From Gemmatimonadaceae bacterium (GTDB lineage: Bacteria > Gemmatimonadota > Gemmatimonadetes > Gemmatimonadales > Gemmatimonadaceae): a stretch of DNA of 64,000 bases. Position numbers and translations under genes: made by a program. The notes beneath the pieces were generated by a model, which was not told where the DNA came from, did not search any database, and was given only the letters and a program-made list of their open reading frames with translations. The DNA is taken from the NCBI GenBank assembly GCA_020851455.1, contig JADZCT010000047.1, positions 1 through 64,000 of the forward strand. Direction: 5' to 3'. Positions 1-64,000 of the stretch are shown here, piece by piece; the stretch's first letter is position 1; each line of letters starts with the position of its first letter.

Positions 1-800
1 AGCGCGTCATGGCGTGGATCATGGACACCTACTCGATGCACGCCGGCCACACTGTCACGTCCGTCGTGACCGGCAAGCCCATCGAAATGGGGGGGTCGCG
101 CGGTCGCCGTGACGCCACGGGGCGGGGGGTGATGCTCTGTACGAAGCAGGCGCTGGCGCATCTGGGCATGCCGGTCACGGGCACGAGCGTGATCGTGCAG
201 GGATTCGGCAACGTTGGATCGGCGGCCGCGCGGCTGCTCCGTGCGGAGGGGTGCAAGATCATCGGCATCGGCGATCGCACCGGCGGCGTGATCAACCTGG
301 CCGGCGTGGACGTTGATGACGCCGCCAGCTATGTGAAGAAGCATGGCACGCTCGAGGGCTACAGCAAGGGCGACCATGTGACAAACGACGACCTGCTCAC
401 GCACCAGACCGACGTGTTGGTGCCAGCGGCACTCGAGAACGTGATTACGACCAAGAACGCTGCCAAGATCAACGCGAGGCTCATATGCGAGGGGGCCAAC
501 GGCCCCACGACGGCGGCGGCCGACGCGATCCTCGACGACAAGGGGGTCTTCGTCGTCCCCGACATTCTCGCGAACGCCGGCGGCGTCACCGTTTCGTACT
601 TCGAGTGGGTCCAGGACCGACAAGGCTACTTCTGGACGGAAGAGAGGGTGAACGAGGCGCTTCGCGAGATCATGGAGCGCAGCTTCGATGCCGTACTCGA
701 CCTTTCGAAGCAGCACAAGGTCAACATGCGGACGGCCGCGTACATGCTGTCAATCAGCCGCGTCGCGACGGTGCACAGGCTCCGCGGCGTTTACGCCTGA
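1..800 (+). CDS. gdhA: Glu/Leu/Phe/Val dehydrogenase, probably glutamate dehydrogenase (5' truncated)
   Basis: Reversible oxidative deamination of glutamate to 2-oxoglutarate with NAD(P), in the cytosol. The reading frame is open to the left edge, so the catalytic N-terminal part (roughly 160 residues of a usual 415-425) is missing. The visible 263+ residues hold the dinucleotide-binding domain: TGRGV near residue 37, the Rossmann motif GFGNVG at about 65-70, and EGANGPTT after the middle. These are hallmarks of the ELFV dehydrogenase superfamily. Substrate specificity cannot be settled because the substrate pocket lysines lie outside the window; glutamate is the most likely from overall similarity. 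It is followed after 34 nt by rlmH. Confidence 0.9.
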   Translation, partial: RVMAWIMDTYSMHAGHTVTSVVTGKPIEMGGSRGRRDATGRGVMLCTKQALAHLGMPVTGTSVIVQGFGNVGSAAARLLRAEGCKIIGIGDRTGGVINLAGVDVDDAASYVKKHGTLEGYSKGDHVTNDDLLTHQTDVLVPAALENVITTKNAAKINARLICEGANGPTTAAADAILDDKGVFVVPDILANAGGVTVSYFEWVQDRQGYFWTEERVNEALREIMERSFDAVLDLSKQHKVNMRTAAYMLSISRVATVHRLRGVYA

Positions 801-834
801 GTGGCGCGGAAGCCGGGCAGCCCGGTGATCAGCG

Positions 835-1299
835 ATGCGTGTCATTGTCGTCGTAGTGGGGAAGGCGCGCCACCCGGCGCTCGGCGCAGCGGCGCGCGGA
901 TACGAAGAACGGGCGGCCCGCTACTGGCCGCTCGAGGTGCGCCACGTGCGCCAGGAAATGGGCGCGGACCAGCCGTCAGCGCGGGCGCTGGGGAGGGAAG
1001 GAATGCGCATCATCGAAGCGGCTGGCGCTCGGTCCACGATCGTTGCCTGCGATGCTACAGGGAAGCGGATGACGTCGGTCGAGTTTGCGCAATGGCTGCA
1101 GGGCGAGCGGGAGTCGGCGCGCGACATATGCTTTGCGATCGGCGGAGCGCACGGCCTCTCGCGCGATGTTCTTGGCGCGGCGCAGTTCAAGCTCAGTCTC
1201 GCGCCGTGGACGCTCGCGCACGAGCTGGCGCGGCTCGTGCTGGCCGAGCAGTTGTACCGGGCTGGCACGATCGTCCGGCGCGAGCCGTACAACAAGTGA
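835..1299 (+). CDS. rlmH: 23S rRNA (pseudouridine-1915-N3) methyltransferase RlmH
   Basis: SPOUT-class methyltransferase that methylates the N3 of pseudouridine 1915 in helix 69 of 23S rRNA on the assembled 70S ribosome. The 154-residue length matches the family (about 155). The family C-terminal signature is present: the knot with FAIGGAHGLS near residue 104, then LSLAPWTLAHELARLVLAEQ and a terminal EPYNK. The ATG at 835 gives the usual start MRVIVVVVGKA. It is followed by bshC after 7 nt. Confidence 0.95.
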   Translation: MRVIVVVVGKARHPALGAAARGYEERAARYWPLEVRHVRQEMGADQPSARALGREGMRIIEAAGARSTIVACDATGKRMTSVEFAQWLQGERESARDICFAIGGAHGLSRDVLGAAQFKLSLAPWTLAHELARLVLAEQLYRAGTIVRREPYNK

Positions 1300-1306
1300 C
1301 CTGCCG

Positions 1307-2863
1307 ATGAGCGAGCCCGACGTCGCGCGCGTGCGCGTCGAGTCGTTGGGCGGAGGCGCGCTCACGCGCGCCTTCCTCGACGGAGGAGCACCGCGCGAGT
1401 GGTTCGTGCCCCGCCCGCGGGGCGCCGAGGGATGGCGAAGCCACGCAGAAGCGGTACGCGCCGGGTTCCCAGGCGCGCGCTGGCTGGAGGGTCTCCGGCC
1501 AGCCCTCAATGCGAGCGGCGCCGCACGCGAGCGGCTGGAACGCGTGGCAGCCGGGCATGGCGTCGTCGTGACCACCGGACAGCAGCCGGGCCTCTTTGGC
1601 GGGCCAGGGTACACGTGGCTCAAGGCGTTCACGGCGATCGCGCTTGCCGACCGGATCGAACACGCAACGGGTATCCCGGCGATTGCGATCTTCTGGGCCG
1701 CAACGGACGATGCCGACTTCGCCGAGGCCAGCTTCACGGCCGTTGCGATCGGCGCTGAGTGCAGGCGCATCGAAATCCAGCGTGCCGGCGCCGACGGGCT
1801 TGTAATGGCCGAAATGCCCCTCGGGAACGCCGGTGCGGCACTTGATGCCTTCCTCGATGCGACGCGATCCGCGCCGCACAGGGATCTGGTGGATGCTGTT
1901 AGAGCCAGCTACACGCCCGACGCGACCGTTGGGAGCGCATTCGTCGGCCTGCTGCGGCACGTGCTCGAACCGTTGGGGATGCCGGTCCTGGACGCATGGC
2001 ACCCAGCGACCCGTGGCGCAGCGCGCCCAGCACTGGCGGATGCTCTCGGCCGTGCCGCGGTAATAGACGAAGCCGTCAGCATGCGGAGCGTTTCGATTGA
2101 ACGCGCTGGGTACCGCGCGATCGTCCAGCGAGTACCACGACTCTCGCTGGTTTTTCGCAGCACGGAAGGGGTCAAGGAGAGGGTTCCCATCGCGCACGCT
2201 GCGGACGCCGCGCGCCGGGGTGACCTGGTTCTCTCGCCTAACGTGCTCCTGCGCCCAGTAGTCGAGCGCAGGATCCTGCCGACGGTCGCGTACGTGGGCG
2301 GCCCCGGGGAGATCGCGTACTTTGCGCAGGTTGGCGCCGTCGCAGAGGCAATGGGAGCCCCGGCGCCGTTGGTCGTCCCCCGCTGGTCGGCAACGGTGGT
2401 GGAACCGTCCGTGGACCGCATGCTCGGCCGGCTTGGGATGACCATCGAGGACGTCCGCGTGCCACATCGCGCGGAGCGTCGAATCGGAGACCGGGCCATG
2501 GCGCCGGCCGTGCGAGATGCGATCGAGGCGCTGCGGACGGCGGTCGAATCCGGGGTTGGCGCGATTGGCGCGGCTGCGAGCGCGGCGGGACTCTCAACAC
2601 CGGAAGTAGTGGAGGGCGGGAGGCAGCAGCTTCGCCAGCGCGTGGACCGGCTCGAGCGACGATTGCGCGCCGCCGCCGCGAGATCCGAGAAGGACGCAGT
2701 GCGCGACCTGGCTGCGATACGGGCGTCCGTGCAACCGGAGGGTAAGCGCCAGGAACGCGGCCTCAACTTCATTCCGTTCTTTGCCCGGTACGGTGAGCCC
2801 CTGGTGGATCGCCTGCGCGACGGCGCGGCGATCCACGCTGCCGCGCTCATCGGCACAAGGTGA
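1307..2863 (+). CDS. bshC: Putative cysteine ligase BshC (bacillithiol biosynthesis)
   Basis: BshC is thought to add cysteine to glucosaminyl-malate, the last step of bacillithiol synthesis. The ATG at 1307 gives 518 residues, near the usual 530-540. An in-frame upstream extension to 1085 lies inside rlmH and is not used. Recognisable blocks are TTGQQPGLFGGPGYTWLKA near residue 88, FWAATDDADFAEA near 127, and a C-terminal QERGLNFIPFFARYG followed by a coiled-coil tail end. A coiled coil of about residues 435-475 precedes that block, as in the family. BshA and BshB are not in the window. The gene overlaps murJ by 4 nt (GTGA). Confidence 0.92.
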   Translation: MSEPDVARVRVESLGGGALTRAFLDGGAPREWFVPRPRGAEGWRSHAEAVRAGFPGARWLEGLRPALNASGAARERLERVAAGHGVVVTTGQQPGLFGGPGYTWLKAFTAIALADRIEHATGIPAIAIFWAATDDADFAEASFTAVAIGAECRRIEIQRAGADGLVMAEMPLGNAGAALDAFLDATRSAPHRDLVDAVRASYTPDATVGSAFVGLLRHVLEPLGMPVLDAWHPATRGAARPALADALGRAAVIDEAVSMRSVSIERAGYRAIVQRVPRLSLVFRSTEGVKERVPIAHAADAARRGDLVLSPNVLLRPVVERRILPTVAYVGGPGEIAYFAQVGAVAEAMGAPAPLVVPRWSATVVEPSVDRMLGRLGMTIEDVRVPHRAERRIGDRAMAPAVRDAIEALRTAVESGVGAIGAAASAAGLSTPEVVEGGRQQLRQRVDRLERRLRAAAARSEKDAVRDLAAIRASVQPEGKRQERGLNFIPFFARYGEPLVDRLRDGAAIHAAALIGTR

Positions 2864-4464
2864 CGGCCGCGAGGCGCGACAACTCCGCGCCGCGCGGCCG
2901 CGGGGGCGCGGTGGCGGCCGCATCGGGAATCCTCGCGAGCCGCGTCTTCGGGCTCGTGCGGCAGCGCGTGATGAGCCACTTCCTCGGGGTTGGCGACGCG
3001 GCCGACGTGATCAGCGCCGCATTGCGCATCCCGAATGTGTTGCAGAACCTCCTTGGCGAGGGAGTGCTGTCGGCGTCGTTCGTACCCGTGTACGCGCGGC
3101 TGCGCGCCGAGGGCAGGGAGGACGACGCAACCCGACTTGCACAAGTCGTTTTTGCAGGCCTCTCGGCGGCGTGCGGCGTCCTTGTAGGACTGGGCATTCT
3201 TGGAGCGCCATGGCTCGTCGCCACAATCGCAGGCGGGTTCGCGCCGGAGAAGCGCGCCTTCGCCGTATTTCTCGTGCGGATCCTCTTCCCGGGCGTTGGG
3301 CTGCTGGTGATGTCGGCATGGTGCCTCGGCGTACTGAACGCACACCGGAAGTTCCTGCTCGCTTACGCGTCGCCGATCGCATGGAACCTGGCCATCATCG
3401 GGGCGCTGCTTTGGCGAGGTCCGCGCACCGATCCGGACGGTGCCGCGACGCTGGTCGCCGCAGGCGCCGCGGCTGGCGGGCTGTTGCAGTTCGCCGTCCA
3501 GGTGCCGGGAGTGCTGCGGGCCGTGCCGGGCATCGTCCGGCGATCCAGCCTCGCGCCAGTCCCTGAGGTTCGCAGGGTGGTGCGCAACTTCGGCCCCGTG
3601 CTCCTCGGCAGGGGGGCCGTGCAGCTGAGCGGCTGGGTGGACTTGCTCATCGCTACCTACGTCGCGACCGCGGGGGCAGCCGCTGTCCTGATGTACGCGC
3701 AGACGATCGCGCTCCTTCCGGTATCGGTGTTCGGAATGTCCATCTCCGCGAGCGAGCTTACCGAGATGAGCCACCATGCCGAGAGCGACGTGGCCAACGC
3801 GATTCGCGCACGCCTCGGGTCGTCGTTGCGCGCCGTGGCGTACTTCGTGGTGCCGTCGTCGGCTGCGCTCCTCTTTCTTGGGGACGCGGCGGCTGGCGCC
3901 GTGCTCCAGACCGGGAGGTTCGCGCGCGCTGATACCGTGTGGGTCTGGGCAGTACTCGCGGGGTCGGCGATCGGATTGCTCGCCGGAACGATGGGCCGGC
4001 TCTACAACTCCGCGTGGTACGCCCTGCACGACACGCGAACGCCGGTCCGGATCGCGCTCATTCGTATTGCCATCACCGGGACGCTTGGCGCGGTGGCGGC
4101 GCTTGCGCTGCCGTCGTGGCTTGGGATCGAGGCGCGCTGGGGTGTTGCCGGCTTGACGGCCACGGCCGGTGTCGCCGCCTGGATCGAGTACGCACTCCTG
4201 AGGCGCGCGCTGAGCGCGAGGATCGGGCCTACGGGGTTGCCGCCACGTGCGTTGCTCCCGCTGTGGGCCGCCGCCGTCATAGCGGCTGCCGCTGGATTCG
4301 GCGTGAAGCTCGCAACGGGCGGCGCTGGCCCGCTGCTCAGTGGAGTTGCGGTGTTTCTCGTATTCGGGTTCGCTTATTGGGCGCTGACGCTGCTGCTTCG
4401 CGTGCCTGAGGCGCACGCGGTGTTGCGGCGCCTCGCCGGGCGTGTCTCCGGGACTGGAGTATGA
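2860..4464 (+). CDS. murJ: Lipid II flippase MurJ (MviN)
   Basis: Inner-membrane flippase of the MOP superfamily that moves lipid II across the membrane for peptidoglycan synthesis. The 534 residues hold about 14 hydrophobic segments. The N-terminal signature SGILASRVFGLVRQRVMS (about residues 21-38), the LGVGDAADVISAALRIPN loop and LLGEGVLSASFVPVYARL are typical of MurJ. The start is GTG 2860, overlapping the bshC stop by 4 nt. The first 15 residues are basic and lie in the cytoplasm. Confidence 0.95.
   Translation: MTAARRDNSAPRGRGGAVAAASGILASRVFGLVRQRVMSHFLGVGDAADVISAALRIPNVLQNLLGEGVLSASFVPVYARLRAEGREDDATRLAQVVFAGLSAACGVLVGLGILGAPWLVATIAGGFAPEKRAFAVFLVRILFPGVGLLVMSAWCLGVLNAHRKFLLAYASPIAWNLAIIGALLWRGPRTDPDGAATLVAAGAAAGGLLQFAVQVPGVLRAVPGIVRRSSLAPVPEVRRVVRNFGPVLLGRGAVQLSGWVDLLIATYVATAGAAAVLMYAQTIALLPVSVFGMSISASELTEMSHHAESDVANAIRARLGSSLRAVAYFVVPSSAALLFLGDAAAGAVLQTGRFARADTVWVWAVLAGSAIGLLAGTMGRLYNSAWYALHDTRTPVRIALIRIAITGTLGAVAALALPSWLGIEARWGVAGLTATAGVAAWIEYALLRRALSARIGPTGLPPRALLPLWAAAVIAAAAGFGVKLATGGAGPLLSGVAVFLVFGFAYWALTLLLRVPEAHAVLRRLAGRVSGTGV
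4456..4459 (+). promoter_or_regulatory. Shine-Dalgarno GGAG deciding the uvrC start
   Basis: GGAG sits 6 nt before the ATG at 4466, inside the end of murJ. It supports that ATG over the in-frame GTG at 4442, which would add 8 residues and has no such site. Confidence 0.6.
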
Positions 4465-4465
4465 C

Positions 4466-6361
4466 ATGACTCTGCCGGAGCATGTCGCGCACAGCACCTT
4501 GACGCTTCCCGAGTCGCCTGGGGTCTACTGCTGGAAGGCGGCCGATGGCACGGTCCTGTACGTTGGAAAAGCGAAGCGGCTCAAGGCGCGGGTGCGAAGT
4601 TACCTTGCCGGCGAGCAGTCATCGCCCAAGACCCGCGCATTGATGGCGCAGGCCACCGGGCTGGAGACTATCGTGGTGCCGGACGAGCCGAGCGCACTCG
4701 TGCTGGAGGCCAACCTCATCAAGGAGCACCGGCCGCGATTCAACATCCTATTGCGCGACGACAAGTCGTACCCGTTCGTGAAGGTGACAGTGCAGGATCC
4801 GTTTCCCCGGGTGCTCGTCACGAGGCGCCTGATCAACGACGGGGCGCGCTACTTTGGGCCGTACACGGACGTGGGCGCGATGCGCCGCGCGCTGGACATA
4901 GTTCGTCGCACGTTCACCGTGCGGTCGTGCAGCTACGACATGCCGCGCGAGATGCCCGAGCGAGCATGCCTCGACTACCACATTGGGCGTTGCAAGGCGC
5001 CATGCATAGGCGCGCAGTCGCAGGAAGAGTATGGAGAAATGATTGACGAGGTCGTTGCGTTTCTCTCCGGCCGTGCGACGGAAGTCGTAGCGCGTCTGCG
5101 GGCCAGGATGGACGATGCGGCCGCCCGGATGGACTACGAGCGGGCCGCCGAGATGCGCGACGCCATGCGGCACATCCAGCACATAGAAGAGCCGTCCGTG
5201 CTCGTTGATGCAGGCGGCGGTGACAGGGACGTCATCGGCTATGCCCGCGACGGCGATGACGCCTGCGTTGCAGTCCTGGTGATCCGGGACGGAAAACTGC
5301 TCGCCCGGGACCATCGCCTGCTGGAGCACGTCGAGGACTCGAGCGATGCCGACGTTCTCGGCGCGTTCATGGCGTCAGCGTACCTGCAACGGAAAGACCG
5401 CGCGCCCGATGTGTTCGTTCCGTTCGAGTTCACCGACCAGGAACTCGTCACGGCGGTCGCCGGCGGCCCGTCCGTCCGGATCCCGGTGCGCGGGCCCCGA
5501 CGCGAGCTCCTGGACGTGGCGGACCAGAACGCGCGGCACCTGCTTGAGGAGTTCCGCCTCGAGAGCATGGAGGCCGACGAGCGGGCGGCCGATCCCGTCT
5601 ATTCCCTGGGCCGTGATCTGGGCCTCCTGAAAATTCCGCGATCCATCGCCTGTTTCGACAACTCGACCTCGCAAGGGCGCGATAACGTTGGCGCCGTGGT
5701 GTGGTTCGAGAACGGGCGTCCGCGGCGGGCGGAATACCGGACGATGCGGATCAAGGCGCTCGCCGACGAACACGCGCCGGATGACTTCGCTTCGATGCGC
5801 GAGGTGGTCACGCGTTACTTCCGGCGCCGCCTCGACGAGAGCAAGCCGCTTCCCGACCTGGTCGTAATAGACGGGGGCAAGGGACAGTTGGCCGTCGCGG
5901 TAGAAGCGTTGCAGGCGCTCGGCCTTGGCGGACTGCCCGTGGCCGCGCTTGCGAAGCGCGAGGAGGAAGTTTTCCTCAAGGGCCGCAGCGAGCCGCTTCG
6001 GCTGTCGCGCCGCTCCGCGGCCCTCCGGTTACTGCAACGAATCAGGGACGAAGCGCACCGATCTGCCGTTGGCTACACCCGCACGCGACGGCGCATCAGA
6101 ACCGTGACGTCCGAACTGCTGCGGATTCCCGGTGTCGGGCAGGCGCGGCGGCGGGCCCTGCTCGTGAAGTTCGGCTCCCTGCAGGGGGTCCGCGAGGCGG
6201 CGGTCGGCGAGATCGCGTCCATGCCGGGCTTTTCCGCGCGCTCCGCCGAGCGAATCGTCGCCGCGCTTCGCGCTTCCGATCCCGCAGCAGCCGCCGCGCA
6301 GCCCGGCCCCGTGCAGCAACCACCGGTCACTTCAACGAACGACGAGAATGACGACCACTGA
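4466..6361 (+). CDS. uvrC: Excinuclease ABC subunit C
   Basis: Makes both incisions around bulky DNA lesions in nucleotide excision repair after UvrAB loading. The 631 residues show the full domain order: GIY-YIG nuclease (GVY at 19-21, YVG at 32-34), a cysteine-containing segment (CLDYHIGRCKAPC), the UVR motif (MDYERAAEMRDAM) near residue 220, the RNase H-like endonuclease domain with VVIDGGKGQL near 470, and paired helix-hairpin-helix motifs (RIPGVGQARRRAL, SMPGFSARSAERI). The ATG at 4466 has a good ribosome binding site and overlaps nothing; murJ stops 1 nt before it. The last 14 nt overlap the threonine synthase gene. Confidence 0.96.
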   Translation: MTLPEHVAHSTLTLPESPGVYCWKAADGTVLYVGKAKRLKARVRSYLAGEQSSPKTRALMAQATGLETIVVPDEPSALVLEANLIKEHRPRFNILLRDDKSYPFVKVTVQDPFPRVLVTRRLINDGARYFGPYTDVGAMRRALDIVRRTFTVRSCSYDMPREMPERACLDYHIGRCKAPCIGAQSQEEYGEMIDEVVAFLSGRATEVVARLRARMDDAAARMDYERAAEMRDAMRHIQHIEEPSVLVDAGGGDRDVIGYARDGDDACVAVLVIRDGKLLARDHRLLEHVEDSSDADVLGAFMASAYLQRKDRAPDVFVPFEFTDQELVTAVAGGPSVRIPVRGPRRELLDVADQNARHLLEEFRLESMEADERAADPVYSLGRDLGLLKIPRSIACFDNSTSQGRDNVGAVVWFENGRPRRAEYRTMRIKALADEHAPDDFASMREVVTRYFRRRLDESKPLPDLVVIDGGKGQLAVAVEALQALGLGGLPVAALAKREEEVFLKGRSEPLRLSRRSAALRLLQRIRDEAHRSAVGYTRTRRRIRTVTSELLRIPGVGQARRRALLVKFGSLQGVREAAVGEIASMPGFSARSAERIVAALRASDPAAAAAQPGPVQQPPVTSTNDENDDH

Positions 6362-7496
6362 ATGGACTCTTCACTGCTCGACCTGCGCTTACTCCACGGA
6401 GGGTGGCCGCCTGGCCTCGCTCTGTCCTGACTGCGGCCAGCCCTTGGTCGCACGCATGGCGCCTGCTTCGCGCGACGCGGTTACGACGGAGCCGACGATG
6501 TGGCGCTACTCGGCGGCGATGCCCATCCGCGACGGCGAAGCGCGTGTCTCGATAGGGGAGGGGATGACGCCGCTGACGGAGGCGCCTGAACTGGCCGCGG
6601 CAGCCGGCGTCGCGCGGCTCTGGGTGAAGGATGAAGGGATCAACCCCACGGCAAGCTTCAAGGCGCGCGGGCTCTGCATGGCAGTCACCCGCGCGAAGGC
6701 ACTGGGCCTCCCGGGAGTATGCGTTCCAACGGCTGGCAACGCTGGGATCGCACTGGCTGCGTATGCGGCTGCGGCAAGGATGCCGGCGCGCGTCTACGCG
6801 CCGCGCACCACTCCGCCGCCGATCCTCGGCTCGATTCGCGCGTATGGCGCGGAACTCCAACTCGTGGACGGGCATATCGGCGATGCCGGCAAGGCAACGA
6901 TGGCGTTCGCCACGGAGACCGGGTTCTTCAACGTGGCGACGCTCCGTGAGCCATACCGTGTCGAAGGCATGAAGACCATGGGGTACGAAATCGCCGAATC
7001 GTTCGGGTGGCGCAACCTTCCCGACGCGATCGTGTATCCGACGGGCGGCGGCGAGGGCACGATCGGCATCTGGAAGGCGTTCCAGGAGATGATCGAGTGG
7101 GGTTGGCTGGCGATGGATACGCCGCTGCCGCGGATGGTGGTTGCGCAGGCGGCAGGATGCGCGCCGCTGGTCCGCGCGTTCAAGGAGCGCGCCGACCACG
7201 CCACGCCATGGGTCAACCCGGAGACGCACGCCAGCGGTTTGCGCGTGCCGGCGCCGCTTGGCGACCGTCTGGTGCTGCGCGCGCTGAAGGAAAGCCGTGG
7301 TGCAGCGTTCGCGACCGATGAGTCCACGATTCGCGCGAATACGTTCCGCATCGCTTCGACGTGCGGCATTGACGCGGCCCCGGAGGGTGGCGCGGCGCTC
7401 GGCGTTGCCGACATGCTCGTCAGCGAGGGTGTGGTTGGCCGGGACGCGCGCGTAGTGATCTTCAACACGGGGTCGGGAGCGTCGTACCGCTGGTAG
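6348..7496 (+). CDS. thrC: Threonine synthase with N-terminal zinc-ribbon
   Basis: PLP enzyme that converts O-phosphohomoserine to threonine. The 382 residues match the shorter, plant/archaeal-like class. An N-terminal CxxC pair (CSTC about residue 11 and CPDC about 28) suggests a zinc-ribbon-like extension common in this class. The PLP lysine lies in NPTASFKARG near residue 101, the phosphate-type loop PTAGNAGIALAAYAA follows, and YPTGGGEGTIGIWKAF near residue 225 binds the cofactor phosphate. ATG 6348 lies inside the uvrC end. A less likely alternative is another fold-type II PLP lyase. Confidence 0.85.
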   Translation: MTTTEWTLHCSTCAYSTEGGRLASLCPDCGQPLVARMAPASRDAVTTEPTMWRYSAAMPIRDGEARVSIGEGMTPLTEAPELAAAAGVARLWVKDEGINPTASFKARGLCMAVTRAKALGLPGVCVPTAGNAGIALAAYAAAARMPARVYAPRTTPPPILGSIRAYGAELQLVDGHIGDAGKATMAFATETGFFNVATLREPYRVEGMKTMGYEIAESFGWRNLPDAIVYPTGGGEGTIGIWKAFQEMIEWGWLAMDTPLPRMVVAQAAGCAPLVRAFKERADHATPWVNPETHASGLRVPAPLGDRLVLRALKESRGAAFATDESTIRANTFRIASTCGIDAAPEGGAALGVADMLVSEGVVGRDARVVIFNTGSGASYRW

Positions 7497-7571
7497 GTGG
7501 ACGCGCCCCCGGGCGAGGGAATCCGCGCGCCTGACTCGGCGTGCGGCAGTCGCGCGGCTAACTTTCGCGCC

Positions 7572-8744
7572 ATGTCATTGACTGCCATTCTCGATCCAGC
7601 GTCCGGAATTGCCGGCGACATGATGCTCGGTGCACTTCTCGACCTTGGCGTCGAGAGGAAGTGGCTCGATCAGTTGCCAGGCGCGCTTGGGCTGGAAGGA
7701 GTGAACGTCCGCGCCGAGCGTGTGCAGCGAGCCGGCATCGCAGCGTGGAAGGTGGATTTCGACATTCCCCCGCAGCCGCACGGGCGCCACCTGAAGCACA
7801 TCAGGGCGATCGTAGATGCGTCTGCGGCGCCTGCCACCGTTCGCGAGCGCGCCAACCGGGCCTTCGAACTCATCACGGCGGCAGAGGCCGCGGTCCACGG
7901 CACGACCGTGGAGAAGGTGCACCTGCACGAAGTCGGATCGGTGGACGCGATACTCGATGTGGTCGGCAGCGTATGGGGACTCCACCTGCTTGGCGTCGAG
8001 TCGGTACGGTGCGGCACGATCGCGCTTGGCGATGGCTTCGTTGACGCCGCCCACGGACGCATGGCGGTGCCCGCTCCGGCCGTGGTGCGGCTCATCGAAG
8101 GATTCGACGTTACCGCCGGCCCGGCGGGGAGCGGCGAGCTGACCACGCCAACTGGCGCCGTTCTGATGCAGGCGCTCGCAACGCCAGGGCTCCCGCCGAC
8201 GTTTCGCCCGCTTCGGAGCGGTTTTGGCGCCGGCACGAAGGACTTCCCCGGTCGTGCCAATGTCCTGAGAGTCACGCTCGCGGAGGTCAACGACGTCAAT
8301 GCGAACTCAGAGGCGATCGTCGTGCTTGCGTGCGATGTGGATGACATGACCGGCGAGTACCTCGTATCGGCGGCGGAGACTCTCCGGGCGGCAGGCGCCT
8401 TGGACGTGATCCTCGCGCCCGTGGTGATGAAGAAGGGGCGGCCCGGCACGCGAGTCGAAGTGCTGTGTGCGCCCTCGGACGCGCCTCGCATCGAAGCGAC
8501 GCTCCTTGTGGCCACCTCGACGATCGGTGTGCGACGTTACGACGCCACTCGCACGGCGCTGCCACGCACCTGCCGGGAGACGACCGTCTTCGGGCGCGCC
8601 GTACGCGTGAAGGTCGTCACCCTTCCCGATGGTACGGTGCGAGGTAAGCCGGAGTTTGATGACGTCGAAGGTGCACGGCTGGCGACAGGTCGTCCGGCGG
8701 CCGGGATAATTGCGGAAGCGCTCAGAAATGTCGGGCTACTGTGA
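7572..8744 (+). CDS. larC: Nickel pincer cofactor biosynthesis protein LarC
   Basis: CTP-dependent nickel insertase that completes the nickel-pincer nucleotide cofactor of lactate racemase and relatives. The ATG at 7572 gives 390 residues starting MSLTAILDPASGIAGDMMLG, the family N-terminus. An upstream GTG at 7497 would add 25 unlike residues. The family block EKVHLHEVGSVDAI is near residue 115. The CTP-binding C-terminal half (DVDDMTGEY, KKGRPGTRVEV) is in the same frame, so no programmed frameshift is needed, unlike in some lactobacilli. LarB, LarE and the LarA client are absent from the window. Confidence 0.9.
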   Translation: MSLTAILDPASGIAGDMMLGALLDLGVERKWLDQLPGALGLEGVNVRAERVQRAGIAAWKVDFDIPPQPHGRHLKHIRAIVDASAAPATVRERANRAFELITAAEAAVHGTTVEKVHLHEVGSVDAILDVVGSVWGLHLLGVESVRCGTIALGDGFVDAAHGRMAVPAPAVVRLIEGFDVTAGPAGSGELTTPTGAVLMQALATPGLPPTFRPLRSGFGAGTKDFPGRANVLRVTLAEVNDVNANSEAIVVLACDVDDMTGEYLVSAAETLRAAGALDVILAPVVMKKGRPGTRVEVLCAPSDAPRIEATLLVATSTIGVRRYDATRTALPRTCRETTVFGRAVRVKVVTLPDGTVRGKPEFDDVEGARLATGRPAAGIIAEALRNVGLL

Positions 8745-8857
8745 TGCGCAAGTCGTTCCCGCAGATTGCGTTCCGCGCCGTCACCTGACAGTTTACCTGA
8801 TATGACTCGATCCCGGAATGCTCGTCGCACCCGACCGGCGGCCCTGCCGGGAAGGCC

Positions 8858-10168
8858 GTGAGCCGGCCCGTAGTTGCCATCATCGGCCGGCCGAACGTCG
8901 GGAAGTCGTCGCTCTTCAACCGGATCATCGGTTCGAACGCTGCAATCGTGAGCGACGAAGCGGGCACCACGCGCGACCGCCACTTCGCCGAAGCATCGTG
9001 GAACCGCCGTGATTTCTGGCTGGTGGACACGGGCGGGCTCGATCATGCTCCTGCGCAACCAATGGACGTCGAGATCCGCCGGCAGGTCGAGATGGCGATC
9101 GAGGAAGCCGACCTCCTGATGCTCGTCGTTGACGCCGCCGCCGGCCTCCAGCCGGGGGATGCCGCGATCGTCGCCTTGCTGCGCACAGCCGGGAAGCCGT
9201 GGGTGCTGGTGGCCAACAAGGTGGACGACCCGAAGGACGCGAGCCACTACGAGTTCTATGGACTCGGCGCTGGTGATCCGATCCCCGTCTCGGCGGCGAA
9301 CGGCAAGAACTCCGGGGATCTCCTCGACGAAGTGGTCCGGCGCCTGCCCGACGTTGACACCCCGCCCGAGGAAGGGGCGTTGCGCATTGCCGTGGTTGGG
9401 CGCCCGAACGTGGGCAAGTCTTCGCTCATCAATCGGCTCCTTGGGGAGGACCGACTCGTCGTTTCGTCGGAGGCCGGCACGACGCGCGACGCGATTGATA
9501 CGCCGATGATCTACCATGAGCGCCGGTTCATCTTCGTTGATACCGCGGGCCTGAGGCGGCAGTCCAAGGTGGAAGACGGGGTGGAGTTCTATTCCGCGCT
9601 GCGCACGCGCCGCGCGATCGAGCGTGCCGATATCTGCCTGCTCGTAATTGACGCGACCGAGGGGCTCCACAATCAGGATCTCAAGATCGCGGCTCTCGCG
9701 TGGGATGCGGGGCGGGCGCTGGTGGCGGTGGTGAACAAGTGGGACATCAAGGAGAAAGACGACAAGACGTCAGCGCACTTCGAGAAGGAGTGCGCCGAGA
9801 AGGCGCCATTTCTCAGATTCGTCCCTTTTGTCTTCACCAGCGCGCTTACGGGGCAGCGGGTCACGAAGCTGCTCGACATCGTGCTCGAAGTGGACGCCGA
9901 GCGGCACAAGCATGTCGCCACCCCCGCGATCAACGACGCGCTTGGCGATCTGATGGCGCGCAGGCAGCCGCCGCAGGCAGCAGGGCGTGAGGTAAAGCTC
10001 ATGTATGCAACGCAGGTCAATGCGGTGCCGCCATCCATCGCCGTATTCGGGAACCATCCGGAACTCGTTGCCGAGCACTATGTGCGTTATCTGCACAATG
10101 GGTTCCGTGAACGCTTCGGATTTCGCGGGAATCCGCTTCGCATTCTCATGAGGCGCAAGTCCGCGTGA
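8858..10168 (+). CDS. der: Ribosome biogenesis GTPase Der (EngA)
   Basis: Tandem-GTPase protein needed for 50S subunit maturation. The 436 residues hold two G domains, each with GRPNVGKSS (about residues 10-18 and 180-188), followed by a C-terminal KH-like domain that ends in FRGNPLRILMRRK, the typical tail. NKVD and NKWD supply the two base-specificity motifs. The start is GTG 8858 with a purine-rich run just upstream; the 113 nt before it hold no gene and no promoter I can defend. It overlaps plsY by 4 nt. Confidence 0.97.
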   Translation: MSRPVVAIIGRPNVGKSSLFNRIIGSNAAIVSDEAGTTRDRHFAEASWNRRDFWLVDTGGLDHAPAQPMDVEIRRQVEMAIEEADLLMLVVDAAAGLQPGDAAIVALLRTAGKPWVLVANKVDDPKDASHYEFYGLGAGDPIPVSAANGKNSGDLLDEVVRRLPDVDTPPEEGALRIAVVGRPNVGKSSLINRLLGEDRLVVSSEAGTTRDAIDTPMIYHERRFIFVDTAGLRRQSKVEDGVEFYSALRTRRAIERADICLLVIDATEGLHNQDLKIAALAWDAGRALVAVVNKWDIKEKDDKTSAHFEKECAEKAPFLRFVPFVFTSALTGQRVTKLLDIVLEVDAERHKHVATPAINDALGDLMARRQPPQAAGREVKLMYATQVNAVPPSIAVFGNHPELVAEHYVRYLHNGFRERFGFRGNPLRILMRRKSA

Positions 10169-10800
10169 ACGCTCAGGTAGCCGGCGGGCTCGCGCTGGCG
10201 GCATCGTACGCGGCGGGGTCGTTCCCGAGTGCGTATCTGGCCGGCCGCATCACGAAAGGAATTGACCTGCGGACGGTGGGGTCGGGCAACCTCGGGACGA
10301 CGAACGTCTACCGCGAACTTGGGGTTGGCCCGGCGCTCGCTGTGCTGGCGGTGGATGGAATGAAGGGCGCGCTGCCGGCGGCCCTCTTCCCGCCGATGAT
10401 TGGAGCGGGCGGGACGGCCGCCGCATGGTGGGCGCTCGCGTGCGGAGCCACGGCAATCGCAGGGCACGCGCGCTCGATGTTCCTTCTCTGGAAAGGCGGA
10501 GGAAAGGGCGTGGCCACCGCGGCGGGCGTGTTTCTTGCCGTGACGCCGTATGCCACGCTCGCGGCGATTGCGGCGTTCATCATCGTGGTCGCGGCGACGA
10601 GGTACGCCTCGCTCGGCTCGCTCGTGGGCGGCGTCGTGGTGCCGGTGGCGGAGTGGCTCCGCGCCGGCCCGACGCCAGCGTTCTTTGCAGGGATCGCCGT
10701 AGCGGCGTTCATTGCCTTCACCCACCGATCGAACATCCAGCGGCTCGTTGCCGGTACCGAACGCCGGATCGGACGCGCGGGGGGGAGAGCGGCGCCATGA
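10165..10800 (+). CDS. plsY: Acyl-phosphate:glycerol-3-phosphate acyltransferase PlsY
   Basis: Inner-membrane enzyme that acylates glycerol-3-phosphate from acyl-phosphate, the first step of phospholipid synthesis; its partner PlsX is encoded at 41216-42229. The 211 residues have about five membrane segments and the three family motifs: SFPSAYLAGRI with the following GSGNLGTTNVYR, then GHARSMFLLWKGGGKGVATAAG, and THRSNIQRL near the C-terminus. The GTG start overlaps the der stop. Confidence 0.95.
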   Translation: MNAQVAGGLALAASYAAGSFPSAYLAGRITKGIDLRTVGSGNLGTTNVYRELGVGPALAVLAVDGMKGALPAALFPPMIGAGGTAAAWWALACGATAIAGHARSMFLLWKGGGKGVATAAGVFLAVTPYATLAAIAAFIIVVAATRYASLGSLVGGVVVPVAEWLRAGPTPAFFAGIAVAAFIAFTHRSNIQRLVAGTERRIGRAGGRAAP

Positions 10801-11789
10801 AGTGCGCCGTGGTGGGGTCGGGTGCATGGGGAACGGCGCTTGCCTCGGTGCTTGCGGCGAACTCGCACGACGTCACCATGTGGGCGCACGAGCGCGACGT
10901 CGCCGATGCGATCAATACGCGGCACGAGAATCCACGGTTCCTTCCGGACGTTGCCCTTGCGGTGACGATCCGCGCCTCCGCCGACATAGCGAGCGCGCTG
11001 CGCGGCGCGGGTCTCGTCGTGCTGGCCGCGCCAAGTCACGTACTGCGCCGCGTAGCCCGCGCCGCCGCGGCTTTCGCCGAGGCCGGTGCCCCAGTGGTAG
11101 TTGCGACGAAGGGAATCGAGCATGAGACGTTTGCCCTCATGACCGACGTTGCCGGCGCGGAATTGCCGGGCAGGCCAGTGGTCGCGCTTTCCGGGCCAAG
11201 CTTCGCGGCCGAAGTCGCGATGCGGCTCCCTACGGCGATCGTGGCGGCGTCGCGCGACGCCGCGGCTGCAGCGCGAGTGCAGGCCCTGTTCAGTCTGCCG
11301 AGTTTCCGGGTCTACACGCACGACGACGTCACCGGGGTGGAACTCGGCGGCGCGCTGAAGAACGTAATGGCAGTGGCCACCGGCATTTCCGACGGCCTCG
11401 AGCTTGGGTACAACGCGCGCGCTGCCCTGATCACGCGCGGCCTCGCCGAGATCACGCGGCTCGGAGCGCGGCTTGGCGCGGCGCAGGCAACGTTTGCCGG
11501 ACTCGCCGGCATTGGCGATCTCGTGTTGACCTGCACCGGCGCGCTCTCACGGAACCGCGCGGTGGGGATAGAGGTTGGGCGTGGCCGCTCCCTCGATGAG
11601 GCGCTTGCCGGGCGTGAAACCGTCGCGGAGGGAGTCGCGACGACGCGGAGCGCGCACGCCCTTGCCGGGCGTGAGGGTGTCGAGATGCCCATCGTTGCGG
11701 CGGTGCATCGTGTGTTGTTCGAAGGCCAGAGCGCGCGGCACGCATTGGCAGCACTGATGACGAGGGAGTTGAGGGGGGAGGCGGACTGA
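10797..11789 (+). CDS. gpsA: NAD(P)+-dependent glycerol-3-phosphate dehydrogenase
   Basis: Reduces dihydroxyacetone phosphate to sn-glycerol-3-phosphate, the substrate of PlsY encoded just upstream. The 330 residues begin MKCAVVGSGAWGTALA with the GxGxWG nucleotide motif at 7-12. Further family blocks are ATKGIE, LSGPSFAAEVA, GALKNVMAVATGISDGL with the catalytic lysine, and NARAALITRGLAEI. The ATG overlaps the plsY stop by 4 nt, which rejects the longer in-frame reading from 10425. Confidence 0.97.
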   Translation: MKCAVVGSGAWGTALASVLAANSHDVTMWAHERDVADAINTRHENPRFLPDVALAVTIRASADIASALRGAGLVVLAAPSHVLRRVARAAAAFAEAGAPVVVATKGIEHETFALMTDVAGAELPGRPVVALSGPSFAAEVAMRLPTAIVAASRDAAAAARVQALFSLPSFRVYTHDDVTGVELGGALKNVMAVATGISDGLELGYNARAALITRGLAEITRLGARLGAAQATFAGLAGIGDLVLTCTGALSRNRAVGIEVGRGRSLDEALAGRETVAEGVATTRSAHALAGREGVEMPIVAAVHRVLFEGQSARHALAALMTRELRGEAD

Positions 11790-12163
11790 TGGTGGTGCGG
11801 ACGCAGGAACGGCCGGAGCCCGTTCAGGAGTTCTTCTCGATCGGCGACGTGTACCGGATGACTGGCCTAAAGCCATACGTGCTCCGTTACTGGGAATCGC
11901 AGTTCAAGTTCCTCAGCCCGGCCAAGAATCGCTCGGGCAATCGCGTGTATCAGCGGCGCGAAATCGAGATGATCCTCCTCGTCAAGCACTTGTTGTACGA
12001 CAAGAAGTACACGATCGAGGGTGCGCGTAGGAAGCTCGATGAAGATCGCCGCAGCGGCGAACTCAGGCACGTCGCGCGCAACGGGTTCGACCTGGAGGCG
12101 ATCAAGATGGTGGAGCGCGACCTGCGGGAGATCGCGGGGATCCTCAGGGGAGACGGCAAGTGA
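11789..12163 (+). CDS. MerR-family transcriptional regulator
   Basis: A small 124-residue regulator. Residues about 14-80 form a MerR winged helix (FFSIGDVYRMTGLKPYVLRY, NRSGNRVYQRREIEMIL), followed by a helix for dimerisation. It lacks the C-terminal cysteine cluster of metal sensors, so no ligand can be named. MerR-like proteins next to surE and pcm are common in several phyla, but their targets are not known to me. The ATG overlaps the gpsA stop by 1 nt and its own stop overlaps surE by 4 nt, so it is co-transcribed with these genes. Confidence 0.88.
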   Translation: MVVRTQERPEPVQEFFSIGDVYRMTGLKPYVLRYWESQFKFLSPAKNRSGNRVYQRREIEMILLVKHLLYDKKYTIEGARRKLDEDRRSGELRHVARNGFDLEAIKMVERDLREIAGILRGDGK

Positions 12164-12924
12164 CGCGATTCCTGTGCAGCAACGATGACGGCGTGCTGGC
12201 GGCCGGGCTCGCGTGCCTGCAGCAGGCCGCGGAGCCGTTGGGAGAGGTTTACGTCGTCGCGCCGGACCGGGAGCAGAGCGCGACCAGCCATTCGCTGACG
12301 TTGCACCATCCGCTGCGGCCGCGCCAGCTTGGGGTACGACGCTGGCAGGTTGACGGCACCCCAACCGACTGCGTGATGCTCGCGGTGGAAGCGCTGATGC
12401 CCCACCGGCCTGACTTTGTGCTGAGCGGTGTCAATCATGGCCCCAACATGGGTGAGGACGTGCTCTATTCCGGCACCGTTGCGGCGGCAATGGAAGGATT
12501 GGCGCTGGGCGTGCCTTCCATTGCCATCAGCTTCGCAGGACGGCAGGGGGCCGGCTCCGCGTCGGATTTCGACTCGCACGTTGAACCGCTCTCGGCCCTC
12601 CTCAGCCATCTGATCTCGCTGCCAAGCCTCCCGCGCGATACGCTGCTGAACGTAAACCTCCCGCCGATCCCGGCCGATCAGGTGCGTGGCGTCAAGCTCA
12701 CGCGGCTCGGCAGGCGGGTCTTCTCCGACTCCGTCGTCCAGAGGGAAGATCCGTGGGGGAAACCCATCTACTGGATAGGCGGCGGTTCCGTAACGTGGTC
12801 GGCGGGCGAGGGCACGGACGTCGAGGCAGTGAGGGCCGGGTACATCTCGGTTACTCCGCTCCACCTCGACATCACACACCATGCCAGGCTCGGGGACGCG
12901 GCGCATTGGTGGAAGACTCCGTAG
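12160..12924 (+). CDS. surE: 5'/3'-nucleotidase SurE
   Basis: Metal-dependent nucleoside monophosphatase linked to stationary-phase survival, commonly encoded next to pcm, as here. The 254 residues carry the SNDDG metal motif at residues 7-11, VAPDREQSATSHSLTLH near 38, GTPTDCV near 67, and SGVNHGPNMGEDVLYSGTV near 89-107. Cysteine replaces the usual aliphatic residue before SNDDG (LCSNDDG). The start is GTG 12160. Confidence 0.95.
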   Translation: MTRFLCSNDDGVLAAGLACLQQAAEPLGEVYVVAPDREQSATSHSLTLHHPLRPRQLGVRRWQVDGTPTDCVMLAVEALMPHRPDFVLSGVNHGPNMGEDVLYSGTVAAAMEGLALGVPSIAISFAGRQGAGSASDFDSHVEPLSALLSHLISLPSLPRDTLLNVNLPPIPADQVRGVKLTRLGRRVFSDSVVQREDPWGKPIYWIGGGSVTWSAGEGTDVEAVRAGYISVTPLHLDITHHARLGDAAHWWKTP

Positions 12925-13574
12925 CGCGTGCCGGGCTGCCCCTCGGCGGCGCCCGGCGCCGTCTAGCCGAGGAACTGCGGCGCAAGGGCATCAACGATTC
13001 CGCCGTGCTCGCGGCGATCGAGGCGACCCCCAGGCACTTCTTCGTGCCGTCGGGCGTGGCGCACCGTGCATACGAGGATTCACCCATACCCATTGGAAGC
13101 GGTCAGACGATCAGCCAACCATTCGTTCATGCGCGATCGCTGGAGCTCCTGCGGCTCTCCGAAAGTGATCGCGTGCTGGAGGTTGGCACCGGGTCCGGTT
13201 ACCAGACAGCGCTGCTCGCTCGGCTCGCGCGACATGTGTACAGCATAGAACGGGTGCCGGCGCTGCACGAGGGAGCTGCGGCCGCGCTTCGGTCGCTCGG
13301 CGTCGGCAACGTGACCTTGGAGTGCTCCGACGGTACTGCCGGGTGGCCCGAGCATGCGCCCTTCGACGCGATCGTCGTGAGCGCTGGCGCTCCGGACATC
13401 CCGGCGCCGCTTGTAGAGCAGATGGCGGCGGGCGGGCGCATGGTCGTTCCGGTTGGCGCGCGCGGGGAGCAGACGATCGCGTTGCTCGAGCGGACGGGGA
13501 ACCGGATTGTTCGGCGCGACTTCGATGCCGTGCGATTTGTGCCCCTGATCGGAGAGCACGGATGGGCGCAATGA
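12909..13574 (+). CDS. pcm: Protein-L-isoaspartate O-methyltransferase
   Basis: Methylates isoaspartyl residues in damaged proteins with S-adenosylmethionine, starting their repair. GTG 12909 gives 221 residues, the family length, and overlaps the surE end by 16 nt; a longer reading from 12753 is inside surE. Signatures: SPIPIGSGQTISQPF near residue 58, the SAM motif VLEVGTGSGYQTALL near 90, and FDAIVVSAGAPDIP near 152. Confidence 0.95.
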   Translation: MEDSVARAGLPLGGARRRLAEELRRKGINDSAVLAAIEATPRHFFVPSGVAHRAYEDSPIPIGSGQTISQPFVHARSLELLRLSESDRVLEVGTGSGYQTALLARLARHVYSIERVPALHEGAAAALRSLGVGNVTLECSDGTAGWPEHAPFDAIVVSAGAPDIPAPLVEQMAAGGRMVVPVGARGEQTIALLERTGNRIVRRDFDAVRFVPLIGEHGWAQ

Positions 13575-13855
13575 TGCCCGGACTGCTCAGGCAGACCTTT
13601 CGGGTGACCGGCCTAGTGCAGGGCGTTGGGTTCCGATGGTTCGTGCAGTCAACGGCGCAGCACCTGGGACTGACCGGTTGGGTGGCAAACGATTCGGACG
13701 GTGGCGTGTCGGGCGAAGTCGAGGGGCCTGCTGCCGCCATGGGCGCTTTTTTTCGCGCGATCGGGACCGGCCCCGCCCGGTCGCGCGTGGACATGGTTGA
13801 GGCCGGCGAACCAGCAAGCGCGGCGGGCGCAACCTCGTTTGCGATTCGCCGCTGA
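13571..13855 (+). CDS. acyP: Acylphosphatase
   Basis: Hydrolyses acyl-phosphates. The 94-residue protein has the full family pattern: VTGLVQGVGFRWFV near residue 12 with the phosphate-binding arginine, and GWVANDSDGGVSGEVEG with the catalytic asparagine near 39. Two start codons lie in tandem (13571 and 13574); the first overlaps the pcm stop in the ATGA style used throughout this region. Confidence 0.95.
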   Translation: MMPGLLRQTFRVTGLVQGVGFRWFVQSTAQHLGLTGWVANDSDGGVSGEVEGPAAAMGAFFRAIGTGPARSRVDMVEAGEPASAAGATSFAIRR

Positions 13856-13912
13856 TCGCGCCCTTCGGGCACTCACACCAGGACGCCCACGGCCGCTACG
13901 TTTAGTCTTCGC

Positions 13913-13986
<74 letters not shown>

Positions 13987-14060
13987 CCTTTCAGGCTGGC
14001 CGCTGGCCGGAATGCCCGCGGACACGCTATCTTTAATGGCTTACGGGAGAACACCAGTCC

Positions 14061-14729
14061 ATGGGCACGTCAGCATCACCGTCAGGCAAGAACAACGATC
14101 TCGCGATAGACCCGACCGCCTTCGTGGAATGGACGAAGGCGAACAGTCGCAGTCTGTTGATCGCAGGGGCCATAGTGGTGGTTGGCGGTGCGAGCGTCCT
14201 CTTCGCGCGCCAGTCTGCGGCGCTACGCAACGAGCGGGCTGAGGTCGCCTATGGTACGGCTCAGGGGGCGTTCTATTCCGGGAATCTTACGCAGGCCAAG
14301 ACGGACCTCGAGGCGCTGGTGGGACGTTATCCGTCCACCAGCGGCGGCACGCAGGGCGCGATGCTGCTCGCGCAGATCCTGTACAACGACGGAAAGCACG
14401 ACGAAGGGATCAAGCGACTCACGGCCATCCAGGGATCGGCGCCGCGCCAGTTTGCGTCGGCCCTGGAGGAGCTGATTGCGGCCGGCTATGCGGACAGTAA
14501 TCGGCCGGACCAGGCGGCGGACCACTATCTGAAGGCCGCCGACGCTTCTCCGTTTCCGGCGGAGCAGGATGGTTTCCGCGCGGACGCCGCCCGTATCCTC
14601 GAGGCGGCTGGCAAGGCGGATCAGGCGAAAGCAATTTGGACGAAACTCGCCGCCGCTCCGGGCTCGCCCAGCTCAGTCGAAGCGTCGCTCCGCTTGGGCG
14701 AACTAGCCGCGAAGGTAGCGACGCCGTAA
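14061..14729 (+). CDS. Membrane-anchored TPR-like protein (YfgM/TPR_21 type)
   Basis: 222 residues: a short N-terminal cytoplasmic segment, one membrane helix at about residues 31-49, then a helical domain whose repeats (for example AYGTAQGAFYSGNLTQAKTD and the segments near 100-115 and 140-160) look like tetratricopeptide repeats. The layout matches YfgM-type proteins, which in E. coli associate with the SecYEG translocon and periplasmic chaperones. That role is not shown here. It is the last + strand gene before the dif region. A purine-rich GGGAGA lies 10 nt before the ATG. Confidence 0.75.
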   Translation: MGTSASPSGKNNDLAIDPTAFVEWTKANSRSLLIAGAIVVVGGASVLFARQSAALRNERAEVAYGTAQGAFYSGNLTQAKTDLEALVGRYPSTSGGTQGAMLLAQILYNDGKHDEGIKRLTAIQGSAPRQFASALEELIAAGYADSNRPDQAADHYLKAADASPFPAEQDGFRADAARILEAAGKADQAKAIWTKLAAAPGSPSSVEASLRLGELAAKVATP

Positions 14730-14754
14730 GGCGCTCCAACTCGTTGTCATAACG

Positions 14755-14770
14755 ACAGATAGACAGATAG
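14755..14770. repeat. Tandem 8-bp repeat ACAGATAG x2
   Basis: Two perfect back-to-back copies of ACAGATAG lie 28 bp left of the dif core, in the convergent gap between the TPR gene and dapF. I see no known function for it. Confidence 0.7.
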
Positions 14771-14797
14771 GCATCAAGTTATGCGTGATTTTCCGCA

Positions 14798-14825
14798 AGT
14801 GCGTATAATATGTATTATGTCAAGT
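14798..14825. other. dif: Probable dif site (XerCD chromosome-dimer resolution)
   Basis: 28 bp with the exact 11-6-11 architecture of bacterial dif. The left (XerC) arm is AGTGCGTATAA (14798-14808), the centre TATGTA (14809-14814), the right (XerD) arm TTATGTCAAGT (14815-14825). Against the E. coli arms (GGTGCGCATAA and TTATGTTAAAT) each differs at two positions. The inner ATAA/TTAT dyad is intact. It lies in the only convergent gene junction of the window, where all + strand genes end and all - strand genes begin, as expected at the replication terminus. The arms are an AT-rich island in very GC-rich DNA. xerD is at 31785-32702. Confidence 0.88.
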
Positions 14826-14910
14826 TGTCGCGTGGAAAACTGTGGAGAACGCCATGCCCCACCCGCGTTGACCACTGCTGCGCGCCCGCTGAATCCTCAG
14901 GATTGCGTCC

Positions 14911-15774
14911 TCAGGCTCGCGGCCAGATGTCGGCCAGGACGCCTGTAAACGTGACCCGCCCCTCGCCCTGTAGACAGGGCGCCGGCGAAGGTGCCAGCGG
15001 GAGCGTGACGGTCAGGATGCGGCCGGAGGTAGTTCGGACGCTGATCGGCTGATCGGGTCGCGCCAGGCCCCATGCGGCAAGGAGCCCGGCGACTGCGACC
15101 GCGCCGGTGCCGCACGCGAGAGTCTCTCCTTCCACCCCCCGTTCGTAGGTGCGCATTCGCCATCCGCCGGGGAGCGCCGAGACGAAGTTGACGTTGGCGC
15201 CCTTCAAGAGACTCGGATGGGATCGCAATTCGCGGCCCCGGTGGACGACGTCAACCGACTCGGCGTCGTCCACCAGCACAACGAGGTGAGGCACGCCGGT
15301 GTCGGCGTAGCCGAGCCGCCGCTCGCCGGGCGCGAGCGGGATGGCCGCGTCGGGCCGCAATCCGGTAACGGGCGGCATGGCGATCTCCGGGTTGGCGCCT
15401 TCGATGCGCGCCACGATGGTTCCGGCATCCGTCGCAATGTCGAAAGGCCCGGGTCCCGCCAGTCCGAGGCGCCAGGCCAGCGACGCGCTGCACAGGGAGG
15501 CGTTGCCGCACATCTCCCCGCGGGTGCCGTCCCTGTTGTAGTACTGCATCGTGAACGCTGCGGACGGGTGGCGGTCCAGGATGACAACACCGTCCGCGCC
15601 CACCCCGTCGGTTCGCGAGCAGAGCGCGGCGATTGCTTCGGGAGCGTCAATTCCCGCCGGGAGGCCTTCACGGGCGTCAATGACTACGAAGTCGTTGCCC
15701 GATCCGGTCATCTTCCAGAACCGGACTCCGCCGAACCTGGCGTCCGCCGCGGGATCCCTCGCCCGTTCGATCAC
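14911..15774 (-). CDS. dapF: Diaminopimelate epimerase
   Basis: Converts LL- to meso-diaminopimelate for lysine and peptidoglycan. The 287 residues from GTG 15774 overlap the upstream GT2 stop by 4 nt (GTGA); an ATG at 15810 lies inside that gene. Blocks: FWKMTGSGNDFVVIDA near 19-34, the first catalytic cysteine C89 in GEMCGNASLC, GVPHLVV near 161, and the second C221 in ETLACGTGAVAVAG. The usual CGNG is CGNA here, a mild departure next to the active site. It is the terminal gene of the - strand envelope operon. Confidence 0.93.
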   Translation of the reverse strand: MIERARDPAADARFGGVRFWKMTGSGNDFVVIDAREGLPAGIDAPEAIAALCSRTDGVGADGVVILDRHPSAAFTMQYYNRDGTRGEMCGNASLCSASLAWRLGLAGPGPFDIATDAGTIVARIEGANPEIAMPPVTGLRPDAAIPLAPGERRLGYADTGVPHLVVLVDDAESVDVVHRGRELRSHPSLLKGANVNFVSALPGGWRMRTYERGVEGETLACGTGAVAVAGLLAAWGLARPDQPISVRTTSGRILTVTLPLAPSPAPCLQGEGRVTFTGVLADIWPRA

Positions 15775-16493
15775 AGGCGCCCCATCAGCGCCCACCAGCG
15801 AAGGCGCCATACCATGAAGACGGCTTCGCGCACGATGCCGCCGTGCATCTTGCTCGTCCCGTGCGTACGGTCCGTGAACACAATCGGGATCTCGACGCCA
15901 TGGAAGCCCTTCCGGAATGCCCGGAAGCTCATTTCGATCTGGAAGGCGTAGCCGTTCGAGCGAACGGCGTCGAGGTCAATCGCCTCGAGGACGCGGCGGT
16001 GAAAGCACTTGAAGCCGCCAGTCGCGTCCCAGAGCTTCATCCCGGTGACCCATCGCGCGTAGACGTTCGCGAAGTAACTGAGCATGAGGCGCGACATGGG
16101 CCAGTCCACCACCGTGACGTTACCGTCAAGGTAGCGGGAGCCAAGGACGAAGTCCGCGCGCTGAGCCGCCTCGATGAACTTGGGGATCTGCGCTGGGTCG
16201 TGGGAGAAATCGGCATCCATTTCCATGATCAGCGCATAGTCGCGCTGCAGCGCCCAGCGGAACCCGTCGCGATACGCAGTTCCAAGCCCCATCTTGCCGG
16301 GCCGCCTCAGGAGGTGGATGCGCGAATCCACGCGTCCCATCTCCGCGGCGATATCGCCGGTGCCGTCGGGTGAGTTGTCATCCACGATCAATACATGGAC
16401 GCGCTGGTCGGCGGCGAGAGCGGCGGCGACGATGCTGCGGGCGTTTTCCTTTTCGTTGTACGTCGGGATGACAACGAGGACGGCATCGCTCAT
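15771..16493 (-). CDS. GT2 glycosyltransferase, polyprenyl-phosphate mannose synthase (Dpm1)-like
   Basis: 240 residues, a soluble GT-A enzyme without membrane segments. It shows VVIPTYNEKEN near residue 8, LIVDDNSPDGTGDIA near 35, the metal motif MDADFSHDP near 90, GSRYLDG near 117, and a C-terminal DRTHGTSKM block. This is the pattern of dolichyl/polyprenyl-phosphate hexose synthases, which load a sugar from a nucleotide donor onto a lipid phosphate. The ATG overlaps the YfhO-like stop by 4 nt. The YfhO-like integral membrane protein next door is a candidate user of the lipid-linked sugar. Donor sugar unknown. Confidence 0.85.
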   Translation of the reverse strand: MSDAVLVVIPTYNEKENARSIVAAALAADQRVHVLIVDDNSPDGTGDIAAEMGRVDSRIHLLRRPGKMGLGTAYRDGFRWALQRDYALIMEMDADFSHDPAQIPKFIEAAQRADFVLGSRYLDGNVTVVDWPMSRLMLSYFANVYARWVTGMKLWDATGGFKCFHRRVLEAIDLDAVRSNGYAFQIEMSFRAFRKGFHGVEIPIVFTDRTHGTSKMHGGIVREAVFMVWRLRWWALMGRL

Positions 16494-18895
16494 GATGCGC
16501 CATCCGGCATTCGCGGGCGCGTTCGCCGCTCGGCTGCTGCCCCCGCTCCGCACCAGAGGAGGGCGGCCACGATGGCCGCGATCGTCGCGGCCTTGCCCCG
16601 CTCGTACGCTGGGCTAGTGAACGTGAGGTCTACAGTCCTGGCGCCCTCCGGCAGCGGCACGCCAATCAGCACGTAGTCGGTTCGCATCGTTGGTTCTGGC
16701 TTCCCGTCCACCGTCGCAAGCCAGCCAGGATAGTAGTTCTCCGACACGACGAGCGCCGAGCCCTTGGGCGCAGGCGCGCTCAGTTCCATGCTTATTCGGC
16801 CGGGCTCATAGGATTTCGTGGTCACGCCGAGGGAGAGCGAATCCGGTATGGCGGCAAGGCGGACTCCCTCGACTGGCGCGGCAGGATCCACCAACGCGAC
16901 GCTCCGAACCGGAAAGTTGGGTGCGGCGATCGCGCCCAGCACCTGGTCGTCTGGGTACTTCGCTATCGCAGGAACCACCCATGCGAAGGCGTTGCTGCCA
17001 GGCAGCTCATACAGTGAAACCCGGGTGCCGGCCGCGTTTGCGACTGGTCCCACAACCCGCTTCCAACCCGGCACACCGACAGAGTCGTTGTTGACCAGAA
17101 CGTAGCGCGTGTTGGTGAGCGCCAGCGTGGTAGGGTTCAACTGGAGTTCCGGATTCCTGAACACCTGGTATCGGCCGATCTCGTTGCCGTGGTACCCGAA
17201 CGTCTGCCGGATGCCGTGCACCATGAGTCCGTCGGCCGAGAGATACGGCTCGTTCGTGGCCGCCGGCTGCGTTTGGTCTTCTATTGCCATCACGCGCGCC
17301 GGCTGCCCCTGCTGCGTGGCTTTCAGCAAGTAGTCAGTCGTTGGGTCGGTAGCGAACAGTTCCGCCGCCGGCGCAATCGATCCCCAGTACTTCCTCTCTA
17401 CCGTCCACAGGTCGAGGCCGCAGAGAGCGGCAAGTGCAATCGCTGCCACGTGGCCGCGCAGCCGGCCTGCAGTAATGGCGGCTACGAGCGCCGCCGCCAG
17501 TATCACGAACGCGAGTGACCGGAGCGCGCCGAACTTCAACTCCGCGGAGCCGGCGTCAACCCGCTCCGCGAATGGCGCGTAGGCAACGAGCGAGTGCGCG
17601 ACGTTGGTAAGGGCCCCGGTGACGCCAAGGATCGCCAATACAGCGGCGGCGACAACCCAGCCGACGAGATAGCGCCTCCTTGCCCTTCCCTCGATGACAC
17701 GTTCCGTTCCGGCGGCAGCGAAGACGGCAATCGCGAACGTAGTGATGTAAAAGATCGTGCTGGGCGCGCGCATATGCTTCACCATCGGCACGAGCGCATA
17801 CACGATTCGGTAGAACGGCGTGTATCCGCCGAGCGCCCAGAGAAGCGCGCCCACCCCGATCCACAACCAGAAGCGCATGAAACTGCGACGCGCGGCGCTT
17901 GCCGCTGCGCCAAAGCCAAGGCCTGCCAGCAGCAGCACGCCAACTCCGGCGTATTCGCTGTGAAAGTGGATGAAGTTCCGGCCCCAGTAGTTGTTGAGTA
18001 TGCCGGAGAACTGAGGCAGGTAGAGGTTGATCAACTCCTCGATCGGGAACGAGTACGACGTCGCCTTCTCGTAGGTGAATGCCGCAGCGCGGGGCGACCA
18101 CGCCGCGTACTCGGCGACAGGCAGGTACTGTATGGCGCCGATCGCAATGCCAACGACTGCCGCCGCGAAGGCGAGCGCGAGCCGCCTCGCAGCGACGGCG
18201 CCCTCCATGCGCGCGCCAGACGACGATCCGAACGCGAGGTACAACGCCCACGCGGCTGCCGCAATCATCACCTGCTCGAACAACTGCGGGTGTGGTGTGA
18301 GCAGAGTCAGCCCCACCGCCAGCGCGAACGCCCCGAACGCCCAGCGGCGCCCGTCGCGTACCGCCCAGGTAAGGAGGATGAGGAGCACCGGGAACAGCGC
18401 GTTTACGAAGAGCTTGCCATCGTGCCCCGCCGACAGCAACGACGAGACGAATCCCGTCATCATGTAGGCCACCCCACCCACGAGAGCACCGCCGAACGAC
18501 ATCCGCGCCGCCACCCGAAGGAACCAGTAGGTGGCCATTCCGCACAGGAAGAAGTGGACTATCATGCCCCACGACATCGCCGCGTCAACGGGCATTGCGA
18601 GACGTAGCAGGAACGTCGGGTAGAACGTGTCGCCGTGCATTGCCGCCACGAACGGCATCCCGCCCTGCAGGTACGGATTCCATAATGGGAACGCGCCGTT
18701 TGACTTCTCGTACGCCGCCGCGAACGCTCGGAAGGCGTACCCGGCCAGGAACTGATCGCTGTTCGGGTTGACGAGGAACCGGCCCAACAGCGCAGGCCAT
18801 GCAAGGGCGAGGGTACACGCGGCGTAGACGAGCGCAGCCCACAGCGATGGGTGTCGTGGCTCGGCGACCTGCACGGGCCCCTGTTCGTTCGTCAT
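16490..18895 (-). CDS. YfhO-like polytopic membrane protein (probable GT-C glycosyltransferase)
   Basis: 801 residues with about 12 hydrophobic segments over the first two thirds, then a C-terminal extramembrane domain and one last helix near 765-785. The early motif NPNSDQFLAGYAFRAF, the GAFPLWNPYLQGGMPF loop and the late ENYYPGWLATVDG are typical of YfhO proteins. In Bacillus, YfhO moves a sugar from a lipid carrier onto lipoteichoic acid outside the membrane. No teichoic acids are expected in this diderm, so the acceptor is open. It lies between the Dpm1-like GT2 and a UPF0104 membrane protein with 4-nt overlaps on both sides. Confidence 0.85.
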   Translation of the reverse strand: MTNEQGPVQVAEPRHPSLWAALVYAACTLALAWPALLGRFLVNPNSDQFLAGYAFRAFAAAYEKSNGAFPLWNPYLQGGMPFVAAMHGDTFYPTFLLRLAMPVDAAMSWGMIVHFFLCGMATYWFLRVAARMSFGGALVGGVAYMMTGFVSSLLSAGHDGKLFVNALFPVLLILLTWAVRDGRRWAFGAFALAVGLTLLTPHPQLFEQVMIAAAAWALYLAFGSSSGARMEGAVAARRLALAFAAAVVGIAIGAIQYLPVAEYAAWSPRAAAFTYEKATSYSFPIEELINLYLPQFSGILNNYWGRNFIHFHSEYAGVGVLLLAGLGFGAAASAARRSFMRFWLWIGVGALLWALGGYTPFYRIVYALVPMVKHMRAPSTIFYITTFAIAVFAAAGTERVIEGRARRRYLVGWVVAAAVLAILGVTGALTNVAHSLVAYAPFAERVDAGSAELKFGALRSLAFVILAAALVAAITAGRLRGHVAAIALAALCGLDLWTVERKYWGSIAPAAELFATDPTTDYLLKATQQGQPARVMAIEDQTQPAATNEPYLSADGLMVHGIRQTFGYHGNEIGRYQVFRNPELQLNPTTLALTNTRYVLVNNDSVGVPGWKRVVGPVANAAGTRVSLYELPGSNAFAWVVPAIAKYPDDQVLGAIAAPNFPVRSVALVDPAAPVEGVRLAAIPDSLSLGVTTKSYEPGRISMELSAPAPKGSALVVSENYYPGWLATVDGKPEPTMRTDYVLIGVPLPEGARTVDLTFTSPAYERGKAATIAAIVAALLWCGAGAAAERRTRPRMPDGAS

Positions 18896-19824
18896 GCGGT
18901 TGATCTAGATGGTGGCGGCGCCGCCTTTCGGGCGAAGCCGAGGAATACCAGTCCGGGGGCGATTTCCAGCACTGTGAGCCACGCGCGCGACGCAAGGACA
19001 AGCAACCACGCGTCAGCGCCCGTGGCAATGCCCATCCGCGCAAGGAGTTGCTGCAGGACGACCTCGCGAACGCCGATTCCTCCGGGCGCCAGCAGGAACA
19101 GGAATCCGGCGATGTACGACCCAGTGAAAGCTGCCGTGGAGCGCAGGACGTCGCCAGATGGGCCGATAAGGGCGAGCTGAAGCAAGTAGAAGGCAACGCC
19201 GTAGAGGGCCCACGCCACCGCACACCCAAGCGTGGCAAGCCACACCGTCCGGTGGGCAATGCGTGGCTCCGCTATCTCGCGCTTCAACAGATATGATGCG
19301 AGGCGGGTAAACCACGGAAGGATCCACGGTGTGGCCACGACCCCCGCGGCAAGCGCTGCAGTGATCGGGAGAGCCCATGCAGGGGCGTCCAGCATGCCGG
19401 CTCCGCAAAGCGCGGCCACGGCAATGCCCGCCAGCACATTGACCACCGACACAACGAGCGACGAGCCCACAGCAGCGACGGGTGAGACCCCCGCGCGCTG
19501 CGCAAGGAGTCCCATCGCCCCGATCTGCCAGACCTTGCCGGGCACGTACCGTCCGAGGTTCGAGACGAACCAGATCCGTGCGCCGTCCGCCAAGCCGAGG
19601 TGCTCTCCCCACGCCTGAACCGTCCGCTGCCAGGTGAAGATCAACACACCGTAGCTACCGAGCACAACCGCGCCTGATGCGGCAACGAGCAACCAGTCAA
19701 CGGCGATCCTTCCAGGCAGCGCCTCGAATGCCCTCCACTGGCTCGCCAGTTCACGCCCCACGTACGCGACGATCACCAGCACGATGGTGGCCTGCAGCAG
19801 CCGCGCCACGCGCCCCTTGATCAC
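18892..19824 (-). CDS. UPF0104 / lysylphosphatidylglycerol synthetase-type membrane protein
   Basis: 310 residues from GTG 19824, which overlaps the GT4 stop as GTGA; the longer in-frame reading is a shadow of GT4. About seven or eight membrane helices. Typical blocks are WFVSNLGRYVPGKVWQIGAM near 85-105 and the C-terminal LLAPGGIGVREVVLQQLLA. This is the membrane part of the AglD/MprF superfamily without the lysyl-transferase domain. Related domains accompany lipid-linked sugar synthesis, and a lipid flippase role is an inference. It sits between GT4 and the YfhO-like gene. Confidence 0.8.
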   Translation of the reverse strand: MIKGRVARLLQATIVLVIVAYVGRELASQWRAFEALPGRIAVDWLLVAASGAVVLGSYGVLIFTWQRTVQAWGEHLGLADGARIWFVSNLGRYVPGKVWQIGAMGLLAQRAGVSPVAAVGSSLVVSVVNVLAGIAVAALCGAGMLDAPAWALPITAALAAGVVATPWILPWFTRLASYLLKREIAEPRIAHRTVWLATLGCAVAWALYGVAFYLLQLALIGPSGDVLRSTAAFTGSYIAGFLFLLAPGGIGVREVVLQQLLARMGIATGADAWLLVLASRAWLTVLEIAPGLVFLGFARKAAPPPSRSTA

Positions 19825-20966
19825 GATGCGACGCGCCGGTAGACGGCTTCGTACGCCGCGGCAGCGGCGGCTGGCGAGAAACGCGCCGCCGCCCGTTCGC
19901 GCCCACCGGCGGCGAGAGTAGCTGCCAATGCACCGTCGTTGAGCACGCGCCCGATCGCTTCCGCGAGTGCAGCCACGTTCCCTGGCTCGACGAGCAACCC
20001 GGATATCAGATTCTCGACGATGTCCGGCAGGCCGCCGGAGGCGTAGGCGACGACTGGTGTGCCGGCGATCTGCGCCTCGACGGCGACAAGGCCTAGCCCC
20101 TCCTCGCGGGACGGAACGACGACGGCGCCAGCAGAGCGATAACGCGTCGCGACTTCGCTCGGCGGGAGCTGCCCGTGCCACCGGATCCGTCGCTCCATCC
20201 CGGCCGAGGCCGCGGCGGCCTCGAGCTCCGCACGCAGCCCTCCGTCGCCAACGAAGTCGGCCGTGACGTCGCCAGGGAGTAACCGGAGGGCGTCGAGCAC
20301 GTCGCGGGCCCCCTTCTGTTCGTTCAAGCGTCCTACGAAAAGGACTGATTTCGTCCGCGGCGCGCTGGTGCCGGGCGCGGCGTCTTCAACTGGCATCGGT
20401 GCTATCGCGGCCACGTTGACGGCGGCAATGCGCTGCGCTTCGGACGCGAGCCATGTGCTCACGGCCGTAACCGCCGCAGCGCGACGGCAGGCGAAGCGCA
20501 TCAGTTTCGGGGCGAGGGCCGAACGTGCCGCCAGCCGCACGTCGCTCCCATGCAGCGTGACGACAGTTGGACTGCGCGGGTGCGCCAGCGCCGCCGCAAG
20601 GCCGGACGGAAACCACCAGTGGGCGTGGATCACGTCCGGCCGGAAGTCGCGCACCGTCGCGCGGATCGCGCGGCGCCCACCCAGGATCAGCCCGGCCAGC
20701 GCGAGCTTCGCGCGCCATGACGCGCCAACCTGCTCGGCCATGGTACCCGCGTACGCAAGCGTTTCCCATGCCCGCGGGGCATAGCGAAAGCGTTCGACGG
20801 GAACACCGTCCATGACGGTAGAGCGATCGAGTCCGGCAGCCGATGGCGCAAGGACGCGGACTTCGCCCCCCCGCGCCCTGAGCGCTCTGGCGAGGCGGAG
20901 GACGAACGCACCTGCTACGTCGCCGGGGTGGCGCGGAAACGAATGGGTGACGAACAGCACGCGCAT
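19821..20966 (-). CDS. GT4 (GT-B fold) glycosyltransferase
   Basis: 381 residues from ATG 20966. The N-terminal domain has the glycine-rich start MRVLFVTHSFPRHPGDVAGA and TLHGSD near 140. The C-terminal donor domain has FVGRLNEQKGARDVLDAL near 215 and the retaining-enzyme signature PSREEGLGLVAVEAQIAGTP with the two glutamates seven residues apart. Acts on the cytosolic face to extend an envelope glycan; donor and acceptor cannot be read from sequence. It starts 16 nt after the upstream GT2 stop. Confidence 0.87.
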   Translation of the reverse strand: MRVLFVTHSFPRHPGDVAGAFVLRLARALRARGGEVRVLAPSAAGLDRSTVMDGVPVERFRYAPRAWETLAYAGTMAEQVGASWRAKLALAGLILGGRRAIRATVRDFRPDVIHAHWWFPSGLAAALAHPRSPTVVTLHGSDVRLAARSALAPKLMRFACRRAAAVTAVSTWLASEAQRIAAVNVAAIAPMPVEDAAPGTSAPRTKSVLFVGRLNEQKGARDVLDALRLLPGDVTADFVGDGGLRAELEAAAASAGMERRIRWHGQLPPSEVATRYRSAGAVVVPSREEGLGLVAVEAQIAGTPVVAYASGGLPDIVENLISGLLVEPGNVAALAEAIGRVLNDGALAATLAAGGRERAAARFSPAAAAAAYEAVYRRVAS

Positions 20967-20982
20967 CAGCGCACGCAGCGCG

Positions 20983-21957
20983 CTAAGGCCGTGGCGCCGA
21001 GCGCGAAACGTCGTCCAGCCGCCTGCGCATTTCGCGCTGCTCGGCGCGGAGCGACGCGACCTGCTCGCCAAGCATCCCGGTGGCGAAGAAGACCGACCCG
21101 AGGATCAGCGCGGTCTCGATCACCGCCCATACGGGGCGCGTCCCAAGGCCGCCAATGAGAACCAGGACGCCGCCAACGGCCGCGATGGAGAACATCCCCG
21201 CGCCGAGAATCCCGAAGGCGAGGAGCGGCTTGCGTCCGAAGCGCAGCTCGAACCACACGGAGAGCATGTCGAGCACGCCGACCGGTATGCGCGAGAGGCC
21301 AAACTTCGAGCGCCCGGCCCGCCTTGGATACAGCGCCACCGGTATCTCCCGCACGGTGAAGCCTTGTGCTGCCGCAAGAACGATCATGTAGCGATGCCAG
21401 TCCGGGCGCGCCGGCTGGCCTTCCATGACCTCACGACGCCACGCCTTCACGTTATTCAGGTCGCGCACCGGCACGCGGAAGAGGAAGCGCGAGAGGGCAT
21501 TGTACACGCCCGATACCAGCGCCTTCTCGTACTTCCCTTCCTTGCGTCCGGTCACCATGTCGCATTCGCCCGCAAGCACGGGACCGACGAGGCGCGGGAT
21601 GTCAGCGGGCAGGAACTGGAGGTCGGCGGGATAGAACACCAGCACATCGCCCGACGCAATCTGGTAGCCAGTGCGGAGTGCGTCGGCGATACCGCGGGGG
21701 CTGCGGTGCCGCACTGTGCGGAGGAACGGGTGCCTTGCCGCGGCGGCAACGAGGACCTGCGCAGTGTCATCGCGCGACCCGTCGTCAATCACGACCACCT
21801 CATAGCGCTCTGGCCGCCCCTGGAACGCCTCAGCGCAGAGATCGAGGAACGTCGGAAGGTTCTCGGCTTCATCCCGCGCCGGAACAAGTACCGATACATC
21901 GGCTGTACGCGGGCCCGGATCCACCGTCGCCGTCCTGTGAGTTGGTATCGTCGTCAT
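20983..21957 (-). CDS. GT2 glycosyltransferase with two C-terminal membrane helices (CsbB/GtrB-like)
   Basis: 324 residues. The GT-A domain shows VSVLVPARDEAENL near 21, VVVIDDGSRDDTAQV near 55 and the metal motif YPADLQF in place of the common DADLQ. Two membrane helices follow at about 240-290, then a coiled-coil-like tail (LGEQVASLRAEQREMRRRL). This layout is that of polyprenyl-phosphate glycosyltransferases such as CsbB, GtrB and ArnC, which make the lipid-linked sugar for a periplasmic transferase. It overlaps rpoN by 4 nt. Confidence 0.85.
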   Translation of the reverse strand: MTTIPTHRTATVDPGPRTADVSVLVPARDEAENLPTFLDLCAEAFQGRPERYEVVVIDDGSRDDTAQVLVAAAARHPFLRTVRHRSPRGIADALRTGYQIASGDVLVFYPADLQFLPADIPRLVGPVLAGECDMVTGRKEGKYEKALVSGVYNALSRFLFRVPVRDLNNVKAWRREVMEGQPARPDWHRYMIVLAAAQGFTVREIPVALYPRRAGRSKFGLSRIPVGVLDMLSVWFELRFGRKPLLAFGILGAGMFSIAAVGGVLVLIGGLGTRPVWAVIETALILGSVFFATGMLGEQVASLRAEQREMRRRLDDVSRSAPRP

Positions 21958-23543
21958 ACGCGCTTTCGCATCCGCGCAGAGAGCACGCCCAGTTGCTCCC
22001 GATACTTCGCCACCGTGCGTCTGGCAATCCGTATCCCCTGCCTCTCCAGGATCGCAACGATAGCCTGGTCGGTGAGCGGCTCGCGCGGATCCTCTTCCCT
22101 AAGGAGCTTCTCGATCGTGGCCCGGATGCCGCGGGCAGACACGTCCTCGCCATCCGCTGTGCTCAGCCCCGTAGAGAAGAAGAACTTGAGCGGCAGGACG
22201 CCACGCGGGGTCTGGGCGTACTTCTCGTTCGTCACGCGGCTGATCGTGCTCTCGTGCATTCCGATCGCGTCGGCGACTTCGCGAAGCGTCAGCGGCTTCA
22301 GGTACTGGATTCCCTTGTCAAGGAACTCGCGCTGCCGATTCACGATGAAGTGCATCACTCTCAGCATCGTCTGCCGGCGCTGCTCGATCGCCTGAATCAG
22401 CCACTGGGCGGCGTTGAGCTTGTTGGAGATGAACTCCTTCTGGTCCGCGTCGAGGTTCTTGCGGTCCCGGGCAAGATCCTTGTATGAGCGGCTCAGCCTG
22501 AGCCGGGGGACGTTACCGTCGTTGGTGTAGACGAGGTATTCGCCATCCACCTTTTCGACGATCAGGTCGGGGACCACGTAGTTGTCAGGACTCGGCGACT
22601 TGGCCAAGCCCGGTTTCGGGCTCAACTTGGCGACCTCGTCGGCGCCGGCCTGCACGTCTGCTGGGCTCATGCCAATCGCGCGGGCGATCTCGCCCCACCG
22701 GTGGGCGCTGAGGTCATCGAAGTGGTCCCGAACGAGGCGCGCCGGAATCGAGTCGCCCCGGCCCGACTCCCGCAACTGGAGCAGGAGGCACTCGCGGAGG
22801 TTGCGGGCGCCCACGCCTGGCGGATCCAGCGACTGGATGACAGTGAGCATCTGATCGAGTTCCGATTCCGAGTAGCGGGGAACGTCCGCATCCATCCCGG
22901 TGCGTTCGGCAGCCATCTCGATTGCCTCGTTCAGTCCGTCCCGGATCTCGTCGAGACTGGTCGTCAGGTAGCCGTCGTCGCCGATGCTCCCGATAAACTC
23001 CTCGGCCAGTACCAGTTCCCTGGGAGAGAGCCGGAGCATGTGGAGTTGTTCCATGAGGTGGTCGGCGAGCGTGCGCGCCGCCACGGGCACTGGCTCGAAG
23101 CGTTCGCGATCGTCGCGTTCCTCCCGCCGGTCGCCTTCAGCGTCGAAGCCGTCCTCCAGGATTTCGTCCCAACGGTCGCTCTCGTCTCCGGCGGATGGTG
23201 ACTCGTCAGTCGTCGTGATCGCATCGGTGGAGTCCGGTTCCGCGCCGGCCGCCTCAGGCTCAGGCGGTTCGTCGTCTGTGGGCGTGCCGCCGGCCTCTGG
23301 CTGGTCTGGCGGCGCCGCATCCTCGTCGGCTCCCTCTTCGTCGTCGCCTGCGGCGTCGGCGGCCTGGAGCGTATCGTCCTCCTCATCCGCCAGTTCCAGG
23401 AACGGATTCACGAGTAGTTCCTGCTTCAGGTGCTGCTGCAGGTCGAGGAGCGGCATGTAGAGCATGTCCATCGCCTGGTACAGGCGAGGGTTTACCTTGA
23501 GCTCCTGGCCGAGGCGCGCGGACTGGCTGAGCCCCGGCCTCAT
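21954..23543 (-). CDS. rpoN: RNA polymerase sigma-54 factor
   Basis: Directs RNA polymerase to -24/-12 promoters that need AAA+ activators. 529 residues in three parts: region I (about 1-50, glutamine- and leucine-rich: SARLGQELKVNPRLYQAMDM), an unusually long acidic linker (about 52-155, rich in Asp, Glu and Pro), and region III with the core-binding and DNA-binding domains. The RpoN box ARRTVAKYRE is near residues 505-514, and the HTH (LREVADAIGMHESTISRVTN) near 415-435. It follows lptB, the same order as in proteobacteria. ATGA overlaps join it to both neighbours. Confidence 0.96.
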   Translation of the reverse strand: MRPGLSQSARLGQELKVNPRLYQAMDMLYMPLLDLQQHLKQELLVNPFLELADEEDDTLQAADAAGDDEEGADEDAAPPDQPEAGGTPTDDEPPEPEAAGAEPDSTDAITTTDESPSAGDESDRWDEILEDGFDAEGDRREERDDRERFEPVPVAARTLADHLMEQLHMLRLSPRELVLAEEFIGSIGDDGYLTTSLDEIRDGLNEAIEMAAERTGMDADVPRYSESELDQMLTVIQSLDPPGVGARNLRECLLLQLRESGRGDSIPARLVRDHFDDLSAHRWGEIARAIGMSPADVQAGADEVAKLSPKPGLAKSPSPDNYVVPDLIVEKVDGEYLVYTNDGNVPRLRLSRSYKDLARDRKNLDADQKEFISNKLNAAQWLIQAIEQRRQTMLRVMHFIVNRQREFLDKGIQYLKPLTLREVADAIGMHESTISRVTNEKYAQTPRGVLPLKFFFSTGLSTADGEDVSARGIRATIEKLLREEDPREPLTDQAIVAILERQGIRIARRTVAKYREQLGVLSARMRKRV

Positions 23544-24745
23544 CCCGATGCCCCGTGTTCTGCGAGGAACCGTGCGCGCAACCGCGCGGTGAGCGTGGGG
23601 CCGAGGTAGATATCAGCCACCGTGTCGTCGAAGACGAGGTCGCGGACTGAACCGGCCGCCTTGACCTGGCCATCATACATGATGTAAGCACGGTCAACGA
23701 TGTCGAGTGTCTGCTCGACGTTATGGTCGGTGATCAGGACGCCGATGCCGCGATCCTTGAGGCTCGCGACGATCTGCTGGATGTCGTGAACGGCAATCGG
23801 GTCAACGCCGGCGAACGGCTCGTCCAGGAGCATGAACTTGGGCTGCGTGACGAGGGCGCGTGTGACCTCCAGCCGCCGGCGCTCGCCGCCAGAGAGGGAA
23901 TAAGCCATGTTGCGCCTGAGGTGCTTGATCCCCAACTCGTCGAGCAACGCTTCCAGCCGTTCGGCGCGCTGTGCAGCCGTTAGCGGCAACGTCTCCATGA
24001 TCGCGAGTATGTTGTCCTCGACGCTCAGCTTCCTGAAGACAGACGGCTCCTGCGACAGGTATCCGATGCCGCGGCGGGCGCGCTTGTACATCGGGGTTCC
24101 GGTGATGTCGTCACCGTCGAAGAGGATGCGGCCGCCGTTGGGCGGGACGAGGCCGACGATCATGTAGAACGTGGTTGTCTTCCCGGCTCCATTGGCTCCG
24201 AGGAGGCCGACTATCTCGCCCTGCCTCACTTCCACGTTCACGTTGTTCACGACGTTGCGTCGCCTGTACGTCTTTACGAGGGCTTCGCCCCGCAGGACGC
24301 TCGATCCCCCGACCCGCTCCAGCGCGCTGTGCCTCGCGACCGGGTGCTCGCTCGTCGCCCGCAAGCCGTCCATGAGCTCGTCCCGGTCATTGAGCATCGC
24401 GCCCCACACATCAGGCGTGAGTTGCCACGACGATCCATCTCCTTCGGCGGCGACCACGGCGCCAGTGCTGGCCAGGCGCGGAAGCGCCACGGTTTCGAGG
24501 TGCTCCCGGATGTCGTCGAGCGACAGTCGGCTCGATTCCTCGTCCCGGATGCGACCTTCCGCCCGCAGGACGGCGATGTGCGCTGCACGATGGGCGACGG
24601 CAATATCGTGGAGCGCCGCCCGCCCGTTGGCGTCGGCAGCCTCGATGACGGACCGCAGGACGAGGGGAGTGGATCGGTCTCCCGGCGCGAAGCGCGCCAG
24701 CACGGCGCTCACCGCCGGCGGTGGGCTGTGCGGCCGGTCGGTCAT
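23540..24745 (-). CDS. lptB: LPS export ABC transporter ATPase LptB with N-terminal extension
   Basis: Powers extraction of LPS from the inner membrane with LptF/LptG. The ATPase part (about residues 150-401) is complete: Walker A GANGAGKT 183-190, Q-loop near 232, LSGGE 284-288, Walker B LLDEP 306-310, H-loop H341. FYMIVGLVPPNGG and the DHNVEQTLDIVDRAYI block are LptB-specific. Unusually, about 150 residues precede it; residues 25-112 look like a winged helix. The start at 24745 overlaps the lptA stop (ATGA), so the extension belongs to the gene. Normal LptB has about 240 residues. Confidence 0.92.
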   Translation of the reverse strand: MTDRPHSPPPAVSAVLARFAPGDRSTPLVLRSVIEAADANGRAALHDIAVAHRAAHIAVLRAEGRIRDEESSRLSLDDIREHLETVALPRLASTGAVVAAEGDGSSWQLTPDVWGAMLNDRDELMDGLRATSEHPVARHSALERVGGSSVLRGEALVKTYRRRNVVNNVNVEVRQGEIVGLLGANGAGKTTTFYMIVGLVPPNGGRILFDGDDITGTPMYKRARRGIGYLSQEPSVFRKLSVEDNILAIMETLPLTAAQRAERLEALLDELGIKHLRRNMAYSLSGGERRRLEVTRALVTQPKFMLLDEPFAGVDPIAVHDIQQIVASLKDRGIGVLITDHNVEQTLDIVDRAYIMYDGQVKAAGSVRDLVFDDTVADIYLGPTLTARLRARFLAEHGASG

Positions 24746-26136
24746 CGGCGCATCGGCGGTGGCCGCTTCGCTGACGACGCGGGCTTGCGGGCAGAGTCCG
24801 CCGGCTGGACTATAAGGCCTGACACCTGTCCATGCACCCGCACACGATCAAGGGAACGATCGGGGTTGAAGTCCGCCACGATGACCAGTCCGGTGACGTA
24901 GTTGACCACCGGCATGGAGTCGGGCAAGCTCACCCTGTCGCGGGCCGATTGTTGCCATGACTGCGCCGCGCCGCTCGCGGTCACCGTCCGGATGGACGCA
25001 GCAGAATCTGGAGCCGCGAGGGAGTCGAATGTGGCTATGATCGTGTCGCCGGCGAGCCAATCCCGGTCTCTCGACGAGATCTTTGCCGAGTCCGGAACCG
25101 ACTCCGCGCGCGCACGGCCGATCGCCGTGATTGACCGCAACACCTGCGCCGGCATCTCCACGTCAATGGAGTCGGCATGGATCTCACGTCCGGGCTGCCT
25201 GGCCAGCGCCCTCCCGATGCCCCATGCGACCGAACGCACGAGGCGCCGGTCGGCCAGTTGCAGTTCGATCGAGTCGGCGGTGAGAGTCACGCTTCCATTC
25301 CGGGCGCGGCCTTTGCCTGAGCTTCGCACGCGGTCCGCCTGGCGGTTCCGGGAGTGGATGTCAATCTTCTCTCCGTCCAGTTCATACGGGTCGGACCCCG
25401 TGCCGGAAAGCCGCGGCGCGCGGCGCAGCGCGATGGCTTCCCTGCCCTGATCCACGAGCATGGAATCGGCGGTTCCAACGAGATCGGGCCGCCGCAGGAT
25501 CACCTTGGAGATTGCATAGACGAGAGAGTCATTGTCGCTGATGATGGAGTCCGCCACGACGTGCGTCGAGTCACCGGCCGGAGTCGCTGACCCCGCATCG
25601 GCGGGGCTGATCCAGATGTCGGGCCGGCCGCCTGCGTCGAGGCGCGAGCGCGCCCGCAACCCGGGCTTCGCCCGCAGGTACGTGGCCTGCGGGCCGCTGA
25701 AGACCGTGCCAGTGCTTGTGCGGCCGTGCACACTGCCCTCGGCCACCAGCCGCTCGTCGCCCATGAAGTACGTCACGCGATCGGCGTTCAGTTCCACTCG
25801 CTGCTCGGTGTAACGGACGCGTCCGATGAGGTACACGAGGCGCTGGTCACCGTACTGCTCGGCGCTGTCGGCAGTGACTCGCTGGTCAGAGTTGGCGCAA
25901 AACGCATCAACTCCGCCTCCCACGAAATAATTACTGCGGCCAGGACTCGCAGGCACCGAGAGCACGTGCGTAGTGACTACTCCATTCACCACGACGCCGC
26001 GGAACTGCAGGAGGCAGTCGTTCTCCGGCGCCTGGGCGGACGCCGGGTGCGCTGCCGTCTGTGCCGTACCGATCCGTACCGCCGACAACAGCGCAACGGC
26101 GACCAACAGCGTGCGCACGCCACGTGCCCGCCTCAC
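24742..26136 (-). CDS. lptA: OstA/LptA-family periplasmic LPS transport protein (long form)
   Basis: 464 residues, starting with GTG 26136 that overlaps the lptC stop. A signal peptide covers about residues 1-25 (hydrophobic core LLVAVALLSAV). The rest is made of OstA-type beta-jellyroll repeats, seen as recurring 'ADS...L...G.V' units (RVTADSAEQYGDQRLVYLIG, LNADRVTYFMGDERLVAEGS). LptA bridges the inner and outer membrane parts of the Lpt system. E. coli LptA is only about 185 residues, so this is a much longer protein or one resembling the N-terminal domain of LptD without its barrel. Position between lptC and lptB supports LptA. Confidence 0.8.
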   Translation of the reverse strand: MRRARGVRTLLVAVALLSAVRIGTAQTAAHPASAQAPENDCLLQFRGVVVNGVVTTHVLSVPASPGRSNYFVGGGVDAFCANSDQRVTADSAEQYGDQRLVYLIGRVRYTEQRVELNADRVTYFMGDERLVAEGSVHGRTSTGTVFSGPQATYLRAKPGLRARSRLDAGGRPDIWISPADAGSATPAGDSTHVVADSIISDNDSLVYAISKVILRRPDLVGTADSMLVDQGREAIALRRAPRLSGTGSDPYELDGEKIDIHSRNRQADRVRSSGKGRARNGSVTLTADSIELQLADRRLVRSVAWGIGRALARQPGREIHADSIDVEMPAQVLRSITAIGRARAESVPDSAKISSRDRDWLAGDTIIATFDSLAAPDSAASIRTVTASGAAQSWQQSARDRVSLPDSMPVVNYVTGLVIVADFNPDRSLDRVRVHGQVSGLIVQPADSARKPASSAKRPPPMRR

Positions 26137-26681
26137 GGCACAGTCACTGCGCCGGCCTTGGCGCTCAACATCCTCGACACACGCATCGTCGAGAGGTCCG
26201 CGTCGGACGTGAACCCGATGCCGCGCACTTCGCGCCCCGGCTCCGACAGGAAGAAAGTCGTATCGCTCGAAATCTGGTTGAGGCGTTGGTCGAACTTGCA
26301 GTACGGAGTCTCCAGCCGCTTGCTGTCAATCGAGTTGATCATGACGTCGCCGCGCGCCTCGAGCACTCCCAGGCGCGTGTCATAGACGCCCTCACGCGCC
26401 TGGATAATCCCTTCCTTTGCGCCATTCGACCCGAAGAACGTTCCCCGAACCGGCCGAAGGATCAGGCGTGTGTTGTTGTTGAAGAAATACGCTGTATCGC
26501 CTTCGACATGCGCGCGGAGCAGGCCGGCGTCAGTGATGTCGAACCTGGCGCCCGACATCACCTGATCGGCAGAATCCGCGAGGGGATTCGCGCCTGCCAC
26601 CGGCGGTGCGACGTCTTTCCCGCAGGCGATTCCGAGCACCGCAGCGCACACGACCGACGCTACTGTCAGCAGCCGGCTCAC
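26133..26681 (-). CDS. lptC: LPS export protein LptC
   Basis: Periplasmic protein that passes LPS from LptB2FG to LptA. 182 residues. The N-terminal hydrophobic stretch ends in LGIACGKD, an imperfect lipobox with Cys20, so the protein may be a lipoprotein instead of carrying the usual single helix. The jellyroll region (EGIIQAREGVYDTRLGVLEARG, LETPYCKFDQRLNQISSD) is the LptC/DUF1239 pattern. The start is GTG 26681, overlapping the kdsD stop. Confidence 0.85.
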   Translation of the reverse strand: MSRLLTVASVVCAAVLGIACGKDVAPPVAGANPLADSADQVMSGARFDITDAGLLRAHVEGDTAYFFNNNTRLILRPVRGTFFGSNGAKEGIIQAREGVYDTRLGVLEARGDVMINSIDSKRLETPYCKFDQRLNQISSDTTFFLSEPGREVRGIGFTSDADLSTMRVSRMLSAKAGAVTVP

Positions 26682-27643
26682 GCCACACCAGCCCGCATGA
26701 GGTCATGCAGGTGGACAACGCCAATCACGTGGCCACCCCCGTCGAGCACGGGCATCGCAACGACACCGTGCTTCTGCATGCGGAATACGACGGCACTGCC
26801 CAGCTCATCGCCGACGGCCGTCTTCGGCTCGCGTGTCATGACGCTGGCGGCAGGAATGGACCAGATATCCGATGTGCCTTCCATGAGGCGCGTGAGGTCG
26901 CCCGTGGTGATGACTCCGGCGAGTCGGCGCGTACCGTCGGTGACCAGCGCGATGCCCCGCCTCTTGGCAAGGTGCACCACCGCGTCCCGCATCGACGCAT
27001 CCGGGGGCAGCAGCGGGAGGTCATCAGACACCATCACGTCGGATACCCGGGTCAGCAGTTGCCGGCCGAGTGCCCCGCCTGGGTGAAGCCGCGCAAAGTC
27101 CTCACGCCTGAAGTTCTTCTCCTGGAGCAACGCCACGGCCAGCGCGTCGCCCAGCGCGAGGGCGACCGTCGTGCTCGTCGTCGGGGCGAGGTCGTGGGGG
27201 CACGCTTCCTCGCGGACCGAGCCATCGAGCGCGACGTCGCAATGGCGCGCGAGGGTGGACTCCCGTAGGGCCGTGATCGCGACGGTTCTGACGCCGAGCC
27301 GCTTGAGCTGCTCCAGCAGCGGCATGAGTTCCGCGGTCTCGCCGCTCTTGGAGATCAGGATGGCAACGTCGTCACTCGACACGATGCCGAGGTCGCCGTG
27401 CACGCTTTCGACGGGATGAAGAAAAGTCGCGGGAGTGCCGGTAGAGGTGAGTGTTGCGGCGATCTTGCGGCCCACCAGCCCCGACTTGCCGACACCGGCC
27501 ACGATCACGCGCCCTCGGGAGCGCGCCATCATCCGCACCGCGTCGGCGAATGCGCCGTCAATGTGCGCCTCCGCGTCGGCCAGCGCATCACGTTCCATGT
27601 GGATGACCCGGCGCCCGCGTTCGATGATCAGGTCGGCGCTCAT
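26678..27643 (-). CDS. kdsD: D-arabinose 5-phosphate isomerase KdsD/KpsF
   Basis: Isomerises ribulose 5-phosphate to arabinose 5-phosphate, the first step of KDO synthesis. 321 residues: an SIS sugar-isomerase domain (about 30-175; VAGVGKSGLVGRKIAATLTS, then HGDLGIVSSDDVAILISKSG) followed by two CBS domains (about 200-320). The domain order and HPGGALGRQLL near residue 190 are typical. It overlaps kdsA by 4 nt. A kdsC phosphatase gene, which often follows, is not here. Confidence 0.95.
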   Translation of the reverse strand: MSADLIIERGRRVIHMERDALADAEAHIDGAFADAVRMMARSRGRVIVAGVGKSGLVGRKIAATLTSTGTPATFLHPVESVHGDLGIVSSDDVAILISKSGETAELMPLLEQLKRLGVRTVAITALRESTLARHCDVALDGSVREEACPHDLAPTTSTTVALALGDALAVALLQEKNFRREDFARLHPGGALGRQLLTRVSDVMVSDDLPLLPPDASMRDAVVHLAKRRGIALVTDGTRRLAGVITTGDLTRLMEGTSDIWSIPAASVMTREPKTAVGDELGSAVVFRMQKHGVVAMPVLDGGGHVIGVVHLHDLMRAGVA

Positions 27644-28497
27644 ACCCGACCGCTCCGCCGCTTCGCGCGCACCGCTGCCCAGACATCAACCGCGCGCGTG
27701 ATCAGGTCGGGTAACGCCTTGAGCGGGATCATGTTCGGGCCATCGCTCGGCGCGTTGTCGGGATCGGGGTGGGTCTCGAGAAAAAGCCCGTTGGCCCCGG
27801 CCGCGACCGCCGCGAGCACGAGCGGCACGATCATTTCGCGAACACCACCGCTGGCGCCGCCCTTGCCCCGCCCTGGCTGCTGCACCGAATGCGTTCCGTC
27901 AAAGACCACCGGACATCCCGTCGCTGCAGCCATCCTGGGCAACGATCGCATGTCAACCACGAGGTCGCCGTAACCGAAGAACGAACCGCGCTCCGTCACC
28001 GCGACTTCCCGTGACCGGCGACGCGGGGCGCCGGTCGCCTCGCGGTTTCCCGCGCGGACTTTGTCCACTGCCCCGCGCATTCCTTCGGGATGCAGCCACT
28101 GCCCTTTCTTCACGTTCACCGCGCGCCCCGTGCGGCCGGCGGCGATAAGCAGGTCGGTCTGGCGGCACAGGAAGGCCGGTATCTGGAGCACATCCGCGAC
28201 CGCCGCCGCTTCCGCGCACTGCGGCGGCTCGTGCACGTCGGTGAGGATCGGCAGTCCGGTGCGGGCGCGCACCCGGTCGAGGGCTTCGAGGCCGTCGTGC
28301 AGCCCGGGGCCCCTGAATGCGCCTGCGTTGGACCGGTTGGCCTTGTCGAAGCTTGCCTTGAACACTATGCCGCCCGGCACCCGCTCGGCGAGCCGCGCAA
28401 GCGCGTCGGCCACGCGGAAGTTCAGGCGGTCGGATTCAGCAACGCACGGACCGGCTATCAGAAACAGCCGATCACGCGGGAAGACGGGACTCGGCAC
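27640..28497 (-). CDS. kdsA: 3-deoxy-8-phosphooctulonate (KDO-8-P) synthase, metal-dependent type
   Basis: Condenses arabinose 5-phosphate with PEP to KDO 8-phosphate. 285 residues; FKASFDKANRSN near 46 and TDVHEPPQ near 87 are family signatures. Cys18 in FLIAGPCVAESD marks the metal-dependent class; metal-free enzymes such as E. coli's have Asn there. A basic insert of about a dozen residues (EATGAPRRRSRE) precedes the VTERGSFFGYGDL loop. The GTG at 28497 lies 4 nt after the pyrG stop. Confidence 0.95.
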   Translation of the reverse strand: MPSPVFPRDRLFLIAGPCVAESDRLNFRVADALARLAERVPGGIVFKASFDKANRSNAGAFRGPGLHDGLEALDRVRARTGLPILTDVHEPPQCAEAAAVADVLQIPAFLCRQTDLLIAAGRTGRAVNVKKGQWLHPEGMRGAVDKVRAGNREATGAPRRRSREVAVTERGSFFGYGDLVVDMRSLPRMAAATGCPVVFDGTHSVQQPGRGKGGASGGVREMIVPLVLAAVAAGANGLFLETHPDPDNAPSDGPNMIPLKALPDLITRAVDVWAAVRAKRRSGRV

Positions 28498-28501
28498 CAG
28501 C

Positions 28502-30971
<2,470 letters not shown>

Positions 30972-31019
30972 CGGCGTGTACCGAACCTCGTTCCTGTGGA
31001 TGCAAGATTCACGCCACGC

Positions 31020-31049
31020 AATATACGCGCCGGCGCTGCTGGATGGGAA
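31020..31049 (-). promoter_or_regulatory. Candidate promoter of the kdsB operon
   Basis: On the - strand, TATATT (31025-31020) is preceded at 18 nt by TTCCCA (31049-31044, 4 of 6 with TTGACA). It lies about 50 nt before the kdsB ATG in the only sizeable gap before this operon. Confidence 0.35.
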
Positions 31050-31059
31050 TCGCTTCCGG

Positions 31060-31073
31060 GGCAATGCATTGCC
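31060..31073. promoter_or_regulatory. 14-bp perfect palindrome upstream of kdsB
   Basis: GGCAATGCATTGCC is its own reverse complement. It lies 11 nt upstream of the candidate -35 box of the kdsB operon, a place suited to an activator site. No regulator is proposed. Confidence 0.4.
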
Positions 31074-31102
31074 ACGATGGCCGGCTCGCGCGTTGCGCCG
31101 CC

Positions 31103-31702
31103 TCAGGCGGGCGCCGTAGCCACGGCGCCGGCGAGCGACAGAAAGTTGGCGAGCAACGCCCGCCCACCCTGCGTCAGAATGGACTCGGGATGAAACTGTA
31201 CGCCCCACACCGGATGCACCGCGTGGTGCATGGCATGGATCTCCGTTTCATCGTCATCCGCCGTGGCGTCAACTACCAGGCCTGCCGGCAGCGTCCTGCG
31301 TTCCACGACGAGCGAGTGGTAACGCATGACCTCCAGTGGATTGGGGAGGCCGGCGAAGATCCCGGCGCCGGTGTGCCGGATCCGGGATGTCTTGCCGTGC
31401 ATCACCCCGCGCGGGGCGCGGATTACCCGCCCGCCATACGCGGCGCCTATCGCCTGATGGCCAAGGCAGACGCCCAGGATCGGGATACGCGGGCCAAGCG
31501 CCTCGATGACGGGCACGCAGATACCGGCTTCCGCGGGCGTGCAGGGCCCGGGCGACAGCACTATCGCCTGCGGCCCCAGCGCTTCGACCTCGGCCACCGT
31601 GAGCGCATCGTTCCGTTCCACCCGCAGGTCGGCGCCGAGTGCGCCCAGGTGCTGGACGAGGTTGTACGTGAACGAGTCGTAGTTGTCAACGACGAGGATC
31701 AT
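31103..31702 (-). CDS. pabA: Glutamine amidotransferase, anthranilate/aminodeoxychorismate synthase component II
   Basis: Supplies ammonia from glutamine for tryptophan or folate synthesis. 199 residues, with the class I triad: C79 in GVCLGHQAIG, H171 and E173 in WGVQFHPES. MILVVDNYDSFTYNLVQHL is the family N-terminus. No trpE or pabB is adjacent, so trpG and pabA cannot be told apart and the enzyme may serve both pathways. Confidence 0.93.
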   Translation of the reverse strand: MILVVDNYDSFTYNLVQHLGALGADLRVERNDALTVAEVEALGPQAIVLSPGPCTPAEAGICVPVIEALGPRIPILGVCLGHQAIGAAYGGRVIRAPRGVMHGKTSRIRHTGAGIFAGLPNPLEVMRYHSLVVERRTLPAGLVVDATADDDETEIHAMHHAVHPVWGVQFHPESILTQGGRALLANFLSLAGAVATAPA

Positions 31703-31784
31703 GAGCGCAACTTAGCGGCACCGCCGGCCCTCAGCCCAGGGAGGTCAACCGACTCGCGCGCGTTTGTGGCATCAGCGTCCATGG

Positions 31785-32702
31785 TCAGCCCCTCGGATGG
31801 AACTGCTTGTGAACGGACCTCAGATACTCGCGGTCAACATGCGTGTATATCTGCGTCGTCGAAATATCCACGTGCCCCAGCATCTCCTGCACCGCCCGCA
31901 GGTCCGCGCCGCCCTCGAGCAAGTGCGTGGCGAAGGAGTGCCGTAGCGTGTGCGGGGTAACGCGTACCGTGATTCCAGCACGCTTGACGTGCTTGCGCAG
32001 AATCTCCCACGCCCCCATCCTGGTGAGCGGCTTGCCGCGCGCGTTCAGGAAGAGTATCCCCTTGCCGGCGCCGCGCTCCAGGTCGGGGCGCAGCGCCCGC
32101 ATGTAGAGCGCTACGGCGCCGATCGCCGAGCGGCCCATTGGCACGATGCGTTCCTTGCCTCCCTTTCCAAAGATGCGCACGACCCCTTCGTCTAGCGCCA
32201 CGTCCTTGACCTTCGCCGAGATCCACTCACTTACCCGGAGCCCCGATCCGTACGCCAACTCGAGCATCGCGCGGTCGCGGAGCGCGAGCGGCGAGTCGAG
32301 CGACGCCGCGTCGAGCAGGCGGCGCACGTCGGCCGCCGACAGCACCGCCGGCAGGGTGCGCCAGCGCTTCGGGGTCTCCAGTCGTCCGGAAGGATCGCGC
32401 TCAACCTTGCCTTCACCGGATAGGTACGCGAAGTAGGTCCGGATCGCGCTGACCGAGCGACGAATGCTCGACGGCGCCAGGCCAAGGTCTTTGAGGTGAT
32501 ACACGAACGCGCGGAGGGCAGCAGGATCAACCGCTTCAGGACTGTCGACGCCCTTCAGCGTCACCCACTCCACCATGCGCGCAAGATCGCGCTTGTATGC
32601 CTCCACGGTGCGCGAGCTGGCGCCCTTCTCGAATGCCAGGTACTCAACGAATCCGTCCACCATGAAGGCGCGGCTGTCCGGCAGGCGTGGACGACGCGGC
32701 AT
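31785..32702 (-). CDS. xerD: Tyrosine recombinase XerD
   Basis: Site-specific recombinase that, with XerC, resolves chromosome dimers at dif. 305 residues: N-terminal SAM-like DNA-binding domain (about 14-98) and catalytic domain with R156 (GLRVSEW), K180 (GKGGKER), H251 and R254 (HTLRHSFATHLL), H277 (GHVDISTTQIY) and the nucleophile Y286. Start ATG 32702 lies 2 nt after the dedA stop; ATG 32663 is possible. XerC versus XerD is chosen from overall pattern. A matching dif site is 17 kb away at 14798. Confidence 0.92.
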   Translation of the reverse strand: MPRRPRLPDSRAFMVDGFVEYLAFEKGASSRTVEAYKRDLARMVEWVTLKGVDSPEAVDPAALRAFVYHLKDLGLAPSSIRRSVSAIRTYFAYLSGEGKVERDPSGRLETPKRWRTLPAVLSAADVRRLLDAASLDSPLALRDRAMLELAYGSGLRVSEWISAKVKDVALDEGVVRIFGKGGKERIVPMGRSAIGAVALYMRALRPDLERGAGKGILFLNARGKPLTRMGAWEILRKHVKRAGITVRVTPHTLRHSFATHLLEGGADLRAVQEMLGHVDISTTQIYTHVDREYLRSVHKQFHPRG

Positions 32703-32704
32703 CC

Positions 32705-33349
32705 CTATTCTTCCGCCTTCCTCTCTGCCCGCGACTCCCGCTTGAAGCGACGCTGGCGCCAGGCAACCCATCCAACGATGAGCGCGAGCGCGAGCACCGC
32801 GGCCGCAGTGAGTCCGACCCGCCTGAGCAATCGCTCCGTTGCGAAGCGAAGCATCTCCCAGTCGCTGCCGATCCTGAACGCCAGCGCGGCGATCATTCCA
32901 TACCAGATCACGGAGGCCAGCGTGATGAGGCTGATCGCAAGCGCGAATGGCACCCGCAGCATACCGGCCACGGGGGGGACGAACATGCGCAGGCCAGGCA
33001 CGAACCTGCCGATGAAGAGCGCGCTGAGGCCATAGCGCCCGTACAGCGCCTCGAGCTGCCGCTCCGCCGAGTCCACGCCGAATCGCTTGAGCTGCGCATG
33101 CATCCACGCCGCCCCGTAGCGGCGCGCCAGCCAGTACACGAGGGCCGACCCGACGGACATTCCACCAACGATTACCACTATGGTCACCGCGAGGCTCGCA
33201 TTCTGCCTTGCGGCCAGGAATGAGCCAAACGCCACCAGCACATCCGCGGGGACCGGGGGGAAGACCGCCTCGATGAACGCCATCAGTCCCAGGAGGCCGT
33301 ACAGCGTTCCCAGGGGGAGGCGACCGGCCCAGTCGAGGAACGCCTGCAC
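32705..33349 (-). CDS. DedA-family membrane protein
   Basis: 214 residues, with about five hydrophobic segments and a basic tail. The family core is clear: FIEAVFPPVPADVLVAFGSFLAA near 26-47, then the FIGRFVPGLRMFVPPVAGML block near 112-131 with the conserved arginines. Members flip or recycle lipid carriers and phospholipids; some transport undecaprenyl phosphate. GTG start 33349, 2 nt after the ispF stop. Confidence 0.88.
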   Translation of the reverse strand: MQAFLDWAGRLPLGTLYGLLGLMAFIEAVFPPVPADVLVAFGSFLAARQNASLAVTIVVIVGGMSVGSALVYWLARRYGAAWMHAQLKRFGVDSAERQLEALYGRYGLSALFIGRFVPGLRMFVPPVAGMLRVPFALAISLITLASVIWYGMIAALAFRIGSDWEMLRFATERLLRRVGLTAAAVLALALIVGWVAWRQRRFKRESRAERKAEE

Positions 33350-33351
33350 CG

Positions 33352-33834
33352 TCAGCCCCCTTGGCGGGCCACGAGCACCGTGGCGACGACTGCGAGACCT
33401 TCGCTCCGCCCGATCCAGCCCATCCGTTCGTTCGTCTTTCCCTTCACGAACACGGCGTCCGCTGCAATGGACATCGCCGCCGCGAGGTTGCGGCGGATCT
33501 CGTCGCGGGCGGGCGCGATCTTCGGGATCTCGCTAATCACGGTCACGTCCACGTTGCCCACCGTCCATCCGGCTTCGGCGAGCACGCGGGCAGCGAGCCG
33601 GAGCATCTCCACCGAGCTGCGACCTCTGTTGGCCGGGTCCGAATCCGGAAACATCGTTCCGATGTCGCCCATGGCCGCAGCGCCGAGTAAGGCGTCGGTC
33701 ACCGCGTGGCAGACAGCGTCCGCGTCGGAATGGCCATCGAGCGCCACGCCGGCAGGTATCCGGACGCCGCCGAGAAGCACGCCGTCGCCTGGAACGAACC
33801 GGTGCGAATCGTACCCGATGCCAACGCGCGTCAC
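33352..33834 (-). CDS. ispF: 2-C-methyl-D-erythritol 2,4-cyclodiphosphate synthase
   Basis: Cyclises CDP-methylerythritol 2-phosphate in the MEP isoprenoid pathway, supplying the side chains of menaquinone and undecaprenol. 160 residues. Zinc ligands D9 and H11 in GYDSHRF and H42 in the LDGHSDADAV block; GDIGTMFPDSDP near 57. Start GTG 33834. No ispD is fused or adjacent. Confidence 0.96.
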   Translation of the reverse strand: MTRVGIGYDSHRFVPGDGVLLGGVRIPAGVALDGHSDADAVCHAVTDALLGAAAMGDIGTMFPDSDPANRGRSSVEMLRLAARVLAEAGWTVGNVDVTVISEIPKIAPARDEIRRNLAAAMSIAADAVFVKGKTNERMGWIGRSEGLAVVATVLVARQGG

Positions 33835-33871
33835 TTCGCTCTCCCGCGGAGCCAGCCTCCGCCTCAGTTGG

Positions 33872-34903
33872 CTAGACCGCCACTGCCTCTTCGATCAGTT
33901 CGTAGTTCTGGCGTCGGCGGCGAGGCTCGAATCCAGCCCCTCGAATCAGCGACTCGATCTCTCCAATCGTCGTCCGGTGCGTCGTGTTCGCAGCCGACAC
34001 GACATTCTCCTCGATCATCAGGGAACCGAAGTCGTTGCACCCATAATGAAGCGCGATCTGTCCAAGCTTCATTCCCATCGTGACCCAGCTTGCCTGAACG
34101 TTGGGGATATTATCGAGCGCAATGCGCGCCAGCGCGATCGTCCGCAGGTACTCGACCGCATCCGTCTTTGGCATCGCGCTCATCGAAGGCGTATTCTCCG
34201 GCTGGAGCGGCCAGCAGATGAACGCCGTAAACCCGCCCGTGCGCGCCTGCAGGTCGCGAAGTCGCTGCAGGTGCTCGATCCGGTCCTCCAGCCTCTCGCC
34301 TATCCCGTACATCATCGTGCAGCTCGTGCGCAGCCCTTCCTGGTGCGCGATCTCCATCACTTCGAGCCAGCGCTCCGCGCTCGCCTTCTTTTTCGCCACC
34401 CGGTCGCGCACGCGCTGCACCAGGATCTCGCCGCCTGCGCCCGGAATCGAGTCGAGCCCGGCGGCGACCAGTTCGCGGATCACCGTTCGGGCGTCCATGC
34501 GGTAGAGCGTGCTCCAGAAGTCAACTTCGCTCGGACTGAACCCGTGCACGTGAATCGGGTGGTGCGCCTTGATGTACCTGAGGAGGTCGAGGTACCAGTC
34601 GAACGGGATGTACGGGTTGTGGCCGCCCTGGATGAGTATCTGAACCCCCCCGAGCGCCTTCACCTCGTCAATCTTCGCGCCTATCTGCTCGTACGACAGG
34701 GTCCACCCGGCGCCGTCCTGCGGGCGTCGGTAGAACGCGCAGAAACCGCAGTCCGCGACGCATACGTTCGTATAGTTGATGTTGCGGTCCACAATGTACG
34801 TGACGATCCCGTCCGGGTGCATCTCTCTGCGGATTCGATCCGCCTCGGCTCCGAGATCGAGCAACGGCGCGTTCCGGTAGAACTCGAGCAGGTCGCGATT
34901 CAT
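33872..34903 (-). CDS. mqnC: Cyclic dehypoxanthinyl futalosine synthase MqnC
   Basis: Radical SAM enzyme that cyclises dehypoxanthinyl futalosine in the futalosine route to menaquinone. 343 residues from ATG 34903 (ATGA overlap with mqnA). The 4Fe-4S motif is canonical CX3CX2C at C48, C52, C55 (NVCVADCGFCAFYR). Later blocks ILIQGGHNP, GAGGEIL and SWVTMGMKLGQIALHYGCND are typical. It lies in mqnE-mqnA-mqnC order. Confidence 0.95.
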   Translation of the reverse strand: MNRDLLEFYRNAPLLDLGAEADRIRREMHPDGIVTYIVDRNINYTNVCVADCGFCAFYRRPQDGAGWTLSYEQIGAKIDEVKALGGVQILIQGGHNPYIPFDWYLDLLRYIKAHHPIHVHGFSPSEVDFWSTLYRMDARTVIRELVAAGLDSIPGAGGEILVQRVRDRVAKKKASAERWLEVMEIAHQEGLRTSCTMMYGIGERLEDRIEHLQRLRDLQARTGGFTAFICWPLQPENTPSMSAMPKTDAVEYLRTIALARIALDNIPNVQASWVTMGMKLGQIALHYGCNDFGSLMIEENVVSAANTTHRTTIGEIESLIRGAGFEPRRRRQNYELIEEAVAV

Positions 34904-35781
34904 GAGGCCACCCTTGCTGCAGGGATGAACGACAGCCGGCTTGGCGGCACACGCCCGGCGACCGCGAGTCGGCGGAAGAACTCGGTCAACCCTTCGAGGT
35001 GCGGGTATGACAGGCCGTAGTCGAGGTCGGCGAGGTACGCCCGGCATGTGCCGCGAGCGACTCCGGTGCGCCGCTCGGCTTCCGCGGCGAGGTCGTCAAG
35101 GTGCGAGAGCCCCCAGTTGCGGCTCTCGATGAGAGAACCGTGCAGCCGCAGCGCGTCAGCCGTCGCAGCCCCACGTCTCGCCACCCAAACGGCGAAGACG
35201 AACGGCAGGCCGGTCCATTCCTTCCAGGCCGCGCCGAGATCGTATCGGTGCGTAAACGACGACGGCAACGCGCCGGCCGACAGCATGAGAGCCGCATCGC
35301 CGATCACCAGCCGGGCCGCGACACGCTCGCCCGGCAAGCCCTCGCGGCTCGCGTCGCGCCCGTCCCTGCTGAAATCGCGCGCTTCGGCGTCGCCCTGCAC
35401 GAAGACCGGCCGGGCGCGCCAGACGTTCTCGAAGAGCAGCTCGAGCAGGCGAACGCTCGTCATCGAGCTCCTGCTCACCACCACGCGGCAGCCCGTGAGC
35501 TCTGGCGCCGGTCGGTCGGAGAACAGGACGACGCTCTGCACTGGCCCGTCGCAGCTGATCGCAAGGTCCGGGAGCAGCAGGTAGCGATCCCACCCGTGCG
35601 CGTACTCGACGGCCGAGATCACGCTTACGTCGAGGTGCCCGCCCGCCATCTTCGCGTTGAGTGCGGTTGGCACGCCGTCAACGAGGTCCGCATTAAGCCT
35701 GACAACTCCACGGTCAATCGCGCCGTACACCGGGTAGCAGTTCACGTACGGGATGCGGCCGACGCGCAGCCTCTCGGTCAT
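34900..35781 (-). CDS. mqnA: Chorismate dehydratase MqnA
   Basis: Dehydrates chorismate to 3-enolpyruvylbenzoate, the entry step of the futalosine pathway. 293 residues with a periplasmic-binding-protein-like fold. RVGRIPYVNCYPVYGAID at the N-terminus, DVSVISAVEYA near 51, and IGDAALML near 165 are family signatures. ATGA overlaps on both sides join it to mqnE and mqnC. Confidence 0.94.
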   Translation of the reverse strand: MTERLRVGRIPYVNCYPVYGAIDRGVVRLNADLVDGVPTALNAKMAGGHLDVSVISAVEYAHGWDRYLLLPDLAISCDGPVQSVVLFSDRPAPELTGCRVVVSRSSMTSVRLLELLFENVWRARPVFVQGDAEARDFSRDGRDASREGLPGERVAARLVIGDAALMLSAGALPSSFTHRYDLGAAWKEWTGLPFVFAVWVARRGAATADALRLHGSLIESRNWGLSHLDDLAAEAERRTGVARGTCRAYLADLDYGLSYPHLEGLTEFFRRLAVAGRVPPSRLSFIPAARVAS

Positions 35782-36977
35782 CGCGCGCCCGCCATCTCGT
35801 GCGCGCCCTCCGGGGTATCGTCGAATCGCGCGATGACGTTGTAAAACGAATCGCGCTCAGCGGGCACCTTTCCGGCACCGCGGATCAGCTTGAGCAGCGC
35901 GTCGAGCGTCATGCCGCGTGGAGTCGTTGCGCCCACAGCGTGGTAGATCTTCTCGCGCACCACCGTTCCCTCGAGATCGTTCACGCCGTAGTGAAGCGCG
36001 ACTTGCGAGAGGAACGGCGTCACCATGATCCAGTGCGACTTGATGTGCTGAAAGTTGTCGAGGAACAGCCGGCTCACCGCCAGAATCCTGAGATCGTCCA
36101 CGCCATGCGTTGCGATGCCGGTACGCCCGAGTTCGTACCCCAGCTGGTTGCCGTCCGCGTGGTACGCCAGGGGGATGAAGGCGAGGAACCCGCCCGTCTC
36201 ATCCTGCAGGTCGCGCAGCATGGAGAGATGCTCGACCCTGTCTTGCATCGTCTCCACATGCCCGTAGAGGATCGTGGAGTTGGTCCGGATGCCAAGTTCG
36301 TGCGCAGTGCGGTGGATCGCGATATAGTCCGCTCCCGACAGCTTCTTCCGGGCGATACGTTCCCGCACTGTCGGGCTGAATATCTCTGCTCCGCCGCCCG
36401 GCATCGTGTCCAGTCCGGCTTCACGCAACGCAGCCAGCACTTCGCGCCACGACATCTTCTCGATGCGCGCTATATGCGCGATCTCGGTCGCCGTGAGCGC
36501 CTTGATGTGCACGTGCGGGAAGTTCGCCTTGAGGGCGCTGAACATCGTGGCGTAATAGTCGAGTCCCGTTTCCATGTCGAGGCCGCCCGTGATATGGAAC
36601 TCGCGGGTGAGCCCGTTCGCTGCCGGTGCTGCCTCGGTCAGCACCTGGTCCATCGTGTACCGGTACGCGCCGTCTTCCTTGGGCAGCCGCGCATAGCCGC
36701 AGAACGTGCAGGTCGTGCGCAGGATGCAGACGTTCGTCGGGTTGATGTGCTGGTTGGAGGCAAACGTCACCACGTCCCCGTTGCGCGCGCGATTGGCCGC
36801 GTCCGCGAGGTGCCCCAGGCCAGCCAGGTCCGTCGTCTTGAACAGGTCGAGCGCGTCCTCGGCAGAGACGCGCTTGCCGGCTTCGATCAGGTCAGCGATG
36901 CGATGGAGGCTGCGGTCGTGGATGCGCGACCGATCCAGGGCGGGAGGCGCCCCCGCCATTGACCGCGAGGCGGGCAT
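35778..36977 (-). CDS. mqnE: Aminofutalosine synthase MqnE (radical SAM) with CX5CX2C motif
   Basis: Joins enolpyruvylbenzoate and SAM-derived adenosyl radical to make aminofutalosine. 399 residues from ATG 36977, which overlaps the fabF stop by 1 nt. Family blocks: NQHINPTNVC near 75-84, EFHITGGLDMETGLDYY, GGGAEIFSP, and VALHYGVNDLEGTVV. The cluster cysteines are C84, C90, C93, spaced CX5CX2C instead of the usual CX3CX2C; the codons were checked directly. Position beside mqnA and mqnC fixes the role. Confidence 0.9.
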   Translation of the reverse strand: MPASRSMAGAPPALDRSRIHDRSLHRIADLIEAGKRVSAEDALDLFKTTDLAGLGHLADAANRARNGDVVTFASNQHINPTNVCILRTTCTFCGYARLPKEDGAYRYTMDQVLTEAAPAANGLTREFHITGGLDMETGLDYYATMFSALKANFPHVHIKALTATEIAHIARIEKMSWREVLAALREAGLDTMPGGGAEIFSPTVRERIARKKLSGADYIAIHRTAHELGIRTNSTILYGHVETMQDRVEHLSMLRDLQDETGGFLAFIPLAYHADGNQLGYELGRTGIATHGVDDLRILAVSRLFLDNFQHIKSHWIMVTPFLSQVALHYGVNDLEGTVVREKIYHAVGATTPRGMTLDALLKLIRGAGKVPAERDSFYNVIARFDDTPEGAHEMAGAR

Positions 36978-38218
36978 CAGGCGCGCACCCGCTGAATCGC
37001 CAGGGTCGCGTTGTGGCCGCCAAAGCCGCTGGAGTTCGACAGCACAGCGGCGATCTCGCGGCGCTGCGGCGTGTTCGCGGTGCAGTTCATGTTGCACTCG
37101 GGATCCTGCTCGGCGAGGTTGATCGTCGGCGGCACGATTCCGTCGCGAATCGCGAGAAGCGAAAAGATTGCTTCCACGGCGCCTGCTGCCCCGAGCATAT
37201 GGCCCGTCGCGGATTTCGTCGAACTCACGTTCATGCCATCGGCGGCGGTGCCAAACACGGCGCGGATCGCCCGGATCTCGTTGGCGTCGTTCATCGGCGT
37301 GCTCGTGCCGTGCGCATTCACGTACTGCACGTCGCCGGGCGCCAGCCCGGCGTCGGCCAGCGCGGCTCGCATCGAGCGCTGCAGTCCGTCGTGGTTCTCC
37401 GGCTGCCCGGTGAGGTGATAGGCGTCGCCGGTCAGGCCATAGCCGGTGAGCTCCCCATGGATTCTCGCGCCGCGACGGCGGGCGTGCTCGAGTTCTTCCA
37501 GGATGAGAATCCCCGCCCCCTCGCCGAGCACGAATCCATCGCGCGTGACGTCGAACGGGCGACTCGCCGTCGCCGGCGATTCGTTTCGCCCGGACAACGC
37601 CTGCATGTTCGCGAACCCGGCGACCGCCATCGGCGTCACCGCTGCCTCCGCCCCGCCGGCGATGATCACGTCGGCGTCGCCGTACTGGATGTGCCGGAAC
37701 GCGGTGCCAATGGCATGGGCGCTGGTGGCGCACGCGGATTGGGTGGCGAAATTCGGCCCCTTGGCGCCGAACCGCATCGAGACTACGCCGGCCGCGATGT
37801 CACCTATGAACATCGGAACGAAAAATGCCGACACCCTGTTGGGCCCGCTTCCGACCAGCACGCTGTGCTGCGTCTCGAAGGTGCCGATGCCCCCGATGCC
37901 GCTCCCCACGATCACCCCGGTCCGGAAGGGATCCGGCGATCCCTCGGCGAATCCAGCGTCCTGCATGGCCTGTACGGCTGCGGCGAGGGCGTACTGCGTG
38001 TACTGGTCGGAACGCTTGACTTCCTTCCGGTCCATGTACGCCGACGCGTCAAAACCCTTCAGCTCGCAGGCGAAGCGAGTCTTGAAGGCGGACGCGTCGA
38101 AATGAGTGATCGGCCCGCCACCCGACTTGCCGCCGAGCAGCGCCTGCCATGTGGCCGCCACGTCGTTGCCGACGGGCGTCACGCATCCGAGGCCCGTGAC
38201 GACGACCCGGCGGCGCAT
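36977..38218 (-). CDS. fabF: 3-oxoacyl-ACP synthase II (FabF)
   Basis: Elongating ketosynthase of fatty acid synthesis. 413 residues with the Cys-His-His triad: C163 (SACATSAHAIG), H303 (NAHGTSTP) and H340 (SATGHMLGAAG). VVVTGLGCVTPVGND opens the protein. It overlaps the acpP stop by 1 nt, the usual acpP-fabF pairing. Confidence 0.97.
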   Translation of the reverse strand: MRRRVVVTGLGCVTPVGNDVAATWQALLGGKSGGGPITHFDASAFKTRFACELKGFDASAYMDRKEVKRSDQYTQYALAAAVQAMQDAGFAEGSPDPFRTGVIVGSGIGGIGTFETQHSVLVGSGPNRVSAFFVPMFIGDIAAGVVSMRFGAKGPNFATQSACATSAHAIGTAFRHIQYGDADVIIAGGAEAAVTPMAVAGFANMQALSGRNESPATASRPFDVTRDGFVLGEGAGILILEELEHARRRGARIHGELTGYGLTGDAYHLTGQPENHDGLQRSMRAALADAGLAPGDVQYVNAHGTSTPMNDANEIRAIRAVFGTAADGMNVSSTKSATGHMLGAAGAVEAIFSLLAIRDGIVPPTINLAEQDPECNMNCTANTPQRREIAAVLSNSSGFGGHNATLAIQRVRA

Positions 38219-38457
38219 CAGGCCCCGATCTTGCTATTCAGGTAGGTTATCGCATCACCGACGGTGCGGAGCTTCTCCGCGTCCTCGTCGGGGATGTCAA
38301 TGTTGAACTCCTTCTCGAACTCCATGACGAGCTCGACGATGTCGAGACTGTCAGCGCCCAGGTCTTCGATGAAGCTCGCGGTGTCCGTGAGCTTCTCGCG
38401 CTCGACGCCGAGTTCTTTTTCGATGATGTCCTTGACCTTAGCGGAATGGTCGGCCAC
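38218..38457 (-). CDS. acpP: Acyl carrier protein
   Basis: Carries growing acyl chains on 4'-phosphopantetheine. 79 acidic residues; the attachment serine is S37 in [15 protein letters not shown] 38457 is preferred to the in-frame TTG 38466 because GAGG at 38467-38470 stands 9 nt before the GTG but touches the TTG. A TATATT (38505-38500) in the fabG-acpP gap could be an extra -10 box, but I see no good -35 for it. Confidence 0.96.
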
Positions 38458-38466
38458 GGGTGTCAA

Positions 38467-38470
38467 CCTC
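38467..38470 (-). promoter_or_regulatory. Shine-Dalgarno GAGG deciding the acpP start
   Basis: GAGG on the - strand with a 9-nt spacer to GTG 38457; it leaves no spacer to the upstream TTG 38466. Confidence 0.55.
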
Positions 38471-38525
38471 AGTTGCGAATGGTGTGGGGGTGCTCAGGGA
38501 ATATAGTTGCAAGGCGGGAAACGGG

Positions 38526-39260
38526 TCATGCGGCAAGGCCTCCGTCAACCACGATCACCTGGCCGGTCACGTAGGCTGCCAGGTCGCTGCAGAGCCAGGC
38601 CACCGCTCCGGCAACGTCGGCAGCGGCGCCGAGCCGTTCGAGGGGGATGTTCTTGACGAGCGCGGCCCGCGCCTCCTCGGTCATGGCGTTCGTCATGTCG
38701 GTCTCGATGAACCCGGGGGCGACGACGTTACAGAGAATGTTGCGCGGCCCCAGTTCCCGAGCCACCGACTTGGAAAGCCCGATGAGGCCTGCCTTGCTGG
38801 CCGCGTAGTTTGTCTGGCCCTTGTTCCCCATCAGCCCGACGACACTCGAGATGTTCACGATTCGGCCCCACCGCCGCTTCATCATGCCGCGGCTGGCGGC
38901 GCGGGTCGTCAGGAAGGCCGAGCGCAGGTTCGCGTCAATAACGGCGTTCCAGTCTTCATCCTTCAGGCGGATCAGGAGATTGTCGCGGGTAATGCCCGCG
39001 TTGTTCACGAGGCAGTCCACGCCGCCAAGCGCGGCCTCGACGTCGGCCACCAGGCGCTCGACGTCGGCTGGCACCGAGACGTCGCACTGGAATCCCTTAG
39101 CCCGCGGAATCGCGGATGCCACGGCGTCGGCAGCCTCCTTGCTGCGCCCGACGACGGCGACCTCCGCACCGCATCCGGCAAGCGCGGTCGCGATGGACTG
39201 GCCGATCCCCCGCGTGGATCCGGTCACCAGGGCGCGCCTGCCCGACAGGTCTATGTGCAT
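38526..39260 (-). CDS. fabG: 3-oxoacyl-ACP reductase FabG
   Basis: NADPH-dependent ketoreductase of fatty acid elongation. 244 residues from ATG 39260, the family length; the longer reading to 39560 is a shadow of fabD. TGSTRGIG at 13-20 binds the cofactor, NNAG is at 86-89, and the catalytic set is S139, Y152, K156 (NISSVVGLMGNKGQTNYAASK). It begins 26 nt after the fabD stop. Confidence 0.97.
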   Translation of the reverse strand: MHIDLSGRRALVTGSTRGIGQSIATALAGCGAEVAVVGRSKEAADAVASAIPRAKGFQCDVSVPADVERLVADVEAALGGVDCLVNNAGITRDNLLIRLKDEDWNAVIDANLRSAFLTTRAASRGMMKRRWGRIVNISSVVGLMGNKGQTNYAASKAGLIGLSKSVARELGPRNILCNVVAPGFIETDMTNAMTEEARAALVKNIPLERLGAAADVAGAVAWLCSDLAAYVTGQVIVVDGGLAA

Positions 39261-39286
39261 TCGCGATCTCCGATGTGCCCGCCGCC

Positions 39287-40219
39287 TCAGGCCGCGAGCA
39301 GGGCCTCGACTTCGGCGACCGTGCCACAGGTCCGGACCTGGTGTCCGGGAGCCAGTCGCTTCACAAGACCGGCAAGAACGTTCCCCGGCCCCATCTCCAC
39401 GAACGTCGCCTCGGGATACGCCGAAGCCATGGAACGGATCACCTCCACCCACCTCACTGGACTCGTCAGCTGCTGCAGCAGCAACCGGCGCGCAGCGCCA
39501 GCGTCGGCGACGGCGCCCGCGGTGACGTTGCTCCAGACCGGCCATGCCGGGTCGGACCACGCAGGCGTGGCCAGAGCAGCCTCCAAGCCAGGCGCTGCAG
39601 GAGCCATCAGGGGTGAGTGGAATGCACCGCTCACGTTCAGCCGCACCACGCGCTTGGCGCCGGCGGCCTTGGCCAGGTCCATGGCCCGCTCAACCCCGGC
39701 AACCTCCCCGGAAATAACGGTCTGTTCCGGTGCGTTGTAGTTCGCCGGCACGACGGTCCCTGCCTCTGACGCCTGCCTGCAAATCGCTTCCACCGGCGCG
39801 CCAAGCTGCCCGAGAATGGCCGCCATTGCCCCCGGCTGCGCAACCCCTGCCTCGAACATCAGCTCGCCGCGGCGACGCACGAGGCGCACGGCGTCAGCCA
39901 GACCAAGAGATCCCGCGGCATGGTACGCCGTGAACTCTCCAAGCGAATGCCCCGCTGCGGCCTTCACCCTCGAGCGCGCCTGTGCCCCCGCCACCGCCCA
40001 CACCGCGGCGCCATGCACCAGGAGCGCGGGCTGCGCGTTGTGGGTCAGTGTCAGTTCGTCGGCTGGCCCTGCGAAGGCGATCGCCGACAGCCTGGCACCC
40101 AGCGCTTCGTCCGCCGCCTCCCATACTGCGCGAGCAGCTGGATAGGACTCTGCGAGATCCTTGGCCATCCCGGGTTTCTGCGAACCCTGCCCGGGGAAGA
40201 GCAGCAGCAAGTCACTCAC
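39287..40219 (-). CDS. fabD: Malonyl-CoA:ACP transacylase FabD
   Basis: Loads malonate from CoA onto ACP. 310 residues; LLFPGQGSQKPGM at the N-terminus, nucleophile S92 in GHSLGEFTAY, and the partner histidine in SGAFHSPLM near 200. GTG start 40219, 10 nt after the fabH stop. Confidence 0.97.
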   Translation of the reverse strand: MSDLLLLFPGQGSQKPGMAKDLAESYPAARAVWEAADEALGARLSAIAFAGPADELTLTHNAQPALLVHGAAVWAVAGAQARSRVKAAAGHSLGEFTAYHAAGSLGLADAVRLVRRRGELMFEAGVAQPGAMAAILGQLGAPVEAICRQASEAGTVVPANYNAPEQTVISGEVAGVERAMDLAKAAGAKRVVRLNVSGAFHSPLMAPAAPGLEAALATPAWSDPAWPVWSNVTAGAVADAGAARRLLLQQLTSPVRWVEVIRSMASAYPEATFVEMGPGNVLAGLVKRLAPGHQVRTCGTVAEVEALLAA

Positions 40220-40229
40220 GCGCCTGCCC

Positions 40230-41219
40230 TCAGAACCGGACTACCAGCGAGCCCCACGTGAACCCCGCGCCGAATCCCACGAACAAGACCGTTGCCCCTT
40301 CGCCGATCCGGCCGGTCCGCATGGCTTCGTCCAGTGCGATTGGGATCGAGGCGGCAGAGGTATTCCCGTAGCGGTCAATGTTGACGTACACCTTGTCCAT
40401 TGGGACGTTGGCGTGCTTCGCCGTCGCTTCGATGATCCTGATGTTGGCCTGGTGAGGGATCACGAGGTCAATCGAATCCGACGAGAGCTTGGCCGCATCG
40501 AGGGCGCGGTCGCATGCGTCGGCCATTGAACGGACCGCGTGCTTGAACACCTCTCGGCCCTGCATGTGGATCCAGAACGTCCCGTCGGCAAGTGCCTCGG
40601 GCGTTACAGGGTTCACGCCGCCTCCCGCAGGACGCCAGAGGAGCTTGGCAAGCGTCCCGTCGCTTCGGGTGTACGCCGACAGGATGCCACGCCCTCTGCT
40701 CGCCCGCTTGACGATGCTGGCGCCGGCGCCGTCGCCGAAGAGGACGCATGTGTTCCGATCCTTCCAGTTCGTGATCCTGGTCAGCGTCTCGGCGCCGACA
40801 ACGAGCACGGTCTCGGCGCTCCCCGCTGCGATGAGCCCTTCCGCCACCGTCACGCCGAATATCCATCCCGCGCAGGCGGCGTTCACGTCGAACGCCGCCG
40901 CGCGCGACGCGCCGAGCGCGGCCTGCAGTTCGACCGCGGCCGCGGGCAGCAGGTGGTCGGGCGATGCCGTCGCGACGACGATGGAGTCGAGCTCGCCGGC
41001 GTTTACCGCCGCGGCCTCCATGGCCCCGCGCGCTGCCGCGGCGGCAAGGGAGGTAACGCTGTCAGCAGGCCCTGCGATGTGCCGCGAACGGATCCCCGTC
41101 CGCTCACGGATCCATTCGTCGCTGGTTTCGATGCCAATCGCCGCGAAGCCGTCGTTGGTCAGCACACGCTCGGGCGCAGACCGCCCGGTGCCGGCGATCA
41201 TCGCGATCGGACGCCTCAC
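40230..41219 (-). CDS. fabH: 3-oxoacyl-ACP synthase III (FabH)
   Basis: Starts fatty acid synthesis by condensing acetyl-CoA (or a branched starter) with malonyl-ACP. 329 residues from GTG 41219, which overlaps the plsX stop (GTGA). Triad C116 (NAACAGWIFG), H256 (IPHQANIRI), N286 (YGNTSAAS). SDEWIRERTGI near 33 is typical. Starter preference cannot be read. Confidence 0.97.
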   Translation of the reverse strand: MRRPIAMIAGTGRSAPERVLTNDGFAAIGIETSDEWIRERTGIRSRHIAGPADSVTSLAAAAARGAMEAAAVNAGELDSIVVATASPDHLLPAAAVELQAALGASRAAAFDVNAACAGWIFGVTVAEGLIAAGSAETVLVVGAETLTRITNWKDRNTCVLFGDGAGASIVKRASRGRGILSAYTRSDGTLAKLLWRPAGGGVNPVTPEALADGTFWIHMQGREVFKHAVRSMADACDRALDAAKLSSDSIDLVIPHQANIRIIEATAKHANVPMDKVYVNIDRYGNTSAASIPIALDEAMRTGRIGEGATVLFVGFGAGFTWGSLVVRF

Positions 41220-42229
41220 GGTCTGGCTTCCTGTGGGGCGGAACGGACCGATCTTCCTATGTGCGCGGCCATGCCGCGGTCTATGGCGAGGGCGGCAACC
41301 TTGATCGCATTCTTGATCGCCTCGGCGGACGACTGACCGTGGCATATGATCGAGATTCCCTTCACGCCGAGAAGCGGCGCGCCGCCGTACTGCGCGTAGT
41401 CGAACGCGTGCTTCACTGCGTCCACGGCCGACCGTGGCGCGCCATGCTGGGCCAGCAGTCCGAAGATCATCGGAGCAACAGCTTCGTAGAACTTCAGGAT
41501 CACGTTCCCGGTGAACCCGTCGCACACGACAACGTCAAGGTCGCCGCGCGCGCAAGCGCCGCGGGGGAGGTCACGGCCCTCGACGTTGCCGATGAAGTTC
41601 AGGCCGCTCTGCGCCAGCAACCGGTGCGCCTCCTTCACTGCCAGGTTGCCCTTCTCCGGCTCTTCGCCGACGGACAGCAGTCCCACTGCGGGATTGGCGC
41701 GGCGCAGGATATCCTCGGCGTACACCGCGCCAAGACGCGCAAACTGGACCAGCTCTTCCGGTGAGCAGTCAACGTTTGCCCCGGAATCGAGCATCACCAG
41801 AGGCACCCCGCGGCCGGTCGGCAGGAGCGTCGAAATTGCGGGGCGGCTGAGTCCCTCGTGAAGACGCAGCACGAACACGGACGCTGCCATCTGCGCGCCC
41901 GTGTTGCCCGCCGAGACGAACGCGTCGGACCGGCCCTCCGTCTGAAGCCGCAGCCCCACAACCATCGAACTGTCGCGCTTCCCCTTGGCGGCAACCGACG
42001 GCTTGTCGTTCATCTCGATCACCTGCGTCGCCCCTACGATCTCGATGCGCCCGTTGCCAAGCACCGACGCATGGCCCTGGCGCTCGAGTTCGGCGACCAG
42101 CACGTCTTCCTTGCCGACCATCTGCAGCGACGCGTCCGCCGGCAGTTCTGCGAGCGCAAGCAACGCGCCGGCGACAGTGGCCGCCGGCGCGTAGTCCCCG
42201 CCCATCGCGTCAAGTGCGATGCGCGGCAT
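41216..42229 (-). CDS. plsX: Phosphate acyltransferase PlsX
   Basis: Makes acyl-phosphate from acyl-ACP for PlsY. 337 residues from ATG 42229, starting MPRIALDAMGGDYAP, the family N-terminus. Further blocks are AVTVVGLRLQTEG-like SMVVGLRLQTEG, SAGNTGAQMA near 115, LLPTGRGVPLVMLDSGANVDC, and VVCDGFTGNVILKFYE. It starts 7 nt after the rpmF stop. Confidence 0.96.
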   Translation of the reverse strand: MPRIALDAMGGDYAPAATVAGALLALAELPADASLQMVGKEDVLVAELERQGHASVLGNGRIEIVGATQVIEMNDKPSVAAKGKRDSSMVVGLRLQTEGRSDAFVSAGNTGAQMAASVFVLRLHEGLSRPAISTLLPTGRGVPLVMLDSGANVDCSPEELVQFARLGAVYAEDILRRANPAVGLLSVGEEPEKGNLAVKEAHRLLAQSGLNFIGNVEGRDLPRGACARGDLDVVVCDGFTGNVILKFYEAVAPMIFGLLAQHGAPRSAVDAVKHAFDYAQYGGAPLLGVKGISIICHGQSSAEAIKNAIKVAALAIDRGMAAHIGRSVRSAPQEARP

Positions 42230-42236
42230 CAGATGC

Positions 42237-42419
42237 TCAGGCTTCCCTCGCAGCAACGGCCTGCCGGCCGGCATAATAGCCGCACTCTCCGCAAACGCGG
42301 TGCGGCTTCCGCGGGGCGCCGCACTTGGGGCACGCCTGAAGCACCACCGGCGCTGCCTTCTTGTGCGTGTTTCGCGTCCGCTTCTTCCGCTTCGAGGTCC
42401 TTCGCTTCGGTACGGCCAT
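42237..42419 (-). CDS. rpmF: 50S ribosomal protein bL32
   Basis: 60 residues. Very basic N-terminal half (MAVPKRRTSKRKKRTRN) and a zinc ribbon with C30, C33, C43, C46, so this is the zinc-binding form. The DUF177-rpmF-plsX-fab order is widely conserved. Confidence 0.97.
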   Translation of the reverse strand: MAVPKRRTSKRKKRTRNTHKKAAPVVLQACPKCGAPRKPHRVCGECGYYAGRQAVAAREA

Positions 42420-42425
42420 TTGGAA

Positions 42426-42908
42426 TCACTCTGTCTGGCGGGCGCAGTCGCATGCACCCAGGTTCAGGTTTGCACCGCATGTCGGGCACAGCCCCTTGCA
42501 ATCCGGGGTGCAGAGCACGAATGCGGGTATATCCAGCAACCATTCTTCCCTGATTGCAGGCCGAAGGTCCACTTCCGGCCCGTTCCTGCCCTGCGCCAAC
42601 GGATACACATCCGGATCGTCAGCGTCCGAGTGGTCTCCGTCAGCGAACAGCACGTGCACGTCGGAGGTGATGGCGACGTCTACATCGCACAGGCACCGCC
42701 TGCATTCCTGCGTTGCATGCCCAGCGAAGGTTCCGCTGAAATAGAACCGCCCTGCTCCCGCGGCGGATACCCGTCCTGCAACCGTAATGCCGGGGCTGGT
42801 GGGCTGCTCGTCGCCTTCCAGCCAGACCTTGTCGTCAGGATCGAGGGTTCCACTTACCCGGACCGCCCCGGCGCTCACGGTCTGCGTCGGAATGGACAGC
42901 ATAACCAT
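42426..42908 (-). CDS. DUF177 (YceD-type) protein
   Basis: 160 residues. Typical of the family encoded before rpmF: a beta-rich N-terminus, then the cysteine blocks ECRRCLCDVD near 68 and CTPDCKGLCPTCGANLN near 132, likely a zinc site. E. coli YceD and its plant homologue act in 23S rRNA accumulation; role here inferred. The start is uncertain among ATG 42908, ATG 42902 and GTG 42926. Confidence 0.88.
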   Translation of the reverse strand: MVMLSIPTQTVSAGAVRVSGTLDPDDKVWLEGDEQPTSPGITVAGRVSAAGAGRFYFSGTFAGHATQECRRCLCDVDVAITSDVHVLFADGDHSDADDPDVYPLAQGRNGPEVDLRPAIREEWLLDIPAFVLCTPDCKGLCPTCGANLNLGACDCARQTE

Positions 42909-42910
42909 CA

Positions 42911-42939
42911 AATATGCCGGCCCCACCGGTCTTGGTCAA
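42911..42939 (-). promoter_or_regulatory. Candidate promoter of the DUF177-rpmF-fab operon
   Basis: On the - strand TTGACC (42939-42934) and CATATT (42916-42911) are 17 nt apart, 5 of 6 and 4 of 6 matches to sigma-70 boxes. The start site would fall near 42904, so translation would begin at or very near the 5' end of the RNA. The ndk stop is just downstream of the -35 side. Confidence 0.4.
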
Positions 42940-42958
42940 GTTGCGACCCGAGACATAC

Positions 42959-43384
42959 TTAGCCGCGGATTACCTCTGTCTCGGCAAAGAAGAACCGGGC
43001 CTCGCGCGCGGCGTTTTCGTCGGAGTCGGAAGCATGGATTGCGTTGCGGCCCTTGGACTCCGCGTACAGCTTCCGGACCGTCCCGTGAGCCGCCTCAGCC
43101 GGATCGGTCGCGCCGATCGCCTCACGCAATGAGGCAACGGCGTTCGCCTTCTCGAGTATCATCGGCATGCAGTCGCCGCTGGTCATGAACGCGACGAGTT
43201 CCGCATAGAACGGACGCTCCCGGTGAATCGCGTAGAACTCGCCTGCCTGGCCCGATGTCATCCGCATCACACGCGCTGCCGCCACGCGGAATCCCGCGGC
43301 TTCCAGGTGGGCGATGATCTTGCCGGCATTGCCGGCGCCAAAGGCGTCGGGCTTGATGATCGTCAGCGTACGGTCTGCTGCCAT
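42959..43384 (-). CDS. ndk: Nucleoside diphosphate kinase
   Basis: Balances nucleoside triphosphates by phosphoryl transfer from ATP. 141 residues with the phosphohistidine H117 in [27 protein letters not shown] at the N-terminus is invariant in the family. It lies 47 nt after sucD in the direction of transcription. Confidence 0.97.
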
Positions 43385-43431
43385 GGGTGGCGGGACGGGG
43401 TGGATGTTAAGTTGAAAGAAGAGGACGGCGC

Positions 43432-44304
43432 CTACTTGAGGCGCTCCCTGATCAACGCGACGAAGTCAATCGGCCTGCGGGCAATTCCAATCCCGCACTT
43501 CTCGAAGGCCTCGATCTTCTCCGCTGCGGTGCCGGCGGACCCGGAGATAATCGCGCCAGCGTGGCCCATGCGGCGTCCGGGCGGGGCGGTTTGTCCGGCG
43601 ATGAATCCAACGACGGGCTTCTTCATCCTGGTCCGGACGTACTCGGCGGCCTCCTGTTCGTCAGTGCCGCCAATCTCGCCCATGAGCGCCACTGCGTGCG
43701 TGTCGGGATCGCGCTCGAACGCCTCCAGGCAGTCAATGAAGTTCGTGCCATTGATCGGATCGCCGCCGATGCCCACGCACGTGGTCTGTCCGATGCCGGC
43801 GCGCGTAAGCTGGTAAACCACCTCGTAGGTGAGCGTACCCGAGCGGCTGACCACTCCGACAGGGCCACGCGCGCAGATCCGCCCGGGGATGATGCCCACT
43901 TTCGCCTCGCCGGGCGAGATGAGCCCGGGGCAGTTCGGTCCTATAAGGCGGGCTCCGTGCTCCTTCACGAACGGGTAGACCCGCATCATGTCGAGGACGG
44001 GCACGCCTTCGGTGATGCAGACAACGACCTTCACGCCCGCAGCGGCGGCCTCCATGATTGCGTCCGCCGCGAATGCGGGCGGCACGTAGATCACCGACGT
44101 GTTGGCGCCCGTCTGTTCGACCGCCTGTCGAACCGTGTTGAAAATCGGCACGACACCGTCGAACTGCTGGCCTCCCTTCCCCGGTGTCACGCCAGCAACT
44201 ACCCGGGTGCCGTATTCCATCATCTGCCTGGCGTGGAACGAACCGTCACGCCCGGTTATTCCCTGCACCACGAGCGTGGTGTCCTTGCCGATGAAGACGC
44301 TCAC
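43432..44304 (-). CDS. sucD: Succinyl-CoA synthetase alpha subunit
   Basis: With SucC, converts succinyl-CoA and ADP (or GDP) to succinate and ATP (or GTP) in the citric acid cycle. 290 residues; CoA-binding [12 protein letters not shown] near 14, [10 protein letters not shown] near 122, and the phosphohistidine H248 in [15 protein letters not shown] start overlaps the sucC stop. Confidence 0.97.
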
Positions 44305-45446
44305 GCTGCCTTTCCTCCCTTCGCAAGCTTCACCGCCTGCTCCACGGCTTCGTCCATGTCGGCCGATGCGTTGAGTCCGTTCTCGGCGAGGATCTTGAGC
44401 GCTATCTCCTCATTCGTTCCCGTGAGCCGGATCACGAGCGGAACCTTGAGCGGGCTGGCCTTGATCGCGGCTACGATGCCGTTGGCCACATCGTCCGTGC
44501 GCGTAATGCCGCCGAAGATGTTGAAGAGGATGACCTTCACGTTGGCGTCGGCCGTGATGATCCTCAGCGCGTTCACCACCTTCTCGGGGTTGCTCGAGCC
44601 GCCGATGTCGAGGAAGTTCGCCGGCTCTCCGCCGTAATACTTGACGAGATCCATCGTCGCCATCGCGAGGCCAGCGCCATTGACAACACAACCCACGTTC
44701 CCCTCGAGCATGATGAACGAGAGGCTGTGGTTCCTGGCGTCAACCTCGGCTGGATTCTCGCTCGACACGTCGCGCAGCGCCTCGACCTCCGGGCGCCTGT
44801 CGAGCTCGTTGTCGTCTATCACCATCTTGCCGTCGAGCGCGAGAATCTCCCCTGCGGAGGTGACGACCAGCGGGTTGATCTCCGCCAGCGAGCACCCGCT
44901 TCCCATGAAGGCTGCGTAGAGCTGCTGCATCACCCTGGCAGCCGCGCGGGCGAGCTTCGCGTCGGAGTAGAGGAAGAAGCCGAGTTCGAGCGCCTCGAAC
45001 GGCAGCAGCCCGTACCGAACGTCAACCGCATGATACCGGATCTTCTCCGGCGTCTTCGCGGCTACCTCCTCGATGTCCATGCCGCCGGCTGCGCTCACCA
45101 TGAACACCGGCTTCTTGCGCGCGCGGTCAACGATGATCCCGACGTATGCCTCGCTCGCAATCTCGGCCGCCGGCGTGACGAGCACCTTCTCGACGGTCAG
45201 GCCTTTGATCTTCATCCCAAGGATGGCCGACGCCTTCTCGCGGGCTTCGGCAGGCGACTTGCAGTACTTCACCCCGCCGGCCTTGCCACGGCCACCCGCG
45301 TGGACCTGGGCCTTGACCATGACGGGGCCGCCTGCCCTGGCTGCCGCCGACTCGGCCGCGGATGGTGTAGTCACCACCTCACCGGCGGGCGTTGATATCC
45401 CGTGGCTGCGGAAGATGTCCTTTGCCTGGTATTCGTGGAGGTTCAT
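44301..45446 (-). CDS. sucC: Succinyl-CoA synthetase beta subunit
   Basis: ATP-grasp subunit that binds nucleotide and succinate. 381 residues from ATG 45446 ([17 protein letters not shown]); the longer reading to 45974 is a shadow of the UPF0182 gene. Blocks: [16 protein letters not shown] near 45, [11 protein letters not shown] near 260, and [10 protein letters not shown] near 322. A 70-nt gap separates it from the UPF0182 gene. Confidence 0.97.
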
Positions 45447-45516
45447 GAATGCGTGCGAAGGAGTGGGAAGCCGATTCCGGACAACCCGTAAATCTACCTC
45501 GGTGCGCGTCGCAGGA

Positions 45517-47967
45517 TCATGGTCCCGAACCGCGCAGGAGCCGCCCAAGCGCCTCGAACGCGGCGCCGAACCCAGACCAGTCGCCACGCCGGAGCGCTTC
45601 GTCCATGCGTCGGTACAGCTCACGTATCGTCGCCCGGGCGCCTGGATCCTGCGCCGCCGGCGGTGGCTGCCCGAGCGCCGTCTCCCGCCATCTGCCCGCA
45701 CGCACGACGCCGCCCACCGAACCGGCAACCTCCGCGAGCGCGGGCGGGCCGTCCGGGGGCCACTTGTAATGCGACTGTACATATACCGTGCCGGTGGCCG
45801 TTGGCACCGCCGCCACCCTGCCCCGCCGTACCGCACCCGACGCGCTGCGGCTCGAAGCACTGTCCGCGGCCTGCTGCATCCGATCGAGGAGATCGGCCCA
45901 CGACCCGGGTCCGCCGCCGGCAACCCAGATCGTGCGCGGTCGCTCGCCGCCGATGGCAACAACCGTGCCGGCAATCACGCCGGCAGCATCAATCACGGGC
46001 ACGGACCACGCCAGGGCGGTACTGCGCCCGCGCGCCGCAAAGTATGACGGTGGCCCGTCACCAACACCGGCGTCTGCATTGTCGGTGGCCAGCGACCCTT
46101 GCGAGTCCGCGCGCGCCGCGTCGCGTCCGGTGCGCGCAAAGGCAGTGGCCTGGATGGCAGCCCAGTCGGACGATGGCGGGCGAGCGGCGACGAGTGACGC
46201 GGGCGCCCTTCCTTGCGTCATGAACAGGCCAGGAAACCTGCGCATCCACGCGCGCATCATCGCATCCGGTGCGTCTGTCGCCACGAACAGCACACGCCCA
46301 GTTGCAGCGTGCACGAATGCGGTGCCCGCAATGTGCGCGTAGGTCCGCGAGGCGCCCGAGAAGAAGATAGGGTCGGCAAGTGGGTATGTGGACGACGTGG
46401 TGAACAGGTCAACGCTCCAGTACAGCGTGTCGCCGCGCAGGACCGGCGTCACCGTTGCTCCTGGCGTGAGGAACGGGGCGAGCGCATGCACCCGCTCGAC
46501 TACGTCGCGCCGGAACACGAAGCGCGGCAGCGGCCCGTTCCCTTCCTTCTCGCCCAGGAGTGCCGGCGCGCGGACCCGCCAGGCGAGGGCAAGTCGCCGG
46601 GCCCATCCCGAGAATACCGGCGCGGGCAGGCGCCCGGTCGTATCCCACACTATCATTGCTCCGGCCGCGCCGGGGTAAGCAACCACCTTCTTCCACTGCG
46701 ATGGGGCGCCAGTTGCGCCCGGAGGCGGAAGCGCCTGAATTGCGCGGCCATCCTCGGCCGACGCCATCGGATCGAACACCGTCGCCGCCCACTCGTCGCG
46801 TTCCGCGCGAACAGCAGCGACGACAACGGCCCTGATGCCGGCCGCGTCAACGAGCCACGCAACCGCCGAGGAGTCGCGTGTCGCCGGCGCTCCCGCCACC
46901 GAACGCATCAGTGCAGCAGGATCCCACGAAGGAATGCCGGACGTCGCCTCTGCAACGCTGCGCGGCAAGTCCTGCTTGGCAGCGGCGGTGACGATCTCCC
47001 CAACACCGAATGCCCGCCGCGAGAACAGCAGCCGCGTGTGCACGTATGGCGCATTGGCTTTGATGCGCTCCGGGGCTGACAGGGTGCGATCCGCCATGTA
47101 CGGGAGTGTCGCCCGGGCCAGCGGCCCTCCCACGCACGCCACTCCGGCCGCGAGCACGGCCAGTCGAGATTGCCCGTGCCACGCAGCCCAGAATACCACG
47201 AACGCCGCAACCCCCGTGAGCGCCGACCACCAGGCCAGAAACGGCCCCCCCACCCTGTGAGCGAAGGCGTCGTACACCGCGCCGGGTTCGGGGCCTGCGA
47301 CGGTGAGCGACAGGCCATCGAGGCGCCAGCCCCACGCAAGCAACACCAGAGCGAGCGCGCCAAGAATAGCGAGGTGTCGCCGGCAATAGGACGATATGAA
47401 GAAATGGCCTGGCAGCAGGCGAAGACTCGGAGTGAGCGCGTACAACGCCACGATAACGGCGGCAACCACGAACAGCGCCCGCGCCGCCCATGCGTGTATG
47501 CCGAGCTCGAACGGCAACTTCGCAACTGCATACGAGATGTCGCGATCGAGGAATGGATCCATCTCGTTGAACCGTCCGGCAACGCGCGCCAGCGCCATGA
47601 CGGTCCAGTCGGTGGCTGGCGCCGAGAGCACAACGGCAAGCACCCCTGCCGACAAGAAGACTCCGGCCAGCAGCGTCCGCGCCGACACGACTTCGCCGAT
47701 CTCGATGTTTCCGAGGCGCCTCGGCAGTACGAGCGACACTATGGATCGCCGCAATGCGTACAGGTTGGCGAAGGCGAAGACGAAGGCAGCAAGCCCCGCG
47801 GCCACGCGCCACGCTGTCTGGTAGCCGAGCTGGGCGCGGTACACCTGCATTGCATCCAGTGAATCGAACCATAGCCAGTCGCCCGCTACCCGTGCCGCCG
47901 CCTGCCCGACGAAGAGGATCAGCGCGGCGGAGACGATCAGCGTGACCAGCCAGCGGCGCACGCGCAC
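45517..47967 (-). CDS. UPF0182 family membrane protein
   Basis: 816 residues with seven or so membrane helices in the first 300, then a large extracytoplasmic domain and a short helical C-terminal segment. WLWFDSLDAMQVYRAQLGYQ near 31 and PERIKANAPYVHTR near 299 are family signatures. Usual members run 850-1000 residues, so this one is short. Function of the family is unknown. GTG 47967 directly follows the TAG of the phosphohexomutase gene, so the two are coupled. Confidence 0.88.
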   Translation of the reverse strand: MRVRRWLVTLIVSAALILFVGQAAARVAGDWLWFDSLDAMQVYRAQLGYQTAWRVAAGLAAFVFAFANLYALRRSIVSLVLPRRLGNIEIGEVVSARTLLAGVFLSAGVLAVVLSAPATDWTVMALARVAGRFNEMDPFLDRDISYAVAKLPFELGIHAWAARALFVVAAVIVALYALTPSLRLLPGHFFISSYCRRHLAILGALALVLLAWGWRLDGLSLTVAGPEPGAVYDAFAHRVGGPFLAWWSALTGVAAFVVFWAAWHGQSRLAVLAAGVACVGGPLARATLPYMADRTLSAPERIKANAPYVHTRLLFSRRAFGVGEIVTAAAKQDLPRSVAEATSGIPSWDPAALMRSVAGAPATRDSSAVAWLVDAAGIRAVVVAAVRAERDEWAATVFDPMASAEDGRAIQALPPPGATGAPSQWKKVVAYPGAAGAMIVWDTTGRLPAPVFSGWARRLALAWRVRAPALLGEKEGNGPLPRFVFRRDVVERVHALAPFLTPGATVTPVLRGDTLYWSVDLFTTSSTYPLADPIFFSGASRTYAHIAGTAFVHAATGRVLFVATDAPDAMMRAWMRRFPGLFMTQGRAPASLVAARPPSSDWAAIQATAFARTGRDAARADSQGSLATDNADAGVGDGPPSYFAARGRSTALAWSVPVIDAAGVIAGTVVAIGGERPRTIWVAGGGPGSWADLLDRMQQAADSASSRSASGAVRRGRVAAVPTATGTVYVQSHYKWPPDGPPALAEVAGSVGGVVRAGRWRETALGQPPPAAQDPGARATIRELYRRMDEALRRGDWSGFGAAFEALGRLLRGSGP

Positions 47968-49344
47968 CTACACCGCGGGGAAGGCGACGCCCTGGGTGGC
48001 AAGCCAGGACGCGAGATCTGCCCTGATCTCCGCCATTCGCTGTTCGGTTCTTGCCTCGATGCGCACGACGAGAATCGGCTGTGTGTTGGACGCGCGGATG
48101 AGGCCCCATCCGTCGCCGTACAGGACGCGGACGCCGTCAACCGCGATGACGTCGTGCAGCGCGCTGAAATGCGCATCCGCAGCGGCGACGACGGCGAACT
48201 TGCGTTCGTCCGGACAGTCCACCCGCAACTCAGGCGTGGAGACGTACCGCGGCACGTCGGACAGCAGGTCCGTCACCGCCCTGCCCGAACCGGCAACGAT
48301 CCTGAGGAGTCGCGCAGCAGCGTATAGTGCGTCGTCGTGCCCGTAGAATCCTTCCGAGAAGAACATATGCCCGGACATCTCTCCCGCGAGTGGCGCCGCG
48401 AGTTCCTTCATCTTGTCCTTGATGAGAGAATGACCGGTCTTCCACATCACCGGCTTGCCGCCTGCCTTCTCGATGGCGTCGGGCAGCGCCTGCGAGCACT
48501 TCACGTCAAAGATGATCGGCTGCCCCGCGCCGGTGCGGGCGATGACGTCGCGCGCGTAGATGATGAGGAGGTAATCGCCCCAGATGATGGTTCCGCTGCC
48601 ATCCACCAGCCCGATGCGATCGGCATCGCCATCGAACGCAATGCCGAGATCCGCCTTCACTGCCCGCACCGCCGAGACCAGATCCTGCAGGTTCTCGACG
48701 ACGGTGGGATCGGGATGGTGGTTCGGGAACGTCCCGTCGCTCTCCGCGAAAAGGAGTGTCGCGTTTACGCCGAGTCTCTCGAAGAGGCGCGGCGCAACGA
48801 GCGCGCCAGCCCCGTTCCCGCAGTCTACGACCACCTTGAGGGAACGCGCCAGCTTCCCCGTGCGCGCGACGATGTCGTCAACGTATTCATCGAGCACGTC
48901 GCGACTCGTCTCGGCTCCGCCAGCCGTGGTCCCGCCATGGTCACTGGTGGCAAGCGAGTACAACCGCTGCAGGCCGTCGCCGTGGAGCGAGGCCGTCCCG
49001 ACGCACAGCTTCAGCCCGTTGAACTCAGGCGGGTTGTGCGAGCCGGTGACCTGTATCCCCGCTGTTACGCCGAGGTGGTGGAGCGACCAGTACAGCACCG
49101 GAGTCGGCACGATGCCGATATCGGTCACGGCTGCGCCGCTTTCCACGAGGCCGCGTACGAGGGCGTCACGCAGGAGTTGGCCGCTGGGCCTGTTGTCGCG
49201 GCCGACCGCGACGTTCAGCTGCACGCCACGCTCGCGCAGCAGGGCGGCAAAGCCCCGGCCAACCGCGTGCACTGCCTCCGGCGTGAGGTCTTGCCCCACT
49301 ACGCCGCGAATGTCGTACTGCCGAAAGATGCCCCTGGCGATCAT
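47968..49344 (-). CDS. Phosphomannomutase/phosphoglucomutase
   Basis: Interconverts hexose 6- and 1-phosphates for nucleotide-sugar synthesis. 458 residues from ATG 49344 (MIARGIFRQYDIRGVVG); an ATG at 49386 would add 14 residues. Phosphoserine S102 in TGSHNPPEFNG, magnesium loop D238/D240/D242 in FDGDADRIG, sugar loop GEMSGHMFF, and a C-terminal phosphate site RASNTQP. Four-domain length matches AlgC/ManB. It could feed the glycosyltransferases of the envelope operon. It starts 57 nt after nuoN. Confidence 0.93.
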   Translation of the reverse strand: MIARGIFRQYDIRGVVGQDLTPEAVHAVGRGFAALLRERGVQLNVAVGRDNRPSGQLLRDALVRGLVESGAAVTDIGIVPTPVLYWSLHHLGVTAGIQVTGSHNPPEFNGLKLCVGTASLHGDGLQRLYSLATSDHGGTTAGGAETSRDVLDEYVDDIVARTGKLARSLKVVVDCGNGAGALVAPRLFERLGVNATLLFAESDGTFPNHHPDPTVVENLQDLVSAVRAVKADLGIAFDGDADRIGLVDGSGTIIWGDYLLIIYARDVIARTGAGQPIIFDVKCSQALPDAIEKAGGKPVMWKTGHSLIKDKMKELAAPLAGEMSGHMFFSEGFYGHDDALYAAARLLRIVAGSGRAVTDLLSDVPRYVSTPELRVDCPDERKFAVVAAADAHFSALHDVIAVDGVRVLYGDGWGLIRASNTQPILVVRIEARTEQRMAEIRADLASWLATQGVAFPAV

Positions 49345-49401
49345 TACGCGACCCGGCTGTACTGGATGCAGCGGGCGCGGCTGCATCTGGCTTGACGCCG
49401 C

Positions 49402-50916
49402 TCAGCGCCCCTGAGCGAACGGGCTCCGCGCTGCAGATGGTGTCACCGCCGCGTTCTTGCGCGCCCATGTCGCAAGCGCCCCCGGGAAGAGGCCAATCGC
49501 GAGGAGCAGCGCCACCGAAGTCACGAGCACGACGCGCGTGTACGGCGGCACGGCCGGATTTCGCGCACCTTCCGGCCGGGGCCGCATGAACATCGCGCGC
49601 ACAAGGTCGAGGTAGTACCCGGCCGAGACGACGGACGTAAGCACGAGGATCACGGCCAGCAGCACCAGGCCGTGCGGAGACGTCACGGCGGCCTGAAGCA
49701 CGTACCATTTGGCGAAGAACCCCGCACCGCCAAAGACCGGCAGGCCCAGGAGCGCAAGCATGCAAACGCCGAACCCGACTGCGAGCCATGGCCGCGTGCT
49801 CCACAAGCCCTCGAAATCAGGAATCGCTGGGCCGGTCGTTCCCGGCTCGCCGAGCGCGGCCACGACGGCAAAAGCGCCGAAGTTCGCGAGCGTGTACGCG
49901 ACGATATAGAACAGGAACGCCGACGTGCCGAGGGATGTGCCCGCAGCTACAGCGACGAGCAGATACCCTGCGTGCACTATGCTGGAGTACGCGAGCAGCC
50001 GTTTGACGTTCCGCTGCGAAAGCGCGATGAGGTTCCCGACCACCATCGTCGCCACCGCAACCCACCAGACCGGGGCAAGCCAGGCTGCGTCCATCATGCT
50101 CAGCGACTCGATCCACACGCGCAGCAGCGCGGCGAAGGCGCCCGCCTTGACCGCCACAGCCATGAAGGCGGTGATCGGCGCGGGCGCCGCCTCATACACA
50201 TCGGGCGCCCACATATGGAACGGAACCGCGGCAACCTTGAACCCGAACCCGACCAGGAGCATCGCGATACCGATCGAGATCATCGTGTGGCCGGTCAGCC
50301 CGAACCGCGCGATCGTCTCGCCGATGACCGCCAGGTTCGTTGAGCCAGTCGCGCCGTACACCAGCGCGATCCCGTAGAGGAGGAACGCCGACGCGAACGC
50401 TCCGAGCAGGAAGTACTTGAGGGCGCCCTCGGCGGCCCTGACGCTGCGCCGATCCATGGCGGCAAGCACATAAACGGCGATTGACATCGTCTCGATGCCC
50501 AGGAAGACGATCATCAGGTCGCGCGCAGCAGCCAGGATCATCATCCCCACCGCCGAGAGCAGCACCAGCACGTGCGATTCGGCGGTGACGAACCTGTCCT
50601 TGGGGTTGGACTCGATGCCGAGCGCTATCGTGGCTGCAGCCGCGGCAAGAAAGACAAGGTCGGCGGCCCAGCGGAAGCCGTCAACGGCGATGATCCCCGG
50701 CGCCGCCGCGCTTGCGCCGCGTGCCGCGTACATAACCACGGCGGCGGCGGTCAGCGCAAGCAGCCAGAGGGCTGCCTTGCCAACGCTGCGCTGGTGCGCG
50801 TCGGTCTCTGGCCGCCATGCGGCGAGGAGCGTCAGCGCCATGGCGCCGACTATGAGGATCAACTCGGGCGCCACGGCACCCAGGAGCCCCGACGGGAGCG
50901 CAAGGTCGAATGTCAT
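49402..50916 (-). CDS. nuoN: NADH-quinone oxidoreductase subunit N
   Basis: Antiporter-like proton-pumping membrane subunit of complex I. 504 residues from ATG 50916 (ATGA overlap with nuoM), about 14 helices. FLGIETMSIAVYVLAAM near 128 has the conserved helix-5 glutamate, and FKVAAVPFHMWAPDVYEAAP near 225 the helix-7 lysine and broken-helix region. Last gene of the nuo set. Confidence 0.95.
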   Translation of the reverse strand: MTFDLALPSGLLGAVAPELILIVGAMALTLLAAWRPETDAHQRSVGKAALWLLALTAAAVVMYAARGASAAAPGIIAVDGFRWAADLVFLAAAAATIALGIESNPKDRFVTAESHVLVLLSAVGMMILAAARDLMIVFLGIETMSIAVYVLAAMDRRSVRAAEGALKYFLLGAFASAFLLYGIALVYGATGSTNLAVIGETIARFGLTGHTMISIGIAMLLVGFGFKVAAVPFHMWAPDVYEAAPAPITAFMAVAVKAGAFAALLRVWIESLSMMDAAWLAPVWWVAVATMVVGNLIALSQRNVKRLLAYSSIVHAGYLLVAVAAGTSLGTSAFLFYIVAYTLANFGAFAVVAALGEPGTTGPAIPDFEGLWSTRPWLAVGFGVCMLALLGLPVFGGAGFFAKWYVLQAAVTSPHGLVLLAVILVLTSVVSAGYYLDLVRAMFMRPRPEGARNPAVPPYTRVVLVTSVALLLAIGLFPGALATWARKNAAVTPSAARSPFAQGR

Positions 50917-52493
50917 TGACGCACCGTCAGTTCCGTGGGATTGACTTCCGGCACGCCCCCAACCCTCTCGATCACGCGGTTCGCCGCGGCATGGGTGCGG
51001 TTGAGGATCGGCGCTGGATAGATGCCGAGCCAGAAGATGCCTATCACGAGCGGCACCAGGAGCCCGACCTCTCGCCAGTTCAAGTCGTGCAGCACCGCAT
51101 TCTCGCGCCTGGCAAGCGGGTTGTAGATGACCCGCTGCACCATCCAGAGCAGGTAGACGGCGGCGATGATCACGACGGTGGTCGCTATGGTCGTTGCGAC
51201 CGGCACGGTGCGGAACGCCCCGATGAGGACAAGGAATTCGCCGACGAAGCCGTTCGTGCCCGGCAGGCCCATCGAGCTGAATGCCACGATTGACAGGGCG
51301 ACGGCGTACATCGGCATCACCCTGGCTATCCCGCCGAATTCGTCGAAGAGCCGCGTATGGCGGCGCTCGTACAGCATCCCGATCAGCAGGAAGAGCGCGC
51401 CGGTGGAGATGCCATGGTTGAGGTTCACCATTACGGCGCCCTGCATCCCCTGGGTTGTGAACGCGAAGAGACCCAGCATCACGAATCCGAGATGGCTTAC
51501 CGAACTGTAGGCCACGAGCTTCTTGAAGTCCGGTTGAACCATCGAGACGAGCGCTCCATACACGATGCCGATGACCGCCAGCGTGACCATCACCGTTCGC
51601 ACCGCCGGGTCGGACGCTGCGGACGGGAACAGTGGCAACGCGAACCGGATGAACCCGAACGTCCCCATCTTGAGCATGATTGACGCCAGGACGACCGACC
51701 CGCCGGTTGGGGCCTCCACGTGCGCGTCGGGCAGCCACGTGTGGAGCGGCCACATCGGCACCTTCACCGCAAATGCCACGAAGAAGGCGCCAAAGAGCCA
51801 CAGCGCTGCCTGCGCCGGGTAAGCGGCCGATGAGGCAAGGAGGTCGTAGTCGAACACCGGCACGCCTGACGCGCCGCCGGTCTTGAACGCCACGTACAGA
51901 ATCGCAACGAGCATCAGCAGCGAGCCAAGCATCGTGAAGAGGAAGAACTTGATGCTTGCATACACGCGCCGGGAGCCACCCCACATGCCGATGATCAGGT
52001 ACATCGGTATGAGCATCAGCTCCCAGAAGACGTAGAACAGGGCAAGGTCGAGCGCGACGAACACGCCGAGCATCCCGGTCGTCATGAGGAGCAGCATGGC
52101 GTAGAACGCGAATGGCTTCTCGCGGATCCCGGTCCAGCTCCCAAGCACCGTGAGCGGCATCAGGAAGGTGGTCAGCAGGATGAGCACCACCGCGATGCCG
52201 TCCACTCCAATCTTGTAGTGGATTCCCCATGCGGGAATCCATGGGAGCGTAACGGCGGCCTGCCACTCGATGCTCGAGTAATCAAGCGACCACCAGAGCC
52301 CCACGGAAAGCGCCGCCTCGACGACGAAGAGCGCGAGTGCCGTTCGCCGGGCAATCTCCATCTTTGCCGCCGCATCGGCGCCGGCCGCGGCCCTGGACTG
52401 GAGCGCCAGCACGGCGACGCCCGCAAGCGGCAGCGCCAGCAGGGTGGTGAGAATCCATGTGTTGTAGTGAACCGCCGCAAGCAGCCCGTTCAT
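50913..52493 (-). CDS. nuoM: NADH-quinone oxidoreductase subunit M
   Basis: Second antiporter-like pump subunit. 526 residues, about 14 helices. FYVFWELMLIPMYLIIGMWG near 152 with the essential glutamate, AVKVPMWPLHTWLPDAHVEA near 245 with the pump lysine, and SSVSHLGFVMLG near 326. The start lies 3 nt after the nuoL stop. Confidence 0.96.
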   Translation of the reverse strand: MNGLLAAVHYNTWILTTLLALPLAGVAVLALQSRAAAGADAAAKMEIARRTALALFVVEAALSVGLWWSLDYSSIEWQAAVTLPWIPAWGIHYKIGVDGIAVVLILLTTFLMPLTVLGSWTGIREKPFAFYAMLLLMTTGMLGVFVALDLALFYVFWELMLIPMYLIIGMWGGSRRVYASIKFFLFTMLGSLLMLVAILYVAFKTGGASGVPVFDYDLLASSAAYPAQAALWLFGAFFVAFAVKVPMWPLHTWLPDAHVEAPTGGSVVLASIMLKMGTFGFIRFALPLFPSAASDPAVRTVMVTLAVIGIVYGALVSMVQPDFKKLVAYSSVSHLGFVMLGLFAFTTQGMQGAVMVNLNHGISTGALFLLIGMLYERRHTRLFDEFGGIARVMPMYAVALSIVAFSSMGLPGTNGFVGEFLVLIGAFRTVPVATTIATTVVIIAAVYLLWMVQRVIYNPLARRENAVLHDLNWREVGLLVPLVIGIFWLGIYPAPILNRTHAAANRVIERVGGVPEVNPTELTVRQ

Positions 52494-52496
52494 GGG

Positions 52497-54683
52497 TCAG
52501 CCCCCTGCCTGCGCGAATGCGCGGATCACAAGCACCGCTCCTATTACGAGCAACCACGCGTACGTGCCGAGCTGGCCGGATTGAACCTGGCTGCCGACCC
52601 ACCCCAGGAAGCGCGCAAGCGCCGCCGATCCGTTGGCGAACAGGGTGTCTATCACTCCCACGTCGAAGAACTTCCACAGCACACCGCGCGACGTCGCGTA
52701 CACCGGCTTTACGACGGAGACGTCGTAGATTTCGTCAACGTACCACTTGTTCTCGAGCACCTTCTGGAATCCAGTTGACGGTTCGGCGAGTGGCTTCGGA
52801 ACGAGCGAGGACGGCCTGAGGCGCGTCCACGCGAGCGCAATTCCGGCGACGGCGATGGCGATTGCCACACCGAGCAGCACCTGCTCGGTGGACGCGGCAG
52901 TGTGCGCGCTGCCAGCGGCGATGCGTTCCGTGGCGCCGCCAACCACCGGCTCCAGCCAGTGCTCCAGCACGGCCGTGGGCCCGAGTGGAATCATCTCCGT
53001 CACTGTCTCCGGGAGGTTCAGCCACCCCCCGAAGGCGCTCAGGATGGCCAGAACCACGAGCGGTCCGGTCATGATCCACGGCGCCTCGGCGAGGTGAGAC
53101 TGCGCGCCGTCCCCAGTCCGGTTAGGCCCGTGGAACGTGTACAGCATCATCCTCGTCATGTAAATGGCCGTCAGCAGCGCCGCCGCCAAGGCGAGTATCC
53201 AGATAGCGTAGAGCACCGTCGCGCCGGAAACCCCAAGGTACGTGGCACTGGCCAAAGTCGAGCCATGGGCGCGGGCGAACACCTGGCCAAGTATCTCATC
53301 CTTCGAGAAGAAGCCGGCAAACGGCGGGATTCCGGCAATCGCCAACGTTGCGACCCACATCACCACCCATGTGACGGGCATGTACCGCTTCATGCCGCCC
53401 ATGTTGCGCATGTCCTGTGCGTCGTCCGAATGGTTGTGGATCGCGTGGTAAGCGCGATGCATCGCGAAGATCACGGACCCCGACCCGAGGAACAGCAACG
53501 CCTTGAAGAACGCGTGCGTGACGAGATGGAACACGCCAGCGGTGTAGGCGCCAACGCCTACGCCGACGAACATGTAGCCGAGCTGGGATACCGTCGAGTA
53601 CGCAAGAACCTTCTTGATGTCCCACTGCTTGAGGCCGATCGTGGCAGCGAAGAGAGCCGTGACGGCGCCTACGAGTGCAACCGTGAGCGATGCCACCGGC
53701 GCGATCGAGAAGAGCATGGACGTCCGCGCAACGAGATACACGCCGGCGGTCACCATCGTAGCCGCGTGGATCAGCGCCGAGACGGGAGTCGGGCCGGCCA
53801 TTGCGTCCGGAAGCCAGGTGTAAAGCGGGATCTGCGCGCTCTTGCCGAAGCAGCCCAGCAGCATGAACAGGCAGATCGTGGTGACGAGGGCGCCGCCCGG
53901 CGCAAACTGGCCCGCACGCGCTGCGATGTCCACGTAGTTCAGCGTCCCGAGGTTCGCGAAGAGCATGAACATCGCAACCATGAAGCCGAAGTCACCGATG
54001 CGGTTGACCACGAACGCCTTCTTGCCCGCGTCTGCGTTCGCCTTCTCTGTAAACCAGAACCCGATCAGCAGGTACGAGCAGAGCCCCACCCCTTCCCACC
54101 CGACGAACGTGACGACCATGTTCGCGCCTAGCACGAGCAGCAGCATGCTGAACACGAACAGGTTGAGGTACGCGAAGAATCGCGCGTAACCCGGATCGTC
54201 CTGCATGTAGCCGATGCTGAAGAGGTGGATCAGCATGCCGATGCCGGTGATGACGAGCACCATCACCATGGACAGCTGGTCGAGCTGCAGGGCAGCGTCG
54301 AGTTGCAGATCGCCGACGGGCATCCAGCTGAAGAGCGTATTGATGTATGGAGCGTGCATCTCCGCCCCGCGCATCACCGCAAAGATTGCGAGGGCAAGCC
54401 CGAAGGCAAGCACCATCACGCCGGGGCCGACGACGCTTACGGCTCGAGCGAACCGATGGCGCGGCGGATGCGCGTCGTCCCCGTGCGCGTGGCTATCGCT
54501 GGCGGCGTGCGACGGCCCGGTTGACTGGTCGTGACCGTGGTCGGCCGACGGATCGGCCGGGCCTGGCTTCGCCGTTGCCGCCAAGGCCAGCGCGCCGTTG
54601 ATGAGGAATCCAATCAATGGCAGCGTTGGCAACCACCAGATGAACCTGGCGGCTGTCTCGGCGAGTGGATGCGCTTCTTGCAA
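52497..54683 (-). CDS. nuoL: NADH-quinone oxidoreductase subunit L with His-rich insert
   Basis: Distal pump subunit with the lateral helix HL. 728 residues, longer than E. coli NuoL (613). A hydrophilic insert at about residues 39-77 between the first two helices has seven His and six Asp. Core motifs are intact: FVGWEGVGLCSYLLIGFW near 190 and QIPLYTWLPDAMAGPTPVSA near 285. TTG 54683 is the only workable start before the first helix; an AGAGAG stands 10 nt upstream. The lateral helix is near 585-640. Confidence 0.94.
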   Translation of the reverse strand: MQEAHPLAETAARFIWWLPTLPLIGFLINGALALAATAKPGPADPSADHGHDQSTGPSHAASDSHAHGDDAHPPRHRFARAVSVVGPGVMVLAFGLALAIFAVMRGAEMHAPYINTLFSWMPVGDLQLDAALQLDQLSMVMVLVITGIGMLIHLFSIGYMQDDPGYARFFAYLNLFVFSMLLLVLGANMVVTFVGWEGVGLCSYLLIGFWFTEKANADAGKKAFVVNRIGDFGFMVAMFMLFANLGTLNYVDIAARAGQFAPGGALVTTICLFMLLGCFGKSAQIPLYTWLPDAMAGPTPVSALIHAATMVTAGVYLVARTSMLFSIAPVASLTVALVGAVTALFAATIGLKQWDIKKVLAYSTVSQLGYMFVGVGVGAYTAGVFHLVTHAFFKALLFLGSGSVIFAMHRAYHAIHNHSDDAQDMRNMGGMKRYMPVTWVVMWVATLAIAGIPPFAGFFSKDEILGQVFARAHGSTLASATYLGVSGATVLYAIWILALAAALLTAIYMTRMMLYTFHGPNRTGDGAQSHLAEAPWIMTGPLVVLAILSAFGGWLNLPETVTEMIPLGPTAVLEHWLEPVVGGATERIAAGSAHTAASTEQVLLGVAIAIAVAGIALAWTRLRPSSLVPKPLAEPSTGFQKVLENKWYVDEIYDVSVVKPVYATSRGVLWKFFDVGVIDTLFANGSAALARFLGWVGSQVQSGQLGTYAWLLVIGAVLVIRAFAQAGG

Positions 54684-54718
54684 GGGAAGTAGTCTCTCTG
54701 GTCGGCCGTGCCCGGGGG

Positions 54719-55012
54719 TCAGCCCCGCAGCAGGTTGATGTTCTTCAGGTTGACCGTGCGAACATGACGGAAGATCGCGATGATGATCGCCAGCCCGACC
54801 GCGGCCTCTGCGGCGGCGACGGTCATCACGAAGATCGCGAACACCTGGCCGGCAGTGCCGTGCGCGCGGGCAAGCGCGACGAAGCTGAGGTTCACCGCAT
54901 TGAGCATCAGTTCAACGCACATGAACACGATGATGGCGTTCCGGCGCACGAGGACGCCGACGACGCCGATCGTGAAGAGCGCCGCGGACAGGGCAAGGGA
55001 TTCAGCCAGCAT
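54719..55012 (-). CDS. nuoK: NADH-quinone oxidoreductase subunit K
   Basis: Three-helix membrane subunit. 97 residues from ATG 55012, backed by GGAG 8 nt upstream; GTG 55021 would add three residues. Carries the conserved glutamate in [15 protein letters not shown] near residue 33 and a second in the [15 protein letters not shown] helix. It overlaps the nuoJ end by 11 nt. Confidence 0.95.
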
Positions 55013-55559
55013 CGTGTTCACTCCGCTTGCGGGCGAGCACCACCGAGCCGATGATCGCAACCAGCAGGAGCACGCTCGTCAACTCGAAGGCCAGCAGATA
55101 GTCGCGGAACATGGGGGCCGCGATCGAGCCGATTACGCCTCCCGTCTCGGCAATCGCCTCGGGCCCCGACCGTGCGGGCACCGTCACTCGCAGCGAATAC
55201 GCGGCACGCGACAGCGCCGCCAGTTCGGCCACAAGCGCCAGCCCGACGAGCGCCGCCGCGATGCGCCCCCACTTGCCACGGATCTCGCCCAGTTCGGAGA
55301 GAGTGCCGAGGTTCAGCAGCATCACTATGAACAGGAAGACGACCATGATGGCACCGGCGTACACCAGCACCTGGATCACCGCCACGAACTCGGCATCGAG
55401 CATCACGTAGAGCGCCGCGAGCGAAGTCATCACCACCACCAGCCACAAGGCGGCTGCCACCGGGCTCTTCCGGGTGACGAACACAATCGCCGCGGCCAGA
55501 GCGACCAGGCCGAAGAGGTAGAAATGAAATGTGTATACGAGCGGATAGAACTCGTTCAC
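55002..55559 (-). CDS. nuoJ: NADH-quinone oxidoreductase subunit J
   Basis: Five-helix membrane subunit next to the quinone site. 185 residues. [20 protein letters not shown] near 59-78 is the family signature, including the YAGAI pi-bulge in helix 3. GTG start 55559, 7 nt after the nuoI stop. Confidence 0.95.
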
Positions 55560-55566
55560 GGTTGCG

Positions 55567-56064
55567 TTACTCGCCCTTCGGGTCGGAGGGATCCCACATC
55601 TCGCACACGCCGTGCTGCTGCTCCATCAGGCGTTGCAGGTCGTACACGAAGCGGTCGCGGCTGTACTCCGCATTCTCGTAGTGCCGGCCGACGTGGATCG
55701 CCTCTTCCGGGCACACCTCCTGACAGTATCCGCAGAAGATGCAGCGAAACTCGTCAATCTCGAACACGAGCGGATAGCGGTTGCCGTCCTCGTCCTCGCC
55801 GGGCACCAGCTTGATGCAGTTCGCGGGACATACCGTCGGACAGAGCCCGCACGCGACGCACTTGGCCTTGCCGTCTTCCGTCGTCAGCATGCGGTGCGTT
55901 CCACGCCACCGCGGGGAAATGTCCCATCGCTCGTCCGGATACTGCACGGTGACCTTGTGCGGGTCCACGAGGTGCTTGAACGTGAGCGCGAGCCCCTTGG
56001 CCGTTGCCCGGAGGTAACTCACCTCCTCCATCGGCCGCTCGACAACCTTCACCTTTATCGTCAT
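55567..56064 (-). CDS. nuoI: NADH-quinone oxidoreductase subunit I
   Basis: Peripheral-arm subunit holding clusters N6a and N6b. 165 residues with two 4Fe-4S motifs: CVACGLCPTVCPANC near 69 and CIFCGYCQEVCPEEA near 108. ATGA overlap with nuoH. Confidence 0.97.
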   Translation of the reverse strand: MTIKVKVVERPMEEVSYLRATAKGLALTFKHLVDPHKVTVQYPDERWDISPRWRGTHRMLTTEDGKAKCVACGLCPTVCPANCIKLVPGEDEDGNRYPLVFEIDEFRCIFCGYCQEVCPEEAIHVGRHYENAEYSRDRFVYDLQRLMEQQHGVCEMWDPSDPKGE

Positions 56065-57341
56065 TGCCCGCCTCCGCCGGCCACGATGCTGCGTTGCGCG
56101 CTGGCTGCGCGCAGCCTGGCGACACGGTCCTGGGCGAGACGCGCATACGACGGACTCACCAGCCGACCCTTGTCGAGCGCGAAGACGAGCACGGCAAGCA
56201 GCACCACGTTCATCCCGAAGAGGATAGCGCCAAAGGCCGGTCCGCGGGCGACACCGGCAGCGTCGAGCGCCAGCACCGCGCCTGCGACGATCACGATGTA
56301 CGCCAGGACGACCGGGAGGAGGACCTTCCAGCCAAGCGCCATGAGCTGGTCATACCGGAAGCGCGGCAACGTCCAGCGAATCCACATGTAGAAGAAGACG
56401 AAAAACATCACCTTGGTCGCGAATGCGCCGAACGTGAGGACGCTCTTCAGGACCGTCCACGGAGCGTCGTTGTCCCAGTGGGTGAACGGAATGTCCCACC
56501 CTCCGAAGAACAACGTCACGATCATCGCACTGGACGTTATCATGTTCGCGTACTCCGACATCGGGAACATCGAGAACTTCATCGCGCTGTACTCTGCGTG
56601 GTACCCGGCAATGAGTTCCGACTCGGCTTCCGGCAGGTCGAACGGCAGACGATTCGTCTCGGCGAACGCCGAGATGAGGAAGATCAGCGCGGCCACGGAG
56701 AGGAGCAGGACATTCCAGCCCATCCGCGCCTGCTGGTCAACCACGACGCCCAGCGACACGTTCCCTGCCAGCAACAGCACGCAGACGGTACTCATCCCCA
56801 TCGCGATCTCGTAGCTCACCATCTGCGCGCTGGACCGCAGGCCGCCGAGCAGCGCGTACTTGTTGTTCGAGCTCCACCCCGCAATGACGATTCCGTACAC
56901 CCCGATGGAAGTGACCGCGAGCGTGAACAGAAAGCCGACCGGCAGATCCGCGACGACGAGGTCAATCCGCCCCCACGGCGTGGGCAGCGGGCTGCCGAAC
57001 GGGATCACCGCCCACGCCACCATCGCTGGCAGGAACGCCAGCCCCGGGGCGAGGATGAACAGCGCCTTGCTGGCGAAGTTCGGGTACGTCTCTTCCTTCA
57101 TGATGTTCTTGACGCCATCGGCCAGCACCTGCAGGACTCCTTGAGGGCCCACGCGGTTCGGGCCGTGGCGGTCCTGGATCCACGCGGAAATCCGCCGTTC
57201 AGCGAACGTCGAGTACGCAACTCCCACCATGCAAATGGTGAAGATCACGACGAGCTTCACGATGGCCGCGATCAGGTACACGCCCGTGGACGGGTCCATC
57301 TGGGAAACCGCACCTGCCTGGAACAGCGCGGGAGCCATCAT
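56061..57341 (-). CDS. nuoH: NADH-quinone oxidoreductase subunit H
   Basis: Membrane subunit forming the quinone tunnel. 426 residues, longer than E. coli NuoH (325) with most of the excess at the C-terminus and loops. AERRISAWIQDRHGPNRVGP near 47-66 is the signature, and ETNRLPFDLPEAESELIAGY near 265 lines the tunnel. Two tandem ATG codons (57341, 57338); the first makes the ATGA overlap with nuoG. Confidence 0.96.
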   Translation of the reverse strand: MMAPALFQAGAVSQMDPSTGVYLIAAIVKLVVIFTICMVGVAYSTFAERRISAWIQDRHGPNRVGPQGVLQVLADGVKNIMKEETYPNFASKALFILAPGLAFLPAMVAWAVIPFGSPLPTPWGRIDLVVADLPVGFLFTLAVTSIGVYGIVIAGWSSNNKYALLGGLRSSAQMVSYEIAMGMSTVCVLLLAGNVSLGVVVDQQARMGWNVLLLSVAALIFLISAFAETNRLPFDLPEAESELIAGYHAEYSAMKFSMFPMSEYANMITSSAMIVTLFFGGWDIPFTHWDNDAPWTVLKSVLTFGAFATKVMFFVFFYMWIRWTLPRFRYDQLMALGWKVLLPVVLAYIVIVAGAVLALDAAGVARGPAFGAILFGMNVVLLAVLVFALDKGRLVSPSYARLAQDRVARLRAASAQRSIVAGGGGQ

Positions 57342-58897
57342 GGGGCACCTTCGGCCGAGGACGCTACGACCGCGCCGCGCAACCCTATGGTCGCGTAAGT
57401 CATTCCAGTGAACGCCGGAACCGCCGCTGCCATCGCGGCAAAGGCCTCCTCTGCCGTCTGGTAGCCTGCTTCTTCGCCGAGCGCCATGAGGATGTCGGCC
57501 AGGGCCGACCACGCAGGGCGCGCCATCCCCGGGGCCGGCCTCGCCTGAAGGTGTCGCTGCACGCGCCCGCGCAGGTTCGTCAGCGTACCCTCGCACTCGG
57601 CAACGTTCGCCACCGGCAAGGCTGCATTGAGCTTCGACAGACTCCCGGGATGCACGGTGCCGAGCCAGACCACAGCGCCCGCGGCCTCGAGCGCCGACAC
57701 CGGAACGCCCGCCGGATCCAGGTCCGCAATCACGAGCGCGTCGCCCGGCCCGACTCCGGCAAATGGGTCGTCCTTGCGCGCTGCGCCCAGCAGCCCAGCG
57801 CCGGTTGCGTTGGCAACACGGTCGGCTCGGAGCGCCAGATCCCTGGCGCCCGGCAACGGCGCCTCAGGGCCGGTGGGTACTGCGAACGCGACGGTACCTC
57901 CCGTCTTCTTCGCAACGCGGCCGAGGAGCCAGAAGACCTCGTTGTCCAGCGATGCGCTCGCGACGATATGCGCCCTGCGCCCCTCGAGCGCGTCCGCGGC
58001 TGCCGTAACGGCTGAGTCCCAGTCCGACTCGCCCGCGCCGGTTGCCGGCGCCGCGCACCGATCCTGCCGGTTCATCCAGCGATAATCGAGCCGGCCATGG
58101 TCGCACATGAAGAACGCGTTCACGTCCGGGTTCGGACGCGGCTTGAGCCGCACGACAGAAGTATCGCGCGTCTCGATCATGATGTTGCAGCCCTGGGAGC
58201 AGCCAGTGCAGATCGATGCCGCCCGGTCGAGCTCCCATACGCGCGCCTTGTTCAGGAAATCCTTGGACAGCAGAGCGCCTACGGGGCAGACATCCACCAC
58301 GTTGCCGGCCCACGGCCGGGCAAGGTCGCCGCCCTCCGTCCTGCCGATCACGGCGCGGTCGCCGCGTTCGCTGACGTTGAGCACGGCGTCCTGGTGTACG
58401 CTCTCCATGAACCGGACGCATCGCGTGCAGAGGATGCAGCGATTGGCGACGTACAGAACGTCGCCGCCAAAATCTTCCGCTGCGTTGAATCGCTTCGGGT
58501 CGCGAAGGCGGGAGTGCGCCGGGCCTTCCTGGTACGTGAAGTCCTGAAGCTCGCATTCGCCTGACTTGTCGCAGATCGGGCAGTCGAGCGGATGGTTGAT
58601 CAGCAGCATTTCGAGGACGCCCTTGCGCGCCTCGTCGGCTCGTGGCTCGTGCACCTGCACCACCTGGCCTTCCGCCACCGCCGTCGCGCACGACGGCATC
58701 AGCTTGGGGGACTTCTCCACGTGAACGAGGCACATCCGGCACGATCCCGCGACCGGGAGCCCCGGATGGTAGCAGTAGTGAGGAATGAGGACGCCGGCGG
58801 TCTTGGCGGCCTCGAGGATGGACGTGCCGGCCGGCACCGAGACGGGCCTGCCTTCGATGGTCAGGTTGACCAATTGGTGGCCGCCTGGTGCCGTCAC
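57338..58897 (-). CDS. nuoG: NADH-quinone oxidoreductase subunit G (short form)
   Basis: Electron-carrying peripheral subunit. The iron-sulfur part is complete: 2Fe-2S N1b (YCYHPGLPVAGSCRMC), His-Cys3 N5 (HPLDCPICDKSGEC), N4 (CILCTRC with CPVGAL), and the extra CTGCSQGC plus FMCDHG ligands of the N7-type cluster. The molybdopterin-like C-terminal domain is short, giving 519 residues against 783 in Thermus and 908 in E. coli. The stop overlaps nuoH, so this is the natural end. GTG start overlaps nuoF. Confidence 0.93.
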   Translation of the reverse strand: MTAPGGHQLVNLTIEGRPVSVPAGTSILEAAKTAGVLIPHYCYHPGLPVAGSCRMCLVHVEKSPKLMPSCATAVAEGQVVQVHEPRADEARKGVLEMLLINHPLDCPICDKSGECELQDFTYQEGPAHSRLRDPKRFNAAEDFGGDVLYVANRCILCTRCVRFMESVHQDAVLNVSERGDRAVIGRTEGGDLARPWAGNVVDVCPVGALLSKDFLNKARVWELDRAASICTGCSQGCNIMIETRDTSVVRLKPRPNPDVNAFFMCDHGRLDYRWMNRQDRCAAPATGAGESDWDSAVTAAADALEGRRAHIVASASLDNEVFWLLGRVAKKTGGTVAFAVPTGPEAPLPGARDLALRADRVANATGAGLLGAARKDDPFAGVGPGDALVIADLDPAGVPVSALEAAGAVVWLGTVHPGSLSKLNAALPVANVAECEGTLTNLRGRVQRHLQARPAPGMARPAWSALADILMALGEEAGYQTAEEAFAAMAAAVPAFTGMTYATIGLRGAVVASSAEGAP

Positions 58898-60234
58898 GCA
58901 GACGCTCCCGCGCGAGCCACCGCGTGGCCGCCCATGGCGACGGTCGAACTCCGCCGGCCGGCGATGAGCGCCTCGAACTCATCACGAAACTTCTGGATTC
59001 CGCTGACCACCGGCGTCGCGCAGCTGTCGCTCAGCACGCAGATCGTCTTGCCGGTCATGTTGTCCGCAATGGAGAGGAGTGTGTCGAGGTCCTCGAAGGT
59101 GCCGTGCCCCGCCACGATACGGTCGAGGATCTTGGTCGTCCACGCCGTGCCCTCGCGGCACTGCGTGCACTGCGCGCAGCTCTCGTGCGCGTAGAACCGG
59201 GTGAGCCGTGCGATCATCCTGGGCATGGACTGCGCGTCATCGAGCACGATCGCGCCGCCCGAACCGAGCATCGAGCCCTGCGCGACGAATCCCTCGTAGT
59301 CCATCAGCGTCGCCTCGGCCTCGGCCATCGTCTGGATCGGCACGCTCGAACCGCCCGGGATCACCGCCTTGAACTTCCGACCCGGCAGCGGCCCGCCGCA
59401 CAGGTCGTAGAGGAAATCCCTGAACGGGAAGCCCATCACGACCTCATAGTTGCCCGGCTTCGCGATGTTGCCGCACGCCGAGAAGAGCTTGGTGCCCGTG
59501 CTCTTCGGATTCGAAAGCGACATCGCCTTGTACCACTCCGCGCCATTGTTCAGAATGTGCGGCACCGCCGTGAGCGTCTCGACGTTGTTGATCGTCGTGG
59601 GTTGCGCGAACAGACCGGATACCGCCGGAAACGGCGGCTTGACGCGCGGATTCCCCCGCCGACCCTCGATCGAGTTCATCAGCGCGGTCTCTTCGCCGCA
59701 GATGTACGCGCCGGCACCCTTGTGCACGTGGATGTCCACCTGCTTGCCCGTGCCCATCGCGTTCCCGCCGATGAGCCCGGCTGCGTAGGCCTCGGCCACG
59801 GCCGCTTCCATCGCGCGGATTGGCTCGGTGAACTCGCCCCGGATGTAGATGTACGTGCGCTGCGCCCCGATCGCGTACGCGCCAATGGCGCACCCTTCCA
59901 CGAGGGCGTGCGGCGTCCAGCGCATGATCTCGCGGTCCTTGAACGTGCCCGGCTCCGACTCGTCCGCGTTGCAGCAGAGATAGTGGGGCTTCCCGTCGTC
60001 CTGCTTCATGAAACTCCACTTGAGCCCGGTTGGGAACCCTGCGCCGCCGCGTCCGCGGAGCCCCGAGTTCTTCACCACGTCAATCACGGCGGCCGGTGGC
60101 ATGGCGAGCGCCTGCTCGAGCGCGCGGTAGCCGCCGCGCGCCTTCCACCCCGCCAGAGAACGCGCTTCGGGATCGCCGAAGTGCTTGCTGATGACCGGCG
60201 TCTCACGCGGGTGCGGCTTGTGCGGATAGCCCAT
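58894..60234 (-). CDS. nuoF: NADH-quinone oxidoreductase subunit F
   Basis: NADH-oxidising subunit with FMN and cluster N3. 446 residues from ATG 60234. RGRGGAGFPTGLKWSFM near 60 binds FMN, GAGAYICGEETALMNS near 172 binds NADH, and N3 ligands are in ESCAQCTQCREGT and a later SDSC. The 93 nt between it and nuoE hold no gene; the frame is open upstream for 28 codons, so a longer start is possible. Confidence 0.96.
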   Translation of the reverse strand: MGYPHKPHPRETPVISKHFGDPEARSLAGWKARGGYRALEQALAMPPAAVIDVVKNSGLRGRGGAGFPTGLKWSFMKQDDGKPHYLCCNADESEPGTFKDREIMRWTPHALVEGCAIGAYAIGAQRTYIYIRGEFTEPIRAMEAAVAEAYAAGLIGGNAMGTGKQVDIHVHKGAGAYICGEETALMNSIEGRRGNPRVKPPFPAVSGLFAQPTTINNVETLTAVPHILNNGAEWYKAMSLSNPKSTGTKLFSACGNIAKPGNYEVVMGFPFRDFLYDLCGGPLPGRKFKAVIPGGSSVPIQTMAEAEATLMDYEGFVAQGSMLGSGGAIVLDDAQSMPRMIARLTRFYAHESCAQCTQCREGTAWTTKILDRIVAGHGTFEDLDTLLSIADNMTGKTICVLSDSCATPVVSGIQKFRDEFEALIAGRRSSTVAMGGHAVARAGASA

Positions 60235-60327
60235 TCTACCGCCCCCGATCCGCGCCCGGCGCCGCCTGACCTGCCTCCACGCAGCCGGCCAGCAGGATGC
60301 GCGCGTGAACCGTGCCACGGACAGCTA

Positions 60328-60831
60328 TCATTTCAACCCCGCAAGAATCTCAGGAACCTTCTCGGCCGTCACATTCTCGATCGTGTCGGCGTTTACCTGC
60401 ACCGGCGTCGCAAAACCGCAGGCGCCCAGACACTCCACCTCGATCACAGTGTACTTGCCGTCCGGCGACGTCAGTCCGAGTTCCTTGCATCCGGTGTGGT
60501 CGAGGAATGCATCCACCACCTTGTCGGCGCCCGAGCAGAGGCACGGCGTCGTCGTGCAAACCTGGATGAAATACTTCCCCACCGGGTGCTGGTGGTACAT
60601 CGTGTAGAACGTCACGACGCCCTTCACGTACGCCTGCGTGATACCGAGCGCTGCGCCAACTTCAGCCATTGCGTCTTCGCTCACCCATCCTCGGGCTTCC
60701 TGGACCATCCAGAGCGCCGGCAGCAGCGCAGCCTGCTTTGTGGGGTACCGTTCGAGGATCACGTCCAATCGCTTGCGACGTTCCCCAACGAACACGGGTT
60801 CGTACCTGGCATCCTCAGCGTGTGCGCTCAT
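60328..60831 (-). CDS. nuoE: NADH-quinone oxidoreductase subunit E
   Basis: Thioredoxin-like subunit with 2Fe-2S cluster N1a. 167 residues; ligands in CTTTPC near residue 92 and CLGAC near 134. VVTFYTMYHQHPVGKY near 71 is typical. ATGA overlap with nuoD. Confidence 0.96.
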   Translation of the reverse strand: MSAHAEDARYEPVFVGERRKRLDVILERYPTKQAALLPALWMVQEARGWVSEDAMAEVGAALGITQAYVKGVVTFYTMYHQHPVGKYFIQVCTTTPCLCSGADKVVDAFLDHTGCKELGLTSPDGKYTVIEVECLGACGFATPVQVNADTIENVTAEKVPEILAGLK

Positions 60832-62138
60832 CGGTCAATCTCGCCCATGACGATATCAATGGAGGCGTTGATCGCGATCACGTCCGACAGCAGGTGACCC
60901 TCAACCATCCTCGGGATCGCGGCAAGGTTGAGGAAGCTCGGCGGCCGGATTCGCCAGCGCGACGGCTTCGACGTCCCGTCCGAAACCATGTAGTAGCCCT
61001 TCTCGCCTTTCGGGCTCTCCACCGCCACGTAGCACTCCCCGACCGGCGGCCGCGGCCCCTCCATCACGTTCTTGAAGTGATGGATCATTGATTCCATCTC
61101 GCTCGTCGCCTTGGACTTCGGCGGCAGGATGACACGCGGATCGTCAACATTGACCGGTCCATCAGGAAGCCGCTTCACGGCCTGGTCCAGGATCCGCACG
61201 CTCTGCCGCATCTCTTCCATCCGAACCAGGTAGCGATCGTACACGTCACCCGCGGTCCCGACGGGCACGTCGAAATCGTACGTTTCGTAGTCCAGGTACG
61301 GAAAGTCGCGCCGGACGTCGTACGCGACACCGCTTGCGCGCAGCATGGGCCCGGAGAGACTCCAGTTGATCGCTTCGTCCGGAGTCATCACGCCAAGCCC
61401 CGCCGTCCTGCCAACCCAGATGCCGTTCTTCGTCAGTACCCGGTCGCACTCGTCAATCGTCTTGGGGAACGTGCGAATGAAGCCGACGAGCCCCTCGACC
61501 CACTTGTCGGGAATATCGGCAGCCATCCCCCCCACGCGCGTCGCGCTGGTGGTCATCCGCGCGCCCACCCAGGCCTCGAGCAGGTTGTAGATGTTCTCCC
61601 GCTCCTGAAACGACCATAGGAACGGAGTGAATGCTCCTATGTCAATGCAGGTCGTCCCAAGCCACACGAGGTGGCTCGCGATGCGCGACAGCTCGGCGCC
61701 GATCACCCTCAGCACCTTGCAGCGCTCCGTTATCTCGATGCCGAAGAGCCGCTCCGCCCCGAGCGCAAAGGCGATGTTGTTCCCGATCGAGTTGAGGTAG
61801 TCCTCCCGGTCGGTCCACGGGATGATCTGGTTGTACTGCCGGTACTCGCCGATCTTCTCGAATCCGCAATGCAGGTACCCGATGTGCGGAATGCAGCGCA
61901 CGACGGTCTCGCCGTCCAGCTCCAGCACCAGGCGCAGCACGCCGTGGGTCGCGGGGTGCTGAGGCCCGATGTTGATGAGCATGTGCTCGCCTTCGAGATC
62001 CGGCCCGTCCGCTGGCGGCGACGCAAGAGCGAGCCCGCCGGCGTCGCCGCCAACCACGAGCGGCACTCGCCGCGGCCGGCCGTCAGGGCCGAGCCCCGTG
62101 GTTGACAGCTCGACTTCGAGTGTTCGCTTCTGGCTCAT
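60828..62138 (-). CDS. nuoD: NADH-quinone oxidoreductase subunit D
   Basis: 49-kDa-type subunit that forms the quinone site with NuoB. 436 residues. NIGPQHPATHGVLRLVLELD near 56 carries the quinone-site histidine, and PHIGYLHCGFEKIGEYR follows. It is a separate gene, not fused to nuoC. About 50 residues precede the family core. ATGA overlap with nuoC. Confidence 0.97.
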   Translation of the reverse strand: MSQKRTLEVELSTTGLGPDGRPRRVPLVVGGDAGGLALASPPADGPDLEGEHMLINIGPQHPATHGVLRLVLELDGETVVRCIPHIGYLHCGFEKIGEYRQYNQIIPWTDREDYLNSIGNNIAFALGAERLFGIEITERCKVLRVIGAELSRIASHLVWLGTTCIDIGAFTPFLWSFQERENIYNLLEAWVGARMTTSATRVGGMAADIPDKWVEGLVGFIRTFPKTIDECDRVLTKNGIWVGRTAGLGVMTPDEAINWSLSGPMLRASGVAYDVRRDFPYLDYETYDFDVPVGTAGDVYDRYLVRMEEMRQSVRILDQAVKRLPDGPVNVDDPRVILPPKSKATSEMESMIHHFKNVMEGPRPPVGECYVAVESPKGEKGYYMVSDGTSKPSRWRIRPPSFLNLAAIPRMVEGHLLSDVIAINASIDIVMGEIDR

Positions 62139-62830
62139 TCGCCTGTCTTCTCGCCCTTGGCAAGCCGCTGTCGCATCTCGGCCGGGAGCTCCGAGTACGC
62201 GTTGGCTATGGACAGCTCTTCCATCGAGTAGCGCGCTTCCGGATTGGCGGCGAGCGCGTTCTTCAACTGCTCACTGCGGCTGAACCGGCCGCGGAGTGGG
62301 AAATCCTTCCTCAGAGGGAACCCTTCCTTGTACTGCTCCCAGAGCAGGATCCGGCGAAGGTCGGGGTGGCCGGAAAAATGAATCCCGAACATGTCGTAGC
62401 ATTCACGCTCCAGCCAGTCAACGCCTTTGTAAATGTCCCATACGCTGGCGACTTCGAGCGGAGCGCCATTCGGGATCTCCACCTTCACGCGGAGGAAGCG
62501 GCGGAAGCGCAGCGACCGGAGGTGCCACACCACTTCGATCGGCCGCGCCGTGTCGCGGTGCTCGACGGCGGTCAGGTCTGAGAGATACTCGTACGACTGC
62601 GCGGGGTCGTCGTGCAGCCACTGTATTATGTCGTGCAGCCGCGCGCGATCCACCACGAGGGCGGTCTCGCCGCGGCTGACCGTTACGCGCACGACGGCGC
62701 CCTGAAACTGAGCCCGCGTGGCCTCCGCCGTCGGACTGGCCGGCCCGCCCGACACGGGAACGTTCCGGGGCGTGGCCGGCGCGACGCTCGCGTCCGCCCC
62801 CGGAAAGACGATCGTGAACGGTGCCCTCAT
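62135..62830 (-). CDS. nuoC: NADH-quinone oxidoreductase subunit C
   Basis: 30-kDa-type structural subunit. 231 residues; the first 40 are proline- and alanine-rich and not conserved. Core signatures: [20 protein letters not shown] near 128 and [20 protein letters not shown] near 150, then [13 protein letters not shown] overlap with nuoB. Confidence 0.96.
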
Positions 62831-63471
62831 GGGGCCGACCGCGTCTGGTGAACCGAGTTTCCGAACGGCTCCGAGAGTGCGTCAATCCGCGAGGCAGGGA
62901 TGTACAGCTTGCTCGACGGATCCGGGGTCATCTCGTCGCGGATGCCCCGCGTCGCGCGCCGCTCGTTCATGACCTTCTTCTGGAGCATCATGATGCCGTA
63001 GATGAGACCCTCGGGCCGCGGTGGGCACCCGGGCACATACACGTCCACGGGGATTATCGTGTCAATGCCCTGGACGACGGCGTAGTTGTCGAACATGCCG
63101 CCCGTTGACGCGCAGGCACCCATCGAGATCGCCCACTTGGGCTGCGGCATCTGCTGCCAGATGCGCCGGAGCACCGGCGCGAGCTTGAAAGGCACGCGGC
63201 CGGCGCAAATGAGCATGTCGCTCTGGCGCGGCGAGAACGCCATGCGCTCCATCCCAAAGCGCGCGAGGTCGAACTTGCTGGCGAACGACGCCATCATCTC
63301 GATGGCACAGCAAGCGGTGCCGAACGGCATCGGCCAGAGCGAGTTGGCGCGGCCCCAGTTCACGAGGAAGTCGAGCTTCGTCGTCACCCACGGCTCGTCG
63401 GGGCGCGGCTCCATCCGGTTCAGCTCGGTCGCCGGCCCGTGCCCGCCAAGCGTGTCGAGGTTCAGTCCCAC
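62827..63471 (-). CDS. nuoB: NADH-quinone oxidoreductase subunit B
   Basis: Holds cluster N2, the last electron carrier before quinone. 214 residues from GTG 63471, backed by a GGGGG run 7 nt upstream and a 10-nt overlap with nuoA; ATG 63414 is a weaker option. N2 ligands: the tandem cysteines in [10 protein letters not shown], then MGACASTGG and VPGCPPRPE. Confidence 0.95.
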
Positions 63472-63866
63472 TGCAACGCCCCCTTCTTCCACACGTAGAG
63501 GGACCCGACCAGCAGGATCGCGATGAACGCGAGCATCTCGCCGAGCCCGAACAAGGAGATCTGCCCGGCCGGACAGGCGCCGTTCACCAACGGCACCGCG
63601 CACGACAACTGCCGGTAGTAAGCGCCCCAGGGAATCATGAAGACCGTCTCGATGTCGAACACGATGAAGAGCATCGCGACCAGATAGAACTTCACGCTGA
63701 AGCGCTCGCGGGCATCGCCCAGCGGAGTGATGCCCGACTCGTACGGAAGCTGCTTCTCCGGCGTCGGCCGCGCCCGCATCGTGAAATGCGAGAGCACAAG
63801 CATCCCCACCGCATTCAGCGCGACGAAGCCTGCCAGAAGAAGGACGGGGAAGTAGGTGCGATCCAT
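63462..63866 (-). CDS. nuoA: NADH-quinone oxidoreductase subunit A
   Basis: Small three-helix membrane subunit. 134 residues. The conserved loop [16 protein letters not shown] near 38-53 and [14 protein letters not shown] near 67-80 are diagnostic. First gene of the 14-gene nuo operon in the order A-B-C-D-E-F-G-H-I-J-K-L-M-N. No Shine-Dalgarno is evident before its ATG. Confidence 0.97.
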
Positions 63867-63882
63867 GCGTTAGAGCGTGGCC

Positions 63883-63904
63883 GCTCGTGAAACATTTCAC
63901 GAGC
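63883..63904. promoter_or_regulatory. 22-bp perfect palindrome, Rex-like operator of the nuo operon
   Basis: Arms GCTCGTGAAA (63883-63892) and TTTCACGAGC (63895-63904) are exact reverse complements with a 2-nt centre. The inner 18 bp, TCGTGAAACATTTCACGA, fit the Rex consensus TTGTGAA-N4-TTCACAA except at one position in each half. It lies just downstream of the candidate -10 box, covering about +1 to +22, and 16 nt before the nuoA ATG. Rex is an NADH/NAD+ sensor that controls nuo in Streptomyces. No rex gene is in the window. Confidence 0.6.
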
Positions 63905-63911
63905 CGCATCT

Positions 63912-63941
63912 AAACTATTGGCCGTGCTGCGATAGTGTCAA
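63912..63941 (-). promoter_or_regulatory. Candidate nuo operon promoter
   Basis: On the - strand a perfect TTGACA (63941-63936) is followed 18 nt later by TAGTTT (63917-63912, 3 of 6). The start would be near 63905, at the edge of the palindrome. Nothing else in 63867-64000 looks like a gene. Confidence 0.5.
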
Positions 63942-64000
63942 ACCCGCAAACGCCCCGTTTCGCAGCTACTTTTCCTTGCCCCTTCCTAATCCCGCCCCAC

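Follow-up and report, generated by a model that had tools for sequence, protein, structure and literature searches.

We find that the dif site of this Gemmatimonadaceae bacterium is accompanied, on its XerD side and at an almost fixed distance, by a second short conserved sequence (hereafter the box; consensus TGTGGANAA, with N free), and that this arrangement recurs in the same register in relatives across the Gemmatimonadota. We consider it likely that the 28-mer is dif, that dif and the box make up a two-part site and that a protein would be bound next to XerD. The two-part site is the unexpected part of these results; dif and the terminus are as they had been described in a sequence-only reading of the window, that is, of the whole 64,000-nucleotide stretch analyzed here.

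The dif site occupies positions 14798–14825 of the plus strand and consists of an 11-bp XerC arm (AGTGCGTATAA, 14798–14808), a 6-bp centre (TATGTA, 14809–14814) and an 11-bp XerD arm (TTATGTCAAGT, 14815–14825). As the sequence-only reading had it, the 28-mer differs from Escherichia coli dif at two positions in each arm (18/22 arm identities), a match with a chance expectation of ∼0.009 in a genome of the same size and composition; the runner-up place in the 267-kb contig scores 14 of the 22 arm positions. The 28-mer is present once in the 2.96-Mb draft (97% complete) when up to three mismatches are allowed, in agreement with the single copy expected of a true dif. A strict dif pattern matches 32 of 61 genomes (relatives plus our own); with a looser one, 188 of the 298 phylum genomes give a match, and the reversed-pattern control has one match in total. 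In relatives dif is kept while its flanks are randomized; the suggestion that conservation would be confined to the arms holds in part, the central hexamer being likewise conserved inside the genus. The 28-mer is very probably a classical XerCD dif, and its identity as the chromosomal dif site is strongly supported; that it is active in recombination we infer. The site thus belongs to a known kind: a unique dif had been predicted by Kono et al. (2011; PMC3025954) for the sole Gemmatimonadetes member then sequenced. Six relatives carry two dif copies (G011, G038, G195, G197, G201, and G297), and at least one of the two is found ∼700 bp or less from a contig end, as though the assembly breaks at dif; one possible explanation is an element that has inserted there in some members of the population.

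The site lies at the sole strand switch of the window, with 15 genes, all on the plus strand, spanning 9–14729 and 47 genes, all on the minus strand, spanning 14911–63866, as found by a codon-usage gene caller. No gene in the window runs against this trend, and the minus-strand bias persists over most of the contig's other 200 kb; only 14.8 kb of the window lies to the left of dif, making the plus-strand arm short. Cumulative GC skew over the whole 267-kb contig, which is one of 139 contigs in a draft genome and thus not a genome-wide curve, has its maximum at 15583, 785 bp from dif. In about ten relatives (pieces of up to 20 kb) a local maximum falls 200 bp or less from dif, and over 80–140 kb the peaks of G071, G080, G105, G043, and G014 likewise fall no more than 200 bp away; among the relatives examined, no skew peak at dif was found in G220 and G030. 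The distance between dif and dnaA is 42–48% of the circumference in four of five closed relatives (G071, 41.6%; G080, 45.0%; G105, 47.8%; G033, 48.1%), the fifth (G220, 26%) being rearranged. The complete genome G033 (chromosome C2, L069–L138) has a weak genome-wide skew with no clear global V when sampled every 88.5 kb, a sampling that neither helps nor refutes the terminus reading, and a local skew hump around dif within roughly 60 kb, with a broad peak offset by 13 kb. The location of the 28-mer at the replication terminus, which had been claimed from the strand switch, is supported by these results.

XerC, XerD, and an FtsK-gamma domain are all encoded in the genome. The recombinase gene in the window, xerD (31785–32663, minus strand, 292 aa), is transcribed towards dif, and its product scores above the XerD equivalog cut-off (TIGR02225, 355.3 against 329.6 bits) and not above that of XerC, matches E. 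coli XerD (1a0p) with an E-value of 4.6e-69 and has R, K, H-x-x-R, H, and Y aligned to the E. coli XerD catalytic residues. The gene and its complete set of catalytic residues had been recognized from the sequence; the start is better placed at 32663, giving a slightly shorter open reading frame than the 31785–32702 originally given. A second recombinase, on contig C45, is above the XerC equivalog cut-off (344 vs. 335 bits) and not above that of XerD, and the FtsK-gamma domain, with the helix VGYGRAARIIDQL, is encoded at the opposite end of the dif contig. The E. coli KOPS word GGGNAGGG was counted over 1.2 Mb surrounding dif in nine genomes: 195 occurrences face the site and 31 face the other way, which ranks first in polarity among the 56 permutations of its composition (six G, one A, one N; median polarity ratio 2.35). 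Most genes also point to dif, so part of the GGGNAGGG polarity is coding bias. The genome also has three tandem tyrosine recombinase genes on a short contig (C80:5580–7961, L005–L007), resembling a recombinase-in-trio element, and an integron integrase (C49:4922–5473, L004; TIGR02249, 392 bits against a cut-off of 265).

The box of the window lies at 14841–14849 as TGTGGAGAA on the plus strand (TTCTCCACA on the minus strand), starting on the XerD side at +16 relative to dif, and a weaker copy, CGTGGAAAAC, occupies 14831–14840, one 10-bp period before it. When the flanks are aligned across relatives, nothing is conserved on the left and a sharp peak appears on the right, which the earlier reading of the window had missed. 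Of 59 loci gathered by dif alone, 48 have TGTGG starting at +16 and 7 have it at +17 (55 in total), the remaining four being L027, L030, L032, and L142. The best fixed-register words in the scanned flanks are the box word and its overlaps, and no fixed-register word of this kind was found on the left flank of the 59 loci. The second copy, ten bases earlier, has at least five of six key bases in 14 of 55 loci.

The conservation of the box approaches that of dif. Within the genus, where every box compared is at +16, the box reaches a pairwise identity of 0.89, compared with 0.92 for the dif arms, 0.35 for the 15-bp spacer, and 0.27 for either outer flank; with the outer flanks at random level, shared ancestry alone is insufficient to explain the conservation of the box. 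Furthermore, the distance from dif to the stop codon of dapF ranges from 3 to 364 bp (sd 76) while that from dif to the box is constant at 16 or 17, indicating that the box is anchored to dif; at L021 it lies inside the coding end of the neighboring gene. Selection on the box is coupled to its distance from dif. A third Xer arm was considered for this element and set aside on account of the unconserved A preceding TGTGG.

A scan of GTDB genomes with ATAAN6TTATGTNAA-N{8,38}-TGTGGANAA, in which the gap is free over 31 values, returned at least 117 matching stretches. Among the matches listed, 59 are from Gemmatimonadota, with a gap of 17 in 39, 18 in 19, and 8 in one, so that 58 of 59 have the dif-box register out of 31 possible gaps; in this phylum the box is one-sided, on the XerD side. 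Peregrinibacteriota contribute 15 of the matches listed, every one with a gap of 10–13, and the box is found on both sides of dif in L231 and L260 of this phylum and in the unclassified L225. A conserved TGTCAATTGA just outside the XerC arm, in addition to the XerD-side TGTGGANAA, was observed in Peregrinibacteriota L217, L219, L228, L231, L240, L241, L260, L262, and others. Three of the matches listed are from Omnitrophota, with a common gap of 23 and a perfect TGTGGATAA; their flanks are alike, so the three may be one event. Another three are from a single isolate of Fibrobacterota, and the remaining matches listed have scattered gaps and are mostly not dif-like. No word of the TGTGGANAA type was found near E. 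coli dif, and the box is thus unnecessary for Xer recombination in general. The site of the window otherwise resembles the E. coli system in its length, 11-6-11 layout, arms, terminus position, accompanying XerC, XerD, and FtsK-gamma, and GGGNAGGG polarity, but differs in its central hexamer and in having the box.

We propose that chromosome dimers would be resolved at the terminus by XerC and XerD acting on dif once FtsK triggers them at the division septum, and that the working site in this phylum would be dif together with a TGTGGANAA box 15–16 bp past the XerD arm. The box is most likely bound by a sequence-specific protein, which would sit beside XerD, the recombinase that FtsK activates, and would help, gate or time that activation. 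A core Xer site with a neighboring protein site at fixed spacing is also the arrangement of plasmid cer and psi; for the Gemmatimonadota box it is the spacing and the selection that are seen, and the site differs from cer and psi in being chromosomal, in its 6-bp centre and in having a short XerD-side box of another sequence.

Which protein might read the box is the point on which readings diverge. The box fits the DnaA-box shape TTNTCCACA with a relaxed third base, which makes DnaA or a DnaA-box-binding relative the first candidate. The box of the window, TTCTCCACA, agrees with the canonical DnaA box TTATNCACA at eight of nine positions, and those of relatives include, among others, TTGTCCACA and TTATCCACA, which we take to be DnaA boxes elsewhere. 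The tandem copies in some genomes are a further likeness to DnaA boxes; the differences are the location at the terminus beside dif instead of at oriC, the free position where the canonical box has A, and a binder that is putative. On this resemblance DnaA is the leading candidate ligand, held tentatively, and another accessory protein is at least as likely. The fuller version, in which Gemmatimonadota, and independently Peregrinibacteriota and others, have an extended dif where DnaA or another DnaA-box reader next to XerD would link dimer resolution to replication state, is a possibility well short of an even chance. A phylum-specific protein other than DnaA, shaping the XerCD synapse as ArgR and PepA do at cer or acting as a terminus organizer, is a reading that we hold at somewhat below even; it accommodates the fixed spacing, the one-sidedness, the occasional tandem copies with a 10-bp period and the free position at the A of the DnaA box. 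No candidate for such a protein was identified, however, and the same core beside dif in Peregrinibacteriota and Omnitrophota, perfect in the latter, suits a widely conserved binder instead. Most Gemmatimonadota genomes covered by the dnaA search contain a second gene with two DnaA-type AAA+ domains (e.g., G071:C1:1693232–1694875, G080:C1:1881574–1883172, G105:C1:1683374–1685155), the product of which is a possible reader of DnaA-box-like sequences.

Readings that place the box outside the recombination site fare worse. If dif were ordinary and the box served the convergent genes as a terminator of transcription or a signal for their 3′ ends, its position inside the convergent gap would be explained, as would the inverted partner that it has in a few relatives (L034, L066). 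Such a signal would be expected to follow the gene end, but this moves by hundreds of bases while the box stays with dif, and at L021 the box is itself coding; a stem of at least seven is found in just two of 55 loci, and a search of the window for terminators and RNA structure found neither a terminator nor structure above chance. We therefore regard a terminator as distinctly unlikely. The relatives with a second dif near a contig end also raise the thought that the site is the remnant or target of an integrative element using XerCD (IMEX) and that the box belongs to the element. Against this, dif is single-copy in our genome, the core genes flanking it are collinear across genera and families, and the box is present at loci with one dif, making this explanation highly improbable.

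The distance of 17 kb between xerD and dif had been noted as an unusual nearness of recombinase and site; the distance stands and is unusual in comparison with other XerCD bacteria, but in its own lineage it is the rule. Where both are on the same contig, 17 of 18 relatives at the order level have xerD at a distance of 17–29 kb, on the side of the XerD arm and reading towards dif (in G220 it is 55 kb away on the opposite side); in other orders of the class the distance is 20–46 kb in 20 of 23 cases (exceptions G101, G107, and G153). In E. coli, xerD is not known to lie near dif. The gene usually found near dif is xerC, not xerD, according to Kono et al. (PMC3025954).

From −15 to +50 kb of dif, the gene order of the window is for the most part shared with eight relatives belonging to two families, and with G033 the collinearity of the contig extends to ∼250 kb. 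The convergent block is anchored on the left by der (8858–10168, plus strand; TIGR03594, 530.7 bits), which is upstream of dif and co-oriented across the order and in nine of ten class-level genomes with both on one contig, and on the right by pyrG (28502–30184, minus strand; TIGR00337, 816.9 bits), which 23 of 25 class-level genomes, including three without xerD nearby, have ∼13–25 kb downstream of dif. Its core genes are bshC, murJ, uvrC, thrC, larC, der, plsY, and pcm to the left of dif and rpoN, lptB, kdsA, pyrG, kdsB, trpG, xerD, mqnC, mqnE, the fab cluster, plsX, sucC, and nuoD to the right. The last plus-strand gene before the switch (14061–14729) is unnamed by NCBIfam and tetratricopeptide-like by eye; the first minus-strand gene after it (14911–15810) is dapF-like, as named from its translation. 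The dapF gene adjoins dif in all 63 order-level loci checked, and no dapF match near dif was found in the other orders of the class. A gene for LarC (nickel pincer cofactor) is at 7497–8744, inside the block; the equivalent location in G071, G080, and G021 gave no match to it. Terminus-specific synteny was dropped as a claim, as a control on gene adjacency found the contig equally collinear at 64–267 kb (50/51 against 55/55).

The nearness of xerD is part of this long conserved gene block and not a recombinase-site module. Linkage of a recombinase gene to its own site is known from xerS/difSL and xerH/difH (PMC2731167, PMC5357621), and a dedicated xerD–dif pair kept together by selection would account for the two lying ∼17–46 kb apart on the same side in nearly all of the same-contig cases. 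We give this reading little credence and reject it as the main one, however, given that all the genes between and beyond are collinear too, to ∼250 kb in G033, and that xerD has left while pyrG stayed near dif in G101, G191, and G302. The xerS/difSL and xerH/difH systems have one recombinase, other sites and close linkage; here XerC and XerD equivalogs are both present, dif is classical and the linkage falls within a long syntenic block.

The accepted partners of chromosomal dif are XerC, XerD, and FtsK. A survey of Proteobacteria argued that the 6-bp centre of dif suggests that accessory elements are not needed (PMC2731167). A box with roughly the conservation of the dif arms, set at a fixed spacing and on the XerD side only, suggests that something else reads the site in this phylum. 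In a literature search with partial journal coverage we found no DnaA box or other fixed element next to a chromosomal dif and nothing on the Gemmatimonadota terminus, and the accessible text of Kono et al. (PMC3025954), which has the unique dif in common with our results, does not mention flanks, box or gene block; the box beside dif in Gemmatimonadota is apparently undescribed so far. Expression and conservation are usually pictured as higher near the origin (PMC7324424, PMC7851589), and a convergent array of core genes conserved class-wide at the terminus departs from this picture. If DnaA does bind the box, the replication initiator would act when the cycle ends as well.
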